From positions 310,001 through 374,000 of the forward strand of contig NZ_JOJL01000002.1 of NCBI RefSeq assembly GCF_000721705.1: a stretch of 64,000 bases of DNA, written 5' to 3'. Of the stretch, positions 1-64,000 are shown piece by piece (position 1 is the first letter of the stretch; the number at the start of each line of letters is the position of its first letter). Made by a program: the position numbers and the translations under genes. Under the pieces are notes generated by a model that was not told the origin of the DNA, did not search any database, and saw only the letters and a list, made by a program, of their open reading frames with translations. The DNA comes from Actinoplanes subtropicus. Lineage in GTDB: Bacteria > Actinomycetota > Actinomycetes > Mycobacteriales > Micromonosporaceae.

Positions 1-27
1 ACCGCTCCTGCCCAGAAAGGTGCCGGA

Positions 28-252
28 ATGGCCAAGAAAATCATCATCGGACAGTCGGAGTGGACCATCAAGGACGCCGATGCCGAGGCGGTCGTCAGCA
101 AGCTGCGGGACGCGCTGACCCAGCGGGCGACGGTCGAACTGCCGCTGGCCGACGCCGAGGGCCGGGCGGTGAGCGTGTTCGTCAACGGCGCCACGGTGCC
201 CAGCCTGGTGCTCGACCTGGACGAGGGCCCACGCCCCAGCGAGATGTCGTAG
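28..252 (+). CDS. Small conserved-looking hypothetical protein, 74 aa
   Basis: Unrecognised family. It reads as a compact alpha/beta protein. An N-terminal strand (KKIIIG) is followed by a helix rich in Asp, Ala and Leu, and then two hydrophobic strands (VELPLA and VSVFVNG) with a third near the end (SLVLDLD). It has no signal peptide or membrane segment. AAAGGTG lies about 6 bases before the ATG and supports the start. A strong hairpin follows the stop, so it ends a transcription unit that begins outside the window. It lies just upstream of the sigma-like and CHAT genes and could belong to that locus, but nothing in the sequence proves this. Confidence 0.7.
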   Translation: MAKKIIIGQSEWTIKDADAEAVVSKLRDALTQRATVELPLADAEGRAVSVFVNGATVPSLVLDLDEGPRPSEMS

Positions 253-266
253 CGAACCGGCGACCA

Positions 267-295
267 GGGCCGGGCTCCGCAGTGGAGCCCGGCCC
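267..295 (+). terminator. Intrinsic-terminator-like hairpin after the first gene
   Basis: A perfect 12-bp G/C-rich stem (GGGCCGGGCTCC at 267-278 and its complement at 284-295) with a 5-base loop begins 14 bases after the stop codon at 252. No T-run follows, as is usual in high-GC actinobacteria. It separates the small upstream gene from the sigma-like gene at 394. Confidence 0.65.
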
Positions 296-393
296 GTACG
301 TATCCGGCGCCGGTTCGCGGGCCTCGTACGTAATCGGCGGTATCTCTTCCGGCGGCTCTGCCCGTCCGTCGGCCGCGCCACGAACCTGATGCC

Positions 394-1386
394 ATGGCCG
401 AGAACTCCTCGATCCGAAGCCTGGCCGAGGCCGGGCACCTCGCGCACCACTACCGGGCGGCGTCGCCGGCGGAACGGCGGGCGCTTCGCGCGGCCGCGGC
501 CGAGATCGCCGGCCGCATCGTCTTCCACCGGGTCACCCGGCCGATGGAGCACCGGCGGCGGCACCGGGCCTGCGCCTCGGGCGTGCGCCACCTGGAGCCC
601 GACTGCCTGGACCGCTACCACGACGACGTCGACGGCGTCCTCGACGACCTGTTCGCCCACGCCGACCGGCCGATCGCGAACCTCGAGGGCTGGATCACCG
701 CGCGGCTGCGCCGGTCCACCGTGGACGCCCATCGCCGTCGCCGCGGCGAACGTGGTGCGCAGCAACGCCCGCGGCCGCCGGCCTGGCTCATCGCCGAGCT
801 CGGCGGCGACCCGTGGCGGGTCGAGCTGGCCCGGGCGATCCTCGAGTGGGTCGGGGTCGAGGCGACGGCCGGCCGCTCGATCTGGCCGCTGACCGCCTGG
901 ACCGAGCGGCGGATCGCGGTCACCGGGGAGCACGACGCCGGCGAGGCCGCCGTGGCGGCCGAGGTGGAGGCTGTCCTGGCGACCATGCGCCGGCGCCGCG
1001 GCTGGTACGAGAAGAACGTGGAGCGGCCGCTCGGCCGCAAGGAGGCGGCGGTCTGGTTCCCGGCCGGTGCCGACGACGGCGAGCCGGAACCGCTGGCCCT
1101 GGTGCCGCCCTACGAGCGGGACGACGCCGAGCTGCGGGCGCTGGCGGCCCGGGCGATCGAGCTGATCGCGGCCCGGCTGGCCCGCGACGAGAAGGCGGCC
1201 GACGTGGTGCCCGAGGTGCTGGCCGCCGTGTTCGGGGAGTTGCCGGCGGCGCACGGGCTGGACCGGGTGCCGGGCGCCGACCGGGGCGGGCCGGAGGAGG
1301 TGGTCGCGCTCATCGCCGAGCCGGCCCGCCTGCGCCGCGTCATCGCGACGGTCGTCCGCCTCCTGGGCGGCCGTGCCGAGCCCTGA
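394..1386 (+). CDS. Sigma-70 region 2-like protein A of the caspase/CHAT locus
   Basis: A 330-aa soluble protein with no clear family name. Residues 71-127 resemble sigma-factor region 2: an acidic helix (CLDRYHDDVDGVL), a W-containing helix (LEGWITARLRR), then VDAHRRRRGERGAQQRPR. This follows the usual aWLyriarN...D..Rrrr pattern. Region 4 is not visible. Instead there is a second conserved block (EWVGV, SIWPLTAW, WYEKNVERPLG) and a helical C terminus. A paralogue at 9196-10311 shares all these blocks. No good ribosome binding site precedes the ATG, so the start is tentative. It may be a divergent sigma or anti-sigma-like adaptor for the locus; promoter recognition is inference only. Confidence 0.7.
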   Translation: MAENSSIRSLAEAGHLAHHYRAASPAERRALRAAAAEIAGRIVFHRVTRPMEHRRRHRACASGVRHLEPDCLDRYHDDVDGVLDDLFAHADRPIANLEGWITARLRRSTVDAHRRRRGERGAQQRPRPPAWLIAELGGDPWRVELARAILEWVGVEATAGRSIWPLTAWTERRIAVTGEHDAGEAAVAAEVEAVLATMRRRRGWYEKNVERPLGRKEAAVWFPAGADDGEPEPLALVPPYERDDAELRALAARAIELIAARLARDEKAADVVPEVLAAVFGELPAAHGLDRVPGADRGGPEEVVALIAEPARLRRVIATVVRLLGGRAEP

Positions 1387-1393
1387 TGCGTCC

Positions 1394-1927
1394 TCAGTTC
1401 GAGCCTTCGAAGATCTTCTTGTCGCCGAGGACCTTGTCCCCGCCGACCTTGTCGCCGTACACGAACTCGAGGTTGTCCACCCGGACCTCGAACTCCGCGG
1501 CCGGATTGTCGATCGCGTCGGTGACCTGCATGGTCAGCTCGTCGATCTGCGCCTTGTCCGTGCTCACCACGGCGGCCTCCTCGCTGCCGGCCATGGCGAC
1601 GCGCAGCACGTACACCCGGGGCAGCCGCAGCAGGCGGACGAGCCCGGCGAGGTGGAACACCAGGAGGCCGCCGACGATCGGCCAGAACACCACCCAGGCG
1701 GCGGTGGGCAGCGCCCGGCCGAGCTTGGCCATGGCGATCGCGCCGAGGACGGCGAACATGATGGTGGCGCCGGCGCGGCGGCCGAAGTCCACGAAGATCG
1801 GCAAGCGTTTCAGCCGCAGCTGGACCGGATGGATCCGGACCACGTGCGACAGCGGGTAGGCCTCCGATCCGACCCACAGGATCCGCCGACTGATCCGGAC
1901 CCGGACGGCCGTGCGCTTGACCTTCAT
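1394..1927 (-). CDS. DUF6232-like two-helix membrane protein with C-terminal GDK pentad repeats
   Basis: 177 aa. The N terminus (residues 1-45) is a small beta-rich module with the 'YPLSHVVRI' pattern of actinobacterial DUF6232 proteins. Two hydrophobic helices follow (about 48-64 and 68-86), then a cytoplasmic-looking tail. The last 20 residues contain three five-residue repeats (YGDKV, GGDKV, LGDKK). The same repeat opens the divergently transcribed CHAT protein at 2019. The ATG is preceded by an AGGGGGG-type site. The gene converges with the sigma-like gene, with only 7 bases between their stops. It may be a membrane anchor or sensor that docks the CHAT effector through the shared repeat, which is inference. 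Confidence 0.75.
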   Translation of the reverse strand: MKVKRTAVRVRISRRILWVGSEAYPLSHVVRIHPVQLRLKRLPIFVDFGRRAGATIMFAVLGAIAMAKLGRALPTAAWVVFWPIVGGLLVFHLAGLVRLLRLPRVYVLRVAMAGSEEAAVVSTDKAQIDELTMQVTDAIDNPAAEFEVRVDNLEFVYGDKVGGDKVLGDKKIFEGSN

Positions 1928-1969
1928 GACCCAGCCCCCCTCGGGACTCGACAGTGACCACCGTCGTGA

Positions 1970-2000
1970 TCTGACGGACAGGATCCCGCTGTCCGTCAGA
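1970..2000. promoter_or_regulatory. Perfect 12-bp inverted repeat upstream of the first CHAT operon
   Basis: The arms TCTGACGGACAG (1970-1981) and CTGTCCGTCAGA (1989-2000) are exact complements with a 7-bp spacer. They lie between the divergent DUF6232-like and CHAT genes, 19 bases before the CHAT start. A near match sits in the same position before the second CHAT operon (10624-10655), so this is probably a shared operator rather than a chance hairpin. Candidate binders are the Crp-type protein at 4847 or one of the sigma-like proteins. Confidence 0.65.
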
Positions 2001-2018
2001 CCCCTTCGGGAGGTGGCC

Positions 2019-2705
2019 ATGGGCGACATCGTGCACGGTGACAAGGTCAACGGCGACAAGATCAACGGCAACAAGATTGTGTACGCGGCGGGCCGGCCGA
2101 CGCCGCGAGCGGAGCCGAAGGTGATTCTCCTGATGAGCGCCGACGCCGACGGGCGGCGGCCCCTCGGCCTGGACCGGGAGCATCGCGAGGTCGACGCGGC
2201 GATCTGGAACGCGCACGCCGGCGGACGGCTGGAGGTGCGGGTGGCCGACGCGGTCCGGATGGCGGACCTGCAGCGGTCGTTGCTGCGGCACCACCCGGTG
2301 ATCGCGCACTTCAGCGGCCACGGATCGGCCGCCTACGGGATCATGGTGACCGACGCCGGCGGCCGCCCGCGCGCGGTACCGCCGGACGCCCTGAGCGACC
2401 TGTTCCGGGTGATGCGCGAAGATCTGCTGTGCGTCGTGCTCAACGCGTGCTTCACCGAGGAGCAGGCGCACGCTATCGCCGAGCACATTCCCTGCGTCAT
2501 CGGCATGCGCGGCGGCATCCTCGACGACGCCGCGATCAGCTTCGCCACCGCGTTCTACCAGGCCGTCGCCTACGGCCGGACCCTCGGCACGGCGTTCGAG
2601 CTCGGGTGCAATCAGCTGCTGCTCGACGGCCACCCCGACGCCGTCCGTCCGCGACTCGTCGCGACGCCGGGCGCCGCGCATCTTCGCGTGCTCGAGCGTT
2701 CCTGA
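2019..2705 (+). CDS. CHAT-domain (caspase-fold) protein with N-terminal GDK repeats
   Basis: 228 aa. Residues 1-22 are four pentads (GDIVH, GDKVN, GDKIN, GNKIV). The rest is a minimal CHAT domain with the catalytic His in 'IAHFSGHGS' (His101) and Cys in 'VVLNACF' (Cys144), so it looks catalytically competent. There is no TPR region, unlike most CHAT proteins. The start is the ATG after GGGAGG at 2008-2013; an upstream ATG at 1911 would run through the palindrome. The stop overlaps the start of the next CHAT gene by one base (TGATG), so the two are co-translated. It is probably an effector protease recruited by the GDK motif; its substrate is unknown. Confidence 0.85.
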   Translation: MGDIVHGDKVNGDKINGNKIVYAAGRPTPRAEPKVILLMSADADGRRPLGLDREHREVDAAIWNAHAGGRLEVRVADAVRMADLQRSLLRHHPVIAHFSGHGSAAYGIMVTDAGGRPRAVPPDALSDLFRVMREDLLCVVLNACFTEEQAHAIAEHIPCVIGMRGGILDDAAISFATAFYQAVAYGRTLGTAFELGCNQLLLDGHPDAVRPRLVATPGAAHLRVLERS

Positions 2706-4843
2706 TGGCGGCGCCCCGGAGTCTGGCGGCGGAACTCGTCGCGAGGAACGCCCGGTGGGCCGCGCTCGCGGTGGCCTCGGCCGGCGCCGGGGAGTCGCTG
2801 ACCGCGGCACTGCGGACGCCGGGCGATCCCCTGTCGTTCGCGCGGGCCGCGGTGGCCACCCTGGAACTGGACTGGGTCGCCGAGGAACTGCCCGACCCGG
2901 ACTGCTCGGCGCTGGCCGCGACGCATCTGCGGGACTGCCACCGGGCCGCCGCGGTGCTCCCCGTCGCCGCGTACGAGCATGAGGTGATCCGGGTCGCGGC
3001 GGAGGACGTCGAGGCCGCCCACCGCCGGATCGCCGCGTCGACCTTGCGATACCGGGCCGTCCGGGCCGAGAACGCGGGCCGGCCGGACGAGGGCCGGCGG
3101 CTGCGGGAGCAGGCGTTGTCGCGGGCGCCGGCCGGGTCGTACCTTCGAGCGGTCCTGCTGATCGAGCTGGGCCGCCTGGGTGAGGCAGGCGCGGCGATCG
3201 ACGAGACGACGGGCCTGGACCCGGTGGTCCTGGCCGAGCTGAACGTCCGCGCCGGGCGGCCCGCCGTGGCCCGGACGATCCTCGCCCACTCCGGCGGGGC
3301 ACCGCGCCAGCAGCCATGGGGGGACCTCGGGCGCCGAGCGGAGATCGCCTTGATGCTGGGCGATCTCGAGGAGGCCGATGGGCTGGCCGCTCGGGCGGTG
3401 GAAGCATTCGAGCGGAGCCTGGCTGCGGCGGGTTGCGGCTACTACCGCGCCCTGGCCGGCGATCACGTGGCGGTGGCCGGGATGTACAACGTCGCCGCGC
3501 GGGCCCGGCTCGAGCTCGGCGACGCCGGCGGCGCGTTCGGCCTGGTCGACCGGCTGCGGGCGGAGATCGTCCGGGCGGCCCCGGACCGCGAGGCGCGGCG
3601 GGCCGAGGCCCACCTCGGCGCCGTTCATGAGGGGCTGGCCGCCGCCGCGCTGCGTGGCGACCGGCCGGCGTACGCCGACGTGGTCGCGGCGGTCGAGGCA
3701 GCCGAGGAGGCGGCCGGCCGGGCCGCCACCGGGCCGCCGGCCGCGGCCGGCCTGGACGAGGTGCGCCGCGCGCTGCCCGCGAACGCCGCCCTGCTGTACT
3801 ACCAGTCGTTCGACCTGGATCTGATCATCTGGGCGGTCCGCCGCGACGGGATCGTGGTCGAGCGGCGCGAACGGCTGCGCCGGGATCTGATCCGGTCGGT
3901 GCGCGAACTGCACTCGGCGTGTTCCGGCCTGGGCGGCGACGGCGCCCGGGTGCCCGGCCTCGCCGCCCGCGTGGCGGCCGACCTGATCGAGCCGGTCGCC
4001 GCCGCGCTGACCGGGGTGGACCGTCTCTTCGTGGCGCCGCCGGGCGCCCTGATGCTGCTGCCGTTCGCCGTCCTCCCGTTCGGCGGCTCGACCCTGGCCG
4101 AGCGGTTCACCGTGTCCGTCCTGCCGTCGGCCGCGCTGCTGACCCGCCCCGGCGCGGGCCGGCCGCCCGACCTGGACGGCCCGGCGCTGCTGGTCGGCGA
4201 TCCCGACTACGCCGCCCTGCCCCGGCTGCCCGGCACCGGGGTCGAGGTGCGGGCGATCGCCGCCCGGCTGCGCTCCGCCGTCGCGCTGACCGGCCCGGAC
4301 GCGACGGCCGAGGCGTTCGCGCGGCACGCGCCCGGCCGGTCCGTCGTGCACCTGGCCACGCACGGCGAGGTGGACGAGATCCGGCCGTACCTGAGCTCGC
4401 TGGCGCTGTCCGGCGGTGCCCGGCTCACGATGCCGGACCTGGCCGGGCTCGACCTCGGCATCGACCTGCTCGTGCTGTCGGCCTGCCACACCGGCCGCGG
4501 CCGGGCCACCGCCGGCGGCGACGTGCTGGGCCTGGCCCGAGCCGCCGTCGCGGCCGGCGTCCGGCACCTGATCGTCTCGCTCTGGCCGGTCGACGACGTC
4601 GCGGCCTGCCTGCTGATGACCACGTTCTACCGGCGGCTGGCCCGGGGCCACGGCGTCGCCGCGGCGCTGGCCTGTGCCGCGCGCCGGGTCCGCGCGATGG
4701 ACGCGGGCGAGCGGGCGGCGGCGTACGCCCGGCTGGCCGGCGCACCCGGCAGCGGGAAGGCGCGTGACGTCGGCGCGGTCGAGCGGAGTGGCCCGGGAGA
4801 CGGGCCCGCGTACTGGGCACCCTTCATCCACATCGGAGTTTGA
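2705..4843 (+). CDS. TPR-CHAT caspase-like protease
   Basis: 712 aa. Residues 1 to about 350 are helical repeats of the TPR type. Residues about 370-712 form a CHAT domain with the 'VVHLATHGE' His (553) and 'LVLSACHTGRG' Cys (594), both of the expected dyad, followed by the typical 'VSLWPVDD' segment and a C-terminal 'YWAPFIHIG'. CHAT proteases of this plan are known in bacteria as TPR-coupled caspase relatives that cleave specific partners. It is the second gene of a three-gene operon. The start overlaps the preceding stop, and the Crp-type gene follows after 3 bases. Confidence 0.92.
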   Translation: MAAPRSLAAELVARNARWAALAVASAGAGESLTAALRTPGDPLSFARAAVATLELDWVAEELPDPDCSALAATHLRDCHRAAAVLPVAAYEHEVIRVAAEDVEAAHRRIAASTLRYRAVRAENAGRPDEGRRLREQALSRAPAGSYLRAVLLIELGRLGEAGAAIDETTGLDPVVLAELNVRAGRPAVARTILAHSGGAPRQQPWGDLGRRAEIALMLGDLEEADGLAARAVEAFERSLAAAGCGYYRALAGDHVAVAGMYNVAARARLELGDAGGAFGLVDRLRAEIVRAAPDREARRAEAHLGAVHEGLAAAALRGDRPAYADVVAAVEAAEEAAGRAATGPPAAAGLDEVRRALPANAALLYYQSFDLDLIIWAVRRDGIVVERRERLRRDLIRSVRELHSACSGLGGDGARVPGLAARVAADLIEPVAAALTGVDRLFVAPPGALMLLPFAVLPFGGSTLAERFTVSVLPSAALLTRPGAGRPPDLDGPALLVGDPDYAALPRLPGTGVEVRAIAARLRSAVALTGPDATAEAFARHAPGRSVVHLATHGEVDEIRPYLSSLALSGGARLTMPDLAGLDLGIDLLVLSACHTGRGRATAGGDVLGLARAAVAAGVRHLIVSLWPVDDVAACLLMTTFYRRLARGHGVAAALACAARRVRAMDAGERAAAYARLAGAPGSGKARDVGAVERSGPGDGPAYWAPFIHIGV

Positions 4844-4846
4844 AGA

Positions 4847-5542
4847 ATGACCGAAGCCGACCCGGTGTGGGCGCCCGGATCGTTCCTCTCGCTGATCACT
4901 GCCGAGGAGCGCGAACAACTCCTGGCCCTCGGCACCACGCGGCGCCTCCCACCCGGCCGGCAGCTGCTGGTCGAGGGCCGGCTCGACGCCCACGTCGAGA
5001 TCATCCGCCAGGGGCACGTCAAGGTCTCCACGTCGGTCGCCGGCCTGCCGCGGCTGCTGGCGATCCGGTTGCCCGGCGACCTGGTCGGCGAGCTGGCCGC
5101 GGTCACCGGCGGCGGGCGCAGCGCCACCGTCACCACCTGCGGCGAGGTGGTGTCGACGGTGATCCAGCGGCCGGACTTCATGGGCTTCCTCGCCCGGCAC
5201 CCGAACGTGGCGGCACAGGTCACGGCGACCGTCGGGCGGCGGCTGCGCTGGGCCAACGAGCGCCGCTCGGAGTTCTCGGCCTTCCCGGTGCACGTGCGGC
5301 TGGCGCGGGTGCTCAGCGAGATCGCGGCCAGCTGCGGCGAGGCGGTCGACGACGGGCTGCTGATCGGTGTCGAGCTCAGCCAGACCGAGCTGGCCACGCT
5401 GGTCGGCGCGCGCGAGGACACCGTCCAGCGCGGACTGCGGATGCTGCGCCAGGACGGCCTCCTGCGTACCGGGTATCGCCAGATCGTGATCCTGGACGAG
5501 CCGGGCCTGCGCGCGGTCGCCGACCGGGCCGAGTGGCAATGA
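4847..5542 (+). CDS. Crp/Fnr-family transcriptional regulator
   Basis: 231 aa. The cNMP-binding domain spans residues about 10-125. Its phosphate-binding cassette 'GELAAVTGGGRSATV' retains the Glu (82), Arg (91) and Ser (92) that contact cyclic nucleotides in E. coli CRP. A linker helix follows, then a winged helix (about 150-220) with 'LSQTELATLVGAREDTVQRGL'. It has no Fnr-type cysteine cluster. It is the last gene of the CHAT operon, and GGAG lies inside the end of the TPR-CHAT gene. A cyclase-like gene sits 2 kb away in the opposite operon, so cAMP or cGMP control of this locus is plausible. The operator it binds is not known. Confidence 0.92.
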   Translation: MTEADPVWAPGSFLSLITAEEREQLLALGTTRRLPPGRQLLVEGRLDAHVEIIRQGHVKVSTSVAGLPRLLAIRLPGDLVGELAAVTGGGRSATVTTCGEVVSTVIQRPDFMGFLARHPNVAAQVTATVGRRLRWANERRSEFSAFPVHVRLARVLSEIAASCGEAVDDGLLIGVELSQTELATLVGAREDTVQRGLRMLRQDGLLRTGYRQIVILDEPGLRAVADRAEWQ

Positions 5543-5546
5543 CCGA

Positions 5547-7469
5547 TCAGTCCGGCACCTCGGTGACCAGGGTGAGCGACTCGACGGTCCAGTCGTAGGC
5601 GCCGCGGTCCGTCTCGGCCTCGCCGAGATCGCGCAGCACCACGCCGTTGCCGATCCGCTCCAGCAGGCCGCGGGAGGTCAGGGCGCTCCGCTCGCGGGAC
5701 AACCGGCCGCCCAGCTGCGGCAGCAGGAACGGCTCGGCGCTGAACTGCTGCTCGGCCACCAGCAGCAGGAGCCGGTCGCGGGCGCGGGCACCGGGCTCCG
5801 GTGCCATGCCGTCCGGCAGGTACGCCTGGACGCGCCGGCCCGCCAGCACGGCCGCCGGGCTCCGGGGCGCGATGAAGTCGCCGGGGAACAGCGCGGCGTG
5901 CACCCGGAATCGCGGCGTCAGGTCGAGCAGGACGCAGAAGAGCTCGCGGTCCGAGGTGTTGTGCAGCCGGAGGAACACCTCGGGCGGGCGCCGGCCGGAG
6001 CCGTCCCGGAGGTAGCTCAGGGTGAGCTCGCCGCCGGTGGGTTCGAGCACCGATCCGCCCGTCCGCGGCGCGAGCGCCAGATCGGCGGGTGCCTCGAGCA
6101 CCTCGATACGGACCGCCCCGGCCAGCTCGGATCGCGGGTTGACCAGCGTGGACAGCAGGGTCCACCGGGCGATGTGCTCCAGCGCCCCGACCGCCTCCTC
6201 GGCCCGCACCTCGCACCGGCGCCGGCCGCGGTCGTCGTCGATGCCGACCATCCCGGACGGGTCGACGTCGGCCCGCAGGTCGGCCGGCGATCCCGGCTCG
6301 ACGTCGCGGACATGGGGGGAGGGACGGCCGCCCGGTGCCGCGGTGTGCAGGTCCAGCAGCAGCCGCCGGACCGCCGCCGGGTCGCGACCGGTCACCGACA
6401 CGGTGAGACGCGGCAGCGGTACCTGGGTCACCACCATCGGGTACTGCCGGTCGCGGGCCGGCGCCCAGCCGTCGTCCGGCCGCACCAGACTGCGGTGGGT
6501 CTGCACGGTGGTCACGGTCGCCTGCTGCGACGGCGAGCCCCCGCGTACGCCGACCTGCAGGCCCTCGCCCGCGGGCAGCCCGTGCACCGCGCCGGCGTCG
6601 ATCTCCCAGTCGCCGCGCAGGTAGCGCATCCGCATCGCCGCGCCGTGCACGCCGGGCCGCGGCGACAGGAACGCGTGATCGGCCAGCGGCGAGGCGGCCG
6701 GGCGAAGCTGCGGCGTCTGGTCCCGCACCCGCTGCTCCACCTCGGTCCGGGCCGCCGCGGCCAGCTCACGGTAGGTGGCGAGCGGGCTCAGTTGCTCGAG
6801 GGCGCGCAGCAGCGACCAGCTGAAGACGCCGCGGTCCCGGCCGCCGATCTCGATTTCGCGGGCACGTTCGGTCGAGCGGCAGGCGGCCAGCGCGATGTGC
6901 TCGGGCCGGTCGGCCGCCGCGGCGGCGTGGATCAGCTCGGGGACGAGCGACGCGCGGATGCGGGGCGCGGCCTCGGGCACGTTGCGGAACGACGTCCGGC
7001 CGGTCGGGATCTCGCGGGTGGCGCCGTCGGAGTGACAGCTGTCGAGCACGACGGCCACGTGGGCGGCGTGCCGGCCCACGTCGTCGAGCAGCACCGACAG
7101 CTCCTTGTCCCACAGGTCCGGCACCTCGCCGGTCCGGCTGTCCGCACACACCAGCGTCTGCAGCCGCCGGGTCGGCTCGGCGAACCACGCCCAGTCCGGG
7201 CACGCCGCGTCGGAGCCGTGCCCGCTGAACCAGAACAGCACCGCGTCCGCCGGCGTGGCCCGCCCCAGATGCGTACGGATGGCCTCGACCACCGCCGCCC
7301 GGGAGGCCTCGCCGTCGCGCAGGACCTTGATGCGGGGCCGCGACTCCGCATCCGGACGGGTCAGGTAGGCCTCGACGGCCTCGACGTCGTTGACGCAGCC
7401 GCGCAGGTTCGGCACGTCCGGATCGGCGTACTCGTTGATGCCGACCAGCAGGGCGTACAACGTGGTCAT
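5547..7469 (-). CDS. Metacaspase-like C14 peptidase with C-terminal DUF4384-like region
   Basis: 640 aa. It opens directly with the caspase fold: 'TLYALLVGINEYADP', the catalytic His in 'LFWFSGHGSDA' (84) and Cys in 'VVLDSCHSDGA' (145). Both dyad residues are present. The C-terminal half is beta-rich and contains a stretch like DUF4384 ('VFLRLHNTSDRELFCVLLDL ... LFPGDF'), which often accompanies bacterial caspases. The start is set by an ATGA overlap with the cyclase gene (7466-7469); a longer frame to 7706 would lie inside that gene. It converges with the Crp gene at a 4-base gap. It is a likely death effector of the locus. Confidence 0.9.
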   Translation of the reverse strand: MTTLYALLVGINEYADPDVPNLRGCVNDVEAVEAYLTRPDAESRPRIKVLRDGEASRAAVVEAIRTHLGRATPADAVLFWFSGHGSDAACPDWAWFAEPTRRLQTLVCADSRTGEVPDLWDKELSVLLDDVGRHAAHVAVVLDSCHSDGATREIPTGRTSFRNVPEAAPRIRASLVPELIHAAAAADRPEHIALAACRSTERAREIEIGGRDRGVFSWSLLRALEQLSPLATYRELAAAARTEVEQRVRDQTPQLRPAASPLADHAFLSPRPGVHGAAMRMRYLRGDWEIDAGAVHGLPAGEGLQVGVRGGSPSQQATVTTVQTHRSLVRPDDGWAPARDRQYPMVVTQVPLPRLTVSVTGRDPAAVRRLLLDLHTAAPGGRPSPHVRDVEPGSPADLRADVDPSGMVGIDDDRGRRRCEVRAEEAVGALEHIARWTLLSTLVNPRSELAGAVRIEVLEAPADLALAPRTGGSVLEPTGGELTLSYLRDGSGRRPPEVFLRLHNTSDRELFCVLLDLTPRFRVHAALFPGDFIAPRSPAAVLAGRRVQAYLPDGMAPEPGARARDRLLLLVAEQQFSAEPFLLPQLGGRLSRERSALTSRGLLERIGNGVVLRDLGEAETDRGAYDWTVESLTLVTEVPD

Positions 7470-8719
7470 CGAGCGGCTCCGACGGTCAGCCAGCCGTGCT
7501 CGACGAAGTCCTTCTCCGGCAGTTCCACGGTCATCGGCCGGAAGTCGGACGCCAGCGGCGGCTCCACGGCATGGGCGATCACGTCCTGATACAGCACGTC
7601 GGGCAGTCCCAGCACGTACGGTGCCTCGGGGTTCTCCTTGATCGCGGCGCGCAGCGGCGGGCTGTCCAGGAGACGGTGAACGGCGATGGCCGCCGCGCCG
7701 ACCCACCCGTTGGCCGTCTCCTTGACCAGTCCCCGGTGCAACGCGACCCGCAGCCGCATCCGCTCGGCGGCCGCGCGACCGCGGTCACGATCCAGCAGTG
7801 CGGCCCGGAGGGTGGCGATCATCGTCGGGATCACCGCCGCCTCGTCGATGCCGACCGGAAGAACGGTGAACTGGCCGTCGCCCTGCGGCTGCGGCCGGAC
7901 GGCGGACTCGGCGATGCCGGCCGCCCGCCGCGCTTCGGACAGGACCCGGACCAGGTCGCGCTGGAGCTCCTCGGTCTCGGCATTCCGGCGCCGGCTGTAG
8001 CCGACCACGTCGGCGGCCAGGCACATCCGGACGGCCGCGCCGCTCGGCACGGCGGCCTCGGTGAACGGCTCGCGGAACTCGACGGCCGGGGTCATCAGGG
8101 TCCGGTCGGCCGTCTCGGCCTGGACGGTGAGGACGCCGGCGAGATCGGTTGCGCCGCTCGGCATCTCCACCAGGGCATGCATGCCGTACGTGCGGGGGAG
8201 CAGGACGGTGCCCCGGGGATCGTCGTAGACCCAGCCGAAGCTTCCGGACTGCAGGCCGGTCGTCCAGGCGCGTGGCGTACCGGCCCGCCGGCCCAGGCGC
8301 CGCAGCAGGCCGGGGCGAGAGCGGGTGGCGGACACCGTACGCAGCGCCGCGGCCGACGCCGCCTCGCCCTGGACCAGCCCGAACTCGTCGCCGTCGGCGG
8401 CCAGCTGGACGACCCGGGCGCCCGGATCGGCCAGCGTCACATCGAGCCGGGCACCGGTGTACCGCTCCCCGGTCGGCAGCACGTCGAGATCGAACGCGAA
8501 GATGACCCCGGCGTACCGGTCGGCGCTCCGCTCGGCGCGGCGCCGCAGCAACGGCGGCAGATCCTCGGCCGGCACCGGATAGGCGAGCGGGCGCCCGCAG
8601 CGGACCAGGCCCGCGTACCCGGCGGCCGGCCCGGGCGCGCCGCGGCCGTCCGGCGACTCCAGCCCGCGGACGGCCAGCACCTCCTCGCCGGACAGTCCTT
8701 CGTCGAGAATCATCGTCAC
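7466..8719 (-). CDS. Class III nucleotidyl-cyclase-like protein
   Basis: 417 aa. Residues 1-225 are an unrecognised N-terminal region. Residues about 228-415 match the adenylate/guanylate cyclase homology domain. The first metal Asp is in 'AADVVGYS' (237) and the second in 'QGDGQF' (281), followed by 'LRVALHRG' and the transition-state Arg in 'VHRLLD' (349). The usual Asn four residues before that Arg is Ile345, and the Lys before the second Asp motif is missing, so activity may be weak, altered or lost. It is co-translated with the caspase gene by a 4-base overlap. GTG at 8719 and ATG at 8713 are both possible starts; the GGGGAG spacing favours 8713. Confidence 0.82.
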   Translation of the reverse strand: MTMILDEGLSGEEVLAVRGLESPDGRGAPGPAAGYAGLVRCGRPLAYPVPAEDLPPLLRRRAERSADRYAGVIFAFDLDVLPTGERYTGARLDVTLADPGARVVQLAADGDEFGLVQGEAASAAALRTVSATRSRPGLLRRLGRRAGTPRAWTTGLQSGSFGWVYDDPRGTVLLPRTYGMHALVEMPSGATDLAGVLTVQAETADRTLMTPAVEFREPFTEAAVPSGAAVRMCLAADVVGYSRRRNAETEELQRDLVRVLSEARRAAGIAESAVRPQPQGDGQFTVLPVGIDEAAVIPTMIATLRAALLDRDRGRAAAERMRLRVALHRGLVKETANGWVGAAAIAVHRLLDSPPLRAAIKENPEAPYVLGLPDVLYQDVIAHAVEPPLASDFRPMTVELPEKDFVEHGWLTVGAAR

Positions 8720-9195
8720 TCACTCTCCCCACTGGACGAGCACGCCCAGGCCTCGGTCCGTGCGCCGGTCTCTGACGGACGGCGATGGCGAGTGTCGGAA
8801 AGACGACCGGGGCCGGCGAGACTTGATCTCGCCTTCGCTGGTATGGCCGAGCGGGAAACGGGTGATGATCGCGACCTCGCGCGACCGCGTGGTGACGACC
8901 CGTCGACCCCCACGGAGCGTGACGTCGACTCCGCCGAATGACGGAAAGTCACCCTCCGAAGTCATCCAGGATGGCGGTGGGTTCGCGGGAAATACGCCTC
9001 CGGAACACGGAACGGGTTAACCCGAGAGGGTTGGCACGGTCCCCCGCCCGGGCGCCGCGGCACCCCTGTCCGTCACTCCTTCGCCAGCGGACAGCCATTC
9101 CTTGCCCCGGGGCATGGCGACCGAAGGCACTCCGATCTGACACTCGACGGGCGACGTTTCTCCCTGCTTACAAGCAACTATCGAGGACGGCAACG
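8720..9195. promoter_or_regulatory. Divergent promoter region between the cyclase-caspase operon and sigma-like protein B
   Basis: 476 bases without a convincing gene. TCTGACGGAC at 8771-8780 matches the left arm of the CHAT-operon repeat, with a degenerate right arm near 8794. CTGTCCG (9066-9072) and CGGACAG (9088-9094) form the same half-sites in the opposite arrangement. A 12-bp palindrome CGGGTTAACCCG lies at 9013-9024. These are likely operators for both directions; no clear -10/-35 pair could be fixed. Confidence 0.45.
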
Positions 9196-10311
9196 GTGAG
9201 CAGTGCGGATGAGGCCGCGACGGCTTCCGGCAACATGTACCGGCCCGGCGGCGACGCCGGGCCGGCCCTTCCGCTCATCCCCAACCAGCGTCGCATCTAC
9301 GCGCGGCCGCGCCCGGCCGTGCCGGACGACCTGTCCTGGCTGCGTGACCTGGCCAAACGCGGCGAGTTGAGCCGGGCCGTCGAGGCCGGCCACGGCCCGC
9401 GGCTGTGCCGGGCGGCCTTCGCGGTGAGCCACCAGATCGTCTTCGACGTGGTCACCCGCCGGTTCGAGTTGACGGCGCGCGGGCATTCCCGGTGCGCCCG
9501 CGGCATCCCGTTCATGGACGGCCCCTGCCTCGACCGCTACTACGACGACGTCGAATCCGTGATCGACTACCTGCTGGCCGCCCGGCAGCCGATCGACGAC
9601 CTCGAGGCGTGGCTGGCCCGCCGGGCCCGCAACGCGACCGTGGACGGTCATCGCCGCCGGCGCGGGGAGCGGGGCGCGCTGCAGCGACCCCGGATGACCC
9701 GCGCGCTGGCCGCCGACCTCGGCGAGGACCCGTGGCTCGGCGAGCTCGCCCTGAAGATCTTGGAGTGGGTCGGCGTGCCGACCGGGGCCGGGGCAAGCCT
9801 GTGGCCGCTGGACCGCTGGGCGCAGTTGCGGGCCGAACGCACCCGCGACATCGCCGGCAGCACACCCGCCCGGGTGGCCGCCGAGGTCGAGCGGGTGCTG
9901 GCCGCGATGCGGCGCCGGCCCCCGTGGTACCAGGACTACGTGGAGCGGCCGCTCGGCCACAAGGTGGCGCCGGTCGCTCCGCCGCCCGGCGACGAGGTCA
10001 CCGACCCGCGTCCGCTGGTCGTGGTCAGCCCGGAGGAGATCGTCGACGCGCGGCTCAGCGATCTGGCCGAGGTCGCCGTCGAGGCCATCCGGACCGGCAT
10101 CGAGCACCACCACGATCCCACCGTGACCGTGGTCGACGTGTTGACGCGGTTGTTCCTCGGCGGCACCGGGTCGGACGAGCTCGAGCTGGCCACGCCGGCC
10201 GGCGTCGACGGCCGCCACCAGCACCTGTCAGCGATGCTGGCCGACCCCGTCGCCCTCGCCGGCGTCGTGGACCGCGTGCTCGGGATCGTTCGCGGCGAAC
10301 CGCTGCGCTAA
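9196..10311 (+). CDS. Sigma-70 region 2-like protein B, paralogue of protein A
   Basis: 371 aa, unrecognised family. Residues 111-166 repeat the sigma-region-2-like block of the 394-1386 protein (CLDRYYDDVESV, LEAWLARRARN, VDGHRRRRGERGALQRPR). 'LEAWLARRARNATVD' is the more sigma-like version of the two. The later blocks EWVGV, SLWPLDRW and WYQDYVERPLGHK are also shared. An extra 40-residue N-terminal extension is rich in Gly, Pro and Ala. The GTG start is chosen because GAGGACGG lies 6-13 bases upstream; ATG at 9235 is an alternative. Its 3' end overlaps a small gene on the other strand. It stands alone between the cyclase operon and the second CHAT operon. Confidence 0.72.
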   Translation: MSSADEAATASGNMYRPGGDAGPALPLIPNQRRIYARPRPAVPDDLSWLRDLAKRGELSRAVEAGHGPRLCRAAFAVSHQIVFDVVTRRFELTARGHSRCARGIPFMDGPCLDRYYDDVESVIDYLLAARQPIDDLEAWLARRARNATVDGHRRRRGERGALQRPRMTRALAADLGEDPWLGELALKILEWVGVPTGAGASLWPLDRWAQLRAERTRDIAGSTPARVAAEVERVLAAMRRRPPWYQDYVERPLGHKVAPVAPPPGDEVTDPRPLVVVSPEEIVDARLSDLAEVAVEAIRTGIEHHHDPTVTVVDVLTRLFLGGTGSDELELATPAGVDGRHQHLSAMLADPVALAGVVDRVLGIVRGEPLR

Positions 10312-10458
10312 CACCTCCAGCGCCCGGCGGCGGCCGGCGATCGCCTCCTGCACGGCCGCGGGGGACTCGCCGCGATCGAGCGCGTCGCCGTACGCCTTCC
10401 GGAGCTCCTCCTCGAGGACCTGGCGGATCTGCTCGAGCTGCGCCCGGGTGAGCTCCAT
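10228..10458 (-). CDS. Small helical protein overlapping the end of sigma-like gene B
   Basis: 76 aa, not recognised. It is almost entirely predicted helix, with 'LTRAQLEQIRQVLEEELRKAY' charged heptads suggesting a short coiled coil. Third-position GC bias in the part outside the neighbouring gene (10312-10458) fits this strand. The last 84 bases overlap the sigma-like gene tail-to-tail. There is no clear ribosome binding site, and an in-frame ATG at 10524 also lacks one. It may be real, and if so it could be an antisense-encoded partner of the locus. I am only moderately sure it is expressed. Confidence 0.4.
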   Translation of the reverse strand: MELTRAQLEQIRQVLEEELRKAYGDALDRGESPAAVQEAIAGRRRALEVLAQRFAANDPEHAVHDAGEGDGVGQHR

Positions 10459-10623
10459 CAGAGCGGTCGCTCGAGATCGGCGGTACGCGGGCAGGCACGG
10501 ATCACCCACCGATTGTGAACCCATGAGAGGTATTCACGCCGCCCCCACGTGGCCGGATTTGGCGGGACGAGTGTCTCGATGTTCATGTCGGTCCCTTCGG
10601 CTGTGACGGCTCGCTGTCCAGGC

Positions 10624-10655
10624 TCTGGCGGACGGGCGCGGGCCGGTCCGTCAGA
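10624..10655. promoter_or_regulatory. Imperfect inverted repeat upstream of the second CHAT operon
   Basis: The arms TCTGGCGGACGG (10624-10635) and CGGTCCGTCAGA (10644-10655) pair at 10 of 12 positions. The outer parts match the perfect repeat at 1970-2000 (TCTGrCGGAC ... GTCCGTCAGA), with 12 rather than 11 bases between the GGAC and GTCC cores. It ends 36 bases before the GTG of the CHAT gene at 10692. This indicates common control of the two CHAT operons. Confidence 0.6.
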
Positions 10656-10691
10656 AATGGGCGACGGACACGGCGGAATGGGGCGGCAAAA

Positions 10692-13361
10692 GTGGACGAT
10701 CTACTCGAACGATACGCGACGATCGCCGGGGTCCTGGCCGGGTACACCACTCTCGAGGAGGGCATCCGAGCCGTACGGGAGCTGCCGCCCGCCGCCCCCA
10801 AGCGCGGCCTCCTCGCCGCGGCGCTGGTGGAACGCACGATCCAGGAGGCCTTCCGGGCGCCGGAACGCCATCGGCGGTCGATCGATTGGCTGGTGGCCAT
10901 CGCCGACACCGGGCCGCCGCCGGGCCCGGCGTGGCGCCGGCTGCGGATCGTGGCCCGTAGCGCGGCCATCATGATGGCCGCGTTCCACCAGGACCTGGGC
11001 GATCCGGCGGCCGTGGTGGCCGAGTTGGAGACGCTGCGCGGACACAGCGGCGACGATCCGGCGCTTCTCAACCAGCTCGACCTGACCCGCATGACGGTCG
11101 AGGCCGCGCTGTCCGGCGGGTCCACCGACCTCGAGGCGGTCGACCGGGTCGTGGACCGGTTCCGGAAGATGACCGCGCAGGGCGGGGCGCCGAATCCGGA
11201 AGCGGAGGCGCTGGCCGAGGCCATGATGCTGATGCAGGAGATGATGCGCGCGCCGACGGCACCCGGCATGCAGGAGCGGCAGGCCCGGCTGATGGAGATC
11301 CTGGGACGGCTTCCCGAGGAACACCACCTGCGGAAAGCGGTCGAGGAACGGCTCCCGCTCCTGCGCCTGTACACGGCGGACGCGGATCCCGGCGACGCGC
11401 TGGCCGCGATCGACCGGCCGGGCGTCAGCGCGGACGATCGTGCGATCGGCCTGTCCACGCTCAGCCTGTACGCGATGCTGAACGAGAACGACCCGGCCCG
11501 CATCGACGCGTGGATCGACCGGTTGCGGACCACCCTGGCCGACCTGGGCCCCGGCCATCAGCGTCGCGGCCTGCTTCTGGTCATCCTGGCCGGCGCCCTG
11601 GCCCGCCGGGACGAGATGGACAATCGCGTCGACCGGCTGGACGAGGCCGAGGCGCTGGCCCTCGAGGCGCGCGGGTTGGTCGAGGGGCGCCCGCACGACA
11701 AGGTCTGGTCGATGGCGCACGACATCCTGGCGTTCATCGACCAGCGCCGGCCGGCCGGCCCGGACCGGCACCGCACCGCGCTGGACGGCATGCGCGGGCA
11801 CCTCTGGCGGGTGCTGATGCAGCGTGACCTGGCCGGTGCCGCCGCCGTGGCCCGGGACGCGGCCGAGACGGCCCTCGTCAACGCGCGGGACTGCCTGGCC
11901 CACGGCGATCCGGCGGCGGCGGTACGCGCGCTGGAGGCGGGCCGAGGCCTGGCGCTGTACGCCGCCGTCGAGATGCGCGACGTCGCCGAGCGGCTGAGCG
12001 CCCTGGGCCACGACCGCCTGGCCGAACGCTGGCGGCGCGAGGCGATGACGGCCGATCCCGACGACGTGCCGGTCGGGCTGCGCCGCGAGGTCGTCGAGGC
12101 GCTGGCCGCGGCGGCGCCGGCCGGCGCCCTGCTCGACCCGCCCGAGCCGGCCGAGATCGCCGAGGCGCTGACCGAACTGGACGCCGACGCGCTGATCTAC
12201 CTGATTCCGGGCAACGGCCCGGTGACCGGCTTCGGCCTGGCCGTTGCCGCCGACGGATCGATGACCTACTTCGCCCTGCCCAACCTCCGGCTGGCCGGCG
12301 ACGACCCGGTGGTCGCGGCGTTGTCGTCGCTGGCCCGGCGCGACGCCACGCTCCACCGCGGCGACGTTGCCCGGGACCTCGGCGCGGCCGAGGCCGAAAC
12401 GCGGGACCTGGCCGCCGGCGTGGCGACGCTGTGCGACTGGGCGTGGCGGGCCGCCATCGGCAAGGTGATCGAGCAATACCTGCCCGGCCTGGGCGTGGCC
12501 ACCGGGCGTACGCCTCACCTGGTGTTGATCCCGCTCGGCGAACTGGCCCGGGTCCCCTGGTCGGCGGCGCGCCGGGCGGGCGGCGAGCCGGCCGTTCACC
12601 ACGTCGCGATCTCCCAGGCGGCGTCGGCCCGGCTGCTGTGCCACACCGCGGGCCGGCCGCCGGTCCGCCCGTCGCGCAACGGCCTGGTGGTCGGCGATCC
12701 GGCGACGCCCTGGACGGCCCTGCCGGGCGCCCGGCTCGAGGCGTACGAGATCCACCAGACCTTCTACCGCGGCAGCCGCTACCTGGGGCGCCGGCCCCAG
12801 GACGACGACGTCAGCCCGTCCGGGGCCGGCACCCCGGCCGAGGTGACGAAGTGGCTCACCGATCCCGGACTCGCCGGCGGCGGACTGCTCCACCTGGCCT
12901 GCCACGCCGTGGCCGACACCGAACGCGGGCGGTCCTACCTCCTGCTCGACGGCGGCCAGGAACTGGCCGCCGACCGGCTGGTCGACCTGCTCGCCGGACG
13001 CCCGGACCGGGAACTCGGCCTCGTCGTGCTGGCCGGCTGCAACACCGGCAAGGCGATCACCGGGTACGACGAGGCGTACAGCCTGGGTACGGCGTTCCTC
13101 GCCGCCGGCGCGCGATCGGTGCTGTCCACGCAATGGTCGATCCCGGACGGCAGCACCTCGGTGCTGATGTTCATGGTCCACCAGTTCCTGATGGTCGACC
13201 GCCGGACGCCGTGGGAGGCCCTGCGCGACGCCCAGCTCTGGATGCTCGACCCGGATCGCGAGATTCCCGACCGGATGCCCGCCGAGCTGCGGAAACGACT
13301 GAACGAGTCGGACCCGACCGACATCACGGGGTGGGCGGGCTTCGTCCACTGGGGACGTTAG
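10692..13361 (+). CDS. Large helical-repeat CHAT caspase-like protease
   Basis: 889 aa. Residues 1 to about 450 are helical repeats of TPR type. Residues about 500-889 form a CHAT domain with His in 'LLHLACHAVAD' (738), Cys in 'VVLAGCNTGKA' (783), then 'VLSTQWSIPD' and a terminal 'WAGFVHWG', all typical of the family. The dyad is intact. The GTG start follows a GGGGCGG stretch and the conserved inverted repeat. It is followed after 8 bases by a helical protein gene with its own GGAGAG site, so the two form an operon. It differs in length and sequence from the TPR-CHAT at 2705 and is not a recent duplicate. Confidence 0.9.
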   Translation: MDDLLERYATIAGVLAGYTTLEEGIRAVRELPPAAPKRGLLAAALVERTIQEAFRAPERHRRSIDWLVAIADTGPPPGPAWRRLRIVARSAAIMMAAFHQDLGDPAAVVAELETLRGHSGDDPALLNQLDLTRMTVEAALSGGSTDLEAVDRVVDRFRKMTAQGGAPNPEAEALAEAMMLMQEMMRAPTAPGMQERQARLMEILGRLPEEHHLRKAVEERLPLLRLYTADADPGDALAAIDRPGVSADDRAIGLSTLSLYAMLNENDPARIDAWIDRLRTTLADLGPGHQRRGLLLVILAGALARRDEMDNRVDRLDEAEALALEARGLVEGRPHDKVWSMAHDILAFIDQRRPAGPDRHRTALDGMRGHLWRVLMQRDLAGAAAVARDAAETALVNARDCLAHGDPAAAVRALEAGRGLALYAAVEMRDVAERLSALGHDRLAERWRREAMTADPDDVPVGLRREVVEALAAAAPAGALLDPPEPAEIAEALTELDADALIYLIPGNGPVTGFGLAVAADGSMTYFALPNLRLAGDDPVVAALSSLARRDATLHRGDVARDLGAAEAETRDLAAGVATLCDWAWRAAIGKVIEQYLPGLGVATGRTPHLVLIPLGELARVPWSAARRAGGEPAVHHVAISQAASARLLCHTAGRPPVRPSRNGLVVGDPATPWTALPGARLEAYEIHQTFYRGSRYLGRRPQDDDVSPSGAGTPAEVTKWLTDPGLAGGGLLHLACHAVADTERGRSYLLLDGGQELAADRLVDLLAGRPDRELGLVVLAGCNTGKAITGYDEAYSLGTAFLAAGARSVLSTQWSIPDGSTSVLMFMVHQFLMVDRRTPWEALRDAQLWMLDPDREIPDRMPAELRKRLNESDPTDITGWAGFVHWGR

Positions 13362-13369
13362 GAGAGATC

Positions 13370-14617
13370 ATGTCCAGCGATCGAGTGGATCAGCTCCGCG
13401 CCAAGCTCGCCGATCTGCGGGGACCGTCCCGGGTGGGGCCGCTGATGGAGCTCACGCAGGAGCTCGTCAACCGGCACTGGCAGATCGGGCCTGGCCGGCC
13501 CGAGGGGCTGCCGCTGCTGAACGAGGCGATCGGTACGGCGGAGGAGGCGTACGGATACTTCGACGCCAAGGATCCCTGGCGCCGGCAGATGGCCGCCCAG
13601 CTAGGGACCCTGATCGGCGCGCGGCACCTGGCCCACGGCAGCCCGGAGGCCGACCGGGTACGCGCGATCGCGCTGCTCGAGGACGGCCTCGGCATGCCGC
13701 AGCTCCCGCCGGCCGTGCAGATCATGTGCCGGCTGACCCTCGGCCAGCTCTGCCTGATCACGTCGACCCGGGCGCTGAGCGGCGTCAACCTGGCCTCGAT
13801 GACCGCGGGCACGGCCCTGCCGGCCACCGCCGAGGCCGACGTCGACCGGGCGATCCGCTGCTTCCGCGAGGTGCTCGACGGCCCGGCGGTGTCCGCCGAG
13901 GGCCGGCACGCGGCCGAGTCGCTGCTGACGATGGCGGACGCCCTCCGCACCATCGTGGTGGCCCTGCGCGGCGGGCCGTCGATGCAGACCATCAACAAGC
14001 TCATGGACGCGGTCAAGGTCTTCCAGCGGTTCCACGAGGAGCAGTCGGCGCGGGCCGGCCGCGGCTTCGGCACCGGCGTGCTCTCCCTGTACGACGCCGA
14101 GCGTCTCGCCGGCGCGGATCCGCTGGACCGCCCGGTGATGATGATGGACGTCAAACCGGCGCCGCCGAAACCGAGGCCGAAGCCGGTGCCGATGCCGCCC
14201 GCCGACGATCGCGTCGAGGCGATGCGCAGCCGCCTCCGTGACCTGGTCGCCCACGGCTTCGACCTGTTCGCCGCGATCGAGCGGCTGCTCGCGCCCGGGG
14301 CCGCCCGCCCGCCGGTCGACGAGGTCGACGAGGTCGTCGCGCTGGCCACCGCCGTGGTCGACAGCGGCCGGGCCGACCGTACGGACAACCTGCTCTACGC
14401 CCTGGGCCTGCTGTTGCGGGCCCGGACGGCGGGGTCGCCGGCCAACCGCCCGGACGTCGACGACGCCGCCGACCATCTGCTGCGCGCGGCCGGATCGAGC
14501 AGCCCCGCCCCGCCCGACGTCCTCCGGATCATGCACAACCTGGCCGCGGCGCTCGACCGGCTCCAACCGGGAGCCGAGGTGACCGACCGGCTCACCGCCA
14601 CCCTGGCCGGCGTCTAG
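13370..14617 (+). CDS. Helical-repeat partner protein of the second CHAT protease
   Basis: 415 aa, no catalytic motif recognised. Residues 1-230 are helical with Ala/Leu-rich repeats similar in style to the N-terminal half of the CHAT protein. A Lys/Pro linker (KPAPPKPRPKPVPMPP) follows at about residue 263, then a second helical region. Such arrangement suggests a scaffold, regulator or protease substrate with a flexible hinge. It is co-transcribed with the CHAT gene (8-base gap, strong GGAGAG). The 3' end overlaps the convergent methyltransferase gene by 4 bases. Being a cleavage target of the neighbouring CHAT protease is a reasonable guess, as CHAT substrates are often encoded next door. 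Confidence 0.8.
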   Translation: MSSDRVDQLRAKLADLRGPSRVGPLMELTQELVNRHWQIGPGRPEGLPLLNEAIGTAEEAYGYFDAKDPWRRQMAAQLGTLIGARHLAHGSPEADRVRAIALLEDGLGMPQLPPAVQIMCRLTLGQLCLITSTRALSGVNLASMTAGTALPATAEADVDRAIRCFREVLDGPAVSAEGRHAAESLLTMADALRTIVVALRGGPSMQTINKLMDAVKVFQRFHEEQSARAGRGFGTGVLSLYDAERLAGADPLDRPVMMMDVKPAPPKPRPKPVPMPPADDRVEAMRSRLRDLVAHGFDLFAAIERLLAPGAARPPVDEVDEVVALATAVVDSGRADRTDNLLYALGLLLRARTAGSPANRPDVDDAADHLLRAAGSSSPAPPDVLRIMHNLAAALDRLQPGAEVTDRLTATLAGV

Positions 14618-15120
14618 GGTCCGGGGCGCCACGGGGTCAGCCGGGGCCACCAGCCCGGGACGGCCCGGCGGTAGGTCGTGTACTCAGCACCGAACGCGCG
14701 GGTCAGGGCCGGCTGCTCGTGACCGAGGACGAAGGCCACCATGGCGGCGGTGGCGATCGCGGCATAGCCGAGCAGCACCGGCCGCCACAGCAGCAGGGCC
14801 TGGCCGAGGACGGTCGCGATGACCGCCAGGTACATCGGGTTGCGGACGTACCGGTAGAGGCCACCGACAACCAGGTGAGCGGGCGGCGCGACCGGGGCGG
14901 GCGTGCCGAGGCCCTCGACCGCGAACCGGACGAAGGCGTGGATGAGCACCGCTGTCCCGGCGAGCACGAGGAGGACGCCGAGCAGCCGAGCCGGCAACCA
15001 GTGCCCGAACCCGTCACCCGGCCGCCACCGGGTCAGCCACCAGGGCAGCAGCCCGGCGACGACCCCCGGAGCGACCGCGAAGAAGACCGCGCTGCCGGCC
15101 GCGGCGACACTCCTGCGCAT
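14614..15120 (-). CDS. ICMT/PEMT-family membrane methyltransferase
   Basis: 168 aa with four or five hydrophobic segments. It carries the family signature 'LYRYVRNPMYLAVIA' and the C-terminal 'FGAEYTTYRRAVPGWWPR', which bind S-adenosylmethionine at the membrane face in isoprenylcysteine carboxyl methyltransferase relatives. Bacterial members methylate small lipophilic or prenylated substrates, and this one's substrate is unknown. It converges with the helical partner gene of the CHAT operon by 4 bases and marks the right-hand edge of the caspase/CHAT locus. Confidence 0.88.
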   Translation of the reverse strand: MRRSVAAAGSAVFFAVAPGVVAGLLPWWLTRWRPGDGFGHWLPARLLGVLLVLAGTAVLIHAFVRFAVEGLGTPAPVAPPAHLVVGGLYRYVRNPMYLAVIATVLGQALLLWRPVLLGYAAIATAAMVAFVLGHEQPALTRAFGAEYTTYRRAVPGWWPRLTPWRPGP

Positions 15121-15195
15121 GGGCCCATTGTGCCGCTACCCCGGGGGCGCGGTCAGGGACCGGTAGGCGTCCGGGACGAGGCCGCGACAACGGGC

Positions 15196-16092
15196 TCAGG
15201 TGAGCCGGGCGCGGATCGCGGCCGCGCCGGAGGCGGTGAGCCAGTCGCCGAGCGTACGCAGGCCGGGGTGGATGACCCGGAGCGTCTCGATGTCGGCGTG
15301 CCAGCGGTGCCCGGCCAGCCAGCGTCTGCGGGTGTCGGCGATGATCGGGTTCAATGCGGCCGCTTCCCGCTCGGTGAGTTGGTGATAGCGGATCGGGATG
15401 CCGGTGGCCGCGCTGATCGTGGCGGCGGCCTCGATCGGGGTGGGTTGGTCGCCGGCCAGTTCGAGGGTGCGGCCGGCGTACCGGGCCGGGTCGGCGAAGG
15501 CGAGCGCGGCGAACTCGGCGACGTCCTCGAGGGCGATGATCTGCATCGGCTCGTCCGGCGGGAACAGGTGCCGGTGTACGCGGCCGTCGAGGCCGTCGAC
15601 GCCGTGCACCGCGGCGGACAGCCAGTTGGTCATGAAGCGGACCGGGCGCAGCACGGTGGGCCGGGCGATGTGGTCGTACAGGTATTGCTCGATCTGCGCC
15701 TTGGCGGCCGAGCCGGCGGAGCCGGCCGTGGTCGAGGCGACGGTGCTGAACACGACCTGCTCGATGCCGGCCTTGGCGGCGGCGTCGATCAGGGCCCGGC
15801 CGCGGTTGGCTTCGAGGTGGGTGTCGGGTCCGTCCGGTCCGAAGGCGACCGGCGGGATGGCGAAGACGGCGGCGGCGCCGTCGAGGGCGGGTGGCAGGCT
15901 CGCGGGGTCGTCGAAGTCGCCGGGCACGAGTTCGGCGCCGAGGCCGGCCAGCGCGGCCGCAGCGGCGGCGCCCGGGTCGCGGACCAGGGCCCGGACCGGG
16001 CGGCCGGCGGCGAGCAGCCGCCGTGCGGTGGCGCCGCCCTGCTTGCCGGTGGCGCCGGTGACGAGGATCGGGGAGGTGGTGGATACTGACAT
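15196..16092 (-). CDS. NmrA-family NAD(P)-binding protein
   Basis: 298 aa. It has an N-terminal Rossmann motif 'ILVTGATGKQGG' and the family layout of NmrA/quinone-reductase-like atypical SDRs ('VPGDFDDPASL', 'VFSTVAS', 'RPVRFMTNW'). It lacks the YxxxK catalytic pair of classical SDRs, as most NmrA proteins do. Some relatives sense the NAD(P)/NAD(P)H ratio or reduce quinones. The start codon overlaps that of the divergent TetR gene on the other strand, so the two share one very short control region and are likely a regulator-target pair. Confidence 0.88.
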   Translation of the reverse strand: MSVSTTSPILVTGATGKQGGATARRLLAAGRPVRALVRDPGAAAAAALAGLGAELVPGDFDDPASLPPALDGAAAVFAIPPVAFGPDGPDTHLEANRGRALIDAAAKAGIEQVVFSTVASTTAGSAGSAAKAQIEQYLYDHIARPTVLRPVRFMTNWLSAAVHGVDGLDGRVHRHLFPPDEPMQIIALEDVAEFAALAFADPARYAGRTLELAGDQPTPIEAAATISAATGIPIRYHQLTEREAAALNPIIADTRRRWLAGHRWHADIETLRVIHPGLRTLGDWLTASGAAAIRARLT

Positions 16093-16867
16093 GATGCGGA
16101 ATGTGTCACCCGTTTCGGTCGACCGGCAAGGCTTCCGTGACACCCCCGGGGGCGGGCGGGCCGACGCCCGCCGCAACCGGGCGGCCGTCCTGCGCTCGGC
16201 GGTGCAGCTGTTCGCGGAGGAGGGGCTGGAGGTCTCCCTCGGCCGGATCGCGCGGCGCGCCGGGGTCGGCGCCGGCACCGTCTACCGGCATTTCCCCAGC
16301 CGGGAGATCCTGCTCGAGGCGGTGCTGGCCGAGCATGTCGGCGGCTTCGTGGCCGCCGCCGACCGGTGGTCCGCCCGCGCCCGCCCCGGCGACGCGCTGT
16401 TCGGTTTCCTGCTCGAAGTGGTCGAGAAGTCGGCCGGCCGCAAGCTCGTCTGCGACGCCCTCGCCGGCGACCGCAGCTGGCCGCATGTCACGCTGGCGGG
16501 CGCCGTGCGGGGCTTCCACGCGGCCCTGGAACGCCTGCTGCGCCAGGCGAAACAGGCCGGGGCGGTGCGTGCCGACGTGCGCGTGGACGACCTGACCGCC
16601 CTGGTCGCCGGGGGAGCGGCGGTGCGCTCGGCGCATCGCGACCGCGAGCGCGGCCGGGAGTTGGTGTGGCTGCTGCTGGACGGCCTGCGGCCACCGGTCA
16701 CGGAACCTGGCGTGTTCCGTGACGCGGCCGGGCACCGCGGTCACGGAACCACGCGTCGTTGCCTGGAGTGCGGGACGCCGCTGCACCCGCGGGGCACCGG
16801 GCGGCCGGCCCACTACTGCGGCCCGACGTGCCGCCAGCGGGCCCGGCGCCGCCGCGTCGCCGGCTGA
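16091..16867 (+). CDS. TetR-family regulator with C-terminal zinc-ribbon tail
   Basis: 258 aa. The DNA-binding domain (about 28-75) has 'AVQLFAEEGLEVSLGRIARRAGVGAGTVYRHFPSREIL', typical TetR. The ligand domain ends near residue 205. The tail then adds 'CLECGTPL ... YCGPTCRQRARRR', a CxxC/CxxxC cluster that looks able to bind zinc and is basic at its end. TetR proteins normally stop near 190-210 residues, so this is an extension or fusion. Starts at 16091 or 16094 are equivalent; the gene begins on top of the divergent NmrA start. It probably represses that gene. Confidence 0.85.
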   Translation: MMRNVSPVSVDRQGFRDTPGGGRADARRNRAAVLRSAVQLFAEEGLEVSLGRIARRAGVGAGTVYRHFPSREILLEAVLAEHVGGFVAAADRWSARARPGDALFGFLLEVVEKSAGRKLVCDALAGDRSWPHVTLAGAVRGFHAALERLLRQAKQAGAVRADVRVDDLTALVAGGAAVRSAHRDRERGRELVWLLLDGLRPPVTEPGVFRDAAGHRGHGTTRRCLECGTPLHPRGTGRPAHYCGPTCRQRARRRRVAG

Positions 16868-16879
16868 GGCGGGTCGTCG

Positions 16880-16957
16880 ATGGCGGAGGTGCCCGGCCCG
16901 CTCCTCGACGCGCTGGAACGGCTGCGCCCGCCGCGCTCGAACTGGCTCGAACCCTAG
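16880..16957 (+). CDS. Possible 25-codon ORF
   Basis: ATG after GAGGCGGG at a good distance, with a short frame beginning MAEVPGPLLDALERL and ending with NWLEP before TAG. It lies 12 bases after the TetR stop and its stop overlaps the MarR operator. It may be a leader peptide, a real microprotein or the remnant of a larger gene. There is no homology evidence. Confidence 0.22.
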   Translation: MAEVPGPLLDALERLRPPRSNWLEP

Positions 16958-16974
16958 ATATTTGGCCGGTTCGA
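16947..16974. promoter_or_regulatory. Inverted repeat, probable MarR operator
   Basis: TCGAACC (16947-16953) and GGTTCGA (16968-16974) are exact complements around an AT-richer 14-base centre (CTAGATATTTGGCC). The site is 17 bases before the GTG of the MarR-family gene, as expected for autoregulation. Confidence 0.5.
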
Positions 16975-16991
16975 TCTGCGAAAATGGCTTC

Positions 16992-17423
16992 GTGACCGGG
17001 CCGACCATGCTGTATCTGATCAAGCAGTTGGAGTTGGCCGTCCGCTCGCGGCTGGACGAGTTGCTGCGTCCGGAGTCGATCACCCCGTTGCAGTACACTG
17101 CCTTGACCGTGCTCGAGCGGCACGCCGACCTGAGCACGGCGGCGTTGGCGCGCAACGCGTTCGTCACCGATCAGAGCGCGGCGGACATGGTCGCCGTGCT
17201 GGAGGAGCGGGGGCTGATCGCCCGCCTGCGCGATCCGGCGGATCGCCGGCGGCGGGTGTTGCGGCTGACCGAGCCGGGCGTGGCCCTGCTCGATCGGGTT
17301 CGGGACCAGGTGGCCGCGGTGGAGGCGGGGATGCTCGCGCCGCTCACCGACCGAGAGGCGGCCGCCTTCCGGCGATATGTGATCGCCTGCCGGGGGGCGC
17401 TCGCCGAGCACCCCCCGCACTGA
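16992..17423 (+). CDS. MarR-family transcriptional regulator
   Basis: 143 aa. It has the winged helix layout: 'LTVLERHADLSTAALARNAFVTDQSAADMVAVLEERGLI' followed by the wing 'RDPADRRRRVLRLTEPG'. GTG at 16992 gives the usual length, and ATG at 17007 is an alternative. The C terminus converges with a secreted hydrolase gene after 2 bases. A short inverted repeat lies just upstream. The target is not evident, since neighbours on the same strand are the TetR gene and a tiny ORF. Confidence 0.88.
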   Translation: MTGPTMLYLIKQLELAVRSRLDELLRPESITPLQYTALTVLERHADLSTAALARNAFVTDQSAADMVAVLEERGLIARLRDPADRRRRVLRLTEPGVALLDRVRDQVAAVEAGMLAPLTDREAAAFRRYVIACRGALAEHPPH

Positions 17424-17425
17424 AA

Positions 17426-18760
17426 TCAGCGTGGTTCGCCCAGGCCGCCGGCCAGGCGCTGGGCCCGATACCGTACGTAGCGTCCGGTGCCGCCCGCCGC
17501 GGCCGTGGCGGCGTTCAACGCCCGCGGCGAGGTGTCGCCCCAGCGGCCGGAGTCGAGGCGGTGTTCGACGGCGTGCAAGGCCGCGATGGTCTCGGCCGGC
17601 TGGAACGCGCAGTGACCGGCGCCGTTCACGTACGCCTGGCGCAGCAGTTGCTCGTCGCCGCGCCGCTGGACCAGCTTGCCGTACCAGTTCTCCTGTTCGA
17701 CCGGCACGAGCTGATCGGCGATGGTGTGGATGTCGAGCTCGGGAACGCCGAGGCGCCCGGTCGGGGTCGAGGTGCGGGCCAGGGTGGCGATGGCGGCGGG
17801 GTCGGCGGTGATGTCCGCGTCCCGGGTGAGTTTTCTGAGATCGCCGTTCAGGTCGAGGCCGGCGGCCCGGTAGAGGGCGCGCACCTCGCCGGCCTGGGCG
17901 CTGCTGCGCAGGACGGCGCCGAAGTCGACGCCCTTGGTGGCGGAGCTGTTGCCGCCGGCGGCGAGCTCGACCTGCTGCCGGGCGCCCATGATGAACGGCA
18001 GCACGAAACCGATCTCCAGCTGTTGCTGCGCCTCCTGGCCGGCGTAGTCGTCCGGCGCCGGTGCGGTGGCGCTGTTGTACCAGCCGGGCTCGTTCAGCAG
18101 GGCGGCGCCCAGCGCGATCCGGGCGCGTCCGGCCGCGCTGGCCTGGGCGCCGGCGACCACCGTGGACAGGGCTTGCGCGGCGGCGGTGCCGTCGGCGCCG
18201 CTCGCGTAGCGGACGAGCTGGATGTCCTGGCCGGGGGCGAGCAGGTGGGCCAGGGCGTACTCGCCGTACAGCTGGTAGTCGTTCAGGTTGAGGGCGCCGG
18301 CGACCAGGCCGCAGGTGGTCAGCGCGGCGTCGACGAAGTGCCGGGCGTCCTGCGCCTCCAGGGCGCTGACCAGGCCGCCCATCGAGGTGCCCCAGGCGAT
18401 CGTGCGCCGGGGCTGCCCGACGATCCGCTCGGCGGCGTGCAGCGCCCCGACCTGGTCGCCGACCGCGGTGGCCAGCGCCCACATCGACGGGCCGGAGTAG
18501 GAGGAGCCGACCACGGCGTACCCCTCGGCCAGCAGTTCGGTCCGCGTGTCGGCGTTGGGTGCGTCCTGCGCGGCCAGCGGGCCGAACCCGTGGCTGTAGA
18601 GGATCAGCGTGTGGTTCCAGTTGGCCGGCACGTCGGCGACCCAGCTCGCCCCGTCGGAAAGCGTGCCGGTGTAGCTGCCGGCGGCCGCGTAGGCCGGCGT
18701 GCTCAGAAATGCGGCGGCGCACGTCGCCGCGACCGCCAGAAGCGTTGTCGCTCTTCGCAT
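17426..18760 (-). CDS. Secreted alpha/beta hydrolase
   Basis: 444 aa with a Sec signal peptide (about 1-27, ending in AYAAAG). The nucleophile elbow is 'WGTSMGG', a candidate catalytic His is in 'GAGHCAF' near residue 392, and Asp in 'HTIADQLVP'. It resembles exported actinobacterial hydrolases of the D-(-)-3-hydroxybutyrate oligomer hydrolase or tannase-like type, but its substrate cannot be named. The start is the ATG preceded by AGGAGTCACCG. Two CAGG-AAA-CCTG palindromes lie upstream and suggest repressor control. Confidence 0.82.
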   Translation of the reverse strand: MRRATTLLAVAATCAAAFLSTPAYAAAGSYTGTLSDGASWVADVPANWNHTLILYSHGFGPLAAQDAPNADTRTELLAEGYAVVGSSYSGPSMWALATAVGDQVGALHAAERIVGQPRRTIAWGTSMGGLVSALEAQDARHFVDAALTTCGLVAGALNLNDYQLYGEYALAHLLAPGQDIQLVRYASGADGTAAAQALSTVVAGAQASAAGRARIALGAALLNEPGWYNSATAPAPDDYAGQEAQQQLEIGFVLPFIMGARQQVELAAGGNSSATKGVDFGAVLRSSAQAGEVRALYRAAGLDLNGDLRKLTRDADITADPAAIATLARTSTPTGRLGVPELDIHTIADQLVPVEQENWYGKLVQRRGDEQLLRQAYVNGAGHCAFQPAETIAALHAVEHRLDSGRWGDTSPRALNAATAAAGGTGRYVRYRAQRLAGGLGEPR

Positions 18761-18790
18761 CGGTGACTCCTGTTCGCGGAGCAAGAAGCG

Positions 18791-18837
18791 CAGGAAACCT
18801 GTCGATATTCCAGCGTGATGATCAACAGGTTTCCTGT
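18791..18837. promoter_or_regulatory. Pair of CAGGAAACCTG-type palindromes
   Basis: CAGGAAACCTGT at 18791-18802 and ACAGGTTTCCTGT at 18825-18837 are each internally palindromic around AAA/TTT and are inverted copies of one another, with centres 34 bp apart. TTGACA on the minus strand overlaps the distal copy and may be the -35 element of the secreted hydrolase gene. Cooperative binding of one repressor to both sites is likely. Confidence 0.55.
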
Positions 18838-18932
18838 CAATGTCCCGCGGCCGGCCGGTCGCGCCTCGAGGAAGGCCTCCGCGAGCTCGGCGGGGCGTTC
18901 CAGCCGTCGTCCATCGGGTTCCCGGCCAGGTG

Positions 18933-19964
18933 CTACGGGGCGGTCACCTGGGCCGTTCCGGACGCGCTCGACTGACCGGCGGCCACCTCCGCGGCGGTGC
19001 CCGGAGTCCCCGGGTAGAACTGGGCGTACCAGCGGCGCAGCGCCTTGATGCCCTTCTCGTGCGGGAGCAGTACCGGGCGCGCCTGGTGGATCTTGTGGTC
19101 CCAGATGCGCACCTCCTCGCGGACCTCGGCCAGCGCCTCCCGCCGGAAGACCAGTTTGAGCAGCGGCGCCAGGAACGGCAGCCGGGCCGGCTTACGGACG
19201 TAGTAGAGCATCCGCATCTCGCTGGTCCTGTCGTCGACCGGGGTGGTCAGGGCCACCGCGGTCAGCGACAGCACCGGCCCCTCGACCCGGACCGCCATCA
19301 CGCCCGGCCCGTACATGAAGACGTCGAAGGTGTTGTCGAGATCCCAGCCCAGCACCCGCCGGCGGAACCGGCCGCGCACCTCGGCGAACGGGCCGTCCGT
19401 CCGGAGGTCCTGCACGGGCGGCTCGCTCTGGCCGTGGATGTGGTGGAAATGCGACTCGTCGACGATGTTCTCCCGCATCTCCTGGACGTGGATGCGGGCG
19501 CGGCAGACGTCGTCGATCGGGGCGGCGTACGCCCGCGAAATGGTCTCGGGGATCTCGGGCACCTCCCAGGCCGGGGCGCCCGTCCCGGCGTACCCGAAAA
19601 TCAGCCCGCTGTGCTCGCGGACCTCGAGCCCGCCGATGGTGACCTTGGGGGTTCGGGCCGCGAAGGGCGCGTGGGTGCAGCTGCCGTCGGCGCCGAAACG
19701 CCAGCCGTGGAACGGGCACTCCACGCGGCCGTCCACCACCTTGCCGCCGACGCCGAGGTGCGCCCCGTAGTGCGGGCAGTACGCGTCCCGCACGGCGGCG
19801 CGGCCGTCGGAGCCGCGGAAGGCGATCAGCGCCCGGCCGAGATAGTGCAGGCTCACCACCTTGCCGGGGCCGAGCTCGCGGCTGCGGAGCAGCGCGTACC
19901 AGCCGTCGGGCACGAAGGGCATGGGGTAGGTGTCGGCGAGCGGGTCTCTCGGCAGCTCCGGCAT
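18933..19964 (-). CDS. Rieske non-heme iron oxygenase (KshA/DAF-36-like)
   Basis: 343 aa. The Rieske cluster ligands are in 'YCPHYGAHLG' and 'CPFHGWRF' (about residues 65-90), and the mononuclear iron site is in 'ENIVDESHFHHIHGQ'. The layout and C-terminal 'HEKGIKALRRWYAQFYPG' recall 3-ketosteroid 9-alpha-hydroxylase or cholesterol 7-desaturase type oxygenases. No ferredoxin reductase lies nearby, so it must use electron carriers encoded elsewhere. There is no strong ribosome binding site before ATG 19964. A decayed 2OG oxygenase lies directly upstream on the same strand. Confidence 0.88.
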   Translation of the reverse strand: MPELPRDPLADTYPMPFVPDGWYALLRSRELGPGKVVSLHYLGRALIAFRGSDGRAAVRDAYCPHYGAHLGVGGKVVDGRVECPFHGWRFGADGSCTHAPFAARTPKVTIGGLEVREHSGLIFGYAGTGAPAWEVPEIPETISRAYAAPIDDVCRARIHVQEMRENIVDESHFHHIHGQSEPPVQDLRTDGPFAEVRGRFRRRVLGWDLDNTFDVFMYGPGVMAVRVEGPVLSLTAVALTTPVDDRTSEMRMLYYVRKPARLPFLAPLLKLVFRREALAEVREEVRIWDHKIHQARPVLLPHEKGIKALRRWYAQFYPGTPGTAAEVAAGQSSASGTAQVTAP

Positions 19965-19971
19965 CCATTGA

Positions 19972-20259
19972 TCATATTGAGGAGACCGCTTCCTGGTGGA
20001 GGCGGGACAGGACGGCCAGGCGCACCTTGTGCGGGGCCGGGCGGATGTACCGGCCGCCGACGTCGTCCTGGTAGGCGATGACCAGCAGGCCGTAGTCGGT
20101 GTGCGCGCCGATGCCCCGCGCGGTCTGCCGCGACTCGGCGGGGAAGCGCAGCACCCGCATGTGGTGCCGGACCGTGGCAGGGCCACCCCTGCCGTACGCG
20201 GGGGTCGTCCAGCCGCACGTCACGGCTTCCGGCATCGAGAACGCCCGCAACTCCACCAT
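19972..20259 (-). pseudogene. Remnant of an isopenicillin-N-synthase-fold 2OG oxygenase
   Basis: Only about 95 codons remain. They include the iron-binding motif 'GIGAHTDYGLLVIAYQDDVGG', but this jumps straight to 'RYIRPAPHKVRL', which matches the second-His region. About 40-60 residues normally between them and most of the N and C termini are absent. A good ribosome binding site (AAGGAGACGCG) still precedes the ATG. The frame stops 7 bases before the Rieske gene start. The Rieske gene may now use this old leader. Confidence 0.7.
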
Positions 20260-20389
20260 CGCGTCTCCTTCAGCTCGGCATCCGCCGATTCGACGGCTAG
20301 GGGCGGCGAAGTGTCGCTCCAACGGCTACTGGACGCCGCCCCGAAGCGATGGGGCGGGAACCGCCAGAGCCGACAATCCAGGCCGACCG

Positions 20390-21043
20390 CTAGCCGCCAC
20401 ACCGTTTCCGGAGGGTTGGTACGCCCGCGCCGGTCAGGTCGTCGCAATAGGCGGCCCGGCCGGCCATCGCCATGGTCAGGGCGAGCGTCGTACCGCGCAC
20501 CTGGGCACCCGTGCCGGCGGTGAACGTACTGTCTGTTGCCGCCAGCCGTAGCCCCTCGATCATTGTCCGGCCGGCGACGGTGAAGTTCCGGCTCGCGTAG
20601 AAGCGCGCGACGGGCTCGACGGTCTCGACCGGCGGCGTGTGCGGCAGGCCGAGGGGATGGCGGATGTCCTGCCCGTGTACGACGATCTCGCCCAGCCAGG
20701 CGGCGGTGTGCCCGCTCGGGGCCGTGGTGCGGGTGAGGATGCGGCGGAACCGGTCGAGGGTCTCGGCGGGCGTGGCGCCGAGGTGCTCGGCCAGCCGCCG
20801 CTGGTTGTGCAGGCCGGCGTCGAAGCGGGCGCCGATGATGCTGGCCAGCCAGCGCACCCGGCCGGTGCTCGCGCCGGCGGTGAGGTGGGCGACGACCTGC
20901 TCGACCGTCCAGGCGCCGCACAGCGACCGGTGTGCCCACTGCGCGTCGCCGAGTCGTTCCAGGTCCGCGGCGAGGGCGGCGCGTTCGGCGTGGATCGCCG
21001 GCCACATCGGGTCGCGGGTCGTCATTTCATCGCGGGTCGGCAT
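20390..21043 (-). CDS. DinB-fold mycothiol-dependent maleylpyruvate isomerase family protein
   Basis: 217 aa. It matches actinobacterial MDMPI-N/DinB proteins: 'LCGAWTVEQVVAHLTAGAST' near the N terminus and 'GEIVVHGQDIRHPLGLP' in the middle, the latter carrying conserved His residues of the metal site. These enzymes use mycothiol as cofactor, and the reaction here is unknown. It is divergent from the ECF sigma factor gene with about 70 bases between them. ATG 21043 is used; ATG 21025 is possible. Confidence 0.85.
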   Translation of the reverse strand: MPTRDEMTTRDPMWPAIHAERAALAADLERLGDAQWAHRSLCGAWTVEQVVAHLTAGASTGRVRWLASIIGARFDAGLHNQRRLAEHLGATPAETLDRFRRILTRTTAPSGHTAAWLGEIVVHGQDIRHPLGLPHTPPVETVEPVARFYASRNFTVAGRTMIEGLRLAATDSTFTAGTGAQVRGTTLALTMAMAGRAAYCDDLTGAGVPTLRKRCGG

Positions 21044-21113
21044 GCATGCTCCGTACGGTCGGGGTCAGGTTCTTCGGTGGTGAGACCGCCGCGCCGGAGG
21101 CAGAATCGTCGCT

Positions 21114-22115
21114 GTGCCGCAAGATTTTTCCGAGGATCTTGATCGCGCCCGGAACGGTGACGAGCGGGCGTTCGCCCGGCTGATCGAGCCGCTGCGGCGC
21201 GAGTTGCACGCGCACTGCTACCGCATGCTCGGCTCGGTCCACGACGCCGACGACGCGCTCCAGCTCACCTGGACGCGGGCCTGGCGGGGGCTGGCCCGGT
21301 TCGAGGGTCGCAGCCCGGTGCGCACGTGGCTCTACACCACGGCGACGCGGGTGTGCCTCGACCTCGCCGAGACGCGGGGCCGGCGGGCGGTGCCGGTCGA
21401 TCTGGGTCCCGCCAGTGCCCACCCGATCCTCGACTCGCAACCACGAGCCGACGTCGCGTGGCTCACGCCGTACGCCTCCGGACCGCACGACCGGGTCGAG
21501 CGCGCCGAGACGATCACGTTGGCCTTCGTCGCGGCGCTGCAGCATCTCGCGCCCAACCAGCGGGCCGCGCTGCTGCTGTTCGAGGTGCTCGACTTCAGCG
21601 CGGCCGAGATCGCCGGCATCATGCGGACGTCGGCCACGTCGGTCAACTCGGCCCTCGCCAGGGCCCGCCGCGTGCTCGCCGAGCGGGTCCCGGCCAGCCC
21701 GCCGCAGGGCGGCACCGACCCGGCGGTACGCCGCCTGGCGAGCCGGTTCGCCGCGGCGCTCGAGGCCGGCGACCTCGACACCTTCGTGTCGCTGCTGACC
21801 AGGGACGTCACCTGGACCATGCCGCCGCTGCCGCATTGGTACGCCGGAGCCGAGGCGGTCGCCCGCTTCGCCCACGAGATGCCGATGACGCGCTGCCCGA
21901 GCTGGCAATGGCGACCGGTCACCGCCAACGGCCAACCGGCGATCGCGTTCTACCTCGGCGCGGACCCCGGCTCGAGCCACGAGGCGTGGTCGATCACGGT
22001 CCTCGAGGTGCGCGACGGCCTGGTCGGCGCGATCAGCTCCTTCCTCGACCCGGATCTGTTCCCGGCGTTCGAGCTGCCGCTTGCTTTGCCAGGGCGGGTG
22101 ACGCTGCGTCGGTGA
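21114..22115 (+). CDS. ECF sigma factor with C-terminal SnoaL-like domain
   Basis: 333 aa. Region 2 (about 15-90) has 'RMLGSVHDADDALQLTWTRAWRGL' and 'RTWLYTTATRVCLD'. Region 4 (about 135-190) has 'LAPNQRAALLLFEVLDFSAAEIAGIM'. Residues about 205-330 form a SnoaL/NTF2-like domain ('RFAAALEAGDLDTFVSLLTRDVTW'), which replaces the anti-sigma factor in this ECF type and modulates activity. The GTG start gives the expected N terminus. No anti-sigma gene follows. The last 83 bases overlap the convergent secreted esterase gene. Confidence 0.93.
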   Translation: MPQDFSEDLDRARNGDERAFARLIEPLRRELHAHCYRMLGSVHDADDALQLTWTRAWRGLARFEGRSPVRTWLYTTATRVCLDLAETRGRRAVPVDLGPASAHPILDSQPRADVAWLTPYASGPHDRVERAETITLAFVAALQHLAPNQRAALLLFEVLDFSAAEIAGIMRTSATSVNSALARARRVLAERVPASPPQGGTDPAVRRLASRFAAALEAGDLDTFVSLLTRDVTWTMPPLPHWYAGAEAVARFAHEMPMTRCPSWQWRPVTANGQPAIAFYLGADPGSSHEAWSITVLEVRDGLVGAISSFLDPDLFPAFELPLALPGRVTLRR

Positions 22116-23907
22116 GCAGGGTCGCGTCGACGCCTTCGTCGACGACCTGCCGGCCGCGGGTGAGCATGAGCGGCGGCGGCTGTTCGTGGCCGCGCCAGCC
22201 GCTGACGTCGGTGCCCTGCGGCGCGTGCCGCGCGATGAAGTCGGCCATCGTGGTCAGCAGTTGCGGCTCGGTCACCGGGGTCCACCCGTGCGGCCGGCTC
22301 ACGCCGTACAGGAACTGGAAGTCGGGTTTCGGCGAGGTGAGGGCGTCGGTCCGCTGCTCGAAGTAGGAGACACCGTCGTTGAGGAAATAGGTGTCCTCGG
22401 TGCCGACGTAGACGTGCAACCGGCCGGCGATCTTCGGTCCCAGCCGCGCCCAGTCGGTCGCCACGATCGACGACAGGTCGAAGTGCTTCTTCCAGTACGC
22501 GGCGACGGTGTGGTCGATGGCGCCGGTGCGCTTGTCCCAGATCGGCGCCGGGTAGCCGTCGCTGCCCTGCGGGCCGAACACCGCCTGCCAGATGTCCCAC
22601 TGTCCCTGGCTGCGGCCGTGCGAGGCGGCCGCCCGCTCGTACGCGTTCTCCTGCCGGTTGGTCCACAGGGTGTCGCCGCTGGTCCCGCGGGCCGCCGGCC
22701 GCGGCACCGGCACCCACGAGCTGCCGGTGACGTACGCGTTGGTGTCGCCGTAGATGTCGATCACCTGGTGGGCGCGGAAGTCCAGGGAGTCGGGGAAGCC
22801 GGCCCAGGCGCCCGCGTACGTGTCGGGGTAGAGCACCAGCGACGCCGCGGCGATCCATCCGCCGGTCGACCCGCCGCCGACGACCCGGCCCCATCGCTGC
22901 CCGATCGTCCGGAACGACTTGTCGATGGCCGGGATGAGCTCCGTGTCGATCGCGTCGCCGTACGGGCCGAGGTTGGCGGAATTAGCGTGGTAGGAGTCGT
23001 CGTAGAACGGGTTCTCGCTGCGCACCCGCACGGAGATGAACCGGGCCGCGTCCGCCGACACCCACCACCGGGAGAAGTCGTCGCCCAGCGACTCGTCGAA
23101 GCCGTGCGGGTTGCCGTGCGGGAAGTGGCTCCCGATCAGCTCCATGGGATAGCGGACGTGGCGGTTGGCGGGCAGGTCGTAGCCGGCCGGCAGCAGGATG
23201 TCGGCGCCGAGATGGACGTCGCGGCCCCAGAAGCGGCTCAGCAGCGCCGAGCGGATCTTCAGGTGCTTGACGTGCGCCGAGTCGGCCGGGTTGCCCTGCT
23301 GGCCGGTGCCGCCGGGCGGGATCGTGCCGATCGGCTTGATGACCTGGTCGAGCTCGAGGGGCACGGTCTGCGCGTGGCCGGTCAGGCGGACGGTGCGCGG
23401 CTTGGAGTAGACGTTGCCCGGCGAGTGCCAGATGTCGCCGCCGTCGCCCTGCGGCCAGTGCACCTGGACGACCGAGCCGTCCGAGCGATGGTTGGTCTCG
23501 TACGTGCAGAAGAACGCCTGCACCACGTAGTCGCCGGCCGGGATGTCCTCGAACCGGGCGAACGGGTAGCCGGCCACCGCGGCGCCGGAGCGCAGCGAGA
23601 TCGCCCGGCCGGGCCCGGCGTGCGCCACGTCCAGGCCGAAGAACGGCACGGTGATCGGCTCGTTGTCCTGCAGGTTGTCCCGGGGTTCCGGCGCGTCGGG
23701 GCTCAGATCCGAGGCACGCGCGATGATCACAAATGCACGGCCGGCCCCGCTGTACGTCCCCGCGGCCAGCGTGAGCGAGAACTCCGGGCCGGGCCGCCCG
23801 GCCGCCTGGGCGACACCGGGGTCCGCGACGGTCACCAGGCCGCCCACCGAGGCGATCGAGCCGGCCAGCACGGTGCGCCGGCTGAACCTGCCGTGCCCTG
23901 CAGTCAT
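22033..23907 (-). CDS. Tat-exported alpha/beta hydrolase (putative esterase)
   Basis: 624 aa. The N terminus has a twin-arginine signal, 'FSRRTVLAGSIASVGGLV', cleaved near AQAAG (about 37). A beta-sandwich-like region (40-210) precedes an esterase domain with nucleophile 'VGGGSTGGWIAAAS' and a candidate acid/base pair in 'GTEDTYFLND' and 'RPHGWTP'. It looks like a large extracellular esterase of the putative-esterase (Esterase D-like) superfamily; substrate unknown. GGGAGA precedes the chosen ATG. The C-terminal tail ending in 'GRGRS' overlaps the sigma gene and may be poorly conserved. Confidence 0.82.
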   Translation of the reverse strand: MTAGHGRFSRRTVLAGSIASVGGLVTVADPGVAQAAGRPGPEFSLTLAAGTYSGAGRAFVIIARASDLSPDAPEPRDNLQDNEPITVPFFGLDVAHAGPGRAISLRSGAAVAGYPFARFEDIPAGDYVVQAFFCTYETNHRSDGSVVQVHWPQGDGGDIWHSPGNVYSKPRTVRLTGHAQTVPLELDQVIKPIGTIPPGGTGQQGNPADSAHVKHLKIRSALLSRFWGRDVHLGADILLPAGYDLPANRHVRYPMELIGSHFPHGNPHGFDESLGDDFSRWWVSADAARFISVRVRSENPFYDDSYHANSANLGPYGDAIDTELIPAIDKSFRTIGQRWGRVVGGGSTGGWIAAASLVLYPDTYAGAWAGFPDSLDFRAHQVIDIYGDTNAYVTGSSWVPVPRPAARGTSGDTLWTNRQENAYERAAASHGRSQGQWDIWQAVFGPQGSDGYPAPIWDKRTGAIDHTVAAYWKKHFDLSSIVATDWARLGPKIAGRLHVYVGTEDTYFLNDGVSYFEQRTDALTSPKPDFQFLYGVSRPHGWTPVTEPQLLTTMADFIARHAPQGTDVSGWRGHEQPPPLMLTRGRQVVDEGVDATLLTDAASPALAKQAAARTPGTDPGRGRS

Positions 23908-24022
23908 GATCTGTCTCCCGTCGCCCGCGCCAACCCGCCCGCCATCGATGACGATAAGCGCCCGGCGCCGGAGGACGGGAGGTGGCCCGCCGGCCGGCGC
24001 CGGGACGTGGTGCATGGTGGAT

Positions 24023-25213
24023 CTACTGGGAGATGGTCACGGAGTCGATGTTGGCGGTGCCGCCCGCGGTGGTGCCGGTGACCCGGATGGTGTCGGTGCC
24101 GGCGGTCAGGGGCACCGAGATGGATGCGGTGGACCAGGTGTCCCAGTTCGCGGTGACCGGGAAGTTCAGCGTGCCGCGCGAGGTGCCGTTGACCGAGATG
24201 GTCGCGGGCCGCGCCGCGCTGGTGCCGTCGGAGTACCGGAAGCTCACGGTTCTGGTGCCGGCGGCGGCCACGGTGACCGGGATGTCGACGTACGAGCCGA
24301 CCTGGTTGGCCGTGTTGGCGAAGCCGGTGCCGGTGAAGCCGCTGTGGTTGGAGTCGAACGTGCCACCGGCGGACAGCGTGCCCGTCTCCGCCTCGAAGGT
24401 GCTGCTCGACGGCGGGGTCGTGGGCGGTGTCGTCGGCGGTGTGGTGGGCGGGGTGCCGCCCATGCTGGCGCCGAGGGTGTCCAGGGCCTTCTGGACAAGG
24501 GCCTGGGTGTTGGTGTTCAGGTTGGCGTTGGTGCCGTTCACGACCCAGGACGAGCCCGAGAACATCACCACGGTCACGCCGTTGTCGACGCCACCGGTGG
24601 TGCCGCTGCTGGGAATGCCGAGCAGCTGGGCCGCCTTCACCGACGCCTCGCCCAGCTCGCGGGAGTCGTTGTCCGAGGTGGTCTGGTTGTTCGCGGTCTG
24701 CGTGTCGCCGAAGATCGAGCCGATGCACTTGCCGTTGTAGAACATCAGCGCGAACTGCCGGCCCGTCATGCCGTGTTCCTTGTAGAAGAAGTGCGGGCAG
24801 GGGGACTTGCGATCCCAGCAGTCGTCGCCCAGCACGTAGAACGGGACGTGGTGCGCGCCCAGGCTCTTGCCGTTGCTGTCCTGCCAGGTGGTCTCGCCCT
24901 GGTGGTCGGGGTCGGGATCGGGGTCGCTGCCGTCCGTGTCGATGGCCATGCTGGAGGTGTACGCGTAGACCCCCGTCGCCACCTGGTACACGTTCACGTT
25001 CTGGGCCCGCGTCATGGTGTTGATGTGGGGCTTGGAATTGACCTTGTTCGCGGTCGTCATGTTCGCCTGGACTCCGGCCAGTACCTCGGCGGGCGTGTAC
25101 GACGCGGCGGCCGGGGCCGTGGTGGCGGCGTCGGCGCCCTTGAGACCGATCGGCAGGGCCAGCGCGAGAGCCGCGGCGGCCGCCACAACGTAGCGCGTGC
25201 GGGGGGATGGCAT
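24023..25213 (-). CDS. Secreted GH75 chitosanase with C-terminal CBM35/CBM6-like module
   Basis: 396 aa. It has a Sec signal peptide (1-30). Residues about 40-255 match the fungal-type GH75 chitosanase, with 'SSMAIDTDGSDPDPDPDHQG' containing the catalytic Asp region and 'GKCIGSIFGDTQ' the second acid region. A TPP-repeat linker (255-272) leads to a carbohydrate-binding domain starting 'FEAETGTLSAGG', of the CBM35/6 kind. The enzyme hydrolyses chitosan outside the cell. A short inverted repeat upstream suggests induction control. Confidence 0.92.
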   Translation of the reverse strand: MPSPRTRYVVAAAAALALALPIGLKGADAATTAPAAASYTPAEVLAGVQANMTTANKVNSKPHINTMTRAQNVNVYQVATGVYAYTSSMAIDTDGSDPDPDPDHQGETTWQDSNGKSLGAHHVPFYVLGDDCWDRKSPCPHFFYKEHGMTGRQFALMFYNGKCIGSIFGDTQTANNQTTSDNDSRELGEASVKAAQLLGIPSSGTTGGVDNGVTVVMFSGSSWVVNGTNANLNTNTQALVQKALDTLGASMGGTPPTTPPTTPPTTPPSSSTFEAETGTLSAGGTFDSNHSGFTGTGFANTANQVGSYVDIPVTVAAAGTRTVSFRYSDGTSAARPATISVNGTSRGTLNFPVTANWDTWSTASISVPLTAGTDTIRVTGTTAGGTANIDSVTISQ

Positions 25214-25233
25214 GGGCGGGACCTCTCCGTCAA

Positions 25234-25256
25234 TCGTTAGTAAAACTGATTAACGA
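25234..25256. promoter_or_regulatory. Inverted repeat upstream of the chitosanase gene
   Basis: TCGTTA (25234-25239) and TAACGA (25251-25256) with 11 bases between, 21 bases before the chitosanase ATG. The surrounding 110 bases are distinctly AT-richer than the window. It is a candidate repressor site for chitosan-responsive control. Confidence 0.45.
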
Positions 25257-25326
25257 ATCGAAGCACTTATGTCCCCACATGTCTCCAGGCTGGGAAAAAT
25301 TTAAGATTATTGATAAATCCGCCGAC

Positions 25327-25680
25327 TCAGAGCCTGGTAAAACTGACGCTGATGTCCAGGCCGCCTTCGGGCCTTGGGTGGGCGCTGAGTTCGGCACGGT
25401 GGACGGTGACGATCGCGCGGACGATGGCCAGGCCGAGTCCGTGCCCGTCGGCTCGGCGGACTCGCGGGTTGCCGAGACGCTGGAACGGCTGGAAGAGGCG
25501 CTCGACCTCATCGGGCGGGACCACCGGCCCGGTGTTGCGGACGTTGACGACCGCGCGCCCCTCGATGATCCCGGTGGAGATTTCGACCCGGCCGCCGTCG
25601 AGGTTGTGCCGGATGGCGTTGCTGACCAGGTTCGCCATGAGGCTCTGGGCCAGGGCTGAGTCGCCGCTGGCCGGCGCGAG
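25327..25680 (-). pseudogene. 3' remnant of a sensor histidine kinase
   Basis: Only the HATPase domain is left: N box 'LMANLVSNAIRHN', G1 'VRNTGP', F box and G2 'GHGLGLAIVRAI', ending 'DISVSFTRL'. The dimerisation His box, HAMP and sensor parts are missing, and upstream of about 25680 the frame runs into sequence that codes on the other strand. No response regulator lies beside it. It is a decayed two-component gene cut by a rearrangement. Confidence 0.75.
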
Positions 25681-25968
25681 TTGGACTCCGCATACTTCGC
25701 ACTGCCCGAAGACCCGCCGCTGGATCCGGGCAAGGGCTACCCCGGAATCGACGGCTACCTGTACCTCGGTCCCCGCGACTTCCTCATGCACCAACCCCTC
25801 TCCGCGCCGGCCATCCTGGACAACGACTTGACCGCGGAACTCGACCGGCGGGCCACCCTGGTACAGGTTCCGCCGGACGCACCCTGGTGGCCATCCGTGC
25901 TCTTCCAGCAGGAAGCCACGTCCAGCGTGTTCCTCTACGATCCCGACCCTGGCGTACGCCCTGCTTGA
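25681..25968 (+). pseudogene. 3' fragment of an unidentified gene
   Basis: An open frame of 95 codons with normal coding bias ('GYPGIDGYLYLGPRDFLMHQP', 'VPPDAPWWPSVLFQQEAT') and no ATG or GTG near its beginning. Only a TTG at 25681 could start it, without a convincing ribosome binding site. It starts exactly where the histidine kinase remnant on the other strand breaks off, so both appear truncated at one junction. The family is not recognised. A genuine short gene using TTG cannot be excluded. Confidence 0.45.
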
Positions 25969-25977
25969 GCGAGGCGT

Positions 25978-26241
25978 TCAGAGGAGGCCTTGTCGCGCGG
26001 CCCAGGCGACGGCGGTGATGGCCGCGGGCACGCCGAGGGCATCGCAGATCGCCCTGGTTCGCCGGCGCAGGGTGCGCTCGGAGATGGCACGTTGCCGGGC
26101 CACGGCTTCCAGGGGCAGGCCCTGGGCCAGCAGGGCCAGGACCGCGAGCTCGTCGGCTCGTAGCTCGCGGTCCGGGGCGCCGTGGTGCGGGACAGTAGGC
26201 AGGTCAGGATCCGATCGTCGTGACGGTGATGGTGTGCTCAC
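25978..26241 (-). CDS. Small LuxR-type HTH protein
   Basis: 87 aa. Residues 25-85 look like a LuxR/GerE-type helix-turn-helix ('LRADELAVLALLAQGLPLEAVARQRAISERTLRRRT'). No receiver or sensor domain is attached. The frame begins within the 3' end of the rhamnosidase gene (38-base overlap) and is on the same strand. It is either a stand-alone DNA-binding regulator of the polysaccharide genes or the C-terminal remnant of a larger LuxR protein. Confidence 0.55.
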   Translation of the reverse strand: MSTPSPSRRSDPDLPTVPHHGAPDRELRADELAVLALLAQGLPLEAVARQRAISERTLRRRTRAICDALGVPAAITAVAWAARQGLL

Positions 26242-28741
26242 CGCGGATGCCGGTCAGCGTGACGTACGAGCCGTCCGGGTCGACCCGCACCGTACGGCCG
26301 TCGAGCCGCACCCGCACGGATTTGCCGTTCGCCGGCACCGAGACCACGCCGGACGTGCCGCGGGGGGCGTCGACGGTCAGCGTGAACGCGCACCGGCCGG
26401 CGCCGGCCGTCCAGCTGACCCGCAGCGGTCCGTGCGGCGTGGGCAGTTGACCGCGCGCCCAGGCCACGGTGCCGGGGTGTGGCTGCACCGTCCAGGTCGA
26501 GAACCCGGGACCCGTCGGTGTCGCGCCCAGCAGTTCGTTCGTGAGCGCCGGCAGCACGCCGGTCGACCAGCCGTGCGCCGCCGACGTGTACGGGCCCTCG
26601 TACATCGAACCGCCCGCCCCGATGCCCTCCCACGCGGTGATGCCCGGGTCGTGGCTCGTCATCCAGCCGTACATCCGCTTGATCTGATCGATCGCGGAAT
26701 CGGCCTGCCCGGTGCGGAAGCGGGCCAGGATCTCGGGGTACGAGGTGAAGGCGTAGACGCGTTGGGATCCGTCCGGGACGAGGGTGTCGTTGTCCATGAA
26801 GGCATTGCCGTACGGCGTGGTGGTGTGCGCCGACAGGTAGCCGAGCGCGCTGCTCGCCCGGGTCTGGTCGGCCACGCCGCTGAGCACCGCGTAGCCGTTG
26901 CCGTCCTGGGCGTGCCGCGCCGAACCGACGGCCGAGTCGAGGTAGGCCCCGGCGCCGGCGTCCCAGAGGTGGGCGTTGACGGCGCCGGCCACCGTTCCGG
27001 CCCGGGAGCGCCAACGGGCCGCGTCGTCGTCGTGGCCGAGGGCGGCGGCCAGCGCGGCCGCGTTGTTCAATGCCTGGACGTAAAGCGCGTTGTAGTACGT
27101 GACCTCACCCGTACGGCCGAGGAAGGCGTAATCGCCGTAGCCGGAGGTTCCGTCGAGTCCCTTCTGGAGCAGGCCGTCGGCGCCGGTGACCGACGGGTAC
27201 CAGGTGTCGAGCACCTTGAGCAGATTCGGGTAGTACGTCCGCGCGTAGCCGGTGTCGCCCGTGTACAGGACGTAGTCCCAGCTGCTGGTCACCCAGTACA
27301 GCGGATAGTCGAAGAGCGGCAGGGTGTAGTTCCCGATCGACGCCGGCGGGATCCACCCGTCCGCGCGCTGGTGGTCGGCCAGGTCGGCGAGCACGTTCCG
27401 GGCCGCCTCGCCGACGGCGTGGGTGAGATAGTCGGTACGGCCGGAGACCGCGATGTCGCCGACGTACGGGTCGCGGTCCCGCTTCGCGCCGTCGGTGAGC
27501 ACGACCTTGCCCTCGAGCCCGCTGGTGGCCGCCCCGCGCGGGTCGATGTCGTCGGCGCGGAAGGTGTCGGTGATCAGCTCGTTGGTGTAGGAGGCGTCGT
27601 ACCAGTACTGGTTGAGCTGCTTGTCGGAGGACTCGAACCAGCCCTGGTAGCTGGCCGGCGTGCCGAGGTACGGGGTGAAGTTCAGCGAGACCGCGCCGAT
27701 CCGCACGGTGCCGTAGGCGACCGTGTCCGGCGCGTCGGCGGCGAGCGCGTCCAGGCTGATCCTCAGGTAGCGGAAGCCGTGCAGGCCGTCCGCGCAGACC
27801 TTGGTCCCCTCGGCGCAGCCGTGCTTGTCCGTCCACGTGAATGGCTTGGTGCCGACGGCGACCTGGTCGGAGCCGGGCGTGATGCTGTCGCCGTTGTACG
27901 ACCGGCTGAAGTCGGAGACGTCGCCGAGGTACTGCGTCGTCTCGGAGAACGAGAGCCGGACCCCGACGTTCGCGGCCGAGGCGCCCGCGAACCGTACGAC
28001 CGGATAGCCGGCCACCACCTTGCCGAAGTCCACCGTGACGCTGGGCACCGGCGGGTCGTCCGGCACGAGACCGGGATAGACCTCGTTGACCCGGGTGAAG
28101 TCGCCCTTGCCGGACGACTGGTCGGCGGTGACGGTGATCCGCACCTGGGACGTGTGCACCGGTGCGGCGAACGGCACCTGGCGCTTGACCTCCGCGTTGC
28201 CGGTGACGGTCGCCGCGGCCTGCCACGCGCTGCCGTCCCAGGTTTCGACGGTGAAGTCCTGCGGGACCCCGTCCGAGTTGGACAGCAGGGTGATGCCGGG
28301 CAGGTCCACCGCGGCGGGCGCGGTGATCGTCAGAACATCCGGGTAGGCGCCGAACGTGTCGTCGTTCCAGAACGTGTCGGTGTCGCCGTCGATGGCGTTG
28401 CCGGGCACATAGGTGCGTGGCCGGCCGTCGTTGCCGTTGTTGCCGGCGTGGTACGACGATGCGGTCGCCGTGGTGCCGGCGGCCCACTTCGGACGGGCCG
28501 GCGGCTGGGGGCGGGACAGCGTCGCGACCCCGCGGCCGAGCGTGCCGCCGGCGTTGGCGACGTCACCGGCGGTGCTCAGCACCCGTACCGGCGAGACGAC
28601 CCGGCTGTCCGGCGCGACGACGTACTTCGCCCACGACGGCGCGGGCCGTGGGTGGGCGGCGGCGGGTGACGCCGCACCGAGGAGCAGGAGAACGATGGTG
28701 CCGGCGGCGGTGGCTGCGCGGCGAATGCTGCGATTCCGCAT
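26204..28741 (-). CDS. Secreted alpha-L-rhamnosidase-like GH78 enzyme with discoidin domain
   Basis: 845 aa with a Sec signal peptide (1-29). Residues about 88-220 contain an F5/8C-type carbohydrate-binding module ('ATASSYHAGNN ... NAIDGDTDTFWNDD'). A beta domain follows, then an (alpha/alpha)6 barrel with 'VLTDGAKRDRDPYVGDIAVSG', the GH78-like acid cluster, and a C-terminal beta-sandwich. It probably removes terminal rhamnose or a related sugar from plant or microbial polysaccharides outside the cell. It follows the spore-associated gene on the same strand after a terminator. Confidence 0.88.
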   Translation of the reverse strand: MRNRSIRRAATAAGTIVLLLLGAASPAAAHPRPAPSWAKYVVAPDSRVVSPVRVLSTAGDVANAGGTLGRGVATLSRPQPPARPKWAAGTTATASSYHAGNNGNDGRPRTYVPGNAIDGDTDTFWNDDTFGAYPDVLTITAPAAVDLPGITLLSNSDGVPQDFTVETWDGSAWQAAATVTGNAEVKRQVPFAAPVHTSQVRITVTADQSSGKGDFTRVNEVYPGLVPDDPPVPSVTVDFGKVVAGYPVVRFAGASAANVGVRLSFSETTQYLGDVSDFSRSYNGDSITPGSDQVAVGTKPFTWTDKHGCAEGTKVCADGLHGFRYLRISLDALAADAPDTVAYGTVRIGAVSLNFTPYLGTPASYQGWFESSDKQLNQYWYDASYTNELITDTFRADDIDPRGAATSGLEGKVVLTDGAKRDRDPYVGDIAVSGRTDYLTHAVGEAARNVLADLADHQRADGWIPPASIGNYTLPLFDYPLYWVTSSWDYVLYTGDTGYARTYYPNLLKVLDTWYPSVTGADGLLQKGLDGTSGYGDYAFLGRTGEVTYYNALYVQALNNAAALAAALGHDDDAARWRSRAGTVAGAVNAHLWDAGAGAYLDSAVGSARHAQDGNGYAVLSGVADQTRASSALGYLSAHTTTPYGNAFMDNDTLVPDGSQRVYAFTSYPEILARFRTGQADSAIDQIKRMYGWMTSHDPGITAWEGIGAGGSMYEGPYTSAAHGWSTGVLPALTNELLGATPTGPGFSTWTVQPHPGTVAWARGQLPTPHGPLRVSWTAGAGRCAFTLTVDAPRGTSGVVSVPANGKSVRVRLDGRTVRVDPDGSYVTLTGIRGEHTITVTTIGS

Positions 28742-28879
28742 CGGGGCCTACCCTTTCTGCGGCCGGCGGGGAGGCGCCGGCCGTTCGGTCCGGACGGAGG
28801 AGGTCCGGATCTTCCCGAACGTAGGCAGTAGCCGCGCGGATTGCAACGTTTCAGCGTGACCGGATCCGGCCAGATCGAG

Positions 28880-28913
28880 CCGGGTGGCCGGTTCGTGCGA
28901 AGCGGCCACCCGG
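28880..28913 (-). terminator. Terminator hairpin after the spore-associated protein gene
   Basis: A perfect 11-bp stem (CCGGGTGGCCG at 28880-28890 and its complement at 28903-28913) with a 12-base loop lies 12 bases beyond the stop of the minus-strand gene at 28925. It separates that gene from the rhamnosidase gene. Confidence 0.65.
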
Positions 28914-28924
28914 AGCGGGATTGC

Positions 28925-29365
28925 TCAGCCGCAGTAGCGGAAGTCGCTGCTGTAAACGCTCAGCTCGCCGTTGACCGTGACCTCGCCGCCGAACGAGACG
29001 CATTCGTTGCGTGCGTAGAGGTAGACCGGGCCGGCGTAGTAGCCGTAGTTGCCGGAGTCCACCTTGACGGTGGCTTTGGTCTGCAGGACCGCGGACACGT
29101 GGGTCTTGCTCCCGAGTTGCTTCTGCTTCAGGCTCACCACGCAGTTCTTGCCGTTGCCGCTGTTGTAGAGCAGGTAGATGTACGCCCTGCCGTCGTCCTT
29201 GAAGTAGTCGACGACGCTGTAGCCGGACCCGCAGAGAGCGGATGCGGAGTAGGGGTTGACGTCGGCGGCGAGCGCGGCCGTGGGGCCCGCGACGATCGTG
29301 GTGGCGCCGGCGGCGAGGGCCGCGGCGCCGGCGGCGATCCGGCCGACCATGCTGGTCTTCAACAT
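28925..29365 (-). CDS. Secreted spore-associated protein (SapA-like)
   Basis: 146 aa with a Sec signal peptide ending near 'AALAADV' (33). The mature part begins 'NPYSASALCGSGYSVVDYF', as in Streptomyces spore-associated protein A, and contains four Cys likely to form two disulfides. Residues are mostly beta-strand. The family is secreted and found on spores or aerial hyphae; its function is unclear. AAGGAGAC before the ATG is a strong site. Transcription ends at a hairpin just after the gene. Confidence 0.82.
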   Translation of the reverse strand: MLKTSMVGRIAAGAAALAAGATTIVAGPTAALAADVNPYSASALCGSGYSVVDYFKDDGRAYIYLLYNSGNGKNCVVSLKQKQLGSKTHVSAVLQTKATVKVDSGNYGYYAGPVYLYARNECVSFGGEVTVNGELSVYSSDFRYCG

Positions 29366-29443
29366 GTCTCCTTGGGTTCGAGCGTTCAGGGACGCCCGAC
29401 CACTTTGCGAGAACGGACCCGCTGTTCGGTACCCGGCCGACCT

Positions 29444-29461
29444 TGTCAGATCGGTCTGACA
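29444..29461. promoter_or_regulatory. Inverted repeat upstream of the spore-associated gene
   Basis: TGTCAGA (29444-29450), four bases, TCTGACA (29455-29461). It lies about 80 bases before the start codon, in the right place for a promoter-distal operator. A related TTCAGAA...CCTGACA stretch follows near 29488. Confidence 0.4.
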
Positions 29462-29488
29462 CGGCCTGAACTGGGCGAACAAAGGTGT

Positions 29489-29655
29489 TCAGAATCTTCC
29501 TGACACCATCGAACAGGCCCTACCGGGCGGGCGGGGCCGCCACGGCCGCGGACGGGCCGCCGGGCGGCACCCCGTCCAGCGTGGCCAGGTAGCGCCGGAG
29601 CAGGCCGGCGCGACCCGGTCGACGGCGTCGCCGAGGGAGCGGCCGAGGGTTGTCG
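29489..29655 (-). other. Degenerate coding remnant downstream of the anti-sigma gene
   Basis: About 167 bases with coding-like base bias but no single open frame. On the minus strand one frame reads 'TLGRSLGDAVDRV', and after a shift another reads 'LLRRYLATLDGVPPGG' to a stop. This looks like the end of a decayed regulator gene rather than spacer. No identity can be given. Confidence 0.3.
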
Positions 29656-29889
29656 TCAGGAACCCCTGGGCCAGTCGCGGAAGGCTGCCAGCAGCCGGTC
29701 GCGGGCGTCGGGCGCCAGCCGCTGCGCGGGCAGGTGGCCCAGGTCGTGCACGGTGGTGCGGATCTGGTCGAGGTAGCGGTCGCAGCCGTCGCACTCGGCG
29801 AGGTGTTCGACGAACCGCTGCCGCGTCTCGGGTGGGAGGGCGCCCTCGAGGTAGGCGGTGACCAGTTCGACGAACTCGTCGCAGTTCAT
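29656..29889 (-). CDS. Anti-sigma factor, zinc-binding ZAS type
   Basis: 77 aa. It carries the HxxxCxxC signature 'HLAECDGC' with an upstream helix 'NCDEFVELVTAYLEGALPPE', the minimal cytosolic ZAS anti-sigma fold (zf-HC2). It has no membrane segment. Its start overlaps the end of the sigma-like frame upstream by 4 bases, the usual coupling of an ECF sigma factor and its anti-sigma partner. The partner sigma gene here is damaged, so this protein may be an orphan. Confidence 0.85.
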   Translation of the reverse strand: MNCDEFVELVTAYLEGALPPETRQRFVEHLAECDGCDRYLDQIRTTVHDLGHLPAQRLAPDARDRLLAAFRDWPRGS

Positions 29890-30219
29890 GCCGTCGTCTC
29901 CTTGGTCCAGTGCTGCTCCAGCACGGCGCGCAGCGCGGCCCGGCCGCGCCAATGCCCGGGGTACGGGTCGTCCGGGCCGCGGAACCGGGACGGATCCACG
30001 GCGCGGCCGTGGTCGGGGTCGAGGCTGCTGGCCGGGATGGTGCGGGCGTCCCGTACGCCCCGGGTCCTGGCCTTGTTGACGAGAATCCGGTAGACCCAGG
30101 TCCGCAGCGAGGACCGCTCCTGGAACCCGTCGATGCCGCGCAGGACGCCGAGCCCCGCCTCCTGCACGACATCCTGCGCGGTGTGGTCGTCGGCGACGAA
30201 GGCGCGGGCGGCGCGCCTT
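29886..30219 (-). pseudogene. Decayed ECF sigma factor gene
   Basis: The frame holds most of sigma region 2 ('ARAFVADDHTAQDVVQEAG', 'SSLRTWVYRILVNKART') and then 'RFRGPDDPYPGHWR', but it runs straight into 'GRAALRAVLEQHW', which looks like the very end of the protein. All of region 4 is missing. The N-terminal 20-40 residues and the start codon are also gone, because the preserved part begins right at the stop codon of the flavodoxin-like gene. The first usable start (GTG 30167) would leave an incomplete region 2. Two separate deletions are implied. Confidence 0.75.
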
Positions 30220-30933
30220 TCAGCGGTATTCGGGGTTGGGGAAGTCGAAGCGGCAGCCGGCGTCCCATTCGCTGCGCTGGTTGCCGTGCGCGGGGATGCC
30301 GCCGGCGTCCTTGAGCAGCCGGGCCAGGTGCAGCAGGTTCCAGGTCATGAAGGTGGTGTTGCGGTTGGTGAAGTCGTTCTGCGGACCGCCGGAGCCGGGG
30401 TCGAGGTAGGAGGGGCCGGGGCCGGCCTCGCCGATCCAGCCGGCGTCGGCCTGCGGCGGGATCGTGTAGCCCAGGTGCTGCAGGCTGTAGAGGATGTTCT
30501 GGGCGCAGTGCTTGACGCCGTCCTCGTTGCCGGTGATCAGGCAGCCGCCGACCCGGCCGTAGTAGGCGTACTGGCCGGCGTCGTTGAGCAGGTGCGAGCA
30601 GGCGTACAGCCGCTCGATGACCTGCTTGGTGACCGAGGAGTTGTCGCCCAGCCAGATCGGGCCGGCGATGACCAGGATGTCGGCCGGCAGGACGTGCTCG
30701 CGATAGATCTCGGGCCAGGCGTCCGAGGCCCAGCCGTGCTCGGTGATGTCCGGCCAGACCCCGGTGGCGATGTCGTGGTCGACGGCCCGCAGCACCTCGA
30801 CCCGTACGCCCTGTTTCTCGAGGATCGCCCGGCTGAGGTCGATGAGGCCGCCGGTGTGGGTCAGCTCCGGAGAGCGCTTGAGGGTGCAGTTGATGAACAG
30901 GGCACGCAGGTCGTCGTAGCGGGTTTCGGGCAT
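30220..30933 (-). CDS. Flavodoxin-fold NAD(P)H/FMN-dependent oxidoreductase
   Basis: 237 aa. It opens with 'LRALFINCTLKRSPELTHTGGLI' and has 'VIAGPIWLGDNSSVTKQVIERL', both hallmarks of the NADPH-dependent FMN reductase/flavodoxin-like family that binds FMN phosphate and ring. The C terminus 'GCRFDFPNPEYR' is complete. A very strong ribosome binding site (GGAGGAACCG) precedes the ATG. It probably reduces quinones, azo or nitro compounds. It is followed immediately by the broken sigma gene, which is a rearrangement border. Confidence 0.88.
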   Translation of the reverse strand: MPETRYDDLRALFINCTLKRSPELTHTGGLIDLSRAILEKQGVRVEVLRAVDHDIATGVWPDITEHGWASDAWPEIYREHVLPADILVIAGPIWLGDNSSVTKQVIERLYACSHLLNDAGQYAYYGRVGGCLITGNEDGVKHCAQNILYSLQHLGYTIPPQADAGWIGEAGPGPSYLDPGSGGPQNDFTNRNTTFMTWNLLHLARLLKDAGGIPAHGNQRSEWDAGCRFDFPNPEYR

Positions 30934-31046
30934 CGGTTCCTCCTCGGTCGATGCCCTACCGTCTCGGCACACCGCCACCGCGTTACACGCGCGGGCGGCG
31001 AGTCCTCACGGCAGCCGCCCGTCCCGCACGCGCCGGACGATCACGC

Positions 31047-32333
31047 TCAGCTGGTCGACTGCCCACGGACCGCGCCGGCCTCCAGGACGTACCCGTCGGG
31101 CCGGACGACCGTCGACCCCAGCACGGCCGGGCGCCCGTCGAGCAGCGCGACCCCGGCGACGCGCGTGCCCACCAGCGGATGCTTCCCCGGGGCGGGATAG
31201 TGCACGTCCAGGGCGGTCAAGCGGCGGGCGAGGGCCAGGGACAACTCGGGCTGCGTACGGATGAGATCGCTCAGCAGGCGCCGCAGGGCCTGGCCCGCCG
31301 GGGTCGTCGCGGTGATCAGCGCGGTCTGCGCGAGCGTGTGCTCGGCGACGTCCTCGGCCCACGGGCGGCGCTCGGTCTGATAACTGTCCAGAAGGTCCTC
31401 GCCCGCATGTCCCCGCACCACGGCCGCGAGCTTCCAGCCGAGGTTCATGGCGTCCTGCAGGCCGAGGTTGAGGCCCACACCGCCGGCCGGGAAATGCATG
31501 TGCGCCGCGTCCCCGGCAAGCAGTACCCGTCCCCGGCGGTAGTCCGCGGCCACTCGCGTCGCGTTGGTGAACCTGCTCAGCCAGACCGGGTCGCGCAGCC
31601 CGAACTCCTGCCCCGAGATCCGCGCCGTCGTCTCGCGCAGCTCGTCCAGGGTCAGCTCCCGCCCCGCCGGATCCTGCCGCTCGGCGTCGAAACCGGTGAA
31701 CCGCAGCAACCCGCCGGGCAGCGGCGCCACGATCAGCGCGCCCTTGTCGTTCTGAACGCCGTAGCCCGCCGGCGGCGGCGCGTCCGCGCGCACGTCCCCG
31801 AGGTAGGCCCACGTGTCGCCGTCCGTACCCGGAAAGCCGATGCCGGCCGCCTTGCGGACGGTGCTGCCCGCGCCGTCCGCGCCCACGACCCAGCCCGCCT
31901 GCCAGGCCCGCACCGCGGTCTCGACCCGGACGCCGTCCGCGGTCCGGGTCAGCCCGGTGACCTCCTCGCCGCGGACGATCCGGGCACCCAGCTCGAGCGC
32001 CCGCTCCTGGAGCAGCGCTTCGGTGCGATTCTGCGGGAACGCCAGCAGGAACGGGTACGCGGTGTCCAGCCGGGTCAGGTCGAGCCGCTCCGGGAGAAAC
32101 CCGAAGTGCCAGGACGGCACCCGGATCCCGTCGGCCAGGAACGGATCGATCAGGCCGCGCATGGCCAACTGCTCCAGCGTACGGGCGTGCAGCCCCAGCG
32201 CTTTCGGATGCGGGGAGGGCTCGGGCGCCCGCTCGAGCACGACGGTGTCGACGCCCGCCAGTCGTAGCTCGGCGGCGACCATCAGCCCGACCGGTCCCGC
32301 TCCGGCGACGATGACTTCGGTTTCGGTGTCCAC
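31047..32333 (-). CDS. Class A FAD-dependent aromatic monooxygenase
   Basis: 428 aa. It has the N-terminal 'VIVAGAGPVGLMVAAELRLAG' dinucleotide site, the DG-type motif 'GWVVGADGAGSTVRKAAG' and the second FAD motif 'GRVLLAGDAAHMHFPAGG'. The sequence resembles rifampicin- and polyketide-hydroxylating monooxygenases and is shorter than MhpA types because the thioredoxin-like C-terminal domain is missing. The stop follows 'VRPDGYVLEAG', and another frame stays open for 19 more codons, so a late frameshift is possible. GTG start. A divergent AraC regulator lies 79 bases away. Confidence 0.88.
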   Translation of the reverse strand: MDTETEVIVAGAGPVGLMVAAELRLAGVDTVVLERAPEPSPHPKALGLHARTLEQLAMRGLIDPFLADGIRVPSWHFGFLPERLDLTRLDTAYPFLLAFPQNRTEALLQERALELGARIVRGEEVTGLTRTADGVRVETAVRAWQAGWVVGADGAGSTVRKAAGIGFPGTDGDTWAYLGDVRADAPPPAGYGVQNDKGALIVAPLPGGLLRFTGFDAERQDPAGRELTLDELRETTARISGQEFGLRDPVWLSRFTNATRVAADYRRGRVLLAGDAAHMHFPAGGVGLNLGLQDAMNLGWKLAAVVRGHAGEDLLDSYQTERRPWAEDVAEHTLAQTALITATTPAGQALRRLLSDLIRTQPELSLALARRLTALDVHYPAPGKHPLVGTRVAGVALLDGRPAVLGSTVVRPDGYVLEAGAVRGQSTS

Positions 32334-32412
32334 GCCGGCGACGCTACGGGTGCCGTGCCGCGCGGTCCTTGATCGAAGACGACCGGATCTTCGTCACCGT
32401 ATCCTGCGGTGC

Positions 32413-33036
32413 ATGCCGACCGTCGTCGAAGAGCTCAGCGGGGCGCCGTTCGTCCTCGTCCACGACCCCGAGGGCGCGCGGCAGGTCGTCGGGCTGCGGC
32501 TGCCCGGCGGAGTCCGCGACCCCGAGCGGGCGCTGCTCGCCCTGCACCGGCGCCTGCGCGATCTGGCCGGCGACTACGGTCCCCGCTCGGTCGATCTGCC
32601 CGGGCCGGCGGCCGACGTGCACGGCTGGACGGAGAGGTTCGGTGCGAAGGTGCGCCCCGGGCGCCCGGCTGCCCTGTTGCGGCTCCCGGCCGGCGTTCTC
32701 TCCGACAAGGTCGGCACCGTCCCGCGGTCCACCTTGGCATGGCGGGTCCGGCATGCGCTGGCCGAGCGACTGGGTGGGCCGGCGGCCACGTTGGGCGAGG
32801 TCGCGCGGTCGGTCGCGGTTCATCCCCGTACGCTGCAGCGGAGTCTGCTCGACGAGGGCCTGACCTTCGCGGAGATTCTGGATTGCGTGCGCCGCGAGCG
32901 CGCCCGCGCGTACCTGACCGGAACCGACCTGCCGCTCACCGAGATCAGCAACCGCCTGGGCCTCGCCGAGCCGGCCGTGCTGAGCCGGTGTGCCCGCCGC
33001 TGGTGGGGCCGGACGCCGTCGCAGGTCCGCGCGTGA
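32413..33036 (+). CDS. AraC-family transcriptional regulator
   Basis: 207 aa. The C-terminal 90 residues form the double helix-turn-helix ('ATLGEVARSVAVHPRTLQRSLLDEGLTFAEILD' and 'DLPLTEISNRLGLAEPAVLSR'). The N-terminal ligand region is short compared with the roughly 330 aa of arabinose-binding-domain members, so it may be trimmed. It is divergent from the FAD monooxygenase gene and most likely controls it. Its stop touches the stop of the SARP gene. Confidence 0.87.
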   Translation: MPTVVEELSGAPFVLVHDPEGARQVVGLRLPGGVRDPERALLALHRRLRDLAGDYGPRSVDLPGPAADVHGWTERFGAKVRPGRPAALLRLPAGVLSDKVGTVPRSTLAWRVRHALAERLGGPAATLGEVARSVAVHPRTLQRSLLDEGLTFAEILDCVRRERARAYLTGTDLPLTEISNRLGLAEPAVLSRCARRWWGRTPSQVRA

Positions 33037-34980
33037 TCAACTTCGGGTCAGAGCCGCCAGCACCTCCGACACCGGGCCGAAGGTCAGCGCGCCACTGGCC
33101 GCACCCGCACATTCGGACGCCGCCGGAGCCAGTGCCGTCCGGGCACGGACCATGGCCGGCACGTCGCCGGCGTCCAGAGCGGCCCGCGCGAACAGCCACC
33201 ACAACGCCTCGGCCAGCAGATCGGCGGGCGGATCGGGGACATCGGCGAGCGGGGTCCGGCCCGGCTCCAGCAGCGGCCGGACCCACGGCTCGTACGGCCC
33301 CCAGTCCGCACCGGACAGGCTGCCGATCGGCAGGCCGCGCCGCACCCTCATCCCGAGCAGAGCCAGCGGCAGCAGCCCGTCGCGCATGCCCGGCATCCCG
33401 GCGTGATCGAGGCGCTCGGCCGCCGCTCGGTACCCACGCTCCGCGGCCGCGTCCGCGACTTTCTCCGCAACGTCGGCACGCAGCGCCCGGTACCACTGCG
33501 TGAACACTGCGACCAGCGGCAACTCGTGCCGCCGGGACAGCCGGTCGGCCACGCCCGCATGGTGATCGGCCGGGTCGAACGCGGCTGTCGCGCAACTCGC
33601 CTGCATGCGTATCAGATGACCGAGTACCTCCGCGGTGACCAGGTCGTGGCGGCTCGCCAGAGCGACCAGTTCGGTGCCGACGGCGTCCCGGTGGGCCGAG
33701 CCGCCGGTGCGATGGCAGCTCTGCATGAAGGCGCCGTTGAGGGCGAACACCAGCAGCGCCGGGTCATCCAGCTCCCGGGCGATCGACTCGGCCTGGCGGG
33801 CGCATTCCAGCGGCCGGGGATCGTGCGTGCCCCGCGACTCCAGAGCGATCGTGGCGAGCAGCCGGGCCCGCGCCGGCTCATGCCCAGCCGGCGGCAGCCC
33901 GGACAGAGCGCGTTCCGCCGCCGCGACGATCGTCGTCGCCTGGACCGGGTCGTCGGATCGGGTCCAGATCGCCGGCACGTCGTAGGCACCGATCACCCGG
34001 GCCGTCAGCTCGGGGTCGTCGAGCTGCTCCGCCGCGGCGACCGCCGCCGCACGCTGCTCACGGGCCACCGAGAGACCGTCCGAGCCGGTCACCGCGAGAT
34101 TGCGCAACAGCCCGACCGCCGACTCCAGCCGTGCCCGGGCGCCGCCCACCCGAACGCGGTCGAACGCCTTCGCGGCCCGCTCCCAGACCGCCGCGGCGGG
34201 GCCGTCCGGCCCGGAGAGATGGGGATCCTGCCGGAGGATGTCGGTTTCGAGGGTACGCAGAGCAGGTCCGGGGTCGACGCCGAGCTGGCCCGCCAGGAGG
34301 TCGCGAGCGCGCCGCAGCACCGCGAGGGCGTCACCCTGTCGCCCGGACCGGTAGAGCGCCAGCGCCAGCAGATACCAGCCCCGCTCCCGCCATGGATGCG
34401 CGGTCACGTGCTCGTCGAGGTCCGGCACCGCCTCGGCCGGCCGGCCCAGCGCGAGATGTGCCTCGGCTCGCTGTTCGACGGCCTGGAGGCGGAGCTCCGT
34501 CAGGCGGGATCGATCGGCGCGGGGCCAGGCGGCGTCCGGGAAGTCCGCGTACGCCGGACCCCGCCACCAGGCAAGCGCCTCGTCGAGGACACGGAGCGCG
34601 GTGGCCGGATCCGCCGTGGGCGCCGACGCCACCGCGTCCTCGAACCGCCACGCGTCCACGTCGGCGGGGGCGGCCGCCAGCGCGTACCCCGAGCCCTGAG
34701 TGATCAGAAGGGTGGCCGGCGCACGCGGCGACCGGTCCGGCTCGAGCGCCCGGCGCAGGGCCGCGACAAAGGTGCGGACCGCGGCGAGCGCACCCGCCGG
34801 TGGCGCCACCCAGAGATCGTCGATGAGCGCGTCGACCGGGACGACCCGGCGGCGCGCCACCAGCAGCCGGCCCAGCACCGCGCGGTGCATCGGGCCTTTC
34901 AGCGCGATCGGCCGGCCCGCCGCGTCCTCGGCGATCACCGGGCCGAGGACGCCGAATCGGATACGCCCCACCGCGGCCAC
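33037..34980 (-). CDS. SARP-family transcriptional activator with TPR-like C-terminal region
   Basis: 647 aa. Residues about 8-95 form the OmpR-like winged helix ('RIRFGVLGPVIAED ... AVLGRLLVARRRVVPVDALIDDLW'). The bacterial transcriptional activation domain follows (about 100-245, 'DVDAWRFEDAV', 'HPWRERGWYLLALALYRSGRQGDAL'). The rest is helical repeats with no NB-ARC P-loop, unlike AfsR. SARP proteins activate secondary-metabolite genes, but no PKS or NRPS genes are present here. The GTG start has GGAG at good spacing. It ends on the base after the AraC gene stop. Confidence 0.92.
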   Translation of the reverse strand: MAAVGRIRFGVLGPVIAEDAAGRPIALKGPMHRAVLGRLLVARRRVVPVDALIDDLWVAPPAGALAAVRTFVAALRRALEPDRSPRAPATLLITQGSGYALAAAPADVDAWRFEDAVASAPTADPATALRVLDEALAWWRGPAYADFPDAAWPRADRSRLTELRLQAVEQRAEAHLALGRPAEAVPDLDEHVTAHPWRERGWYLLALALYRSGRQGDALAVLRRARDLLAGQLGVDPGPALRTLETDILRQDPHLSGPDGPAAAVWERAAKAFDRVRVGGARARLESAVGLLRNLAVTGSDGLSVAREQRAAAVAAAEQLDDPELTARVIGAYDVPAIWTRSDDPVQATTIVAAAERALSGLPPAGHEPARARLLATIALESRGTHDPRPLECARQAESIARELDDPALLVFALNGAFMQSCHRTGGSAHRDAVGTELVALASRHDLVTAEVLGHLIRMQASCATAAFDPADHHAGVADRLSRRHELPLVAVFTQWYRALRADVAEKVADAAAERGYRAAAERLDHAGMPGMRDGLLPLALLGMRVRRGLPIGSLSGADWGPYEPWVRPLLEPGRTPLADVPDPPADLLAEALWWLFARAALDAGDVPAMVRARTALAPAASECAGAASGALTFGPVSEVLAALTRS

Positions 34981-35059
34981 TCTATCGCTCCGCTCATTCG
35001 TTGCTCATCCGAACCCGGGACAGTCGATTCGAGCTGAGACCAACCGAAGGGCAACAACC

Positions 35060-35962
35060 TTGAGCTTCGAATACGTACGCGTCCCGGTCGCCGGCGGCGT
35101 GGCGCTGAACACCGCGATCACCGGTACGGGCAGCCCGATCGTCATGCTGCACGGCTTCCCGCAGACCCACCTCATGTGGCGTCACGTCGCCACGGAGCTG
35201 TCCGCCGACCACACTCTCATCTGCCCGGACCTGCGGGGATACGGCGCGAGCGACAAGCCGGCCGAGGCCGGGCCGGACACCTACTCCAAGCGGACGATGG
35301 GCGCGGACATCGTGGCCCTCGCGAAGGCGCTGGGACACGACCGATTCGCCCTCGCCGGGCACGACCGCGGCGCCCTGGTCGCGATCCGAGCCGCGCTGGA
35401 CCACCCGGAGAGCGTCACGCACCTGGCGTCGCTGGACGTGCTGCCGACGCTGGACATGTGGGAGGTGATGCGGGGCGTGAACGCCGCGGTCGGCTTCCAT
35501 CTGTACCTGATGGCGCAACCGCCCGGCCTCGCCGAGAAGATGATTGCCGGCGCGCCGGACGACTTCTTCGGCTACTTCCTCGACCGGTGGACCAGCGACC
35601 CGGAGGCGATCCCGGCCGACGTGCGCCAGGCCTACCTGAAGGCCGGCCGTGCGGCCGTCCCGTCGATCGTCGCCGACTACCGCGCTTCGGCCGGCATCGA
35701 CATCGAGCACGACAAGGCGGACCGGGCAGCGGGCAATACCCTGCGGATGCCGGTCACGGTGTTGCAACAGGACTGGGGTTCGAAGCTCGGCTTCGATGCG
35801 GCCGCGCGGTGGCGCGCGTGGGCCCCGGACCTCGACCACGTCCCGGTCCGCTGCGGCCACTTCATGGCCGAGGAGGCGCCGGACCTGGTCGCCGAGGAGA
35901 TCCGCAGGCTGCTCACCCGGAATCCTCGTCAACCGGCGTTCGCCCGTCGGGGTGAATGCTGA
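35060..35962 (+). CDS. Alpha/beta hydrolase, epoxide hydrolase/haloacetate dehalogenase type
   Basis: 300 aa. The nucleophile is Asp102 in 'LAGHDRGALVA', with 'HGFPQTHLMW' as oxyanion-hole motif and 'CGHFMAEEAPD' as the catalytic His. This matches fluoroacetate dehalogenase and related enzymes. The first substrate Arg (103) is kept, but the second Arg of the DRGGR motif is absent (DRGAL), so true fluoroacetate activity is doubtful. The TTG start is used because GAAGG sits 9 bases upstream and no better start fits. It is divergent from the SARP gene. Confidence 0.87.
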   Translation: MSFEYVRVPVAGGVALNTAITGTGSPIVMLHGFPQTHLMWRHVATELSADHTLICPDLRGYGASDKPAEAGPDTYSKRTMGADIVALAKALGHDRFALAGHDRGALVAIRAALDHPESVTHLASLDVLPTLDMWEVMRGVNAAVGFHLYLMAQPPGLAEKMIAGAPDDFFGYFLDRWTSDPEAIPADVRQAYLKAGRAAVPSIVADYRASAGIDIEHDKADRAAGNTLRMPVTVLQQDWGSKLGFDAAARWRAWAPDLDHVPVRCGHFMAEEAPDLVAEEIRRLLTRNPRQPAFARRGEC

Positions 35963-36057
35963 ACCCGGTCGGCGTCGTCGGGGGCGGCCGCGGTCGCCGC
36001 AAGCGGATCGGCGAGCGAGGATGGGCGCCGTGCCTGCCTCCCCCCGGGCGCCGGTAA

Positions 36058-36243
36058 CCTCCGGCACGACGTGAGGTCGCCGAGTTGATCGCGCAGGGCC
36101 TGACCGACCGGGACATCGCCGCCCGGCTCCTGATCTCGAGGCGGACCGCCGAGAGCCACGTCCAGAGGATCCTGGCCGAACTCGCCCTCAGCCGGCGCAC
36201 CCAGGTCGCCGCCTGGATCAGCGGACCGGTCAGCCGACGGTGA
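36058..36243 (+). pseudogene. LuxR-type regulator, C-terminal remnant
   Basis: After a stop at 36055-36057 the frame codes '[20 protein letters not shown]', then '[14 protein letters not shown]' and '[12 protein letters not shown]' to a stop at 36241. This is the whole GerE helix-turn-helix end of a LuxR protein without its N-terminal part and without a start codon. It overlaps the end of the 2OG oxygenase gene by 14 bases. It is the relic of a deleted regulator. Confidence 0.7.
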
Positions 36244-37201
36244 TGGCGTCCAGCTTCGCCTTCAAGTAGACCGAGGAGTCCACCGGCTCATAGGCGACCT
36301 TGCCGAGCGGAGCGGGCAGCGGCGCGACCGTGGTGTGCGGATCACACTCGTAGAAATAGACGAGCGACATCAGATCCTCCTCCGGGGCCTGCGGCGTGGG
36401 TGCGAGCACGCGGTGCCGCCCGGAGCGCCACCGGTCGCCGGTCCAGCGGGCCATCAGGTCGCCGATGTTGACGGTCAGTGCTTCGGGGTCGTACGGCGCG
36501 TCCTGCCACCCGGAGCCGCCGTCGGCCGGATCGACGTACACCTGCAGTCCGCCCTTGCCCTGTTGGCGGTCGAGCAGGGTCACCGTGCCGAAATCGGTGT
36601 GCGGACCGATCCGGTACTGGCCCGGCTCGGGTTCGCCGACCACCGAGACGCCGGGATACCAATTGATATTGAAGCCGTACGTCGTACGGGACGTGTGCCG
36701 GGTGAAGAAGTCCTCCGGCTGGCCCAGCGCCGCGGCGAGCAGGCGCAGCAACTCGTCCGCGATGCCCCGCATCCGGGCCAGGTAGTCCTCGACGACCGCC
36801 TGGAGTTCGGGCGCCTCGGCGGGCCAGCGGTTGGGCCGGAACCAGTACTCGTCGATCTCCGGGTCGCCGATGGGCTGGTCCGCCGCGACCGTCCAGGACT
36901 CCTTGAGGTCGGGCGGGGTCTCGGTGCCCTCGGCATAGCCGTTGGCCTCGGCGCCCTTCGCCAGCCAGCCGCGCCCGCCGACCGCCACCGAGTACCGCTG
37001 CTTGACCTCGACGGGCAGGTCGAAGAACGCCCGGGCGGTGGCCCGCACCCGGTCGCGGGTCTCGCGCGTCACGCCGTGCCCGGTGACCAGCAGGAACCCG
37101 GCGGTGGACAGCGCCGCGTCGACCTCGCGGGCGGCGGCCGCCCGGGCCTGCGGGTCGCCGGAGCGCCACGGGCCCAGGTCGATGGTGGGGATGAGGGACA
37201 C
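36230..37201 (-). CDS. 2OG-Fe(II) oxygenase of the isopenicillin N synthase fold
   Basis: 323 aa. It has '[13 protein letters not shown]' at the start and the iron ligands in '[14 protein letters not shown]' and '[10 protein letters not shown]'. The usual RxS 2OG-carboxylate motif reads 'LMSLVYF' here, with Leu in place of Arg, so cosubstrate binding may differ. The gene lies 11 bases after a cytosine deaminase gene and faces a PucR regulator and nucleobase permease. Fungal thymine 7-hydroxylase has this fold, so nucleobase oxidation is a fair inference. GTG start with GAGGAG 7 bases upstream. Confidence 0.87.
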
Positions 37202-37212
37202 GCTGAAACTCC

Positions 37213-37674
37213 TCAGTCTTCCGGTTGGCCGATGTCCTCGAACCACAGCTCGGGCCGCGCCGCGATGAAGTCGCGCATCAGGGCGACGCACTCGGGGTCG
37301 TCCAGCAGGGTGATCCGTACGCCGTGCTCGGCCAGCCAGTCGTGACCGCCGTGGAAGGTGGTCGCCTCGCCGATCACGACGTGGCCGATGCCGAACTGCC
37401 GGACCAGGCCGGAGCAGTACCAGCACGGCGAGAGCGTGGTGACCATGGTCGTGCCGCGGTAGTCCCGCTGCCGGCCGGCCGCGCGGAAGGCCGCGGTCTC
37501 GGCGTGCGTCGAGGGGTCGCCGTCCTGCACCCGGCGGTTGTGGCCGCGCCCGAGCGGTTCGCCGTCCGGGCCGAACAGGGCCGCGCCGATCGGGATGCCG
37601 CCCTCGGCCAGGCCGAGCCGGGCCTCCTGCCGGGCGACCGCGAGCAAAGCCTCGAACGAGGCGACGTGCGTCAT
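37213..37674 (-). CDS. Yeast-type cytosine/nucleobase deaminase
   Basis: 153 aa. The zinc-site motifs are 'STHAETAAF' (His57, Glu59) and 'SPCWYCSGLV' (Cys84, Cys87). Length and the C-terminal 'LWFEDIGQPED' closely follow fungal cytosine deaminase Fcy1, rather than bacterial CodA or the longer guanine deaminases. It converts cytosine to uracil or deaminates a related base. It is the first gene of a two-gene operon with the 2OG oxygenase, divergent from the PucR gene. Confidence 0.85.
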   Translation of the reverse strand: MTHVASFEALLAVARQEARLGLAEGGIPIGAALFGPDGEPLGRGHNRRVQDGDPSTHAETAAFRAAGRQRDYRGTTMVTTLSPCWYCSGLVRQFGIGHVVIGEATTFHGGHDWLAEHGVRITLLDDPECVALMRDFIAARPELWFEDIGQPED

Positions 37675-37707
37675 GCCCCCACTCTCGCCCGGACGGAAAC
37701 GCCCGTG

Positions 37708-37755
37708 CAATGTGCGGTCCGTATCCTCCGGAGCAGGCCGCGGCGGACAATGTGC
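37708..37755. promoter_or_regulatory. Direct repeats in the deaminase/PucR control region
   Basis: CAATGTGC occurs at 37708-37715 and again at 37748-37755, 40 bases apart (about four helical turns), within the 114-base gap between the divergent deaminase and PucR genes. It is a candidate binding-site pair for PucR. Confidence 0.4.
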
Positions 37756-37788
37756 CCGGCGGGGGCCGCCCGAGAGCAGGAGTCCGCC

Positions 37789-39048
37789 ATGGCCGCCCTC
37801 ACGCTACGCGAGATCCTCAGCTTCGACGTGCTGGACGAGGCCGCCGCCGAGGTGCTGGCCGGACAGGAGCAGTTGGACCGGGCGGTGCGGTGGGTCCATT
37901 CGAGTGAGATCTACGAGATCGGGCCGCTGCTGTCCGGCGGCGAACTGCTGCTGACGACCGGGCTGGGGCTGGCCGGGGTCGACGCCGGGGCTCGCCGGCA
38001 CTACATTCGCGAGCTGGCCGAGCGCGGCGTCGCGGCGGTGGCCATCGAGGTGGGGCGCTCACTGCCCGAGATGCCGTACGAATTGGTGGACGAGAGCAAG
38101 CAGCGGGGCCTGCCCCTGGTGGTCCTGCGGCGCGTGGTGCCGTTCATCCGGATCGCCGAGACGGCCAACACGGCGATCGTGGCGCAGTCCCTGGCCGATC
38201 GCCCCATCGGCCCGCACGGGCACGAGCGCAGGAGCGTGGAAGAGGCGCGCCGCGTGACTCTGCTCGGCGACCTGGTGGACGGGACCGCGCTGGGCCGGTC
38301 GGAGGTAGTGGCCCGGGCGCAGGCCGTCGGTTTCCGGCCGGAGCGGGCGCACCATCTGGTGGGGGTGGCGGCCCAGGCCGCCGATCCGAGGGATGCGCTG
38401 GCGGCGCTCGACCGGATGGCGCGGCGCTCCGGGGCGCCGCTGCTGCGCGCCTCGTTGTCCGGAGTCGTGCTCGGGCTGATCTCGGTGTCGGCCGGGTGCG
38501 GGGGAGACCCGGTGCGGTGGGCGCAGCGGGAGGTGTCGGCCGCGCTGGGCGCGAGCGACGCCCCGGCGGTCACCGTCGCCCTGGGCCACGCGGTGCCGGC
38601 CCAGGCCGCCTGGACGAGGTGGGGCGATTCCCTGCGCGACGCGCGCGCGACGCTCCGGCTGGCGCTGGTCGTGCCGCCGCCCGGTCCCCAGGTCCTTCCC
38701 CTGGTCACCTCCTCGCGCGCGCTGGCCCTGGAGCGCGAACTGGTCGGCGACGGCCTGACGCCCGAGTCGCACGACCGGCTGGCCCGGCTCGTGACGAACG
38801 CGCTGGGGCCGCTGCTCGAGTGGGAGGCGAACCACCCGAGCGACCTGGTGCGGACCCTGGAGATCCACCTCCGCAACGGCTGCAGCCCCACCCGTACGGC
38901 CGCGCTTCTGCACATCGGCCGCCAGTCGATGTATCAGCGGCTGGAACGGATCGAGTCCCTGCTCGGCGGTCCGGTCGCCGACCCGGAGTCGCACGCCGGG
39001 CTGCTGCTGGCGACCTGCGCGCGGCGGGTGTTGCGCGCGATCGGCTGA
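37789..39048 (+). CDS. PucR-family transcriptional regulator
   Basis: 419 aa. The N-terminal PucR domain (about 8-130) starts 'LTLREILSFDVLDEAAAEVLAG'. The middle is a GGDEF-like/CdaR region, and the C-terminal HTH_30 has 'LEIHLRNGCSPTRTAALLHIGRQSMYQRLERIESLLG'. PucR proteins regulate purine or other nitrogen-compound catabolism. It sits between a nucleobase deaminase operon and a nucleobase permease, which fits that role. The ATG has CAGGAG 7 bases upstream. Confidence 0.92.
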   Translation: MAALTLREILSFDVLDEAAAEVLAGQEQLDRAVRWVHSSEIYEIGPLLSGGELLLTTGLGLAGVDAGARRHYIRELAERGVAAVAIEVGRSLPEMPYELVDESKQRGLPLVVLRRVVPFIRIAETANTAIVAQSLADRPIGPHGHERRSVEEARRVTLLGDLVDGTALGRSEVVARAQAVGFRPERAHHLVGVAAQAADPRDALAALDRMARRSGAPLLRASLSGVVLGLISVSAGCGGDPVRWAQREVSAALGASDAPAVTVALGHAVPAQAAWTRWGDSLRDARATLRLALVVPPPGPQVLPLVTSSRALALERELVGDGLTPESHDRLARLVTNALGPLLEWEANHPSDLVRTLEIHLRNGCSPTRTAALLHIGRQSMYQRLERIESLLGGPVADPESHAGLLLATCARRVLRAIG

Positions 39049-39113
39049 CCGGAGCACCGTCAACCCCGGCGCATCGCCTGACCGGAGCGACTGGAGCGCC
39101 GTCAACCCCGGCG
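39045..39113. repeat. Short tandem duplication at the end of the permease gene
   Basis: CTGACCGGAGC followed by a CCGTCAACCCCGGCG segment occurs at 39045-39071 and again at 39078-39113, where the second copy carries nine extra bases. The second copy includes the last codons and stop of the minus-strand permease gene; the first includes the PucR stop. It is a local slippage or duplication event. Confidence 0.6.
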
Positions 39114-40559
39114 GGGAGCGAGACCCGGCACCTTCAACAGGCCGAGGTAGAGCACCGCCGCGCTGACGAATCCGGCCGCGAAGGCGATGTCGCCGATACC
39201 CGGGAAATGCTTGGCGACCAGACCGACGAACTCCGTCTGGTTGGAGAACAGCACCACGCCGATGGCCGTGCCGAGCGCCATCGCCAGCGGCCCCGCCCAC
39301 ACGCGGTACGAGGTGTCCTCCAGCAGCGCGGCGATCTCGCCGTCCGCCTGCCCGCGGCGCAGATACCGGTCGGTGATGGTGACACCCAGCCACGGACCGA
39401 TCCAGTACGTGATGACCAGCAGGAAGTCGGTGTACTTCGTCGCCGAGTCGCTGAGGCCCGCCCAGGCCACGAGCGTCCCGGCCACCCCGAAGACGACCGC
39501 GACCGTGGCGCGGCGCACCGCCGCCGGGAGCCGGATGCCCATCGCCACGAACGAGAGCGCGCCGGAGTAGATGTTGAGCGCGTTCGCCGCGATGCCGCCG
39601 ATCGCGATGGCCAGCAGGGTCAGCTTGGCCAGCGCGCCGGGCAGGCTGTAGGTGAAGGCCGCGGTCGGGCTGAGCTTGGCGGCGACGTCCGCCGGGATCG
39701 CGACGGTGGCGGAGGCCGCGCCGACCGCGCCCAGCAGGACGCAGGACACGAACACGCCGAGGCCCGGCCACAGCGCCACGGCCCACTTGGGCGTCGCCTT
39801 CGCCAGGTAACGGGTGTAGTCGGAGCCGTACGGCGTCCAGCCCGCGGCATAGCCGAAGGCCGCGCCCGCGGTGAGCCAGAAGGCGCCCGGCGCCGCCGTG
39901 GCACTGGCGCCCTGGTCGGGGTGGGCCTTGCCGAGGATCACCACGGAGGCGGCCAGGAAGATGACCGTGAGCACCGGGAAGGTGTACTTCTCCACGCTGT
40001 GGATGAAGTTGTGCCCGTAGAACGCGATGGCCACCTGCAGGATCACGACGATGAACAGGCACAGCAGCAGCGGCCAGCCCAGCAGTGTGTTGAGGGCGTA
40101 GGCCGCGCTGACGCTGTTGACCGCGAACCAGCCGATGCCGGCGGTCAGCGCGTTGAGCCCGGCGGGCAGCGCGTTGCCGTAGAAGCCGAAGCCGCTGCGC
40201 CCGGCCACCATCTGCGGCACGCCGAAGCGCGGCCCGGCCAGGCCGAGGAAGGCGTGCGCGACGGCGCCGAGCCCGGTGCCGAGGGCGATGGCGAGAACGG
40301 CGGGCCAGAAGCCGAGGCCGAAGATGCCGACCCCGAGCACGCCGATGAAAACGGTGGCGAACTCCATGTTCGGCGAGGTCCACGTCCACAGCAGGCTGAG
40401 CGGCCGGCCGTGGCGGGCCTCGGCGGGGACCGGCTCCGCGCCGGTCGGTTCGACGGCCAGAACATGGTCGCCGTAGGCGGTGATCTCGGCCGGGGCGGCC
40501 TGGGCGAGGGCAACCGCGCCTTCGTACTCTGACGATGAGGCGGGCGGAGTGGTCGTCAT
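39102..40559 (-). CDS. NCS1-family nucleobase (purine/cytosine) permease
   Basis: 485 aa with about 12 transmembrane helices. It has NCS1 features: 'LWTWTSPNMEFATVFIGVL' in helix 1, 'FGVPQMVAGRSGFGFYGNALP', and 'AGWTPYGSDYTRYL' in the middle of the protein. This is the codB/purine-cytosine permease type that imports cytosine, hypoxanthine or similar bases with a cation. It is convergent with PucR and near a cytosine deaminase. There is no strong ribosome binding site before ATG 40559; the 5' region is long and AT-richer than average. Confidence 0.92.
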   Translation of the reverse strand: MTTTPPASSSEYEGAVALAQAAPAEITAYGDHVLAVEPTGAEPVPAEARHGRPLSLLWTWTSPNMEFATVFIGVLGVGIFGLGFWPAVLAIALGTGLGAVAHAFLGLAGPRFGVPQMVAGRSGFGFYGNALPAGLNALTAGIGWFAVNSVSAAYALNTLLGWPLLLCLFIVVILQVAIAFYGHNFIHSVEKYTFPVLTVIFLAASVVILGKAHPDQGASATAAPGAFWLTAGAAFGYAAGWTPYGSDYTRYLAKATPKWAVALWPGLGVFVSCVLLGAVGAASATVAIPADVAAKLSPTAAFTYSLPGALAKLTLLAIAIGGIAANALNIYSGALSFVAMGIRLPAAVRRATVAVVFGVAGTLVAWAGLSDSATKYTDFLLVITYWIGPWLGVTITDRYLRRGQADGEIAALLEDTSYRVWAGPLAMALGTAIGVVLFSNQTEFVGLVAKHFPGIGDIAFAAGFVSAAVLYLGLLKVPGLAPRRG

Positions 40560-41107
40560 CGAGTCAATATCAGGCACGTCCGGCCGGCTGGTAAACGTGC
40601 ACTCCGTATTCCTTGAACGCATCGGACATGGACGGTTTGCACGCGCCCGGCCCGGCGGCCGTCGGCAGCGTACACCCGGGCGTTATTTGATGCTTGCGGA
40701 TCATCTATCCGTATAAGAGAATGTCCGGGTGCATCGTTTGAGCCCATTGCCGTGGCGGCGGCTCGCGACCCACCGAGGACTGAAAACGCAATGTTCGATG
40801 GATTTGATGGCCTGGTCGGGGGCCGGTTTGCCGGTATCGCCGGCCGCCGAATCCGGAACCTAGTCGTTCCCTAGCGACATCGATCTGACCAGGACTTTTC
40901 AAACCCCGCTTCGCATTCACGCATTTGCGCGCATTCCCATGTTCGCGTCGCGTGGATTCCTGTGAATGGTCATCGTGATATCACGGCGCCCGTCGGCGCT
41001 GTCCGATCGAGGTGCCGCGCGAACGACGGGTGCTTCACGGCCGCCACCGTGGAGCACCCGTCTCGGCTGCTGTGCGCCCTCGGCACGAGCGGACGAAGGG
41101 CACGGCT
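40560..41107. other. 548-base intergenic region with nested inverted repeats
   Basis: No credible gene; short frames here lack coding bias. Composition is clearly less GC-rich than the rest. CACCCGG (40673-40679) pairs with CCGGGTG (40725-40731), and inside it CGGAT (40697-40701) pairs with ATCCG (40707-40711). On the minus strand this would sit in the leader of the permease gene, about 115-175 bases upstream of its ATG, next to a TTATAC sequence. It may be a promoter with operators or a structured leader RNA. It matches no riboswitch I know. Confidence 0.35.
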
Positions 41108-41977
41108 GTGAGGGATTTCCGCTACGCGGCGATGGCGTTTCGCCCGGACGCGCGCCGGCTCGCGATCAGCGCACCCAACGGTGAACTGGCGCTGTGGGAT
41201 ACGTCGGCCCCGGCGAGCCCGGTTCGGGCCGGGCGGCTGCGGATGCGTCACGGCATCGTCGCGGCGGCGTGGAACCCGGCCGCCGCCACCATGCTGGCGA
41301 CGGCGGCCTCCGACGGCACGGTCGCCGTGTGGCGGCTCCCGGACGATCGCCGGCCGGAATGCGTGGCCGAGTGGGCCGGGCCGGCGGGTCGCCCCCGATC
41401 CACCGGATGGGTGGCGGAGGGCCGCTGCCTGTTCAGTACGGCCGGCACCGGGCGTACCGCGGTGTGGGACGTTCGCAGCGGCGATTGCGTCGGCCAGGCG
41501 GAGCTCAGCGGCGGTCAGCCGGTCGTGGCCACGCACTGCCGGGGCGACCAGGTCGTCGCGATCACCGGCAGTGGCTGGGCGAGGCTGTGGCGTCCGGGGC
41601 GGGAACCGGGCGACTGGATCCGCCTGACCGGCACGGCGGTCCGAGCCTGCGCCTGGTCGAGCACGCTGCTGGTGATCGCCGCCGAGAACGGGCAGCTGGC
41701 CTGCTATGACGCCGACTTCCAGCCGGTGGTCGACCTGCGGATCGCGCCGGAGCGACTCGGCGCGCTGGCGTGCTCGGACGGCGGTCGCCTCGTTGCCTCC
41801 TTCGACGGCGGTGACGTGATCGCGGTCGATCTGGACGGCACCCTTCGATGGGAGACCTCGATGGGAGCCGAGCCCGCGCGGTCGATCGCGGTCGCCGGTG
41901 GTCTCATCGCGGTGGCCGGCCGCTCGGCCCGGCCGACGCTGCTGGCCCTGCTGAACGGCTCGGGCATCGCCGCCTGA
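41108..41977 (+). CDS. WD40-like beta-propeller protein
   Basis: 289 aa. Repeats of about 40 residues end in WD-like pairs: 'GELALWDTS', 'GTVAVWRLP', 'GRTAVWDVRSG', 'GWARLWRPG', later less regular. It is short for a seven-blade propeller and may form five to seven degenerate blades. It has no signal peptide or partner domain. In actinobacteria such domains often sit in NACHT or kinase proteins, whereas here the propeller stands alone. The GTG start follows GAAGGG. The neighbours do not reveal its job. Confidence 0.72.
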   Translation: MRDFRYAAMAFRPDARRLAISAPNGELALWDTSAPASPVRAGRLRMRHGIVAAAWNPAAATMLATAASDGTVAVWRLPDDRRPECVAEWAGPAGRPRSTGWVAEGRCLFSTAGTGRTAVWDVRSGDCVGQAELSGGQPVVATHCRGDQVVAITGSGWARLWRPGREPGDWIRLTGTAVRACAWSSTLLVIAAENGQLACYDADFQPVVDLRIAPERLGALACSDGGRLVASFDGGDVIAVDLDGTLRWETSMGAEPARSIAVAGGLIAVAGRSARPTLLALLNGSGIAA

Positions 41978-41985
41978 GCCGGCGG

Positions 41986-42180
41986 TCAGCGCCGCCAGGT
42001 CACCTTGAAGGTCCAGACGTGATTGGCGGCGCGGATGGCCGCGTCGGGTACCTCGATGGCGATGCCGCCGGACGGGTTGCGCGTCCAGTGCAGCGGCCCG
42101 CCCCGGTACCCGAGCATGGTGACCCGGTCGCCGTCGCGGATCGGCGGGTGCCGGGAGGTCTCGTCTGCGCAGTCCCATGG
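41986..42180 (-). pseudogene. C-terminal remnant of a GH29 alpha-L-fucosidase
   Basis: The frame reads 'HPPIRDGDRVTMLGYRGG', 'PLHWTRNPSGGIAIEVPD', then 'VWTFKVTW' and a stop. This is the C-terminal beta-sandwich end that closes many bacterial fucosidases. The catalytic barrel (about 350 residues) is absent; upstream sequence is non-matching. It is one more relic of a secreted glycosidase, in keeping with the chitosanase and rhamnosidase nearby. Confidence 0.65.
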
Positions 42181-42329
42181 GATCGAGGCCCTTTCATCCG
42201 ATGTGTGGCGGTGGCGGTCTCGTGGATCGCGCCATTTGCCCGTGAAGTCGGTGTGAAAGATCAGATGCCTGCTGCGATTTGATCCCAGTCGATGGGTCGC
42301 CGTCAACGGGTGCCGGAGGCGCGCGGCGA

Positions 42330-42363
42330 ACAGCCCGTTCCAAGGCGTGGTGGAACGGGCTGT
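42330..42363 (-). terminator. Terminator hairpin after the M35 protease gene
   Basis: A perfect 13-bp stem (ACAGCCCGTTCCA at 42330-42342 and its complement at 42351-42363) with an 8-base loop starts 21 bases past the stop of the minus-strand protease gene. Confidence 0.7.
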
Positions 42364-42383
42364 CCGATGGGTGGCGCGATGGG

Positions 42384-43418
42384 TCAGCGGCTCTCGGCGA
42401 AGTACTCGTAGTTGTCGGCGTTGTCGACGGCGTTGGCCGGGTTCGACTTGGCGAGTTGCCTGGCCGCGGTCTGGCCGTAGACGTGGTCGTCGGTGCCGCC
42501 GTTGACGGTGAAGTGACTCGACTCGTGGATGAGCGTGCCCGCCTTGGAGTCGGTCCCCGTGGCCGGCGCCGGCCAGTACGCGTTGCAGAGGTAGATGACG
42601 TAGGGGTCGTCCGGGTAGACGTAGGCGTAGTAGTCCTCGTCACTGGTGCAGTCGAGCGTCACGGTCTTGCTGGTCAGCTCGCTGGTGATGTGGCTGTACG
42701 CCGAGGTCACCCGGGAGAATCGGGACGAGCTGTAGGTGCCGAACCAGGTCGTGTAGGCGCCCCCGCCGGACGGGTTCGCGGCGAGCCAGCTCTGGGATTT
42801 CGTCGACATCGTCGCGGCGTCGCCGACGGCCTGCTTGATCGCGGTCTTCTCGCTCGAGGAGCACCCGCGGTACGTGATGGTGACCGCGCCGGCGGCGGCC
42901 GTCACCCGCTCGGTGGTCGCCGGCGCGGCGCCGGCCGTCCTGCGGGACTGGCGGATGCCGGTGGTGGTGCGGACGGTCGCCGCCCGCGTGGCCCGCACCT
43001 GGGTGGAGGCCGGGGCGACGGTGAAGGTTCCCGGCTGCGACAGGTCGTAGTCGTCCGCCAGGTTCTCGGTCACGGCGTACGTGCCGCCGGCCGGAATGCG
43101 GATGTAATCGGCCGCGGTCGGCGCCGCGTACTTGATCAGCTTGCCGCGATAGGGGACCGGTACGCCGTCCCTGGTCACGGCCAGGACGGACAGGTCCCGG
43201 GAGAGGACGTCGACCGTCGATGCCGACATGTTCCGTGCCGTGAAGCGCACGGTGAGGGCGTCACCGGTCACCCGGCCGATCTGGACGGTGGCCGTGATGC
43301 CGGTGATGCCGGTGGTGCCGGCGGTCGGTGCCGCGTTCGCCTCGGCGGCGCTGACCATCGGGACCGCGGTCCCGATCGCCAGGCAGGCCACCCAGAGTGG
43401 ACGTCGCAGGATGCGCAC
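42384..43418 (-). CDS. Secreted M35 deuterolysin/LysN-type zinc metalloprotease
   Basis: 344 aa with a Sec signal peptide (about 1-29). A beta-rich pro-region (30-170) precedes the aspzincin domain: 'GTLIHESSHFTVNGGTDDHVYG' regions give HExxH ('HESSH') and the GTxDxxYG motif supplying the third zinc ligand. Four Cys in the mature part may form disulfides. It ends 'NADNYEYFAES', as in peptidyl-Lys metalloendopeptidases. It degrades extracellular protein, possibly cutting before Lys. Confidence 0.92.
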   Translation of the reverse strand: MRILRRPLWVACLAIGTAVPMVSAAEANAAPTAGTTGITGITATVQIGRVTGDALTVRFTARNMSASTVDVLSRDLSVLAVTRDGVPVPYRGKLIKYAAPTAADYIRIPAGGTYAVTENLADDYDLSQPGTFTVAPASTQVRATRAATVRTTTGIRQSRRTAGAAPATTERVTAAAGAVTITYRGCSSSEKTAIKQAVGDAATMSTKSQSWLAANPSGGGAYTTWFGTYSSSRFSRVTSAYSHITSELTSKTVTLDCTSDEDYYAYVYPDDPYVIYLCNAYWPAPATGTDSKAGTLIHESSHFTVNGGTDDHVYGQTAARQLAKSNPANAVDNADNYEYFAESR

Positions 43419-43526
43419 GTGGTTACCCTTCTCGTCAGCGTTTCCGATGGGCGGCCCTCGTGGGGTCCGGGTCCCGGAACCGCGGAGATATCAATGCGCA
43501 TCAATGTATCTGATGGATGTTCCCCG

Positions 43527-44668
43527 TCAATCCTTCGCGCCGAGGGCGACGGTGAGCAGCAGGAGCCAGTGCGGATCGCGGAGGCGGTCGCCGTACAGCT
43601 CGCGGAGCCGGGTCATCCGGTAGCGCACCGTCTGCGGGTGGACGGACAGCTCGGCGGCGACCTCGTCGCGGCGCCCGTGGTGCAGCAGCCAGCCGCGCAG
43701 GGTCTCGGCCAGCCGGGCGGTCATCGGCTCCCGCTCGGCGGCGAGCGGGCCAGCGCCTTGGCCCGCAGGTCGGCCAGCGCCTGCGGGTCGGCGGTGAGGA
43801 CGAGCGTGACCAGGTGGTCCTCGGTGTCGATCGGGGCCCGCCCGGTGCTGGCGGCGAAGCGGGACGTGCGCACGGCGCGTTCGAGCGAGTCGCGCACCCG
43901 CAGCCAGGGCAGCGCCGGGCCGACCACGGCGCCGCGGCCGGCGAGCAGGCGCATCAGGTGCGCCCGGGAGGAGCCGTGCGCGTCCGCTACCAGCAGGACC
44001 GACATCTCCTCCGGGCCGGCCTCGGCCACCAGCAGCGTACGGGCGTCGAGCAGGTCCAGCACCGCGCCGGCGGCGGGCTCGCGCACCAGGACGGCGGTGA
44101 GCGTCCGCGGCGGCAGCCACTCGGCGCGCTCGGCGGCGGCGGTGACCACCTGCGCGGGCTCGCCGGCCAGCAGGGCCTGGGCGAGCCGCTCCAGGTGCCG
44201 GCGGCGGGCGCGGCCGGAGGTGGCCAGCTCGTCGGCGTGCCCGGCGACGCTGGCCGCCGACAGCTCGTCGATGTAGGCGAAGACGAGCTCGGCGAAGTGC
44301 GCGAGGGCTTCGGAGTCCTGCCCGGTGCGCACGCTGATGGCGGCCAGTTCCCGCCAGGCCACCCGGGCGCCCAGCCGGTACGCCGCCAGCAGCGCGTCGA
44401 GGCTGCGGCCGTTGCGCGCCTCGCCGCGACCCAGCGCGTACGCCGCCTCGAGAGCGGGCGCGAGCGGCGACTCGGCGGCGCCGGTCGGCCGGGACACCAG
44501 GTTGAGGAAGGTGGCGAGCGCCGCCCGTACGGCCGTCTCGATCTTCGGCCCGAGATCGCCGCTGAACGCCCGCGCATACGCCGGGACGCCGCTGGTGATC
44601 GCCTCGACGGTGTGCGCGGCGACCGCGGGCAGCGCGCGCTTCAGCGGGGCGACCGCCTCAGCGGACAT
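43527..44668 (-). pseudogene. PucR/CdaR-type regulator broken by a one-base frameshift
   Basis: The first frame (44668 to 43721) codes about 315 residues of the N-terminal and central regions and ends abnormally in 'KALARSPPSGSR'. The proper C terminus continues in another frame: 'PLAAEREPMTARLAETLRGW', then 'VHPQTVRYRMTRLRELYGDR' (the HTH) to a stop at 43527. Restoring one C/G near 43746-43750 (a GGGCC tract) rejoins them. AGGAG supports ATG 44668. The DNA-binding end is therefore lost, unless this is a sequencing error or slippage switch. Confidence 0.8.
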
Positions 44669-44787
44669 ACGGAACTCCTGTGCGCCCTCCACGGCAACCC
44701 CCATTTGTTCGTACGGAACAATAACGCGCCCCCGTTTCCACATGCTGCGGTCAGGCGCGCCGATCCGAAAATCCGGAAGCTTGGCAC

Positions 44788-45846
44788 ATGGCGGTTGTTC
44801 AGGCCCTCCGATCGGGCGCGTGGCGGGTCGTCGAGCTGCTTTCGACGCCCCTGGTGCCGGCCGACTACCTCGACGAGATCGCGCCGTTGCGCAACCCCGG
44901 CGTCCTGCGCTGCCGGATCGAGCAGGTCCGGCCGGAGACCCGCGACGCCGTGACCCTGGTGCTGCGGCCCGGACGCGGCTTCCGGCCGCACGAGCCCGGG
45001 CAGTACGTGCGGCTCGGCGTCGACGTCGACGGCGTCCGCCGGTGGCGTGCCTACTCGGTGACCAGCGCCCCCGGCGGACTGTCCGTGACGGTCAACGCCG
45101 TACCCGGCGGGGTGGTCAGCAACCACCTGATCGCGCACGCGCGGCCCGGCCAGGTGCTGCACCTCGACCAGGCCGCCGGCGACTTCGTCCTGCCGCCGGA
45201 CCGTCCGGCCAAGGTGTTGTTCGTGACCGCGGGCAGCGGCGTCACCCCGGTCATGGGCATGCTGCGCACGCACCTCGGCGAGCTGCGCGACGTGGTGGTC
45301 GTGCACTCGGCGCCCATCCCCGAGGCGGTCGTCTTCGGCGCCGAGCTGCGCGAGCTGGCGGCGAGCGGCCGGATCCGGCTGGTCGAGCGGCACACCCGCG
45401 CGGACGGGCGGCTCACCCCGGAGGCGCTGGCCGCCCTGGTGCCCGACCTGGCCGAGCGGCACACCTGGGCGTGCGGGCCCAACGGGATGCTCGACGATCT
45501 CGGCGCCTACTGGGACGAGGCCGGGCTCGCCGGCCGGTTGCACGTCGAGCGTTTCCGGCCGGCGACGGCGGCCATCGGCGAAGGCGGCAAGGTCACCTTC
45601 GGCCGTACGGGCACCGTGGTCGACGCCGACGGGAGTGTCCCGCTGCTGGAGGCCGGGGAGGCCGCCGGCGTCCTGATGCCCTCGGGGTGCCGGATGGGCA
45701 TCTGCTTCACCTGCGTGCTGCCGCTGACCGGTGGCGCCGTCCGCGACCTGCGCGACGGCCGGCTCACCACGGTCACCGAGGGGGAGGTCGTCCCCGTACA
45801 GACGTGTGTCTCCGCCGCCGCCGGCCCCTGCCACCTGGACCACTGA
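44788..45846 (+). CDS. Ferredoxin reductase-type flavoprotein with 2Fe-2S domain (desaturase electron donor)
   Basis: 352 aa. The FAD-binding motif is 'RAYSVTSAPGG', the NAD(P)-binding motif is 'LFVTAGSGVTPVMGML', and a C-terminal plant-type 2Fe-2S domain has 'PSGCRMGICFTCVLPL' with the last Cys in 'VQTCVSAA'. This is the arrangement of the mycobacterial reductase that feeds the acyl-CoA desaturase DesA3. The desaturase gene follows after 10 bases in the same operon, so it almost certainly passes electrons from NADPH to that enzyme. Confidence 0.93.
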   Translation: MAVVQALRSGAWRVVELLSTPLVPADYLDEIAPLRNPGVLRCRIEQVRPETRDAVTLVLRPGRGFRPHEPGQYVRLGVDVDGVRRWRAYSVTSAPGGLSVTVNAVPGGVVSNHLIAHARPGQVLHLDQAAGDFVLPPDRPAKVLFVTAGSGVTPVMGMLRTHLGELRDVVVVHSAPIPEAVVFGAELRELAASGRIRLVERHTRADGRLTPEALAALVPDLAERHTWACGPNGMLDDLGAYWDEAGLAGRLHVERFRPATAAIGEGGKVTFGRTGTVVDADGSVPLLEAGEAAGVLMPSGCRMGICFTCVLPLTGGAVRDLRDGRLTTVTEGEVVPVQTCVSAAAGPCHLDH

Positions 45847-45856
45847 GAGGAACTTC

Positions 45857-47020
45857 GTGACCACCCTGCAGCGCAAGAGCGTCAATCCGATCGCCCACCT
45901 CACGGCGGCCGACGTCGAGGCGATCGGCCGGGAGCTCGACGCCATCCGGGACGAGGTGATCGCGAGCCGGGGCGCGCGCGACGCCGCGTACATCCGCAAG
46001 GTGATCAGCGTGCAGCGCCGGCTGGAGCTCGGCAGCCGCGCGGTCCTGCTCTTCTCGCTCTTCCCGCCGGCCTGGCTGGCCGGCACCGCCGGCCTGGCGA
46101 TCGCCAAGATCCTCGAGAACATGGAGATCGGCCACAACGTCATGCACGGCCAGTGGGACTGGATGCAGGACCCGAAGATCCACTCGACCAGGTGGGAGTG
46201 GGACAACGCCTCGCCGGCGTCGCAGTGGAAGCACTCGCACAACGAGCTGCACCACACGTACACCAACGTGGTCGGCCGGGACAACGACCTCGGCTACGGC
46301 ATCATGCGGGTCGACGAGAGCCAGAAGTGGCACCCGCTCTACCTGGCCCAGCCGCTGTGGAACTTCGTCAACGCCTGCTTCTTCGAGTACGGCATCGCCG
46401 CGTACGACCTCGAACTCGGCCGCAATCTCGCCACCCGCAAGCGCCGGCGGGCGCCGGCCTTCCGGGCCGCGGTCAAGGAGGTACGCCGGAAGATCGGCAA
46501 GCAGGTCCTCAAGGACTACATCGTGCACCCGCTGCTGTCCGGGCCCTCGTTCCTGCACACGATCGCCGCGAACTTCACGGCCAACCTGATCCGCAACCTC
46601 TGGACGCACTCAGTGATCATGTGCGGCCACTTCCCGAAGGGCGTCGAGACCTTCGAGCGTACGTCCATCGAGGGCGAGACCCGCGGCGAGTGGTACCTGC
46701 GGCAGATGCTCGGCTCGGCCAACATCTCCGGCGGCCGGCTCATGCACATCATGACCGGCAACCTGTCCCACCAGATCGAGCATCACCTCTTCCCCGACCT
46801 GCCCAGCAACCGGTACGCCGAGGTCGCCCCGAAGGTGCGCGACCTGTTCGAGCGGTACGGCCTCAGCTACACCAGCGGGCCGCTGCCCAAGCAGGTCGCG
46901 TCGGCGTGGGCGAAGGTCTTCCGCCTCGCGCTGCCCAACCGCGACGACTCCGCCACCGCGCCGCTGGCCGCCCCCGAACCCCGGGGCCTGGCGACCCGCT
47001 GGCAGCGCACCCCCGTCTGA
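45857..47020 (+). CDS. Membrane acyl-CoA (delta-9 type) fatty acid desaturase
   Basis: 387 aa. All three histidine clusters of the di-iron membrane desaturases are present: 'IGHNVMHGQWD', 'WKHSHNELHHTYTN' and 'LSHQIEHHLFPD'. Hydrophobic segments lie near residues 58-78 and 210-235. It introduces a double bond into acyl chains, controlling membrane fluidity, with electrons from the reductase encoded just upstream. The GTG start has GAGAGG before it. Confidence 0.93.
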   Translation: MTTLQRKSVNPIAHLTAADVEAIGRELDAIRDEVIASRGARDAAYIRKVISVQRRLELGSRAVLLFSLFPPAWLAGTAGLAIAKILENMEIGHNVMHGQWDWMQDPKIHSTRWEWDNASPASQWKHSHNELHHTYTNVVGRDNDLGYGIMRVDESQKWHPLYLAQPLWNFVNACFFEYGIAAYDLELGRNLATRKRRRAPAFRAAVKEVRRKIGKQVLKDYIVHPLLSGPSFLHTIAANFTANLIRNLWTHSVIMCGHFPKGVETFERTSIEGETRGEWYLRQMLGSANISGGRLMHIMTGNLSHQIEHHLFPDLPSNRYAEVAPKVRDLFERYGLSYTSGPLPKQVASAWAKVFRLALPNRDDSATAPLAAPEPRGLATRWQRTPV

Positions 47021-47118
47021 CGGGCGGCACCGACCAGGGTCTATCACGGGTGCGAGCGACAGCGGGACGCGGCCAGGCTGAGAGGTGTCCGGCAAGTCCG
47101 ACAGAGAGGCAGCCCGAC

Positions 47119-48345
47119 ATGACCACGTCCGAGCAGACCGGCAATGCCATCCGACCGTTCACCGTGCAGATTCCCAAGGACGCGCTCGACGATCTGCGGC
47201 GCCGCCTGGCGGCGACCCGCTGGCCGACCCGGGAGATCGTCGGCGACCGTACGCAGGGCGTGCAGCTGGCCACCATCCAGGCCGTCCGCGAGTACTGGGC
47301 GACCGAGTACGACGGCGGCCGGGTCGCCGCCCGGTTGAACGCGCTGCCCCAGTTCACCACCGAGATCGACGGCGTGGACATCCACTTCGTCCACGTACGT
47401 TCCCCGCACGAGGACGCCCTGCCGCTGATCATGACGCACGGCTGGCCGGGCTCGGTCATCGAGATGCTCGACTCGGTCGGCCCGCTGACCGACCCCACCG
47501 CGCACGGCGGCGACGCGGCCGACGCGTTCCACCTCGTGCTGCCGTCCCTGCCCGGCTACGGCTTCTCCGGCGAACCGGCCGAGACCGGCTGGGACCTCGC
47601 CCGCACCGCCCGCGCCTGGGCGGAGCTGATGAGCCGGCTCGGCTACGACCGGTACGTGGCCCAGGGCGGCGACGTCGGCGCCGGCGTCACCGACGCGATG
47701 GGCCGGATCGGTCCCGACGGGCTGGCCGGCATCCACACCAACCTGCTCGTGCCGGCGCTCAACGACCCGGCGTCGCTGCCCAGCGGCACGGCGGCGGAAC
47801 AGGCCGCGCTCGCCGCGATCAAGACCTTCCAGACCAGCGGCAACGGCTACTTCGTGGAGATGGCCACCCGCCCGCAGACCATCGGGTACGCGCTGCTGGA
47901 CTCGCCGGTCGCCCTGGCCGCCTGGATGATCGACCACGACACCGACGCCTACTACAAGATCGCCCACGCGTTCGTCGACGGCCGGCCCTCCGGCAACCTC
48001 ACCCGCGACCACATCCTCGACAACATCACGGCGTACTGGCTGACCGGCACCGGCACCTCCGCGGCCCGGTCGTACTGGGAGGCCTACGGCCCGGACGCCC
48101 CCGGCGCGGGCGGCGCGCCGCTCCCGGACCCGCGCGTCCCGGTCGGCTTCAGCGCGTTCCCCGGCGAGATCTGGAAGACGCCGCGCAGCTGGGCCGCGCA
48201 GGCCTACCCCACGCTCAGCTACTACGGCGAGGCCGAGCGGGGCGGTCACTTCGCCGCCTGGGAGGAACCGGAGCTGTTCGCCGCCGAGCTGCGGGCCGCG
48301 TTCCGTGCACTGCGAGCGCCGGGGTCGGTCGAGTCCCGCCACTGA
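47119..48345 (+). CDS. Epoxide hydrolase (EHN-type alpha/beta hydrolase)
   Basis: 408 aa. The N-terminal EHN domain begins 'IRPFTVQIPKDALDDLRRRLAATRWP'. The oxyanion motif is 'MTHGWPGSVIEM', and the nucleophile Asp lies in 'AQGGDVGAGV'. The C-terminal 'GGHFAAWEEPELFA' carries the catalytic His. Closest in plan to juvenile-hormone-type microsomal epoxide hydrolases. It hydrolyses epoxides to diols, and the natural substrate is unknown. ATG at 47119 is preceded by GAGAGGCAG. It is separate from the desaturase by about 100 bases. Confidence 0.92.
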   Translation: MTTSEQTGNAIRPFTVQIPKDALDDLRRRLAATRWPTREIVGDRTQGVQLATIQAVREYWATEYDGGRVAARLNALPQFTTEIDGVDIHFVHVRSPHEDALPLIMTHGWPGSVIEMLDSVGPLTDPTAHGGDAADAFHLVLPSLPGYGFSGEPAETGWDLARTARAWAELMSRLGYDRYVAQGGDVGAGVTDAMGRIGPDGLAGIHTNLLVPALNDPASLPSGTAAEQAALAAIKTFQTSGNGYFVEMATRPQTIGYALLDSPVALAAWMIDHDTDAYYKIAHAFVDGRPSGNLTRDHILDNITAYWLTGTGTSAARSYWEAYGPDAPGAGGAPLPDPRVPVGFSAFPGEIWKTPRSWAAQAYPTLSYYGEAERGGHFAAWEEPELFAAELRAAFRALRAPGSVESRH

Positions 48346-48421
48346 CGCCCAGTCGGAGTCGTCCAGGGTGGCGGCCGGGAGGCGGTGCAGGCATCCTTGG
48401 CGACGGGAAGGGAGCAGGTCC

Positions 48422-48970
48422 ATGTCCCTGTTCGGGCGGACCGTAGTGATCATCGGAGCCGGTACCGCCATCGGCCAGGAGGCCGCCCGCCGAGCCAAGG
48501 GTGAGGGAGCGCAACTGATCCTCACCGACAGCCACACGGGACCGCTCGAAGACATGGCCGAGGAGATCGGCGTCGAGGCCACCGCCGCCTTCGACGAGTC
48601 GGACGTCGAGCAGCTCGCGGAGTTCCTCGACCGACTGCCCGGCCATGTCGATCACATGCTGTTCGATCTCGCGCGGGCGCGCCGCGCCGTCGACCGGCTG
48701 CTGCTTCCGATCGCCACCGCGTGCTACGCCCGACGGGAGATGTGCGGCGGTGGGTCGCTGGTGTTCGTCGCCGAAGACGCGCTGCCCTCGCACATCGCCC
48801 ACCTCGCGGCGGAGGCGGCCCCCGTCCGGGTAAACCTGATCACCGGCGCCCGGGCGGACGACGTGGCCGCCCTGGCGGTTCGGGTCATGACCGACATCGC
48901 GGTGACCGGAGCTGTCCTCGACCTGGAGGTCAATCCGGGAACGCGGCGTGCAGGTAGCGGCGCGAGCTGA
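48422..48970 (+). CDS. SDR-like Rossmann protein lacking the catalytic dyad
   Basis: 182 aa. It has 'VVIIGAGTAIGQEAARRA' at the N terminus, the SDR NAD(P)-binding glycine pattern, and 'DSHTG' after the second strand. The Tyr-x-x-x-Lys active site is not found, and the protein is about 70 residues shorter than classical SDRs. It may be a degenerate or regulatory SDR. The last 41 bases overlap the convergent LuxR gene. Confidence 0.65.
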   Translation: MSLFGRTVVIIGAGTAIGQEAARRAKGEGAQLILTDSHTGPLEDMAEEIGVEATAAFDESDVEQLAEFLDRLPGHVDHMLFDLARARRAVDRLLLPIATACYARREMCGGGSLVFVAEDALPSHIAHLAAEAAPVRVNLITGARADDVAALAVRVMTDIAVTGAVLDLEVNPGTRRAGSGAS

Positions 48971-51665
48971 TGCCGAGCTTGGTGTAGATCTTTCGCAGGT
49001 GCCACTCGACGGTGCGACTGCTGATGAACAGTCGCGCGCCGATCTCGGAGTTCGTCTGCCCGTCGGCGGCCAGCCGGGCGATCTGCGTCTCCTGCGGCGT
49101 CAGCTCGGTGGACGCTTCCCCTCCGCGTTTGCGTACGGTCGCGCCGGTGGCCGACAGCTCGTGCCGGGCCCGCTCCGCGAACTGCCCCAGGTCCATCTCG
49201 GTGAACATTTCGTACGCCGTCTCCAGCGCGCGGCGGGCGTCGACCCGGCGCAGCCATTCGCCGTGGAGCAAGTGCGCCCGCGCCAGATCCGCGCGCATCC
49301 GGGTGCGAGCCAGACAATCGATCGCGGCCCGGTAGTGGGCCTCCGCCGCCGTGCCGTCGCTCAGCAGCGCGCGTGCGCGTGCCTCGACGCCGAGCGCCCA
49401 ATCCGTCCCGCTCGCCCGGGTCTTCGTCGTCAGCCGGGCCAGGCTCGCCTCCGCGAGGCGGGGCTCGCCCGCCCGGGACGCGGCCTCGATCAACTCCGGC
49501 AGGGCCCAGTTCTCGACGACGACTTCGCGATGGCCGGCGGCCTCCCGGGCGGCGGCCATCGCTTCGCGGTACCGGCCGCTGCCGTTGGCCAGTACGGCGC
49601 GGGTGTAGGCGCAGATGGCCAGGCCGATGCCCTCGCCGCGGGCCGTCGCCTCGTCGCGGGTGCCGGCGATGAGCCGGTCGGCGTGCTCGGTGCGGCCCTG
49701 CCAGGCGGCGACGATCAGGTCACCGTACGGGGCGGCGGAGATGCCGGTCATCTCCTCGACGGATCGCGTTTCCGCGACCGCCGCCGCGGCGGCCGCCAGT
49801 TCGCCGCAGAAGACGAGAACCGGCGTCTGGGAGCTCAGCGCCAGCGCCACCTCGCTGAGCGCTCCGGTCCGGCGGGCGATCTCGACGTGGCGCCCGGCCA
49901 GGACGTACGCGGCCTCGTCGTCCCAGATCTCGATCGCCACGACGCAGCCCTGCCACAGGCGGCGCAGCTGGCCGGGAGGCGGCGTCCAGCCGGCTGCCAT
50001 CCGCCGCACGGCGGCCCGGCACGCCGGCACGCCGGTGCCGTAGTCGACGGCGAGCGCGATCAGCCCTTGCAGCAGAAGGTCGGCGGCGCTCGGCGACGGC
50101 CCGATCCGGCCGGCCGCGTCCTCCGCGGCCTTCGCGATCTCGGCCACCCCGACGCTCTCGTTCAGCCTGGCACCGAACAACGCCGCCGAGAACGCGTCCA
50201 GGTAGGTCTCGCGGGCCAGTGCCGGGTCCAGCGGTTCCAAGCGCCGCGCCGCGGCCAGCAGCAGCGGCGGTGCCTCCGTGCCGCGGCTGGACGCGAAGGC
50301 CAGCTGCGCGCGGAGCAGGTCGATCTGGGCCCGCTGGAGTTCGTCGACGACGCCGTCGGTGGCGAGCGTGAGCATCGTCCGGGCGGTCTCGAAGCCGCCG
50401 GCCTGCACGGCGGCGAACGCCGCGCCCAGGGCCCGCCGGCTGCGCAGGGAGGGGTCCGGTGTCAGCTCGGCCGCTCGGGACAGGAACGCGGCGGACGCGG
50501 CGATTCCGCCCTTCGACTGGGCGCGGCCGGCCGAGCGTTCCAGCTCCGCGGCCACGTCCTCGTTGGCGGTCTTGATGGCCCGGGCCCGGTGCCACGCCCG
50601 CCGGTCCGGATCGGTGCCGGCGTTCGTCACCTCGGCCAGGGCCCGGTGCACCCGCTGGCGCTGATCCGGGGTGGCCGACCGGTAGGTCGCCGACCGCACC
50701 AGCGGATGCGCGAACTGCACCCGGTCGGTCAACCGCAGCAGGCCGGCCGCGGTCGCGGGGGCCGCCGCGGCCAGGTCGATGCCGAGACCGGCCGCGGCCG
50801 CCTCCAGCAGGCGCCGATCCCCGAGCGGCTCGGCCGCCGCGACCAGCAGCAGGTGCTGCGTCTCCAGTGGCAGCGTGGCGAGTCGCTGGACGTAGCTCTG
50901 TTCCACCTTGCTCGACACCGGCCGGCTGTCCGGCAGGCCGTACCCACCCGCGAGGTCGTAACTTGTCCAGGTGCGGGGCAGCTCGAGAAGGGCGAGCGGA
51001 TTGCCGTGGCTCTCCGCGACGATCTGGTCGACGACCAGCGTGTCGATCGGACCGGTCATGGTGGCCAGCAGCAATGCCCGGGAGTCCTCCGTGCCGAGAC
51101 CCCCGACCGCCATCTCGGGCCGGCCGGCCAGCACCGCGTCGCCCATGCCGGTCCGGGCGGCGCAGACCAGCACGATGGGCTCGGCCAGCAGGCGGCGCGC
51201 CACGAACGCGAGGACCTGGGCCGAGGCTTGATCCAGCCATTGCGCGTCGTCGACCACACACGCCAGCGGCCGATCCTTGGCGATCTCGTCCAGCAGCGTC
51301 AAGGTGGCCAGAGCGACCAGGAACCGGTCGGGCGGCGGACCCGAGCTCAGGCCGAAGACGACCGCGAGTGCGTCCCGCCGCGGTGCGGGCAACCGACCGA
51401 GGTGATCGAGCACCGGAAAGCACAGTTGATGCAACCCGCTGTAGGCGAGCTCCATTTCCGACTCGACGCCGACCGCCACCAGCCGGTGCCAGTCGGTGAG
51501 GAGACCGGCGAAGTAATCGAGCAGAGCGGTCTTGCCCGAGCCCGGATCGCCGCGCAGGACCAGGACCTGACTGGTCCCGTCCCGAGCGTCGGTCACCGCC
51601 CGGCGCAGCACCTCGCATTCCCGCAGCCGCCCTCGAAGACCCGGCTCCGGCACGGTTTGCGACAT
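48930..51665 (-). CDS. Large AAA-type LuxR (LAL) transcriptional regulator
   Basis: 911 aa. Walker A 'LRGDPGSGKTALL' lies at residues 37-49 and Walker B 'ACVVDDAQWLD' near 137. A long helical-repeat middle follows, and a C-terminal LuxR helix-turn-helix at about 845-905 ('LTPQETQIARLAADGQTNSEIGARL', 'SSRTVEWHLRKIYTKLGI'). LAL regulators are ATP-dependent activators often tied to secondary metabolism or sugar uptake. The start ATG is chosen to give the standard N terminus before the P-loop. Confidence 0.92.
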   Translation of the reverse strand: MSQTVPEPGLRGRLRECEVLRRAVTDARDGTSQVLVLRGDPGSGKTALLDYFAGLLTDWHRLVAVGVESEMELAYSGLHQLCFPVLDHLGRLPAPRRDALAVVFGLSSGPPPDRFLVALATLTLLDEIAKDRPLACVVDDAQWLDQASAQVLAFVARRLLAEPIVLVCAARTGMGDAVLAGRPEMAVGGLGTEDSRALLLATMTGPIDTLVVDQIVAESHGNPLALLELPRTWTSYDLAGGYGLPDSRPVSSKVEQSYVQRLATLPLETQHLLLVAAAEPLGDRRLLEAAAAGLGIDLAAAAPATAAGLLRLTDRVQFAHPLVRSATYRSATPDQRQRVHRALAEVTNAGTDPDRRAWHRARAIKTANEDVAAELERSAGRAQSKGGIAASAAFLSRAAELTPDPSLRSRRALGAAFAAVQAGGFETARTMLTLATDGVVDELQRAQIDLLRAQLAFASSRGTEAPPLLLAAARRLEPLDPALARETYLDAFSAALFGARLNESVGVAEIAKAAEDAAGRIGPSPSAADLLLQGLIALAVDYGTGVPACRAAVRRMAAGWTPPPGQLRRLWQGCVVAIEIWDDEAAYVLAGRHVEIARRTGALSEVALALSSQTPVLVFCGELAAAAAAVAETRSVEEMTGISAAPYGDLIVAAWQGRTEHADRLIAGTRDEATARGEGIGLAICAYTRAVLANGSGRYREAMAAAREAAGHREVVVENWALPELIEAASRAGEPRLAEASLARLTTKTRASGTDWALGVEARARALLSDGTAAEAHYRAAIDCLARTRMRADLARAHLLHGEWLRRVDARRALETAYEMFTEMDLGQFAERARHELSATGATVRKRGGEASTELTPQETQIARLAADGQTNSEIGARLFISSRTVEWHLRKIYTKLGISSRRYLHAAFPD

Positions 51666-51773
51666 GGCCACCGCCCGGCTGAATCGAGTGTTGCCCGTTG
51701 CGGGCGCGATCGAGTCAGCCTGGCACGCCGGCAACCGGCGGCGCATCACCCGGTTCGGACGATCAGCGTCCGC

Positions 51774-52844
51774 CTACGGGCGGGCCGGCGGGTGCTCACC
51801 GATGTCCGGCAGACCCGGTGATTCCATCGTCGTGGCCGGCGTCAGCACGACCTTGATTGTCGCGGCGATCGGGATCGCCATGATGACGCCGGCCAGGCCG
51901 AGCAGCGTGCCGCCGGTCAACGCGACGAGCAGCACCGCCGCGGCCGGCATGTCCACGGTGTTGCGGAACACCCGCGGCACCAGCAGGTAGTTCTCGGCCA
52001 GCTGGTAGAGGACGAAGAAGATGATCACGATGATGGTCCGTGGCCACAGGCCCACGGTGAACAGCGCGACCAGCACGCAGATGGCGGCGCCCAGGGTGGC
52101 CCCGATCATCGGGATCAGGTCGCAGATCGCCACCGTGACGGCCAGCGGCAGCGCGAACGGGACACCCACGGCCTCGAGGCACAGGAACGCGGCCGTCCCG
52201 GCGAACACCGAGATGATGATGTTGCCGATCATGTAGCCGCCGACCTTGTCGACCACGACATCCAGCACGTACGCGCCGCGGGCCCGATGGCGCTCGGGCA
52301 GCGGCCACAGCACGACGCGGCGCAGGCGCGGCAGGTCCGCCATGAAGTAGATGCTCAGCACCAGCACGGTGAGGCCGGACGAGACCGCGCCGAGGAAGTG
52401 CTGGAAGAACCCGACGGCGCCGGTGGCGATCGTGCCCGGGAGGGCGGCCACGGCCGAGGCCAGCCGGTCGGTGAGGTGGTACCGGTCGGTGACCTCGCGG
52501 ACCTGCCGCGAGTCGTCGGTGAGCTGCCGCAGGTAGGCCGGGGCGTCGTCGATCAGCCGGCCGCCCTGGTCGGCGAGGGCCGGCACGACCGACCAGAGGA
52601 AGGCAACGGTCAGCACGACCAGCGCGGCGATCACGATGGCGACGGCGACGCCGCGCGGCAGGCCCCAGCCGGTCAGCTTGACCACGACCGGCTCGAAGCT
52701 GATCGCGATGAAGAGCGCGATCAGGACCAGGACGAGGATGCTGCGGACCAGGTAGAGGCCGTACGCGGCGAGCAGGACGGCCAGCACCCCGCACGTGGCC
52801 GCGGCGGCCCACCGGAACACGGTCGCGGGCTCGGGCGTGGCCAT
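51774..52844 (-). CDS. AI-2E family (PF01594) transporter/permease
   Basis: 356 aa with seven or eight membrane helices, clustered at residues 10-75, 155-180 and 210-330. It has family features such as 'LYFMADLPRLRRVV'-like and 'GNIIISVFAGTAAFLCL' segments. Members are Na+/H+ antiporters or exporters of small molecules, and only a few export autoinducer-2. Of two in-frame ATGs, 52844 is taken because AGAGGGG lies 6 bases before it. It lies 17 bases downstream of a PucR/CdaR-type regulator on the same strand, as an operon. Confidence 0.88.
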   Translation of the reverse strand: MATPEPATVFRWAAAATCGVLAVLLAAYGLYLVRSILVLVLIALFIAISFEPVVVKLTGWGLPRGVAVAIVIAALVVLTVAFLWSVVPALADQGGRLIDDAPAYLRQLTDDSRQVREVTDRYHLTDRLASAVAALPGTIATGAVGFFQHFLGAVSSGLTVLVLSIYFMADLPRLRRVVLWPLPERHRARGAYVLDVVVDKVGGYMIGNIIISVFAGTAAFLCLEAVGVPFALPLAVTVAICDLIPMIGATLGAAICVLVALFTVGLWPRTIIVIIFFVLYQLAENYLLVPRVFRNTVDMPAAAVLLVALTGGTLLGLAGVIMAIPIAATIKVVLTPATTMESPGLPDIGEHPPARP

Positions 52845-52861
52845 CGCCATCCCCTCTGTCG

Positions 52862-54061
52862 TCAGGGCCGGTCGGAGGTGGGTTCGTGGCCCGGCAGCCG
52901 GCTGGTGGCCTCGAGCGCGAGGTGCAACTCGGCGATCCCGGCCGGCTCGGCGAGGTCGCGGCCGGTGAGCTCCTCGACCCGGCGCAGCCGGTAGCGGACG
53001 GTGTTGCGGTGGACGTGCAGCCTCGCGGCGGCCGCGGAGGTGGCGCCCCGCTCGGCGAACCAGGCGCGCAGCGTGTCGAGCAGCACCGCGGCATCGGCCT
53101 CGGGCAGATCGAGGACCGGCCCCAGGATCGCGCGGGCCACCGCCGCCGCCGCGTCGGGGGCGCTGGCCAGCAGGATGGGGATGGGCGCCCGCTCGTAGCG
53201 GAGCACCGCGTGGCCGGCCGGGTCGCCGGCGGCGCAGGCCAGCCGGGCCTGACGCAGGGCGGTCGGGGTCAGCTCCAAGGAAGCGTACGGGGCGCTGACC
53301 CCGAGCGGGCCGGCCGCGCGGGCAGCGAGGTGGTCGCACACCTGGTCGATGCCGGCCCGGGGCGTGAGGACGAGCACGCCGACGTGCGCGTCGGCCTCGA
53401 CTCGCCAGGCGGAGGCGACCCCGCACCGGAGCAGCGTCTCCTCCACGCGGGGGATGGCCGCCACGCCCAGGCCGTTCGTCCGGGCCGCCGCCACGACGAA
53501 CTCGCCGTGGTGCGGCAGCCGCAGCGTCGCGGCCGCCTCCCACAGCCGTGACCCGTCGCCCGCCTCGCCCCGCAACAGCACGTCCACCATGGCGTTGCGG
53601 GTCTGCGTGTCGCTGCGGGCGCGCTCCACGACGGCATCCCGGTACGCGTCGGTGACCGCCCCCGACCGGTCGTCGATGATCAGCCACAACTCGGAGCCGG
53701 CCTCCAGCAGGGCCGCGGTGGCGACCTCGTCGCCGGCCGCCTCGGCCAGGATCACCGACCAGATGAACTTCCCCGCCACCCGGTACGCGTGCAGGATGAC
53801 CGGCAGCGGCACGCCCTGGTCGGCCCGGCGCCGGCCGGTGTCCCGCGGCGGCTCGCGGCCGGGCATCGGCCGGCCGGCGAGCTGGCTGAGGATGTGCACG
53901 AGGTTGTCGAGCACCGACCCGTACAGATCCTCCGGCGGCACCACACCGGCCGTGCCGTAGAAGGGTTCGGCTCCCCGGATCAGCCCGGTCAGCTCGGTGG
54001 CCAGGTCGTCGACCCGCCCGAGCAGCCGCTGACCGATGACGGCGACCGGCTCCGGGGTCAT
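52862..54061 (-). CDS. PucR/CdaR-type helix-turn-helix regulator
   Basis: 399 aa. A GGDEF-related CdaR-like middle is followed by the C-terminal HTH_30: 'LDTLRAWFAERGATSAAAARLHVHRNTVRYRLRRVEELTG'. The N-terminal half is helical and similar in type to the frameshifted regulator at 43527-44668, but it is clearly a separate, intact gene. It is encoded 17 bases before the AI-2E-type transporter and probably controls it. ATG 54061 is selected by length and family; no strong ribosome binding site was found. Confidence 0.88.
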   Translation of the reverse strand: MTPEPVAVIGQRLLGRVDDLATELTGLIRGAEPFYGTAGVVPPEDLYGSVLDNLVHILSQLAGRPMPGREPPRDTGRRRADQGVPLPVILHAYRVAGKFIWSVILAEAAGDEVATAALLEAGSELWLIIDDRSGAVTDAYRDAVVERARSDTQTRNAMVDVLLRGEAGDGSRLWEAAATLRLPHHGEFVVAAARTNGLGVAAIPRVEETLLRCGVASAWRVEADAHVGVLVLTPRAGIDQVCDHLAARAAGPLGVSAPYASLELTPTALRQARLACAAGDPAGHAVLRYERAPIPILLASAPDAAAAVARAILGPVLDLPEADAAVLLDTLRAWFAERGATSAAAARLHVHRNTVRYRLRRVEELTGRDLAEPAGIAELHLALEATSRLPGHEPTSDRP

Positions 54062-54149
54062 CCCCGCAGCGTACGGGCTCCCGGCCGGGCGCCATAGTGC
54101 GCGGGCACAACGGCCCGGGCCGGATCGTGTCCGCCCGCACATGGTCGAA

Positions 54150-54499
54150 CGCGCAGCGTAGCCAGCAGACTCTGCGGCGCGGCCCGGCACGACCCCGACG
54201 CGGCGCCGAACGGCTCCTTGGCGTGGTTCGCCGAGGCGCCGTCGACCGCCGGCTATCTCGCCCAGCTGAACGCCATCGGCGGCTGGACCAGCCTGCCGTG
54301 GCTGCGCCGCCTGCCGCAGCCCACGCTGGTCATCGCCGGCGACGACGACCCGATCGTGCCGCTGGCCAACGGCCGTCTCCTTAGTCGCCTCATCCCCGGT
54401 GCGAGGCTGCACGTGGTGCCCGGGGGAGGGCACCTCTTCCTGCTGGAGCGATCCGCCGAGACGGCCGCGGCGGTGGCGGACTTCCTCGACGAACCCTGA
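54150..54499 (+). pseudogene. 3' remnant of a poly(3-hydroxyalkanoate) depolymerase-like hydrolase
   Basis: From about 54150 the frame reads 'SRLCGAARHDPDA ... GYLAQLNAIGGWTSLPWLRR', then 'TLVIAGDDDPIVPLANGRLL' and 'VPGGGHLFLLE' to a stop at 54499. These are the acid and His parts of the medium-chain PHA depolymerase/hydrolase family. The nucleophile Ser, oxyanion hole and N-terminal 150 or so residues are missing and no start codon fits. TTG 54218 is not convincing. Confidence 0.7.
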
Positions 54500-54547
54500 T
54501 CCACCCGGCGTAGCGGCGCCCCGCTCCACCGGTGAACCAGTCGCCAG

Positions 54548-54988
54548 CTACTCCGGCGGGGGCAACGGCTCGACTGCCTTTTGATCGAGCGCGGCGGCGA
54601 GCAGGTCGCCGAGTTGGTCGATCTGCTGCGCGGTCAACCCTTCGAAAGATCGCTCGAAGACCTGGTCCACCAACTCCTGGCCGGCGGCTCGCAGGTGCTC
54701 GCCCTTGTCGGTGAGCCGGTGCTTCACGGCCCGGCCCGGGCCGGGGACCCGCTCGATCAGGCCGCGATCGACCATCCGCCCGGCCAGGGAACCGAACGAC
54801 TGATCGGTTTGGAAGGTGAGCTCGGCCAGGGCGTGCAGCGAGGCGTCCGGGTTCCGGTGCAGGTGCCGCAGCGTGTCCCACTGCACCAGCGACAGCCCGA
54901 GCGGGGCCAGGGCCGCGCTGAGCGCGCGGTGGTGGCGGTGCTGCAGGCGCTTGACGGCCAGCGCGACGTCGGCCCGGAGGTGTGGCAT
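54548..54988 (-). CDS. MarR-family transcriptional regulator
   Basis: 146 aa. The winged helix includes 'LHALAELTFQTDQSFGSLAGRMVDRGLIERVPGPGRAVKHRLTDKG' as the recognition helix and wing. It is divergent from an alpha/beta hydrolase and metallo-hydrolase operon. The 56-base gap holds two overlapping palindromes that are good MarR operators. It is very likely the local repressor of those two genes and of itself. Confidence 0.9.
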   Translation of the reverse strand: MPHLRADVALAVKRLQHRHHRALSAALAPLGLSLVQWDTLRHLHRNPDASLHALAELTFQTDQSFGSLAGRMVDRGLIERVPGPGRAVKHRLTDKGEHLRAAGQELVDQVFERSFEGLTAQQIDQLGDLLAAALDQKAVEPLPPPE

Positions 54989-55017
54989 GGCGGGAGTCTA
55001 ACTCAGGTTGCGTACCT

Positions 55018-55035
55018 AAGGATCCTTATATAAGG
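55018..55035. promoter_or_regulatory. Overlapping palindromes between MarR and hydrolase genes
   Basis: AAGGATCCTT (55018-55027) and CCTTATATAAGG (55024-55035) are perfect palindromes sharing four bases. They lie 9 bases before the hydrolase ATG, in an AT-rich patch that may also hold the -10 element. MarR-type repression of the operon is the likely role. Confidence 0.6.
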
Positions 55036-55044
55036 TTCGGGACT

Positions 55045-55839
55045 ATGACCACCACTGTTCCGGCCGGCTCACTGCGGCCCACCACCACGACCCGGACCAC
55101 TGTCGACATCCCGCCGGTCGGCGCCGTTGAGATCACCGTCGCCGACCGCGACCGGAGCCAGCCGTTCCTGCTGCTGCACGGCGGCGGGGGCGTGGCCACC
55201 ATGGCCGGGTTCGCCGACCTGCTGGCCGAGCGCACGCACTCGCGCGTGCTGCTGCCGACGCATCCCGGCTTCGGCACGACCCCGCGGCCCGACGCCCTCC
55301 ATGCGGTTGCCGACCTGGCACGCGCCTACGTCGCCCTGCTCGATCGGCTCGGTCTCGCCGATGTCACGGTCATCGGCAACTCGTTCGGCGGCTGGCTCGC
55401 CGCCGAGATCGCCCTGCTCGGCAGCCCGCGCGTCAGCGGAGCGGTCCTGATCGACGCCGTCGGCATCCAGGTCGACGGACATCCGATGGCCGACGTGGGC
55501 GCGATGACCCGGGCGGAGCTCGCCGCGCACTCCTGGCACGACCCGACCCGGGCCCCGGCCCCGCCGCCCGGTGCTGCCGGTCCCGGTCCCGATCTGCAAG
55601 CGCTCGCGGCCTACAGCGGGCCGTCGATGTCCGACCCGACGCTGCTCGACCGGCTCCGTGAGCTGCACCTGCCGGTGCACGTGATCTGGGGCGAGAGCGA
55701 CCGGATCGTCGACACCGCGCACGCCAGGGCCTACGCCGGCGCACTGCCGCTGGCAAGGCTGACCATCCTGCCGCGGACCGGCCACCTGCCCCAGCTGGAA
55801 ACCCCCGAAGAACTGCTCGGCGCCCTGCTCGACGACTAG
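55045..55839 (+). CDS. Alpha/beta hydrolase
   Basis: 264 aa. It has 'FLLLHGGGGVATMAGF' as oxyanion loop, the nucleophile elbow 'VIGNSFGGWLAAE' (Ser), Asp in 'IWGESDRIVD' and His in 'RTGHLPQLE'. All members of the triad are in place. It resembles small esterases or C-C hydrolases; substrate unknown. It heads a two-gene operon with a metallo-hydrolase 11 bases downstream, under a divergent MarR regulator. Confidence 0.9.
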   Translation: MTTTVPAGSLRPTTTTRTTVDIPPVGAVEITVADRDRSQPFLLLHGGGGVATMAGFADLLAERTHSRVLLPTHPGFGTTPRPDALHAVADLARAYVALLDRLGLADVTVIGNSFGGWLAAEIALLGSPRVSGAVLIDAVGIQVDGHPMADVGAMTRAELAAHSWHDPTRAPAPPPGAAGPGPDLQALAAYSGPSMSDPTLLDRLRELHLPVHVIWGESDRIVDTAHARAYAGALPLARLTILPRTGHLPQLETPEELLGALLDD

Positions 55840-55850
55840 GAGACCCCGCC

Positions 55851-56606
55851 GTGACCACCCCGTTGACCGTCACCCGTATCGGTCACAGCTGCCACCTCGT
55901 CGGGTTCGGTGCGACCAGGGTGCTGACCGATCCGTGGTTCACCACCACGGCCACCTACTACCCGGGCGAGCCCGTCGCGTCGACGGTCGCCGCGCTCGGC
56001 CACGTCGACGCCGTTGTCGTCAGCCACGACCACTACGACCACTGCGACCTGGACGCCCTGGTCGACGGCGGGTTCGACCTCGGCACCCCGCTGCTCGGCC
56101 CGGGTACCGTCACCCCGATCGCGGCTGCCAAGGGGTTCCGCGACGTCCGCACCATCGAGGCCTGGCAGTCGGAGGATGTCGGCGACCTCACGGTCACGGC
56201 GACGCCCGGCCGGCACGGCGTCCACGAGGTCACCTTCGTCATCCAGGCCGGCGGGCGCACGGTGTTCTTCGGCGGCGACTCGCTGCGGATACCGGAGCAG
56301 GACGAGATCCCGCGGCGGTTCGGCGCGATCGACCTGGCGCTGCTGCCGACCAACGGCCTGTGCATCCGTCCGATGAACCTTCAGCAGGTCGTGATGAACG
56401 CCGAACAGGCCGCCGAGCTGGCGGCAGTGCTGCGGCCGGCGCTGGCGATACCCCACCACTACGCCTTCACCAGCGGCCGGCTGGGAGACCGGCTGATCAC
56501 CAAATCCGACCGGGACCCGCGGCACTTCGCCGAGGCGGCGGCCCGGCTCGCGCCCGGCGTCGCCGTCCGCCTGGTCACCCCCGGCACCGCGGTGCGGCTG
56601 CCGTGA
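55851..56606 (+). CDS. MBL-fold metallo-hydrolase (UlaG-like)
   Basis: 251 aa. Metal motif 'VVSHDHYDHCDLDAL' (HxHxDH type) and later 'TPGRHG', 'FFGGDS' and 'IPHHYAF' give the usual zinc ligands of the UlaG/RomA-like metallo-hydrolases. The substrate may be a phosphodiester, lactone or N-acyl lipid and cannot be fixed. The GTG start follows GGAGACC. It is co-transcribed with the alpha/beta hydrolase. Confidence 0.9.
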   Translation: MTTPLTVTRIGHSCHLVGFGATRVLTDPWFTTTATYYPGEPVASTVAALGHVDAVVVSHDHYDHCDLDALVDGGFDLGTPLLGPGTVTPIAAAKGFRDVRTIEAWQSEDVGDLTVTATPGRHGVHEVTFVIQAGGRTVFFGGDSLRIPEQDEIPRRFGAIDLALLPTNGLCIRPMNLQQVVMNAEQAAELAAVLRPALAIPHHYAFTSGRLGDRLITKSDRDPRHFAEAAARLAPGVAVRLVTPGTAVRLP

Positions 56607-56655
56607 TCGCGCGCGAGTTCATGCCCGAGGTCAGCGACACCGGCTGACGGCCGCG

Positions 56656-57060
56656 CTAGACGCCGCCGAGGGTCGCTGTCACCAGGCCCGTCACGAATGC
56701 CTCGCCGATCTCCTCGCCGGTCACGAGCGCCCGGTAGTAGAGCGGTCCGACGAGCCGGTCGACCAGCAGGTCGAGGTCCGTGCCGGTCGACAGGTCGCCG
56801 CGCCGCACGGCGCGCTCCAGCGGCAACCGGTCGCGCATCCGCTGGTGAGTGAGGTGCTCCTCGCGCAGCCGGGCGGCCAGGCGGGGGTCGTGCTGCCCCT
56901 CGGCGGCGAGTGCCCGGAAGACCGTGCCGGCGTCCGAGGCGGTCAGGAAGCGGCCGATCGCCCCGAGGTGCGCGACCAGATCCCGGGTGAGGTCCCCGGT
57001 GTCCGGTGGGGCCAGTTCCTCGGCCGCGTCGGTGACGTCAGCTGCTGGGCGGGCTGAAAT
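56656..57060 (-). pseudogene. TetR-family regulator lacking its DNA-binding domain
   Basis: The frame keeps only the TetR C-terminal ligand/dimer domain ('LTRDLVAHLGAIGRFLTASD', 'RREEHLTHQRMRDRL'-like, 'GPLYYRALVTGEEIGEAFV'). The N-terminal 50-60 residues with the helix-turn-helix are gone; sequence before 'ADVTDAAEELAPP' is the hydantoinase promoter region. No start codon is suitable. It may once have controlled the operon now lying divergent to it. Confidence 0.7.
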
Positions 57061-57061
57061 G

Positions 57062-57121
57062 TTGACTTGGCATTTCCGCGGCGTTACGTTGTCGACGTTC
57101 CCGATCGATCGATCGATCGGG
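57062..57121 (+). promoter_or_regulatory. Candidate promoter with 22-bp GATC palindrome before hyuA
   Basis: TTGACT (57062-57067) and TACGTT (57085-57090), 17 bases apart, make a plausible sigma-70 promoter. Just downstream, 57100-57121 is a perfect 22-bp palindrome: CCC, four tandem GATC units, GGG. It covers the expected start of transcription and lies 17 bases before the hyuA ATG. It is a likely operator of the TetR protein encoded at 63069 or of the broken one at 56656. Confidence 0.6.
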
Positions 57122-57138
57122 CGGCCGCGGGAGGTCGC

Positions 57139-59232
57139 ATGTTTCACCTGGGCGTCGACATCGGGGGAACCTTTACCGACTGTGTACTGATCGGGGCGGA
57201 CGACGCCTCGTACGCGAGCTCGAAGGTGTTGTCCACCAAGGACGACCCCGCCGAGGGCGTGTTGAACGGGCTGGCCGAGCTGGCCGCCGAGGCCCATCTG
57301 TCGCTGCCCGAGCTGCTGGCCGCCACCGAGCGGTTCGGGCACGGCACCACGATCGGTACCAACGCCGTCCTGGAGCGCGCCGGCGCCCGGGTCGGCCTGA
57401 TCACCACCGCCGGGCACGGTGACGCGCTGGCCATCATGCGCGGTCACGGCCGAGTCGCCGGCCGCGGCGTCGAGGACGTCTTCCGGGTGCGGGGAACGGC
57501 CCTGCCCGCCCCGCTGATCGTGCCGGGCGCGGTCCTGGAGCTGCACGAGCGGATGGACGCCGCCGGCTCCGTCGTGGTCGCGCTGGACGAGGGCCGTACG
57601 GCCGAGCTGGTGTCCTCGTTCGTACGCCGGCACCGGCTGGACAGCGTTGCCGTGGCGTTCCTCTGGTCGTTCGCCAACCCGGAGCACGAGCTGGCGCTGG
57701 AGAAGATCCTGCACGCCGAGGCGCCGGAGGTCTTCGTCTCGCTCTCGTCCCGGGTGTCGCCCCGGCTCGGCGAATACGAGCGGATGGTGGCCACGGTGCT
57801 CAACGGCTACGTCGGCCCGGCCTGCACCCGCTACCTGACCACGATGGCCGGCCGGCTGGCGGATGGTGGCATGCCGGCGCCGCTGCTGGTGATGCAGTCC
57901 AGCGGCGGGGTGGTGCCCGCCCCGGCCGCGGCCGAGCTGGCGCTGGGCACCCTCGACTCCGGGCCGACCGCCGGCCTGACCGGCACCGTCGCGCTGGCGG
58001 CGTCCCTGGGCCACCGCAACGTCGTGGCCACCGACATGGGCGGCACGTCGTTCGACATCGGCCTGGTCGTCGACGGCCGGGCCGTGGTGGCCGACGAGGC
58101 GGTCATCGACCAGTACACCTACCGGCTGCCGCACCTCGACGTGCGGACCACCGCGTGCGGCGGCGGCACGATCGCCGCGCGCGATCCGCGGACCGGCGCG
58201 CTGCGGGTCGGCCCGCGCAGCGCCGGCTCGCAGCCCGGCCCCGCCTGCTACGGCCGCGGCGGCACCGAGCCCACGGTGACCGACGCCGACGTGGTGCTCG
58301 GCCTGCTGCGGCCGGAGGGCTTCCTGGCCGGGCGGATGCCGCTGGACGCGGCGGCCGCCCGGGCCGCCGTCGGACGGCTGGCCGAGTCGCTGGGGCTCGG
58401 GCCGGAGGAGGCGGCGGCCGGCATCCTGCGGGTGAACAACCTGCGGGCGGCGACGCTGATCCGCCAGCAGACCCTCGAACGCGGCCTGGACCCGCGCGAT
58501 TTCGTGCTCTACGCCTACGGCGGGGCCGGCCCGGTGCACGCCTTCGGCTACGCGGCCGAGATCGGCGTGGCCGAGGTCCTGATCCCGCTCGGCAACGGCG
58601 CCTCGACTCTGTCGGCGTACGGCATCGCCGCCGGTGATGTCGCCCGGTTCGTCGAGGTCGAGACCGCGCTGCGGGCGCCGATCGACGACGCCGAGCTGCG
58701 GCGGGCGGTGTCCGGCGCGATGAGCCGGGCCCGGCAGGCCATGGTGGATGCCGGAGTGACCGCCGATCCGCGGGTCGACGTGTGGGCGCTGATGCGCTAC
58801 CAGGAGCAGCTCATGCACGCCCTGGAGGTGCCGGTCACGCCGGACGGCGACGCCGGCGAGCTGGTCGGACGGTTCCTCCAGGAGTACGCGCAGCGGTACG
58901 GCGTCGCGGCGGCCTCCGCGTTCCAGGCGGCCGAGGTGTTCGCCCTGCGCTGCCGGGCCCGGGTGCCCGGCCCGGAGCAACCCGCCGTGCCGCCGCCGGC
59001 CGCGGCGGCCGCCGCGGCCACGGACACCGTCTCGGTGTTCTGGCCCGAGCCGGGCGCCTGGCTGGACACCGCCGTCCACGACGGCAGCGGGCTCGCCGGC
59101 GGCGACCGCATCGCGGGCCCGGCCCTCGTCGAGTTGCCGCACACCACGGTGGCGGTGCCCGGCGGAGCCTCGCTGACCGCCGGCCGGGGCCACCTCCACC
59201 TGCACCTACCCACCCGGGAGGCGGCGCGATGA
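57139..59232 (+). CDS. hyuA: Hydantoinase/oxoprolinase family subunit A (carboxylase beta-like)
   Basis: 697 aa. It opens with the nucleotide-binding 'LGVDIGGTFTDCVLIGADD' and has 'ERFGHGTTIGTNAVLER', 'SGPTAGLTGTVALAAS' and 'DMGGTSFDIGLV', the ASKHA-like ATPase motifs of the family. Relatives are N-methylhydantoinase, 5-oxoprolinase, acetone carboxylase and acetophenone carboxylase. Subunit B follows with a 4-base overlap. With an acyl-CoA ligase and mutase downstream, an ATP-dependent ketone carboxylation route is one possibility; hydantoin hydrolysis is another. ATG with GGGAGG upstream. Confidence 0.93.
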   Translation: MFHLGVDIGGTFTDCVLIGADDASYASSKVLSTKDDPAEGVLNGLAELAAEAHLSLPELLAATERFGHGTTIGTNAVLERAGARVGLITTAGHGDALAIMRGHGRVAGRGVEDVFRVRGTALPAPLIVPGAVLELHERMDAAGSVVVALDEGRTAELVSSFVRRHRLDSVAVAFLWSFANPEHELALEKILHAEAPEVFVSLSSRVSPRLGEYERMVATVLNGYVGPACTRYLTTMAGRLADGGMPAPLLVMQSSGGVVPAPAAAELALGTLDSGPTAGLTGTVALAASLGHRNVVATDMGGTSFDIGLVVDGRAVVADEAVIDQYTYRLPHLDVRTTACGGGTIAARDPRTGALRVGPRSAGSQPGPACYGRGGTEPTVTDADVVLGLLRPEGFLAGRMPLDAAAARAAVGRLAESLGLGPEEAAAGILRVNNLRAATLIRQQTLERGLDPRDFVLYAYGGAGPVHAFGYAAEIGVAEVLIPLGNGASTLSAYGIAAGDVARFVEVETALRAPIDDAELRRAVSGAMSRARQAMVDAGVTADPRVDVWALMRYQEQLMHALEVPVTPDGDAGELVGRFLQEYAQRYGVAAASAFQAAEVFALRCRARVPGPEQPAVPPPAAAAAAATDTVSVFWPEPGAWLDTAVHDGSGLAGGDRIAGPALVELPHTTVAVPGGASLTAGRGHLHLHLPTREAAR

Positions 59233-61508
59233 CCAAGATTTCCTGGGACGGCGTGCAACGCGGCTACGTGCCGGCCGAGCCGCTGCCGATCGATCCGGCC
59301 CTGCCCCTGCACGAGGCCGGCTCCGCCGACGTCGATCCGGTCACCTTCGAGGTGATCCGGTACGCGTTGCTCAACGCGAACGTGGAGCACGGCCAGACCC
59401 TGCAGCGGCTGTGCGTCTCCCCGGTGACCATGCTGACCCGCGACTTCCAGCCGTCCATCCTCACCGAGCGCGGCGAGCTGGTGTTCCTCGGCCCGTACCT
59501 GCAGTACTTCTCCAACGCGCAGGCGCTGACGGTCAAGTGGATCCTGGAACACCGCGGCGGCGATCCCGGCATCGGCCCCGGCGACATGTTCCTCTCCAAC
59601 GACCCGTACGTGGGCACCCCGCACCAGCCGGACACCATCGTCGCCGCCCCGGTCTTCGTGGGGGAGCAGCTGTTCTGCTGGGTCGCGAACGTGCTGCACC
59701 ACTCGGACATCGGCGGCTCGGTGGTGGGCAGCTTCTGCGTGGACGCCGCGGACATCTTCACCGACCCGCCGGCGTTCCCGCCGTTCAAGATCGTCGAAGG
59801 CGGCCGGCTGCGGCCCGACCTCGAACAGCTGTTCCTGCGCCAGTCCCGGCTGCCCGGCGTGGTGCAGATGGACCTGCGGGCCGCCGTCTCGGCGAACACC
59901 GCGACCGTACGCAAGATCGAGGCGTTGATCTCCCGGTACGGCGCGGATGCGGTGAAGACCGTGATGCACCGGGTGCTCGACGCCGGCGAGCAGCTGTTCC
60001 GGCAGCGGCTGGGCGAGATCCCGGACGGCACCTGGTCGCACCGGCTCTACGCGGAGGCCTCGCACACCGGCGACACCGGGCTCTACCGGTACCAGCTGAC
60101 CGTGCGCAAGAGCGGGGACGAGCTGTTCGTGGACAACGCCGGCACCGATCCGCAGGCCGGTTCGATCAACGTGACGTACGCCGGGCTGGTCGGCGCGTTC
60201 CTCGCCGCGCTCACCGCCTCGCTGACTCCCGACCTGGCCGGCGCCTACGGCGGTGTGTACCGGCGGGTGCACTTCGATCCGGTGCCGGGCACTCTGTCCT
60301 GCGCCGACTTCCCGGCCGCGGTCAGCCCGTCCGGCGTGTTCACGATGGAGCTGCTGATCAGCCTGGCCGGCTCGGTCATCGCCAAGATGGTGGCCGCGGG
60401 CCCGCCCGAGGTGCGCGACCGGGCGCTCGGCCCGGCACAACCGCACTGGTACGGCACCATCATCGCCGGCCAGTTCGACAACGGCGCGCCGTACATCGCG
60501 GTCAACGCGAACAACATGATCGGCGCCCTGCCGGCCGGCAGCGACGCCGACGGCGCCGACTTCGGCGGGCACTTCTGGATCCCGGAGGGCATCGCCAGCA
60601 ACGTCGAGGACACCGAGCAGCTCTACCCGATGCTCTGCCTGTACCGGCGGGCACTGCCCTGCGGCGCGGACGGCGCCGGCACCCGGCGGGGCGGCCGGTC
60701 CATCACCGAGGCGTACGTGCCGTGGGGCACCCCGGGCATGGCCGCGGCGCTGTACATCGACGACTCGTTCCCCAAGGCCGTCGGCCCGTTCGGCGCGAAC
60801 CCGAGCAGCATGGGCCGGGTCCAGGTCAGGCACGGCGTCGGATTGGCCGACCAGTTCGCGGCGGGCGTGGTGCCGCAGGATCTCGCCGCGCTGCCGGGCA
60901 CCGACCAGCCGGTCGAGCACAAGGGGCCGATGCTGATGCTCGGCCCGGACTCGGTCATCTCCTGGACCGGCGCGAACAATCCCGGGTACGGCGACCCGCT
61001 GGCCCGCGACCCGGACGACGTGGACCGCGACGTCGCCGCCGGCCGTCTCGACCCGGCCGACGCCACCCGGGTGTACGCGGTGATCTGGGCCGCCGAGGGC
61101 GGGGTGGACCGGCCGGCCACCGACCGGCAACGGGCGCAACGCCTGGCCGCGCGGCTCTCCGGCGCCGTTCCTCCGGCCGGGGAAGCGCGACGCGCCGAGC
61201 CGGACGCCCGGCTGCGCCCGATCGCCGGCGAACTGGGGACGACCCCGGCCGGCCAGTGGGTCTCGCTGACCGGGCGGGTGCTGCTCGGCCCGGTGACCGG
61301 GGACTACCGGTCCGCCTGCGCGGTACGCGACACGCCGGTCAGCGAACTGGCGCCGGAGTTCGCCACCCGGCCCGGCCGGCCCGGCGAACAGATGCTGCTG
61401 CGCGAATACCTGTGCCCTGCTACCGGCCTGCGGCTGACCACCGAGCTGATCCGCACCGGCGACGACCCGGCGCCGGACATGGTTCTGGCGACCGGAGCAC
61501 CGTCATGA
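59229..61508 (+). CDS. hyuB: Hydantoinase/oxoprolinase family subunit B (carboxylase alpha-like)
   Basis: 759 aa, longer than the usual 520-600 of HyuB and nearer the large subunit of acetone/acetophenone-type carboxylases. Family landmarks include 'VDPVTFEVIRYALLNANVEHG', 'DMFLSNDPYVGTPHQPD' and 'NVLHHSDIGG'. The start codon overlaps the hyuA stop (ATGA), so synthesis is coupled. The stop overlaps the start of a 30-codon ORF. The length favours a carboxylase over a simple hydantoinase, but this is inference. Confidence 0.92.
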   Translation: MTKISWDGVQRGYVPAEPLPIDPALPLHEAGSADVDPVTFEVIRYALLNANVEHGQTLQRLCVSPVTMLTRDFQPSILTERGELVFLGPYLQYFSNAQALTVKWILEHRGGDPGIGPGDMFLSNDPYVGTPHQPDTIVAAPVFVGEQLFCWVANVLHHSDIGGSVVGSFCVDAADIFTDPPAFPPFKIVEGGRLRPDLEQLFLRQSRLPGVVQMDLRAAVSANTATVRKIEALISRYGADAVKTVMHRVLDAGEQLFRQRLGEIPDGTWSHRLYAEASHTGDTGLYRYQLTVRKSGDELFVDNAGTDPQAGSINVTYAGLVGAFLAALTASLTPDLAGAYGGVYRRVHFDPVPGTLSCADFPAAVSPSGVFTMELLISLAGSVIAKMVAAGPPEVRDRALGPAQPHWYGTIIAGQFDNGAPYIAVNANNMIGALPAGSDADGADFGGHFWIPEGIASNVEDTEQLYPMLCLYRRALPCGADGAGTRRGGRSITEAYVPWGTPGMAAALYIDDSFPKAVGPFGANPSSMGRVQVRHGVGLADQFAAGVVPQDLAALPGTDQPVEHKGPMLMLGPDSVISWTGANNPGYGDPLARDPDDVDRDVAAGRLDPADATRVYAVIWAAEGGVDRPATDRQRAQRLAARLSGAVPPAGEARRAEPDARLRPIAGELGTTPAGQWVSLTGRVLLGPVTGDYRSACAVRDTPVSELAPEFATRPGRPGEQMLLREYLCPATGLRLTTELIRTGDDPAPDMVLATGAPS

Positions 61509-61597
61509 CCGCCTGCACCGAGCGGCACTTCGGCAAGTTGCCCACTCAGGCCGGAGGCGAGGGCCAGAAGGGCATGACCAAGGAGGCTCAGCCATGA
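61505..61597 (+). CDS. 30-aa ORF coupled between hyuB and the ligase gene
   Basis: ATG overlaps the hyuB stop (ATGA) and its own TGA overlaps the ligase ATG (ATGA), so it is locked into the operon on both sides. The peptide begins MTACTERHFGKLPTQAGG and ends KEAQP, with one Cys and one His and no helix or membrane pattern. The ligase ribosome binding site (AGGAGG) lies within it. It may be a tiny subunit or simply a coupling peptide. Family unknown. Confidence 0.45.
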   Translation: MTACTERHFGKLPTQAGGEGQKGMTKEAQP

Positions 61598-63072
61598 CCG
61601 CGACTGTGGGCGGGCTGATGCTGGCCGCGGCGCGCCGGTGGCCGGACCGCGACTCGCTGGTGGAGGACGACACGGTGCTCTCGCACGCCGAGGCCGCCGT
61701 GGCCGCCCGACGGGTCGCGGCCCGGCTGAAGGCGCGCGGGGTCCGGCCCGGCGACCGGGTGGCGCTGGCCCTGCCCAACGGCTGGCGCTACGCGGTCGCG
61801 TACGGCGGCGTGCAACTGGCCGGCGCGGTGGCCGTGCTCGTCAACACCCGGTTCGCCGAGCCGGAGATCGCATACGTGCTGACCGACTGCGGCGCCTTGG
61901 CGGTGATCGTGGATGCCGGGACGGCTTCGCGGGTGCCGCCGGTGTGCCCGCTCTGGGACGTCGAGGAGCTGACCGCGCCCGGCGACGCCGCCGACGAGCT
62001 GCCCGGGCTGTCCGTCGCCGGAAGCGACGTGGCGAACATCCTCTACACCTCCGGCACCACCGGGCAGCCCAAGGGCGCCATGCAGACCCACGCCAACATC
62101 GCCTTCAACACGGGCACCTGCGGCACCGTGCTGGGCGCCACGGCCGGCGACCGTACGCTGGTCATCGCGCCGATGTTCCACGCCACCGGCATCGTCTCCC
62201 AACTGGTCGGCTTCGGCGCCCATGGCGCCGCCCGCGTGTTCCAGCCGCGGTTCACCGCGGCCGGCATGCGCGAGGCGTTGATCGAGCACCGGATTACGGT
62301 CTTCGCCGGGGTGACCGCGATGATCCATCTGATGCTCGCCGATCCGGCGTTCGACCCGGCCGAGCTGCCCCACTTGCGGATGGTCTGCTTCGGCGGCTCC
62401 CCGGTGCCCGAGGCGTTCCTGGCCGGCGCGACCGCGCGACTGCCCGGGGTGACCTTCGCCAACATCTGGGGACTCACCGAGGCGACCTCGATCGTGACCT
62501 GCGCGATCGGCCGGGAGTGGCAGGAGCGGCCCTGGTCGGTGGGGCGGCCGGTGCCCGGCCTCGAGGTGCGCGTGGCCGAGCCCGACCCGGATGGCGTCGG
62601 CGAGCTCTGGGTGCGCGGCCCGGCCGTGACGGCCGGGTACTGGGGGCGACCGGAGGCGACCGCGGAGACTTTCCGGGCCGACGGCTGGCTGCGCACCGGC
62701 GACATCGGCCAGGTCGACGCCTCCGGCTACGTGCGGGTCCTGGACCGGCTCAAGGACATGATCATCCGGGGTGGCGAGAACATCTACAGCCTGGAGGTGG
62801 AGGGCGCGCTCGCCCGGCATCCGGCGGTCGCCGACGTGGCGGTCGTGGGCGTCGCCGACGAGGTGATGGGCGAGCGGGTCCGCGCCGTCGTCGTGCTCCG
62901 GCCCGGCCGGACGCTCGCTCTCGACGAGCTGCGCGCCTGGGCCGCCGACCGGCTCGCCGACTACAAGCTGCCGGTCGAGCTGGTGCGGCTGGACGAACTG
63001 CCGCGCAACCCCAGCGGGAAGATCCTCAAGCGCAGGCTCGCGGAGATCCAGCCGGCGGGCGGGCGGCCATGA
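61594..63072 (+). CDS. Acyl-CoA synthetase (ANL superfamily)
   Basis: 492 aa. AMP-binding motifs are 'NILYTSGTTGQPKGAMQTH' (P-loop), 'GLTEATS', and 'GWLRTGDIGQVD ... VLDRLKDMIIRGGENIY', and the C-terminal catalytic Lys is in 'NPSGKILKRRL'. It activates a carboxylic acid to its CoA thioester. Size and motifs fit a medium- or short-chain fatty or aromatic acid ligase. In the operon it would activate the acid made by the HyuAB enzyme and pass it to the CoA mutase encoded downstream. Confidence 0.94.
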   Translation: MTATVGGLMLAAARRWPDRDSLVEDDTVLSHAEAAVAARRVAARLKARGVRPGDRVALALPNGWRYAVAYGGVQLAGAVAVLVNTRFAEPEIAYVLTDCGALAVIVDAGTASRVPPVCPLWDVEELTAPGDAADELPGLSVAGSDVANILYTSGTTGQPKGAMQTHANIAFNTGTCGTVLGATAGDRTLVIAPMFHATGIVSQLVGFGAHGAARVFQPRFTAAGMREALIEHRITVFAGVTAMIHLMLADPAFDPAELPHLRMVCFGGSPVPEAFLAGATARLPGVTFANIWGLTEATSIVTCAIGREWQERPWSVGRPVPGLEVRVAEPDPDGVGELWVRGPAVTAGYWGRPEATAETFRADGWLRTGDIGQVDASGYVRVLDRLKDMIIRGGENIYSLEVEGALARHPAVADVAVVGVADEVMGERVRAVVVLRPGRTLALDELRAWAADRLADYKLPVELVRLDELPRNPSGKILKRRLAEIQPAGGRP

Positions 63073-63668
63073 ACACGGTCCTGCACACTGGCCGGATGTC
63101 AGAGTCGCGCGACGCCGCCATCCTGTCCCGTGCCGCCACCCTGTTCTCCGAGCGCGGGTATCACGCCGTCGGGATCCGCGACCTCGCCGAGGCGGTCGGC
63201 CTGTCCACCTCGACGCTGTACCACTACTACGCCACCAAGCAGGACATCCTGTTCGCGATCATCAGCCGGTTCCTGGAGGAGTTCACCGGGCGGCAGGTCG
63301 CCGGGCTGCGCGACACCACCGTCCCGCCGCGAGAGCGGCTGGGGCGGGCGGTCGTCGCGCACGTCGAGCTCACCGTGACCCGGAGCAAGGAGCTGCTGGT
63401 CGGCAGCCCGGTGCTGAACGCGCTGAGCCCCGAGCAGCAGGCGCGGATCGCCGCCCTGCGCCGCGCGTACCGGGACGCGGTCCGCGACGTCGTCGCCGAG
63501 GGCGGCTTCCCCGTCGCGGACCCGCTGCTCACCGCCATGGCCATGCTGGACATGCTGGACGGCATCCGCAGCTGGTACCACCCGGACGGGCCGCTCCCGC
63601 TGCCCGAGCTGGCGGCGCGCTACCGCACCTTCGCCCTGGCGTTGTGCCAGGCCGGCGGTGAACCGTGA
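63069..63668 (+). CDS. TetR-family regulator
   Basis: 199 aa. The HTH is 'AATLFSERGYHAVGIRDLAEAVGLSTSTLYHYYATKQDILF'. The C-terminal domain is of the type found with fatty-acid or CoA-ester regulators (KstR2-like fold). ATG 63069 overlaps the ligase stop; a second ATG at 63096 gives a more typical N terminus. It lies inside the operon it likely controls, and the GATC palindrome before hyuA is its best candidate operator. Confidence 0.9.
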   Translation: MNTVLHTGRMSESRDAAILSRAATLFSERGYHAVGIRDLAEAVGLSTSTLYHYYATKQDILFAIISRFLEEFTGRQVAGLRDTTVPPRERLGRAVVAHVELTVTRSKELLVGSPVLNALSPEQQARIAALRRAYRDAVRDVVAEGGFPVADPLLTAMAMLDMLDGIRSWYHPDGPLPLPELAARYRTFALALCQAGGEP

Positions 63669-64000
63669 CGGCACGCCGGTTCTACACCCCCAAAGACGGC
63701 GGTACGGACTACGACCGCATCGCCGACCCCGGCACCTATCCGTTCACCCGCGGCCGGCTGCGGCCCCCGGACGGCTGGATCCAGCGGGAGCTCTCCGGCG
63801 AGGGATCGCCCCGCCGCTCCAACGAGCAGCTGCGGATGCTGCTCGCGCACGGCGCCCACGGGGTGGACGTGATCGGCGACAACCCGACCATGTCGGTGAT
63901 GGACCCGGACCACCCGATGTCCGTGCCCGCGGTCGGCACCACCGGCGTCTCGCTCTGCCGCAAACAGGACTTCCTCGAACTGCTCGACGGCATCCCGCTG
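63665..64000 (+). CDS. Acyl-CoA mutase (methylmalonyl-CoA mutase family) large chain, partial
   Basis: The first 112 residues are visible: 'RFYTPKDGGTDYDRIADPGTYPFTRG' is the entry to the mutase TIM barrel, and 'RMLLAHGAHGVDV', 'DPDHPMSVPAVG' and 'FLELLDGIPL' follow the family plan. The active-site region 'IGDNPTMSV' departs from the usual 'FDLPT' of methylmalonyl-CoA mutase, so another acyl-CoA may be rearranged, in an adenosylcobalamin-dependent reaction. The GTG start overlaps the TetR stop. The gene runs off the window. Confidence 0.88.
   Translation, partial: MTARRFYTPKDGGTDYDRIADPGTYPFTRGRLRPPDGWIQRELSGEGSPRRSNEQLRMLLAHGAHGVDVIGDNPTMSVMDPDHPMSVPAVGTTGVSLCRKQDFLELLDGIPL

What the first reader, a model, noticed from the sequence alone, without database searches (positions are those of the whole stretch)
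394..14617. Caspase/CHAT protease island that also encodes a cyclase-like protein and a cNMP-binding regulator
Four caspase-fold proteins with intact His/Cys dyads, a class III cyclase-like protein, a Crp-type regulator with intact cNMP contacts, two sigma-like proteins, a membrane protein and a helical partner are packed in 14 kb with overlapping starts and stops. CHAT and caspase proteins are known members of predicted bacterial conflict or cell-death systems. The combination with a cyclase, a Crp switch and sigma-like proteins is one I do not know as a described unit. Model (inference): stress leads to cNMP, which acts through the Crp regulator on CHAT operon expression, while the caspase is made together with its cyclase.
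Basis: partly seen in the sequence, partly recalled or inferred. Interest (0 to 1): 0.92.

Follow-up and report, generated by a model that had tools for sequence, protein, structure and literature searches.

The report
Co-regulated caspase protease island
A soil actinomycete carries a cluster of caspase-like protease modules that share one short DNA element, whose presence across genomes tracks a family of unstudied sigma-factor-like proteins, and one protease carries a repeat tag that matches a tag on its membrane neighbour.

Summary
The gene set is real and conserved. All four caspase-fold proteins keep their His/Cys dyads, the cyclase models as a class III fold, and the 'helical partner' belongs to a pseudo-CHAT family. 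In 200 genomes of the family these genes co-locate far above chance; the unit begins upstream of the window (LuxR-type ATPase, fifth caspase-fold protein).

(1) The 8-mer GTCCGTCA precedes the operons: all five window copies lie in island gaps. It ranks first among intergenic 8-mers in 45 loci carrying the sigma-like protein (SIG) and third in 24 such loci outside the family. Its start-codon-spaced form is about 3-fold commoner in SIG+ than SIG- genomes; the reversed control is flat. No -35 signal was found. (2) The short CHAT protein begins, and the membrane protein DUF6232 ends, with the same pentapeptide-like repeat; the tags co-vary over 13 pairs (p about 5e-6).

Best reading: a stress/defence regulon of protease modules, probably switched through SIG at a -10-only promoter, one protease being docked at the membrane by matched tags. 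SIG-DNA recognition, cyclase activity and defence are inferred. Crp control of CHAT operons is not shown.

The parts
28..252 (+). SMALL, 74-aa protein; last gene of the operon LuxR-type ATPase > caspase > SMALL that starts upstream of the window
   Evidence: no Pfam hit; c8-c5-SMALL contiguous in 9 fetched loci besides the own genome
394..1386 (+). SIG-A, sigma-domain-2-like protein
   Evidence: alignment; weak Sigma70_r2; structure
1394..1927 (-). DUF6232 two-TM membrane protein ending in a GDK repeat tag
   Evidence: PF19744 E 1.6e-16; hydropathy
1418..1456 (-). C-terminal GDK-x-x-GDK tag of DUF6232
1971..1999 (.). two facing copies of the shared element (CTGACGGACAG-N7-CTGTCCGTCAG) between DUF6232 and CHAT
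   Evidence: PF12770 E 1.8e-6; dyad H101/C144; relatives' starts
2705..4843 (+). CHAT2 protease
   Evidence: PF12770 E 3.4e-59; H553/C594
4847..5542 (+). Crp-type regulator
   Evidence: cNMP_binding and HTH_Crp_2; co-location
5547..7469 (-). caspase (Peptidase_C14)
   Evidence: PF00656 E 1.8e-15; PADLOC caspase 1.2e-28; H84/C145
7466..8713 (-). class III cyclase-like protein with its own N-terminal domain
   Evidence: with caspase within 5 kb in 11 of 17 places
8772..8782 (-). shared element upstream of the cyclase-caspase operon
9066..9076 (+). shared element (one mismatch in the 11-mer) upstream of SIG-B
9235..10311 (+). SIG-B, paralogue of SIG-A
10644..10654 (+). shared element upstream of CHAT3
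10692..13361 (+). CHAT3 protease
   Evidence: PF12770 E 2.2e-46; H738/C783
13385..14617 (+). HEL, partner of CHAT3; short member of a family whose longer members end in a degenerate CHAT domain

Best explanation
The region is one block of a larger island of caspase-fold conflict modules that share a promoter-like element. Modules: (i) LuxR-type ATPase > caspase > SMALL (> SIG), and SIG > CHAT3 > pseudo-CHAT partner; (ii) cyclase > caspase, beside a Crp regulator; (iii) a two-TM DUF6232 protein and a short CHAT protease that carry the same repeat tag at C- and N-terminus. Shown: the genes, their co-conservation, the element C[CT]GTCCGTCAG in front of the modules, the tracking of the element with SIG across genomes, and the partner-matched tags. 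Inferred: SIG is a sigma-like factor that reads the element as a -10-only promoter (in Micromonosporaceae often 17 nt before the start codon, which would give leaderless transcripts) and so switches the modules on together; the ATPase regulator and the cyclase-Crp pair feed stress signals in; DUF6232 holds its CHAT protease at the membrane through tag-tag assembly; proteolysis then arrests or kills the cell, plausibly as a defence.
For: Co-location in 200 genomes. Colinear core in four loci of three other genera and parts in two more. All five window copies of the 8-mer lie in island gaps. 53 loci: 91 intergenic hits in 117 kb, 41 coding hits in 965 kb; 60 shuffled 8-mers mean 3.5, maximum 13 intergenic. 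Unbiased ranking: first of 5607 and third of 2478 intergenic 8-mers. Start-spaced form 3.97 per 10 Mb in 44 SIG+ and 1.34 in 154 SIG- genomes, reversed control 1.44 and 1.58; excess persists without the ATPase or the close Crp, and the rate rises with SIG copies, rho 0.50. No -35 column. SIG residues 1-123 align to sigma domain 2. Tag pairing: best of 120 orders for 5 pairs; 0 of 200,000 permutations for 13 pairs.
Against: No experiment. SIG's sigma likeness is weak. The start-codon spacing of 17 nt fails outside Micromonosporaceae (2 of 41 sites). SIG+ genomes with the ATPase have about twice the element rate of those without (5.37 against 2.70 per 10 Mb). Facing copies of the element, as at 1971-1999, also fit an operator. 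In 24 non-family SIG loci 17 hold no caspase/CHAT protein by these profiles. Eight of the 13 tag pairs were paired by equal contig length only.
Confidence: 0.55

Rival explanations
1. The element is an operator for an ordinary DNA-binding regulator (the LuxR-type ATPase or an unlinked dimeric regulator), and SIG merely travels in the same islands.
For: Facing copies of the element at 1971-1999 and in other loci (listing); higher element rate in genomes with the ATPase; sigma likeness weak.
Against: Excess in SIG+ genomes lacking the ATPase (59 seen, 29.3 expected); rate rises with SIG copies; the element is enriched in Amycolatopsis SIG loci, whose 20-kb stretches show no ATPase relative.
Confidence: 0.3
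2. A defence-island-like hotspot: unrelated modules gather and share a promoter by recombination, without acting together.
For: Cassettes swap within a conserved frame: in Actinoplanes sp. KI2 a 602-aa gene stands in the DUF6232-CHAT position and no caspase lies between Crp and cyclase; GAP1/HSP70/GTPase genes sit next door.
Against: A common element in front of the modules that tracks SIG argues for common control; matched tags argue for physical coupling of one pair.
Confidence: 0.15
3. One reading: the cyclase makes a cNMP that acts through the Crp regulator on the CHAT operons.
For: Cyclase and Crp co-locate in and outside the island; cyclase metal-ligand-like D235 and D279 invariant in 26 sequences.
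Against: No excess of E. coli-type Crp boxes; the element enrichment does not need the close Crp. An unknown Crp site is not excluded.
Confidence: 0.1

Closest known systems
Caspase, EACC1 and GAP1-N2/DO-GTPase conflict systems (Kaur et al. 2020, PMC7159879; passages seen)
   Same: Caspase domains, cNMP cyclases, HSP70/GTPase genes, actinobacteria; GAP1-N2, GAP1-M, GAP1-C and HSP70 genes found beside the cyclase-Crp-SIG genes in L074
   Different: In the held main text of that paper the words CHAT, sigma factor, promoter and regulon have no occurrence; no shared element or SIG is described in the passages seen
Bacterial amyloid signalling motifs, BASS (review PMC7889193, passages)
   Same: A short motif repeated in proteins of adjacent genes, at the N-terminus of one and the C-terminus of the other; the review mentions CHAT among less frequent carriers
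Pycsar (cyclase plus cNMP-binding effector; recalled)
   Same: A cyclase gene near a cNMP-binding protein; the Crp protein's cNMP domain matches PADLOC PycTIR, E 6.1e-13
   Different: The cNMP-binding protein is a transcription factor (HTH_Crp_2); the cyclase has no PADLOC hit
TPR-CHAT/Csx29 of type III-E CRISPR (recalled; abstract start seen)
   Same: A CHAT protease domain at the C-terminus of a long protein; CHAT3 matches NCBIfam Csx29 only at 13.8 bits (cut-off 300)
   Different: No CRISPR family hit among the ten proteins scanned other than this sub-threshold match

Membership tests
EACC1-caspase system | caspase of the EACC1-associated type | tested here: not met
   NF047832 at 52.8 bits, cut-off 140
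EACC1-caspase system | adjacent gene with the EACC1 domain | tested here: inconclusive
   no EACC1 hit among the 20 window proteins scanned with Pfam; presence of the model in the library was not checked
CHAT protease | CHAT domain with His/Cys dyad | tested here: met
   Pfam over cut-off in three proteins, dyads present
Class III nucleotide cyclase | fold | tested here: met
   3mr7 and other class III cyclases, E 7.8e-7 and weaker
Class III nucleotide cyclase | catalytic residues and activity | tested here: inconclusive
   D235, D279, R347, K401 invariant in 26 sequences; the usual transition-state Asn seems replaced (residue roles recalled); activity not testable
Sigma-70 family factor | domain 2 | tested here: inconclusive
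Sigma-70 family factor | transcription from a cognate promoter | not testable with these tools
   only statistical link to the element
Pycsar | cNMP-binding effector with TIR or TM domain | tested here: not met
   cNMP_binding plus HTH_Crp_2 only
BASS-type amyloid signalling pair | same short motif on proteins of neighbouring genes, opposite termini | tested here: met
BASS-type amyloid signalling pair | NLR receptor in the pair | tested here: not met
   partners are DUF6232 and CHAT
BASS-type amyloid signalling pair | amyloid formation | not testable with these tools
   -

The most novel reading that the evidence does not exclude
SIG proteins are a new class of sigma-like factor without a -35-reading domain. 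They recognise a -10-only promoter (CTGTCCGTCAG, in Micromonosporaceae often 17 nt before the start codon) and fire, as one regulon, caspase, CHAT/pseudo-CHAT, cyclase and HSP70/GTPase modules, including a CHAT protease docked to a membrane protein by a co-evolving repeat tag: a transcriptionally gated proteolytic death programme in bacteria.
Probability: 0.4. Interest if true: 0.93.

Novelty: new variant of a known kind. Interest (0 to 1): 0.8.

Why it matters
Bacterial caspase and CHAT modules are mostly described one at a time, and how they are switched on is largely open (my judgement). A shared element tied to one protein family makes this testable: it predicts members of the regulon in other genomes, names a candidate switch and suggests a simple in vitro experiment. 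The matched tags offer a clean case of partner-specific docking between a protease and a membrane protein, comparable in principle with inflammasome-type homotypic assembly.

Tried and rejected
Crp boxes: one E. coli-type site at 2 mismatches, 9.2 expected; dropped.

Caspase-DUF6232 fusion in G098 (L071 13363-15255): the codon score changes frame at about residues 400-490, so the ORF is probably made of disrupted or separate genes; not used as evidence.

-35 search: 64 sites with the 17-nt start show no column above 0.16 bit from -45 to -3; the commonest upstream pentamers belong to the facing copy of the element (these 64 include sites in loci fetched for that spacing).

The first spacing histogram included loci L165-L184, which had been fetched because of that spacing. 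Recomputed without them: ATG/GTG at offset 17 in 24 of 107 sites of the discovery loci (other offsets mean 3.8, maximum 13) and 30 of 157 of the named loci (mean 5.9, maximum 18), but 2 of 41 outside Micromonosporaceae.

SIG structure: Foldseek had no match at E <= 0.001. VIA-align rows cover residues 1-123; no claim is made about the rest.

PADLOC: no family for SIG-A, SIG-B, DUF6232, cyclase, CHAT3 beyond E 0.074, or HEL; caspase, short CHAT, CHAT2 and the Crp's cNMP domain do match defence models.

Literature searches listed no paper that I recognised as describing this gene set, DUF6232 or the element; most subscription papers are not held, among them Dyrka 2020 and Burroughs and Aravind 2020, so the GDK tag may be a published BASS motif.

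Full report
What is there. The window is G000:C2:310001-374000 of an 11.26-Mb genome. G174, placed in the same genus, has a contig of the length of an Actinoplanes regularis record (550385), so the host is inferred to be an Actinoplanes or close kin (Micromonosporaceae). Codon-usage gene calls give from the left: SMALL, SIG-A, DUF6232 (minus), short CHAT, CHAT2, Crp, caspase (minus), cyclase (minus), SIG-B, CHAT3, HEL. The genome has 9 CHAT places, three of them in the island.

The unit is larger than reported. Upstream of the window (L089) lie a 950-aa AAA_16/TPR/LuxR regulator (LAL in the notes, c8) and an 838-aa caspase (c5). The run c8-c5-SMALL is contiguous in 9 fetched loci; SIG follows directly in 3 of them, after one gene in 4, the stretch ends inside a SIG-like frame in 1 (L078), and in 1 (L106) SIG is not on that side. 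Further upstream are a CHAT protein and genes that cluster with the HSP70, FN3-type and DO-GTPase-type genes of a GAP1 system (the DO-GTPase2 and fn3 scores are below cut-off), the class described by Kaur et al. 2020 (PMC7159879, passages). In L074 such a system with GAP1-N2, -M, -C and HSP70 over cut-off lies beside cyclase, Crp and SIG.

Conservation. The same 200 genomes were searched with five proteins. From the listed rows, window included: full-length cyclase has the caspase within 5 kb in 11 of 17 places (0.02 expected); of the 11 best Crp hits, 7 have that cyclase, 8 SIG and 5 the caspase within 5 kb; HEL has SIG within 20 kb in 20 of 32 (0.22 expected). The other 101 Crp relatives are rarely within 5 kb of SIG (2) or caspase (0) but 52 are within 5 kb of a cyclase-domain relative (0.2 expected). 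So a cyclase-Crp pair is widespread, and one branch of it sits in these islands. Outside the family, Lentzea (L236, L249), Saccharothrix (L247) and Actinocrispum (L245) carry one colinear run kinase - x - AAA - x - x - radical SAM - SIG - CHAT3 - HEL - LuxR ATPase - caspase, followed by SMALL except in L245, which ends there; Actinophytocola and Kribbella carry SIG, CHAT3, HEL, ATPase, caspase and SMALL in other order; two Kutzneria loci and one Lentzea locus carry SIG - x - cyclase - Crp, with one more gene before Crp in L246. Against this, 17 of 24 SIG loci outside the family hold no caspase/CHAT protein by these profiles, most of them Amycolatopsis, and 19 of 45 inside hold none within about 10 kb. 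In Actinoplanes sp. KI2 (L185) most of the frame is kept (SIG-A 89%, CHAT2 80%, Crp 92%, cyclase 84%, SIG-B 83% identity), with a 602-aa gene in the DUF6232-CHAT position, an extra SIG before Crp and no caspase between Crp and cyclase.

Pseudo-CHAT partner. A profile made from five CHAT3 C-termini finds a CHAT-like region in 11 of 14 HEL family members; in the alignment the catalytic His is gone in 11 of 11 (two by deletion) and the Cys in 10 of 11, read by eye. The window copy, L071 6106 and L106 lack the region. So CHAT3 and HEL look like an active protease with a pseudo-protease partner; the partnership is inferred from adjacency.

The shared element. TGACGGAC occurs five times in the window, no more than chance (4.0 expected), but all five lie in the small gaps of the island: 1972, 1991, 8773, 9068, 10646. 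The gap of 1972/1991 is non-coding if the CHAT gene starts at 2019. In 53 loci (window, L070-L117, L131-L134), fetched for cyclase, SIG or tag hits or as their neighbours, there are 91 intergenic hits in 117 kb and 41 coding hits in 965 kb; 60 shuffled versions average 3.5 intergenic hits, maximum 13 (there the two sites at 1972 and 1991 counted as coding). Sites precede cyclase, CHAT3, caspases, the HSP70/GTPase operon, SIG and others; the consensus is C[CT]GTCCGTCAGA. In a ranking of intergenic 8-mers seen at least six times in SIG loci of named genomes, GTCCGTCA is first of 5607 in 45 Micromonosporaceae loci (106 seen, 3.9 expected) and third of 2478 in 24 other loci (33 seen, 2.0 expected; 19 coding). 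The 45 overlap the discovery genomes; of the 24, 13 are Amycolatopsis with 14 of the 33 sites.

Matched tags. 25 of 26 DUF6232 relatives have at least two GD/GN units 4-11 residues apart in the last 45 residues (P0024 is truncated; P0027 is a GDQI variant). Of 83 relatives of the short CHAT, 47 have such units in the first 70 residues: 46 of the 48 best and 1 of the other 35; the same test gives 2 of 83 on residues 71-140 and 4 of 120 SIG homologues. A DNA pattern for GDK-xx-GDK hit 13 sites in 6 of 200 genomes, reversed control 3 sites; G164's hit is a transporter-like protein, and G059's are a small peptide and another large protein. In five genomes the two genes are adjacent or one gene apart: window, G125, G024, G170, G158. 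The true pairing of tags is the best of 120 in five pairs; with eight pairs added that were inferred from equal contig lengths, none of 200,000 permutations reached it; the own partner is the single best match for 7 of 13 and in the top three for 9. Some pairs are closely related, so they are not independent. Concerted change in two unrelated proteins argues for direct tag-tag contact.

Cyclase. The model (pLDDT 88.4, pTM 0.58) matches class III cyclases. D235, D279, R347 and K401 are invariant in 26 sequences; from memory the first two correspond to metal ligands and R347 to a transition-state residue, with the usual Asn replaced. The product is unknown.

Judgement. The step from element to SIG, the activity of the cyclase, and a role in defence or cell death are inferences with stated tests.

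Noticed in passing
L034, L036, L038, L039 (cyclase-domain proteins of genomes with a Crp relative near by): These proteins end in another repeat, of the form TGDIxVxGQNAIGPxAxAIGS, perhaps a second tag type.
   Followed up: no
L131 4650-4865, L171 5331-5546, L173 7450-7665: A 71-72 aa protein gene with a hydrophobic stretch follows DUF6232 in three genomes but not in the window.
   Followed up: no
window 394-1386 and 9235-10311 (SIG family): R55, H57, C60, C71 and D73 (SIG-A numbering) are invariant in 34 SIG sequences, a possible metal or redox site.
   Followed up: no
L170 3945-6989, L178, L180, L181, L093, L106: Another CHAT protein is paired divergently with a 119-135 aa protein (c75), with the shared element between them.
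   Followed up: partly
L134 37-2519 (G059): A short frame with GDK repeats precedes a 799-aa protein with the same repeat: the tag may join other partners too.
   Followed up: no
window 21114-22115: ECF-type sigma factor with a C-terminal SnoaL-like domain, unrelated to SIG as far as tested.
   Followed up: no
window 19972-20259: A 95-aa piece resembling a 2OG-Fe(II) oxygenase, below the Pfam cut-off, perhaps a gene remnant.
   Followed up: no
window 41108-41977: A 289-aa WD40-like repeat protein.
   Followed up: no
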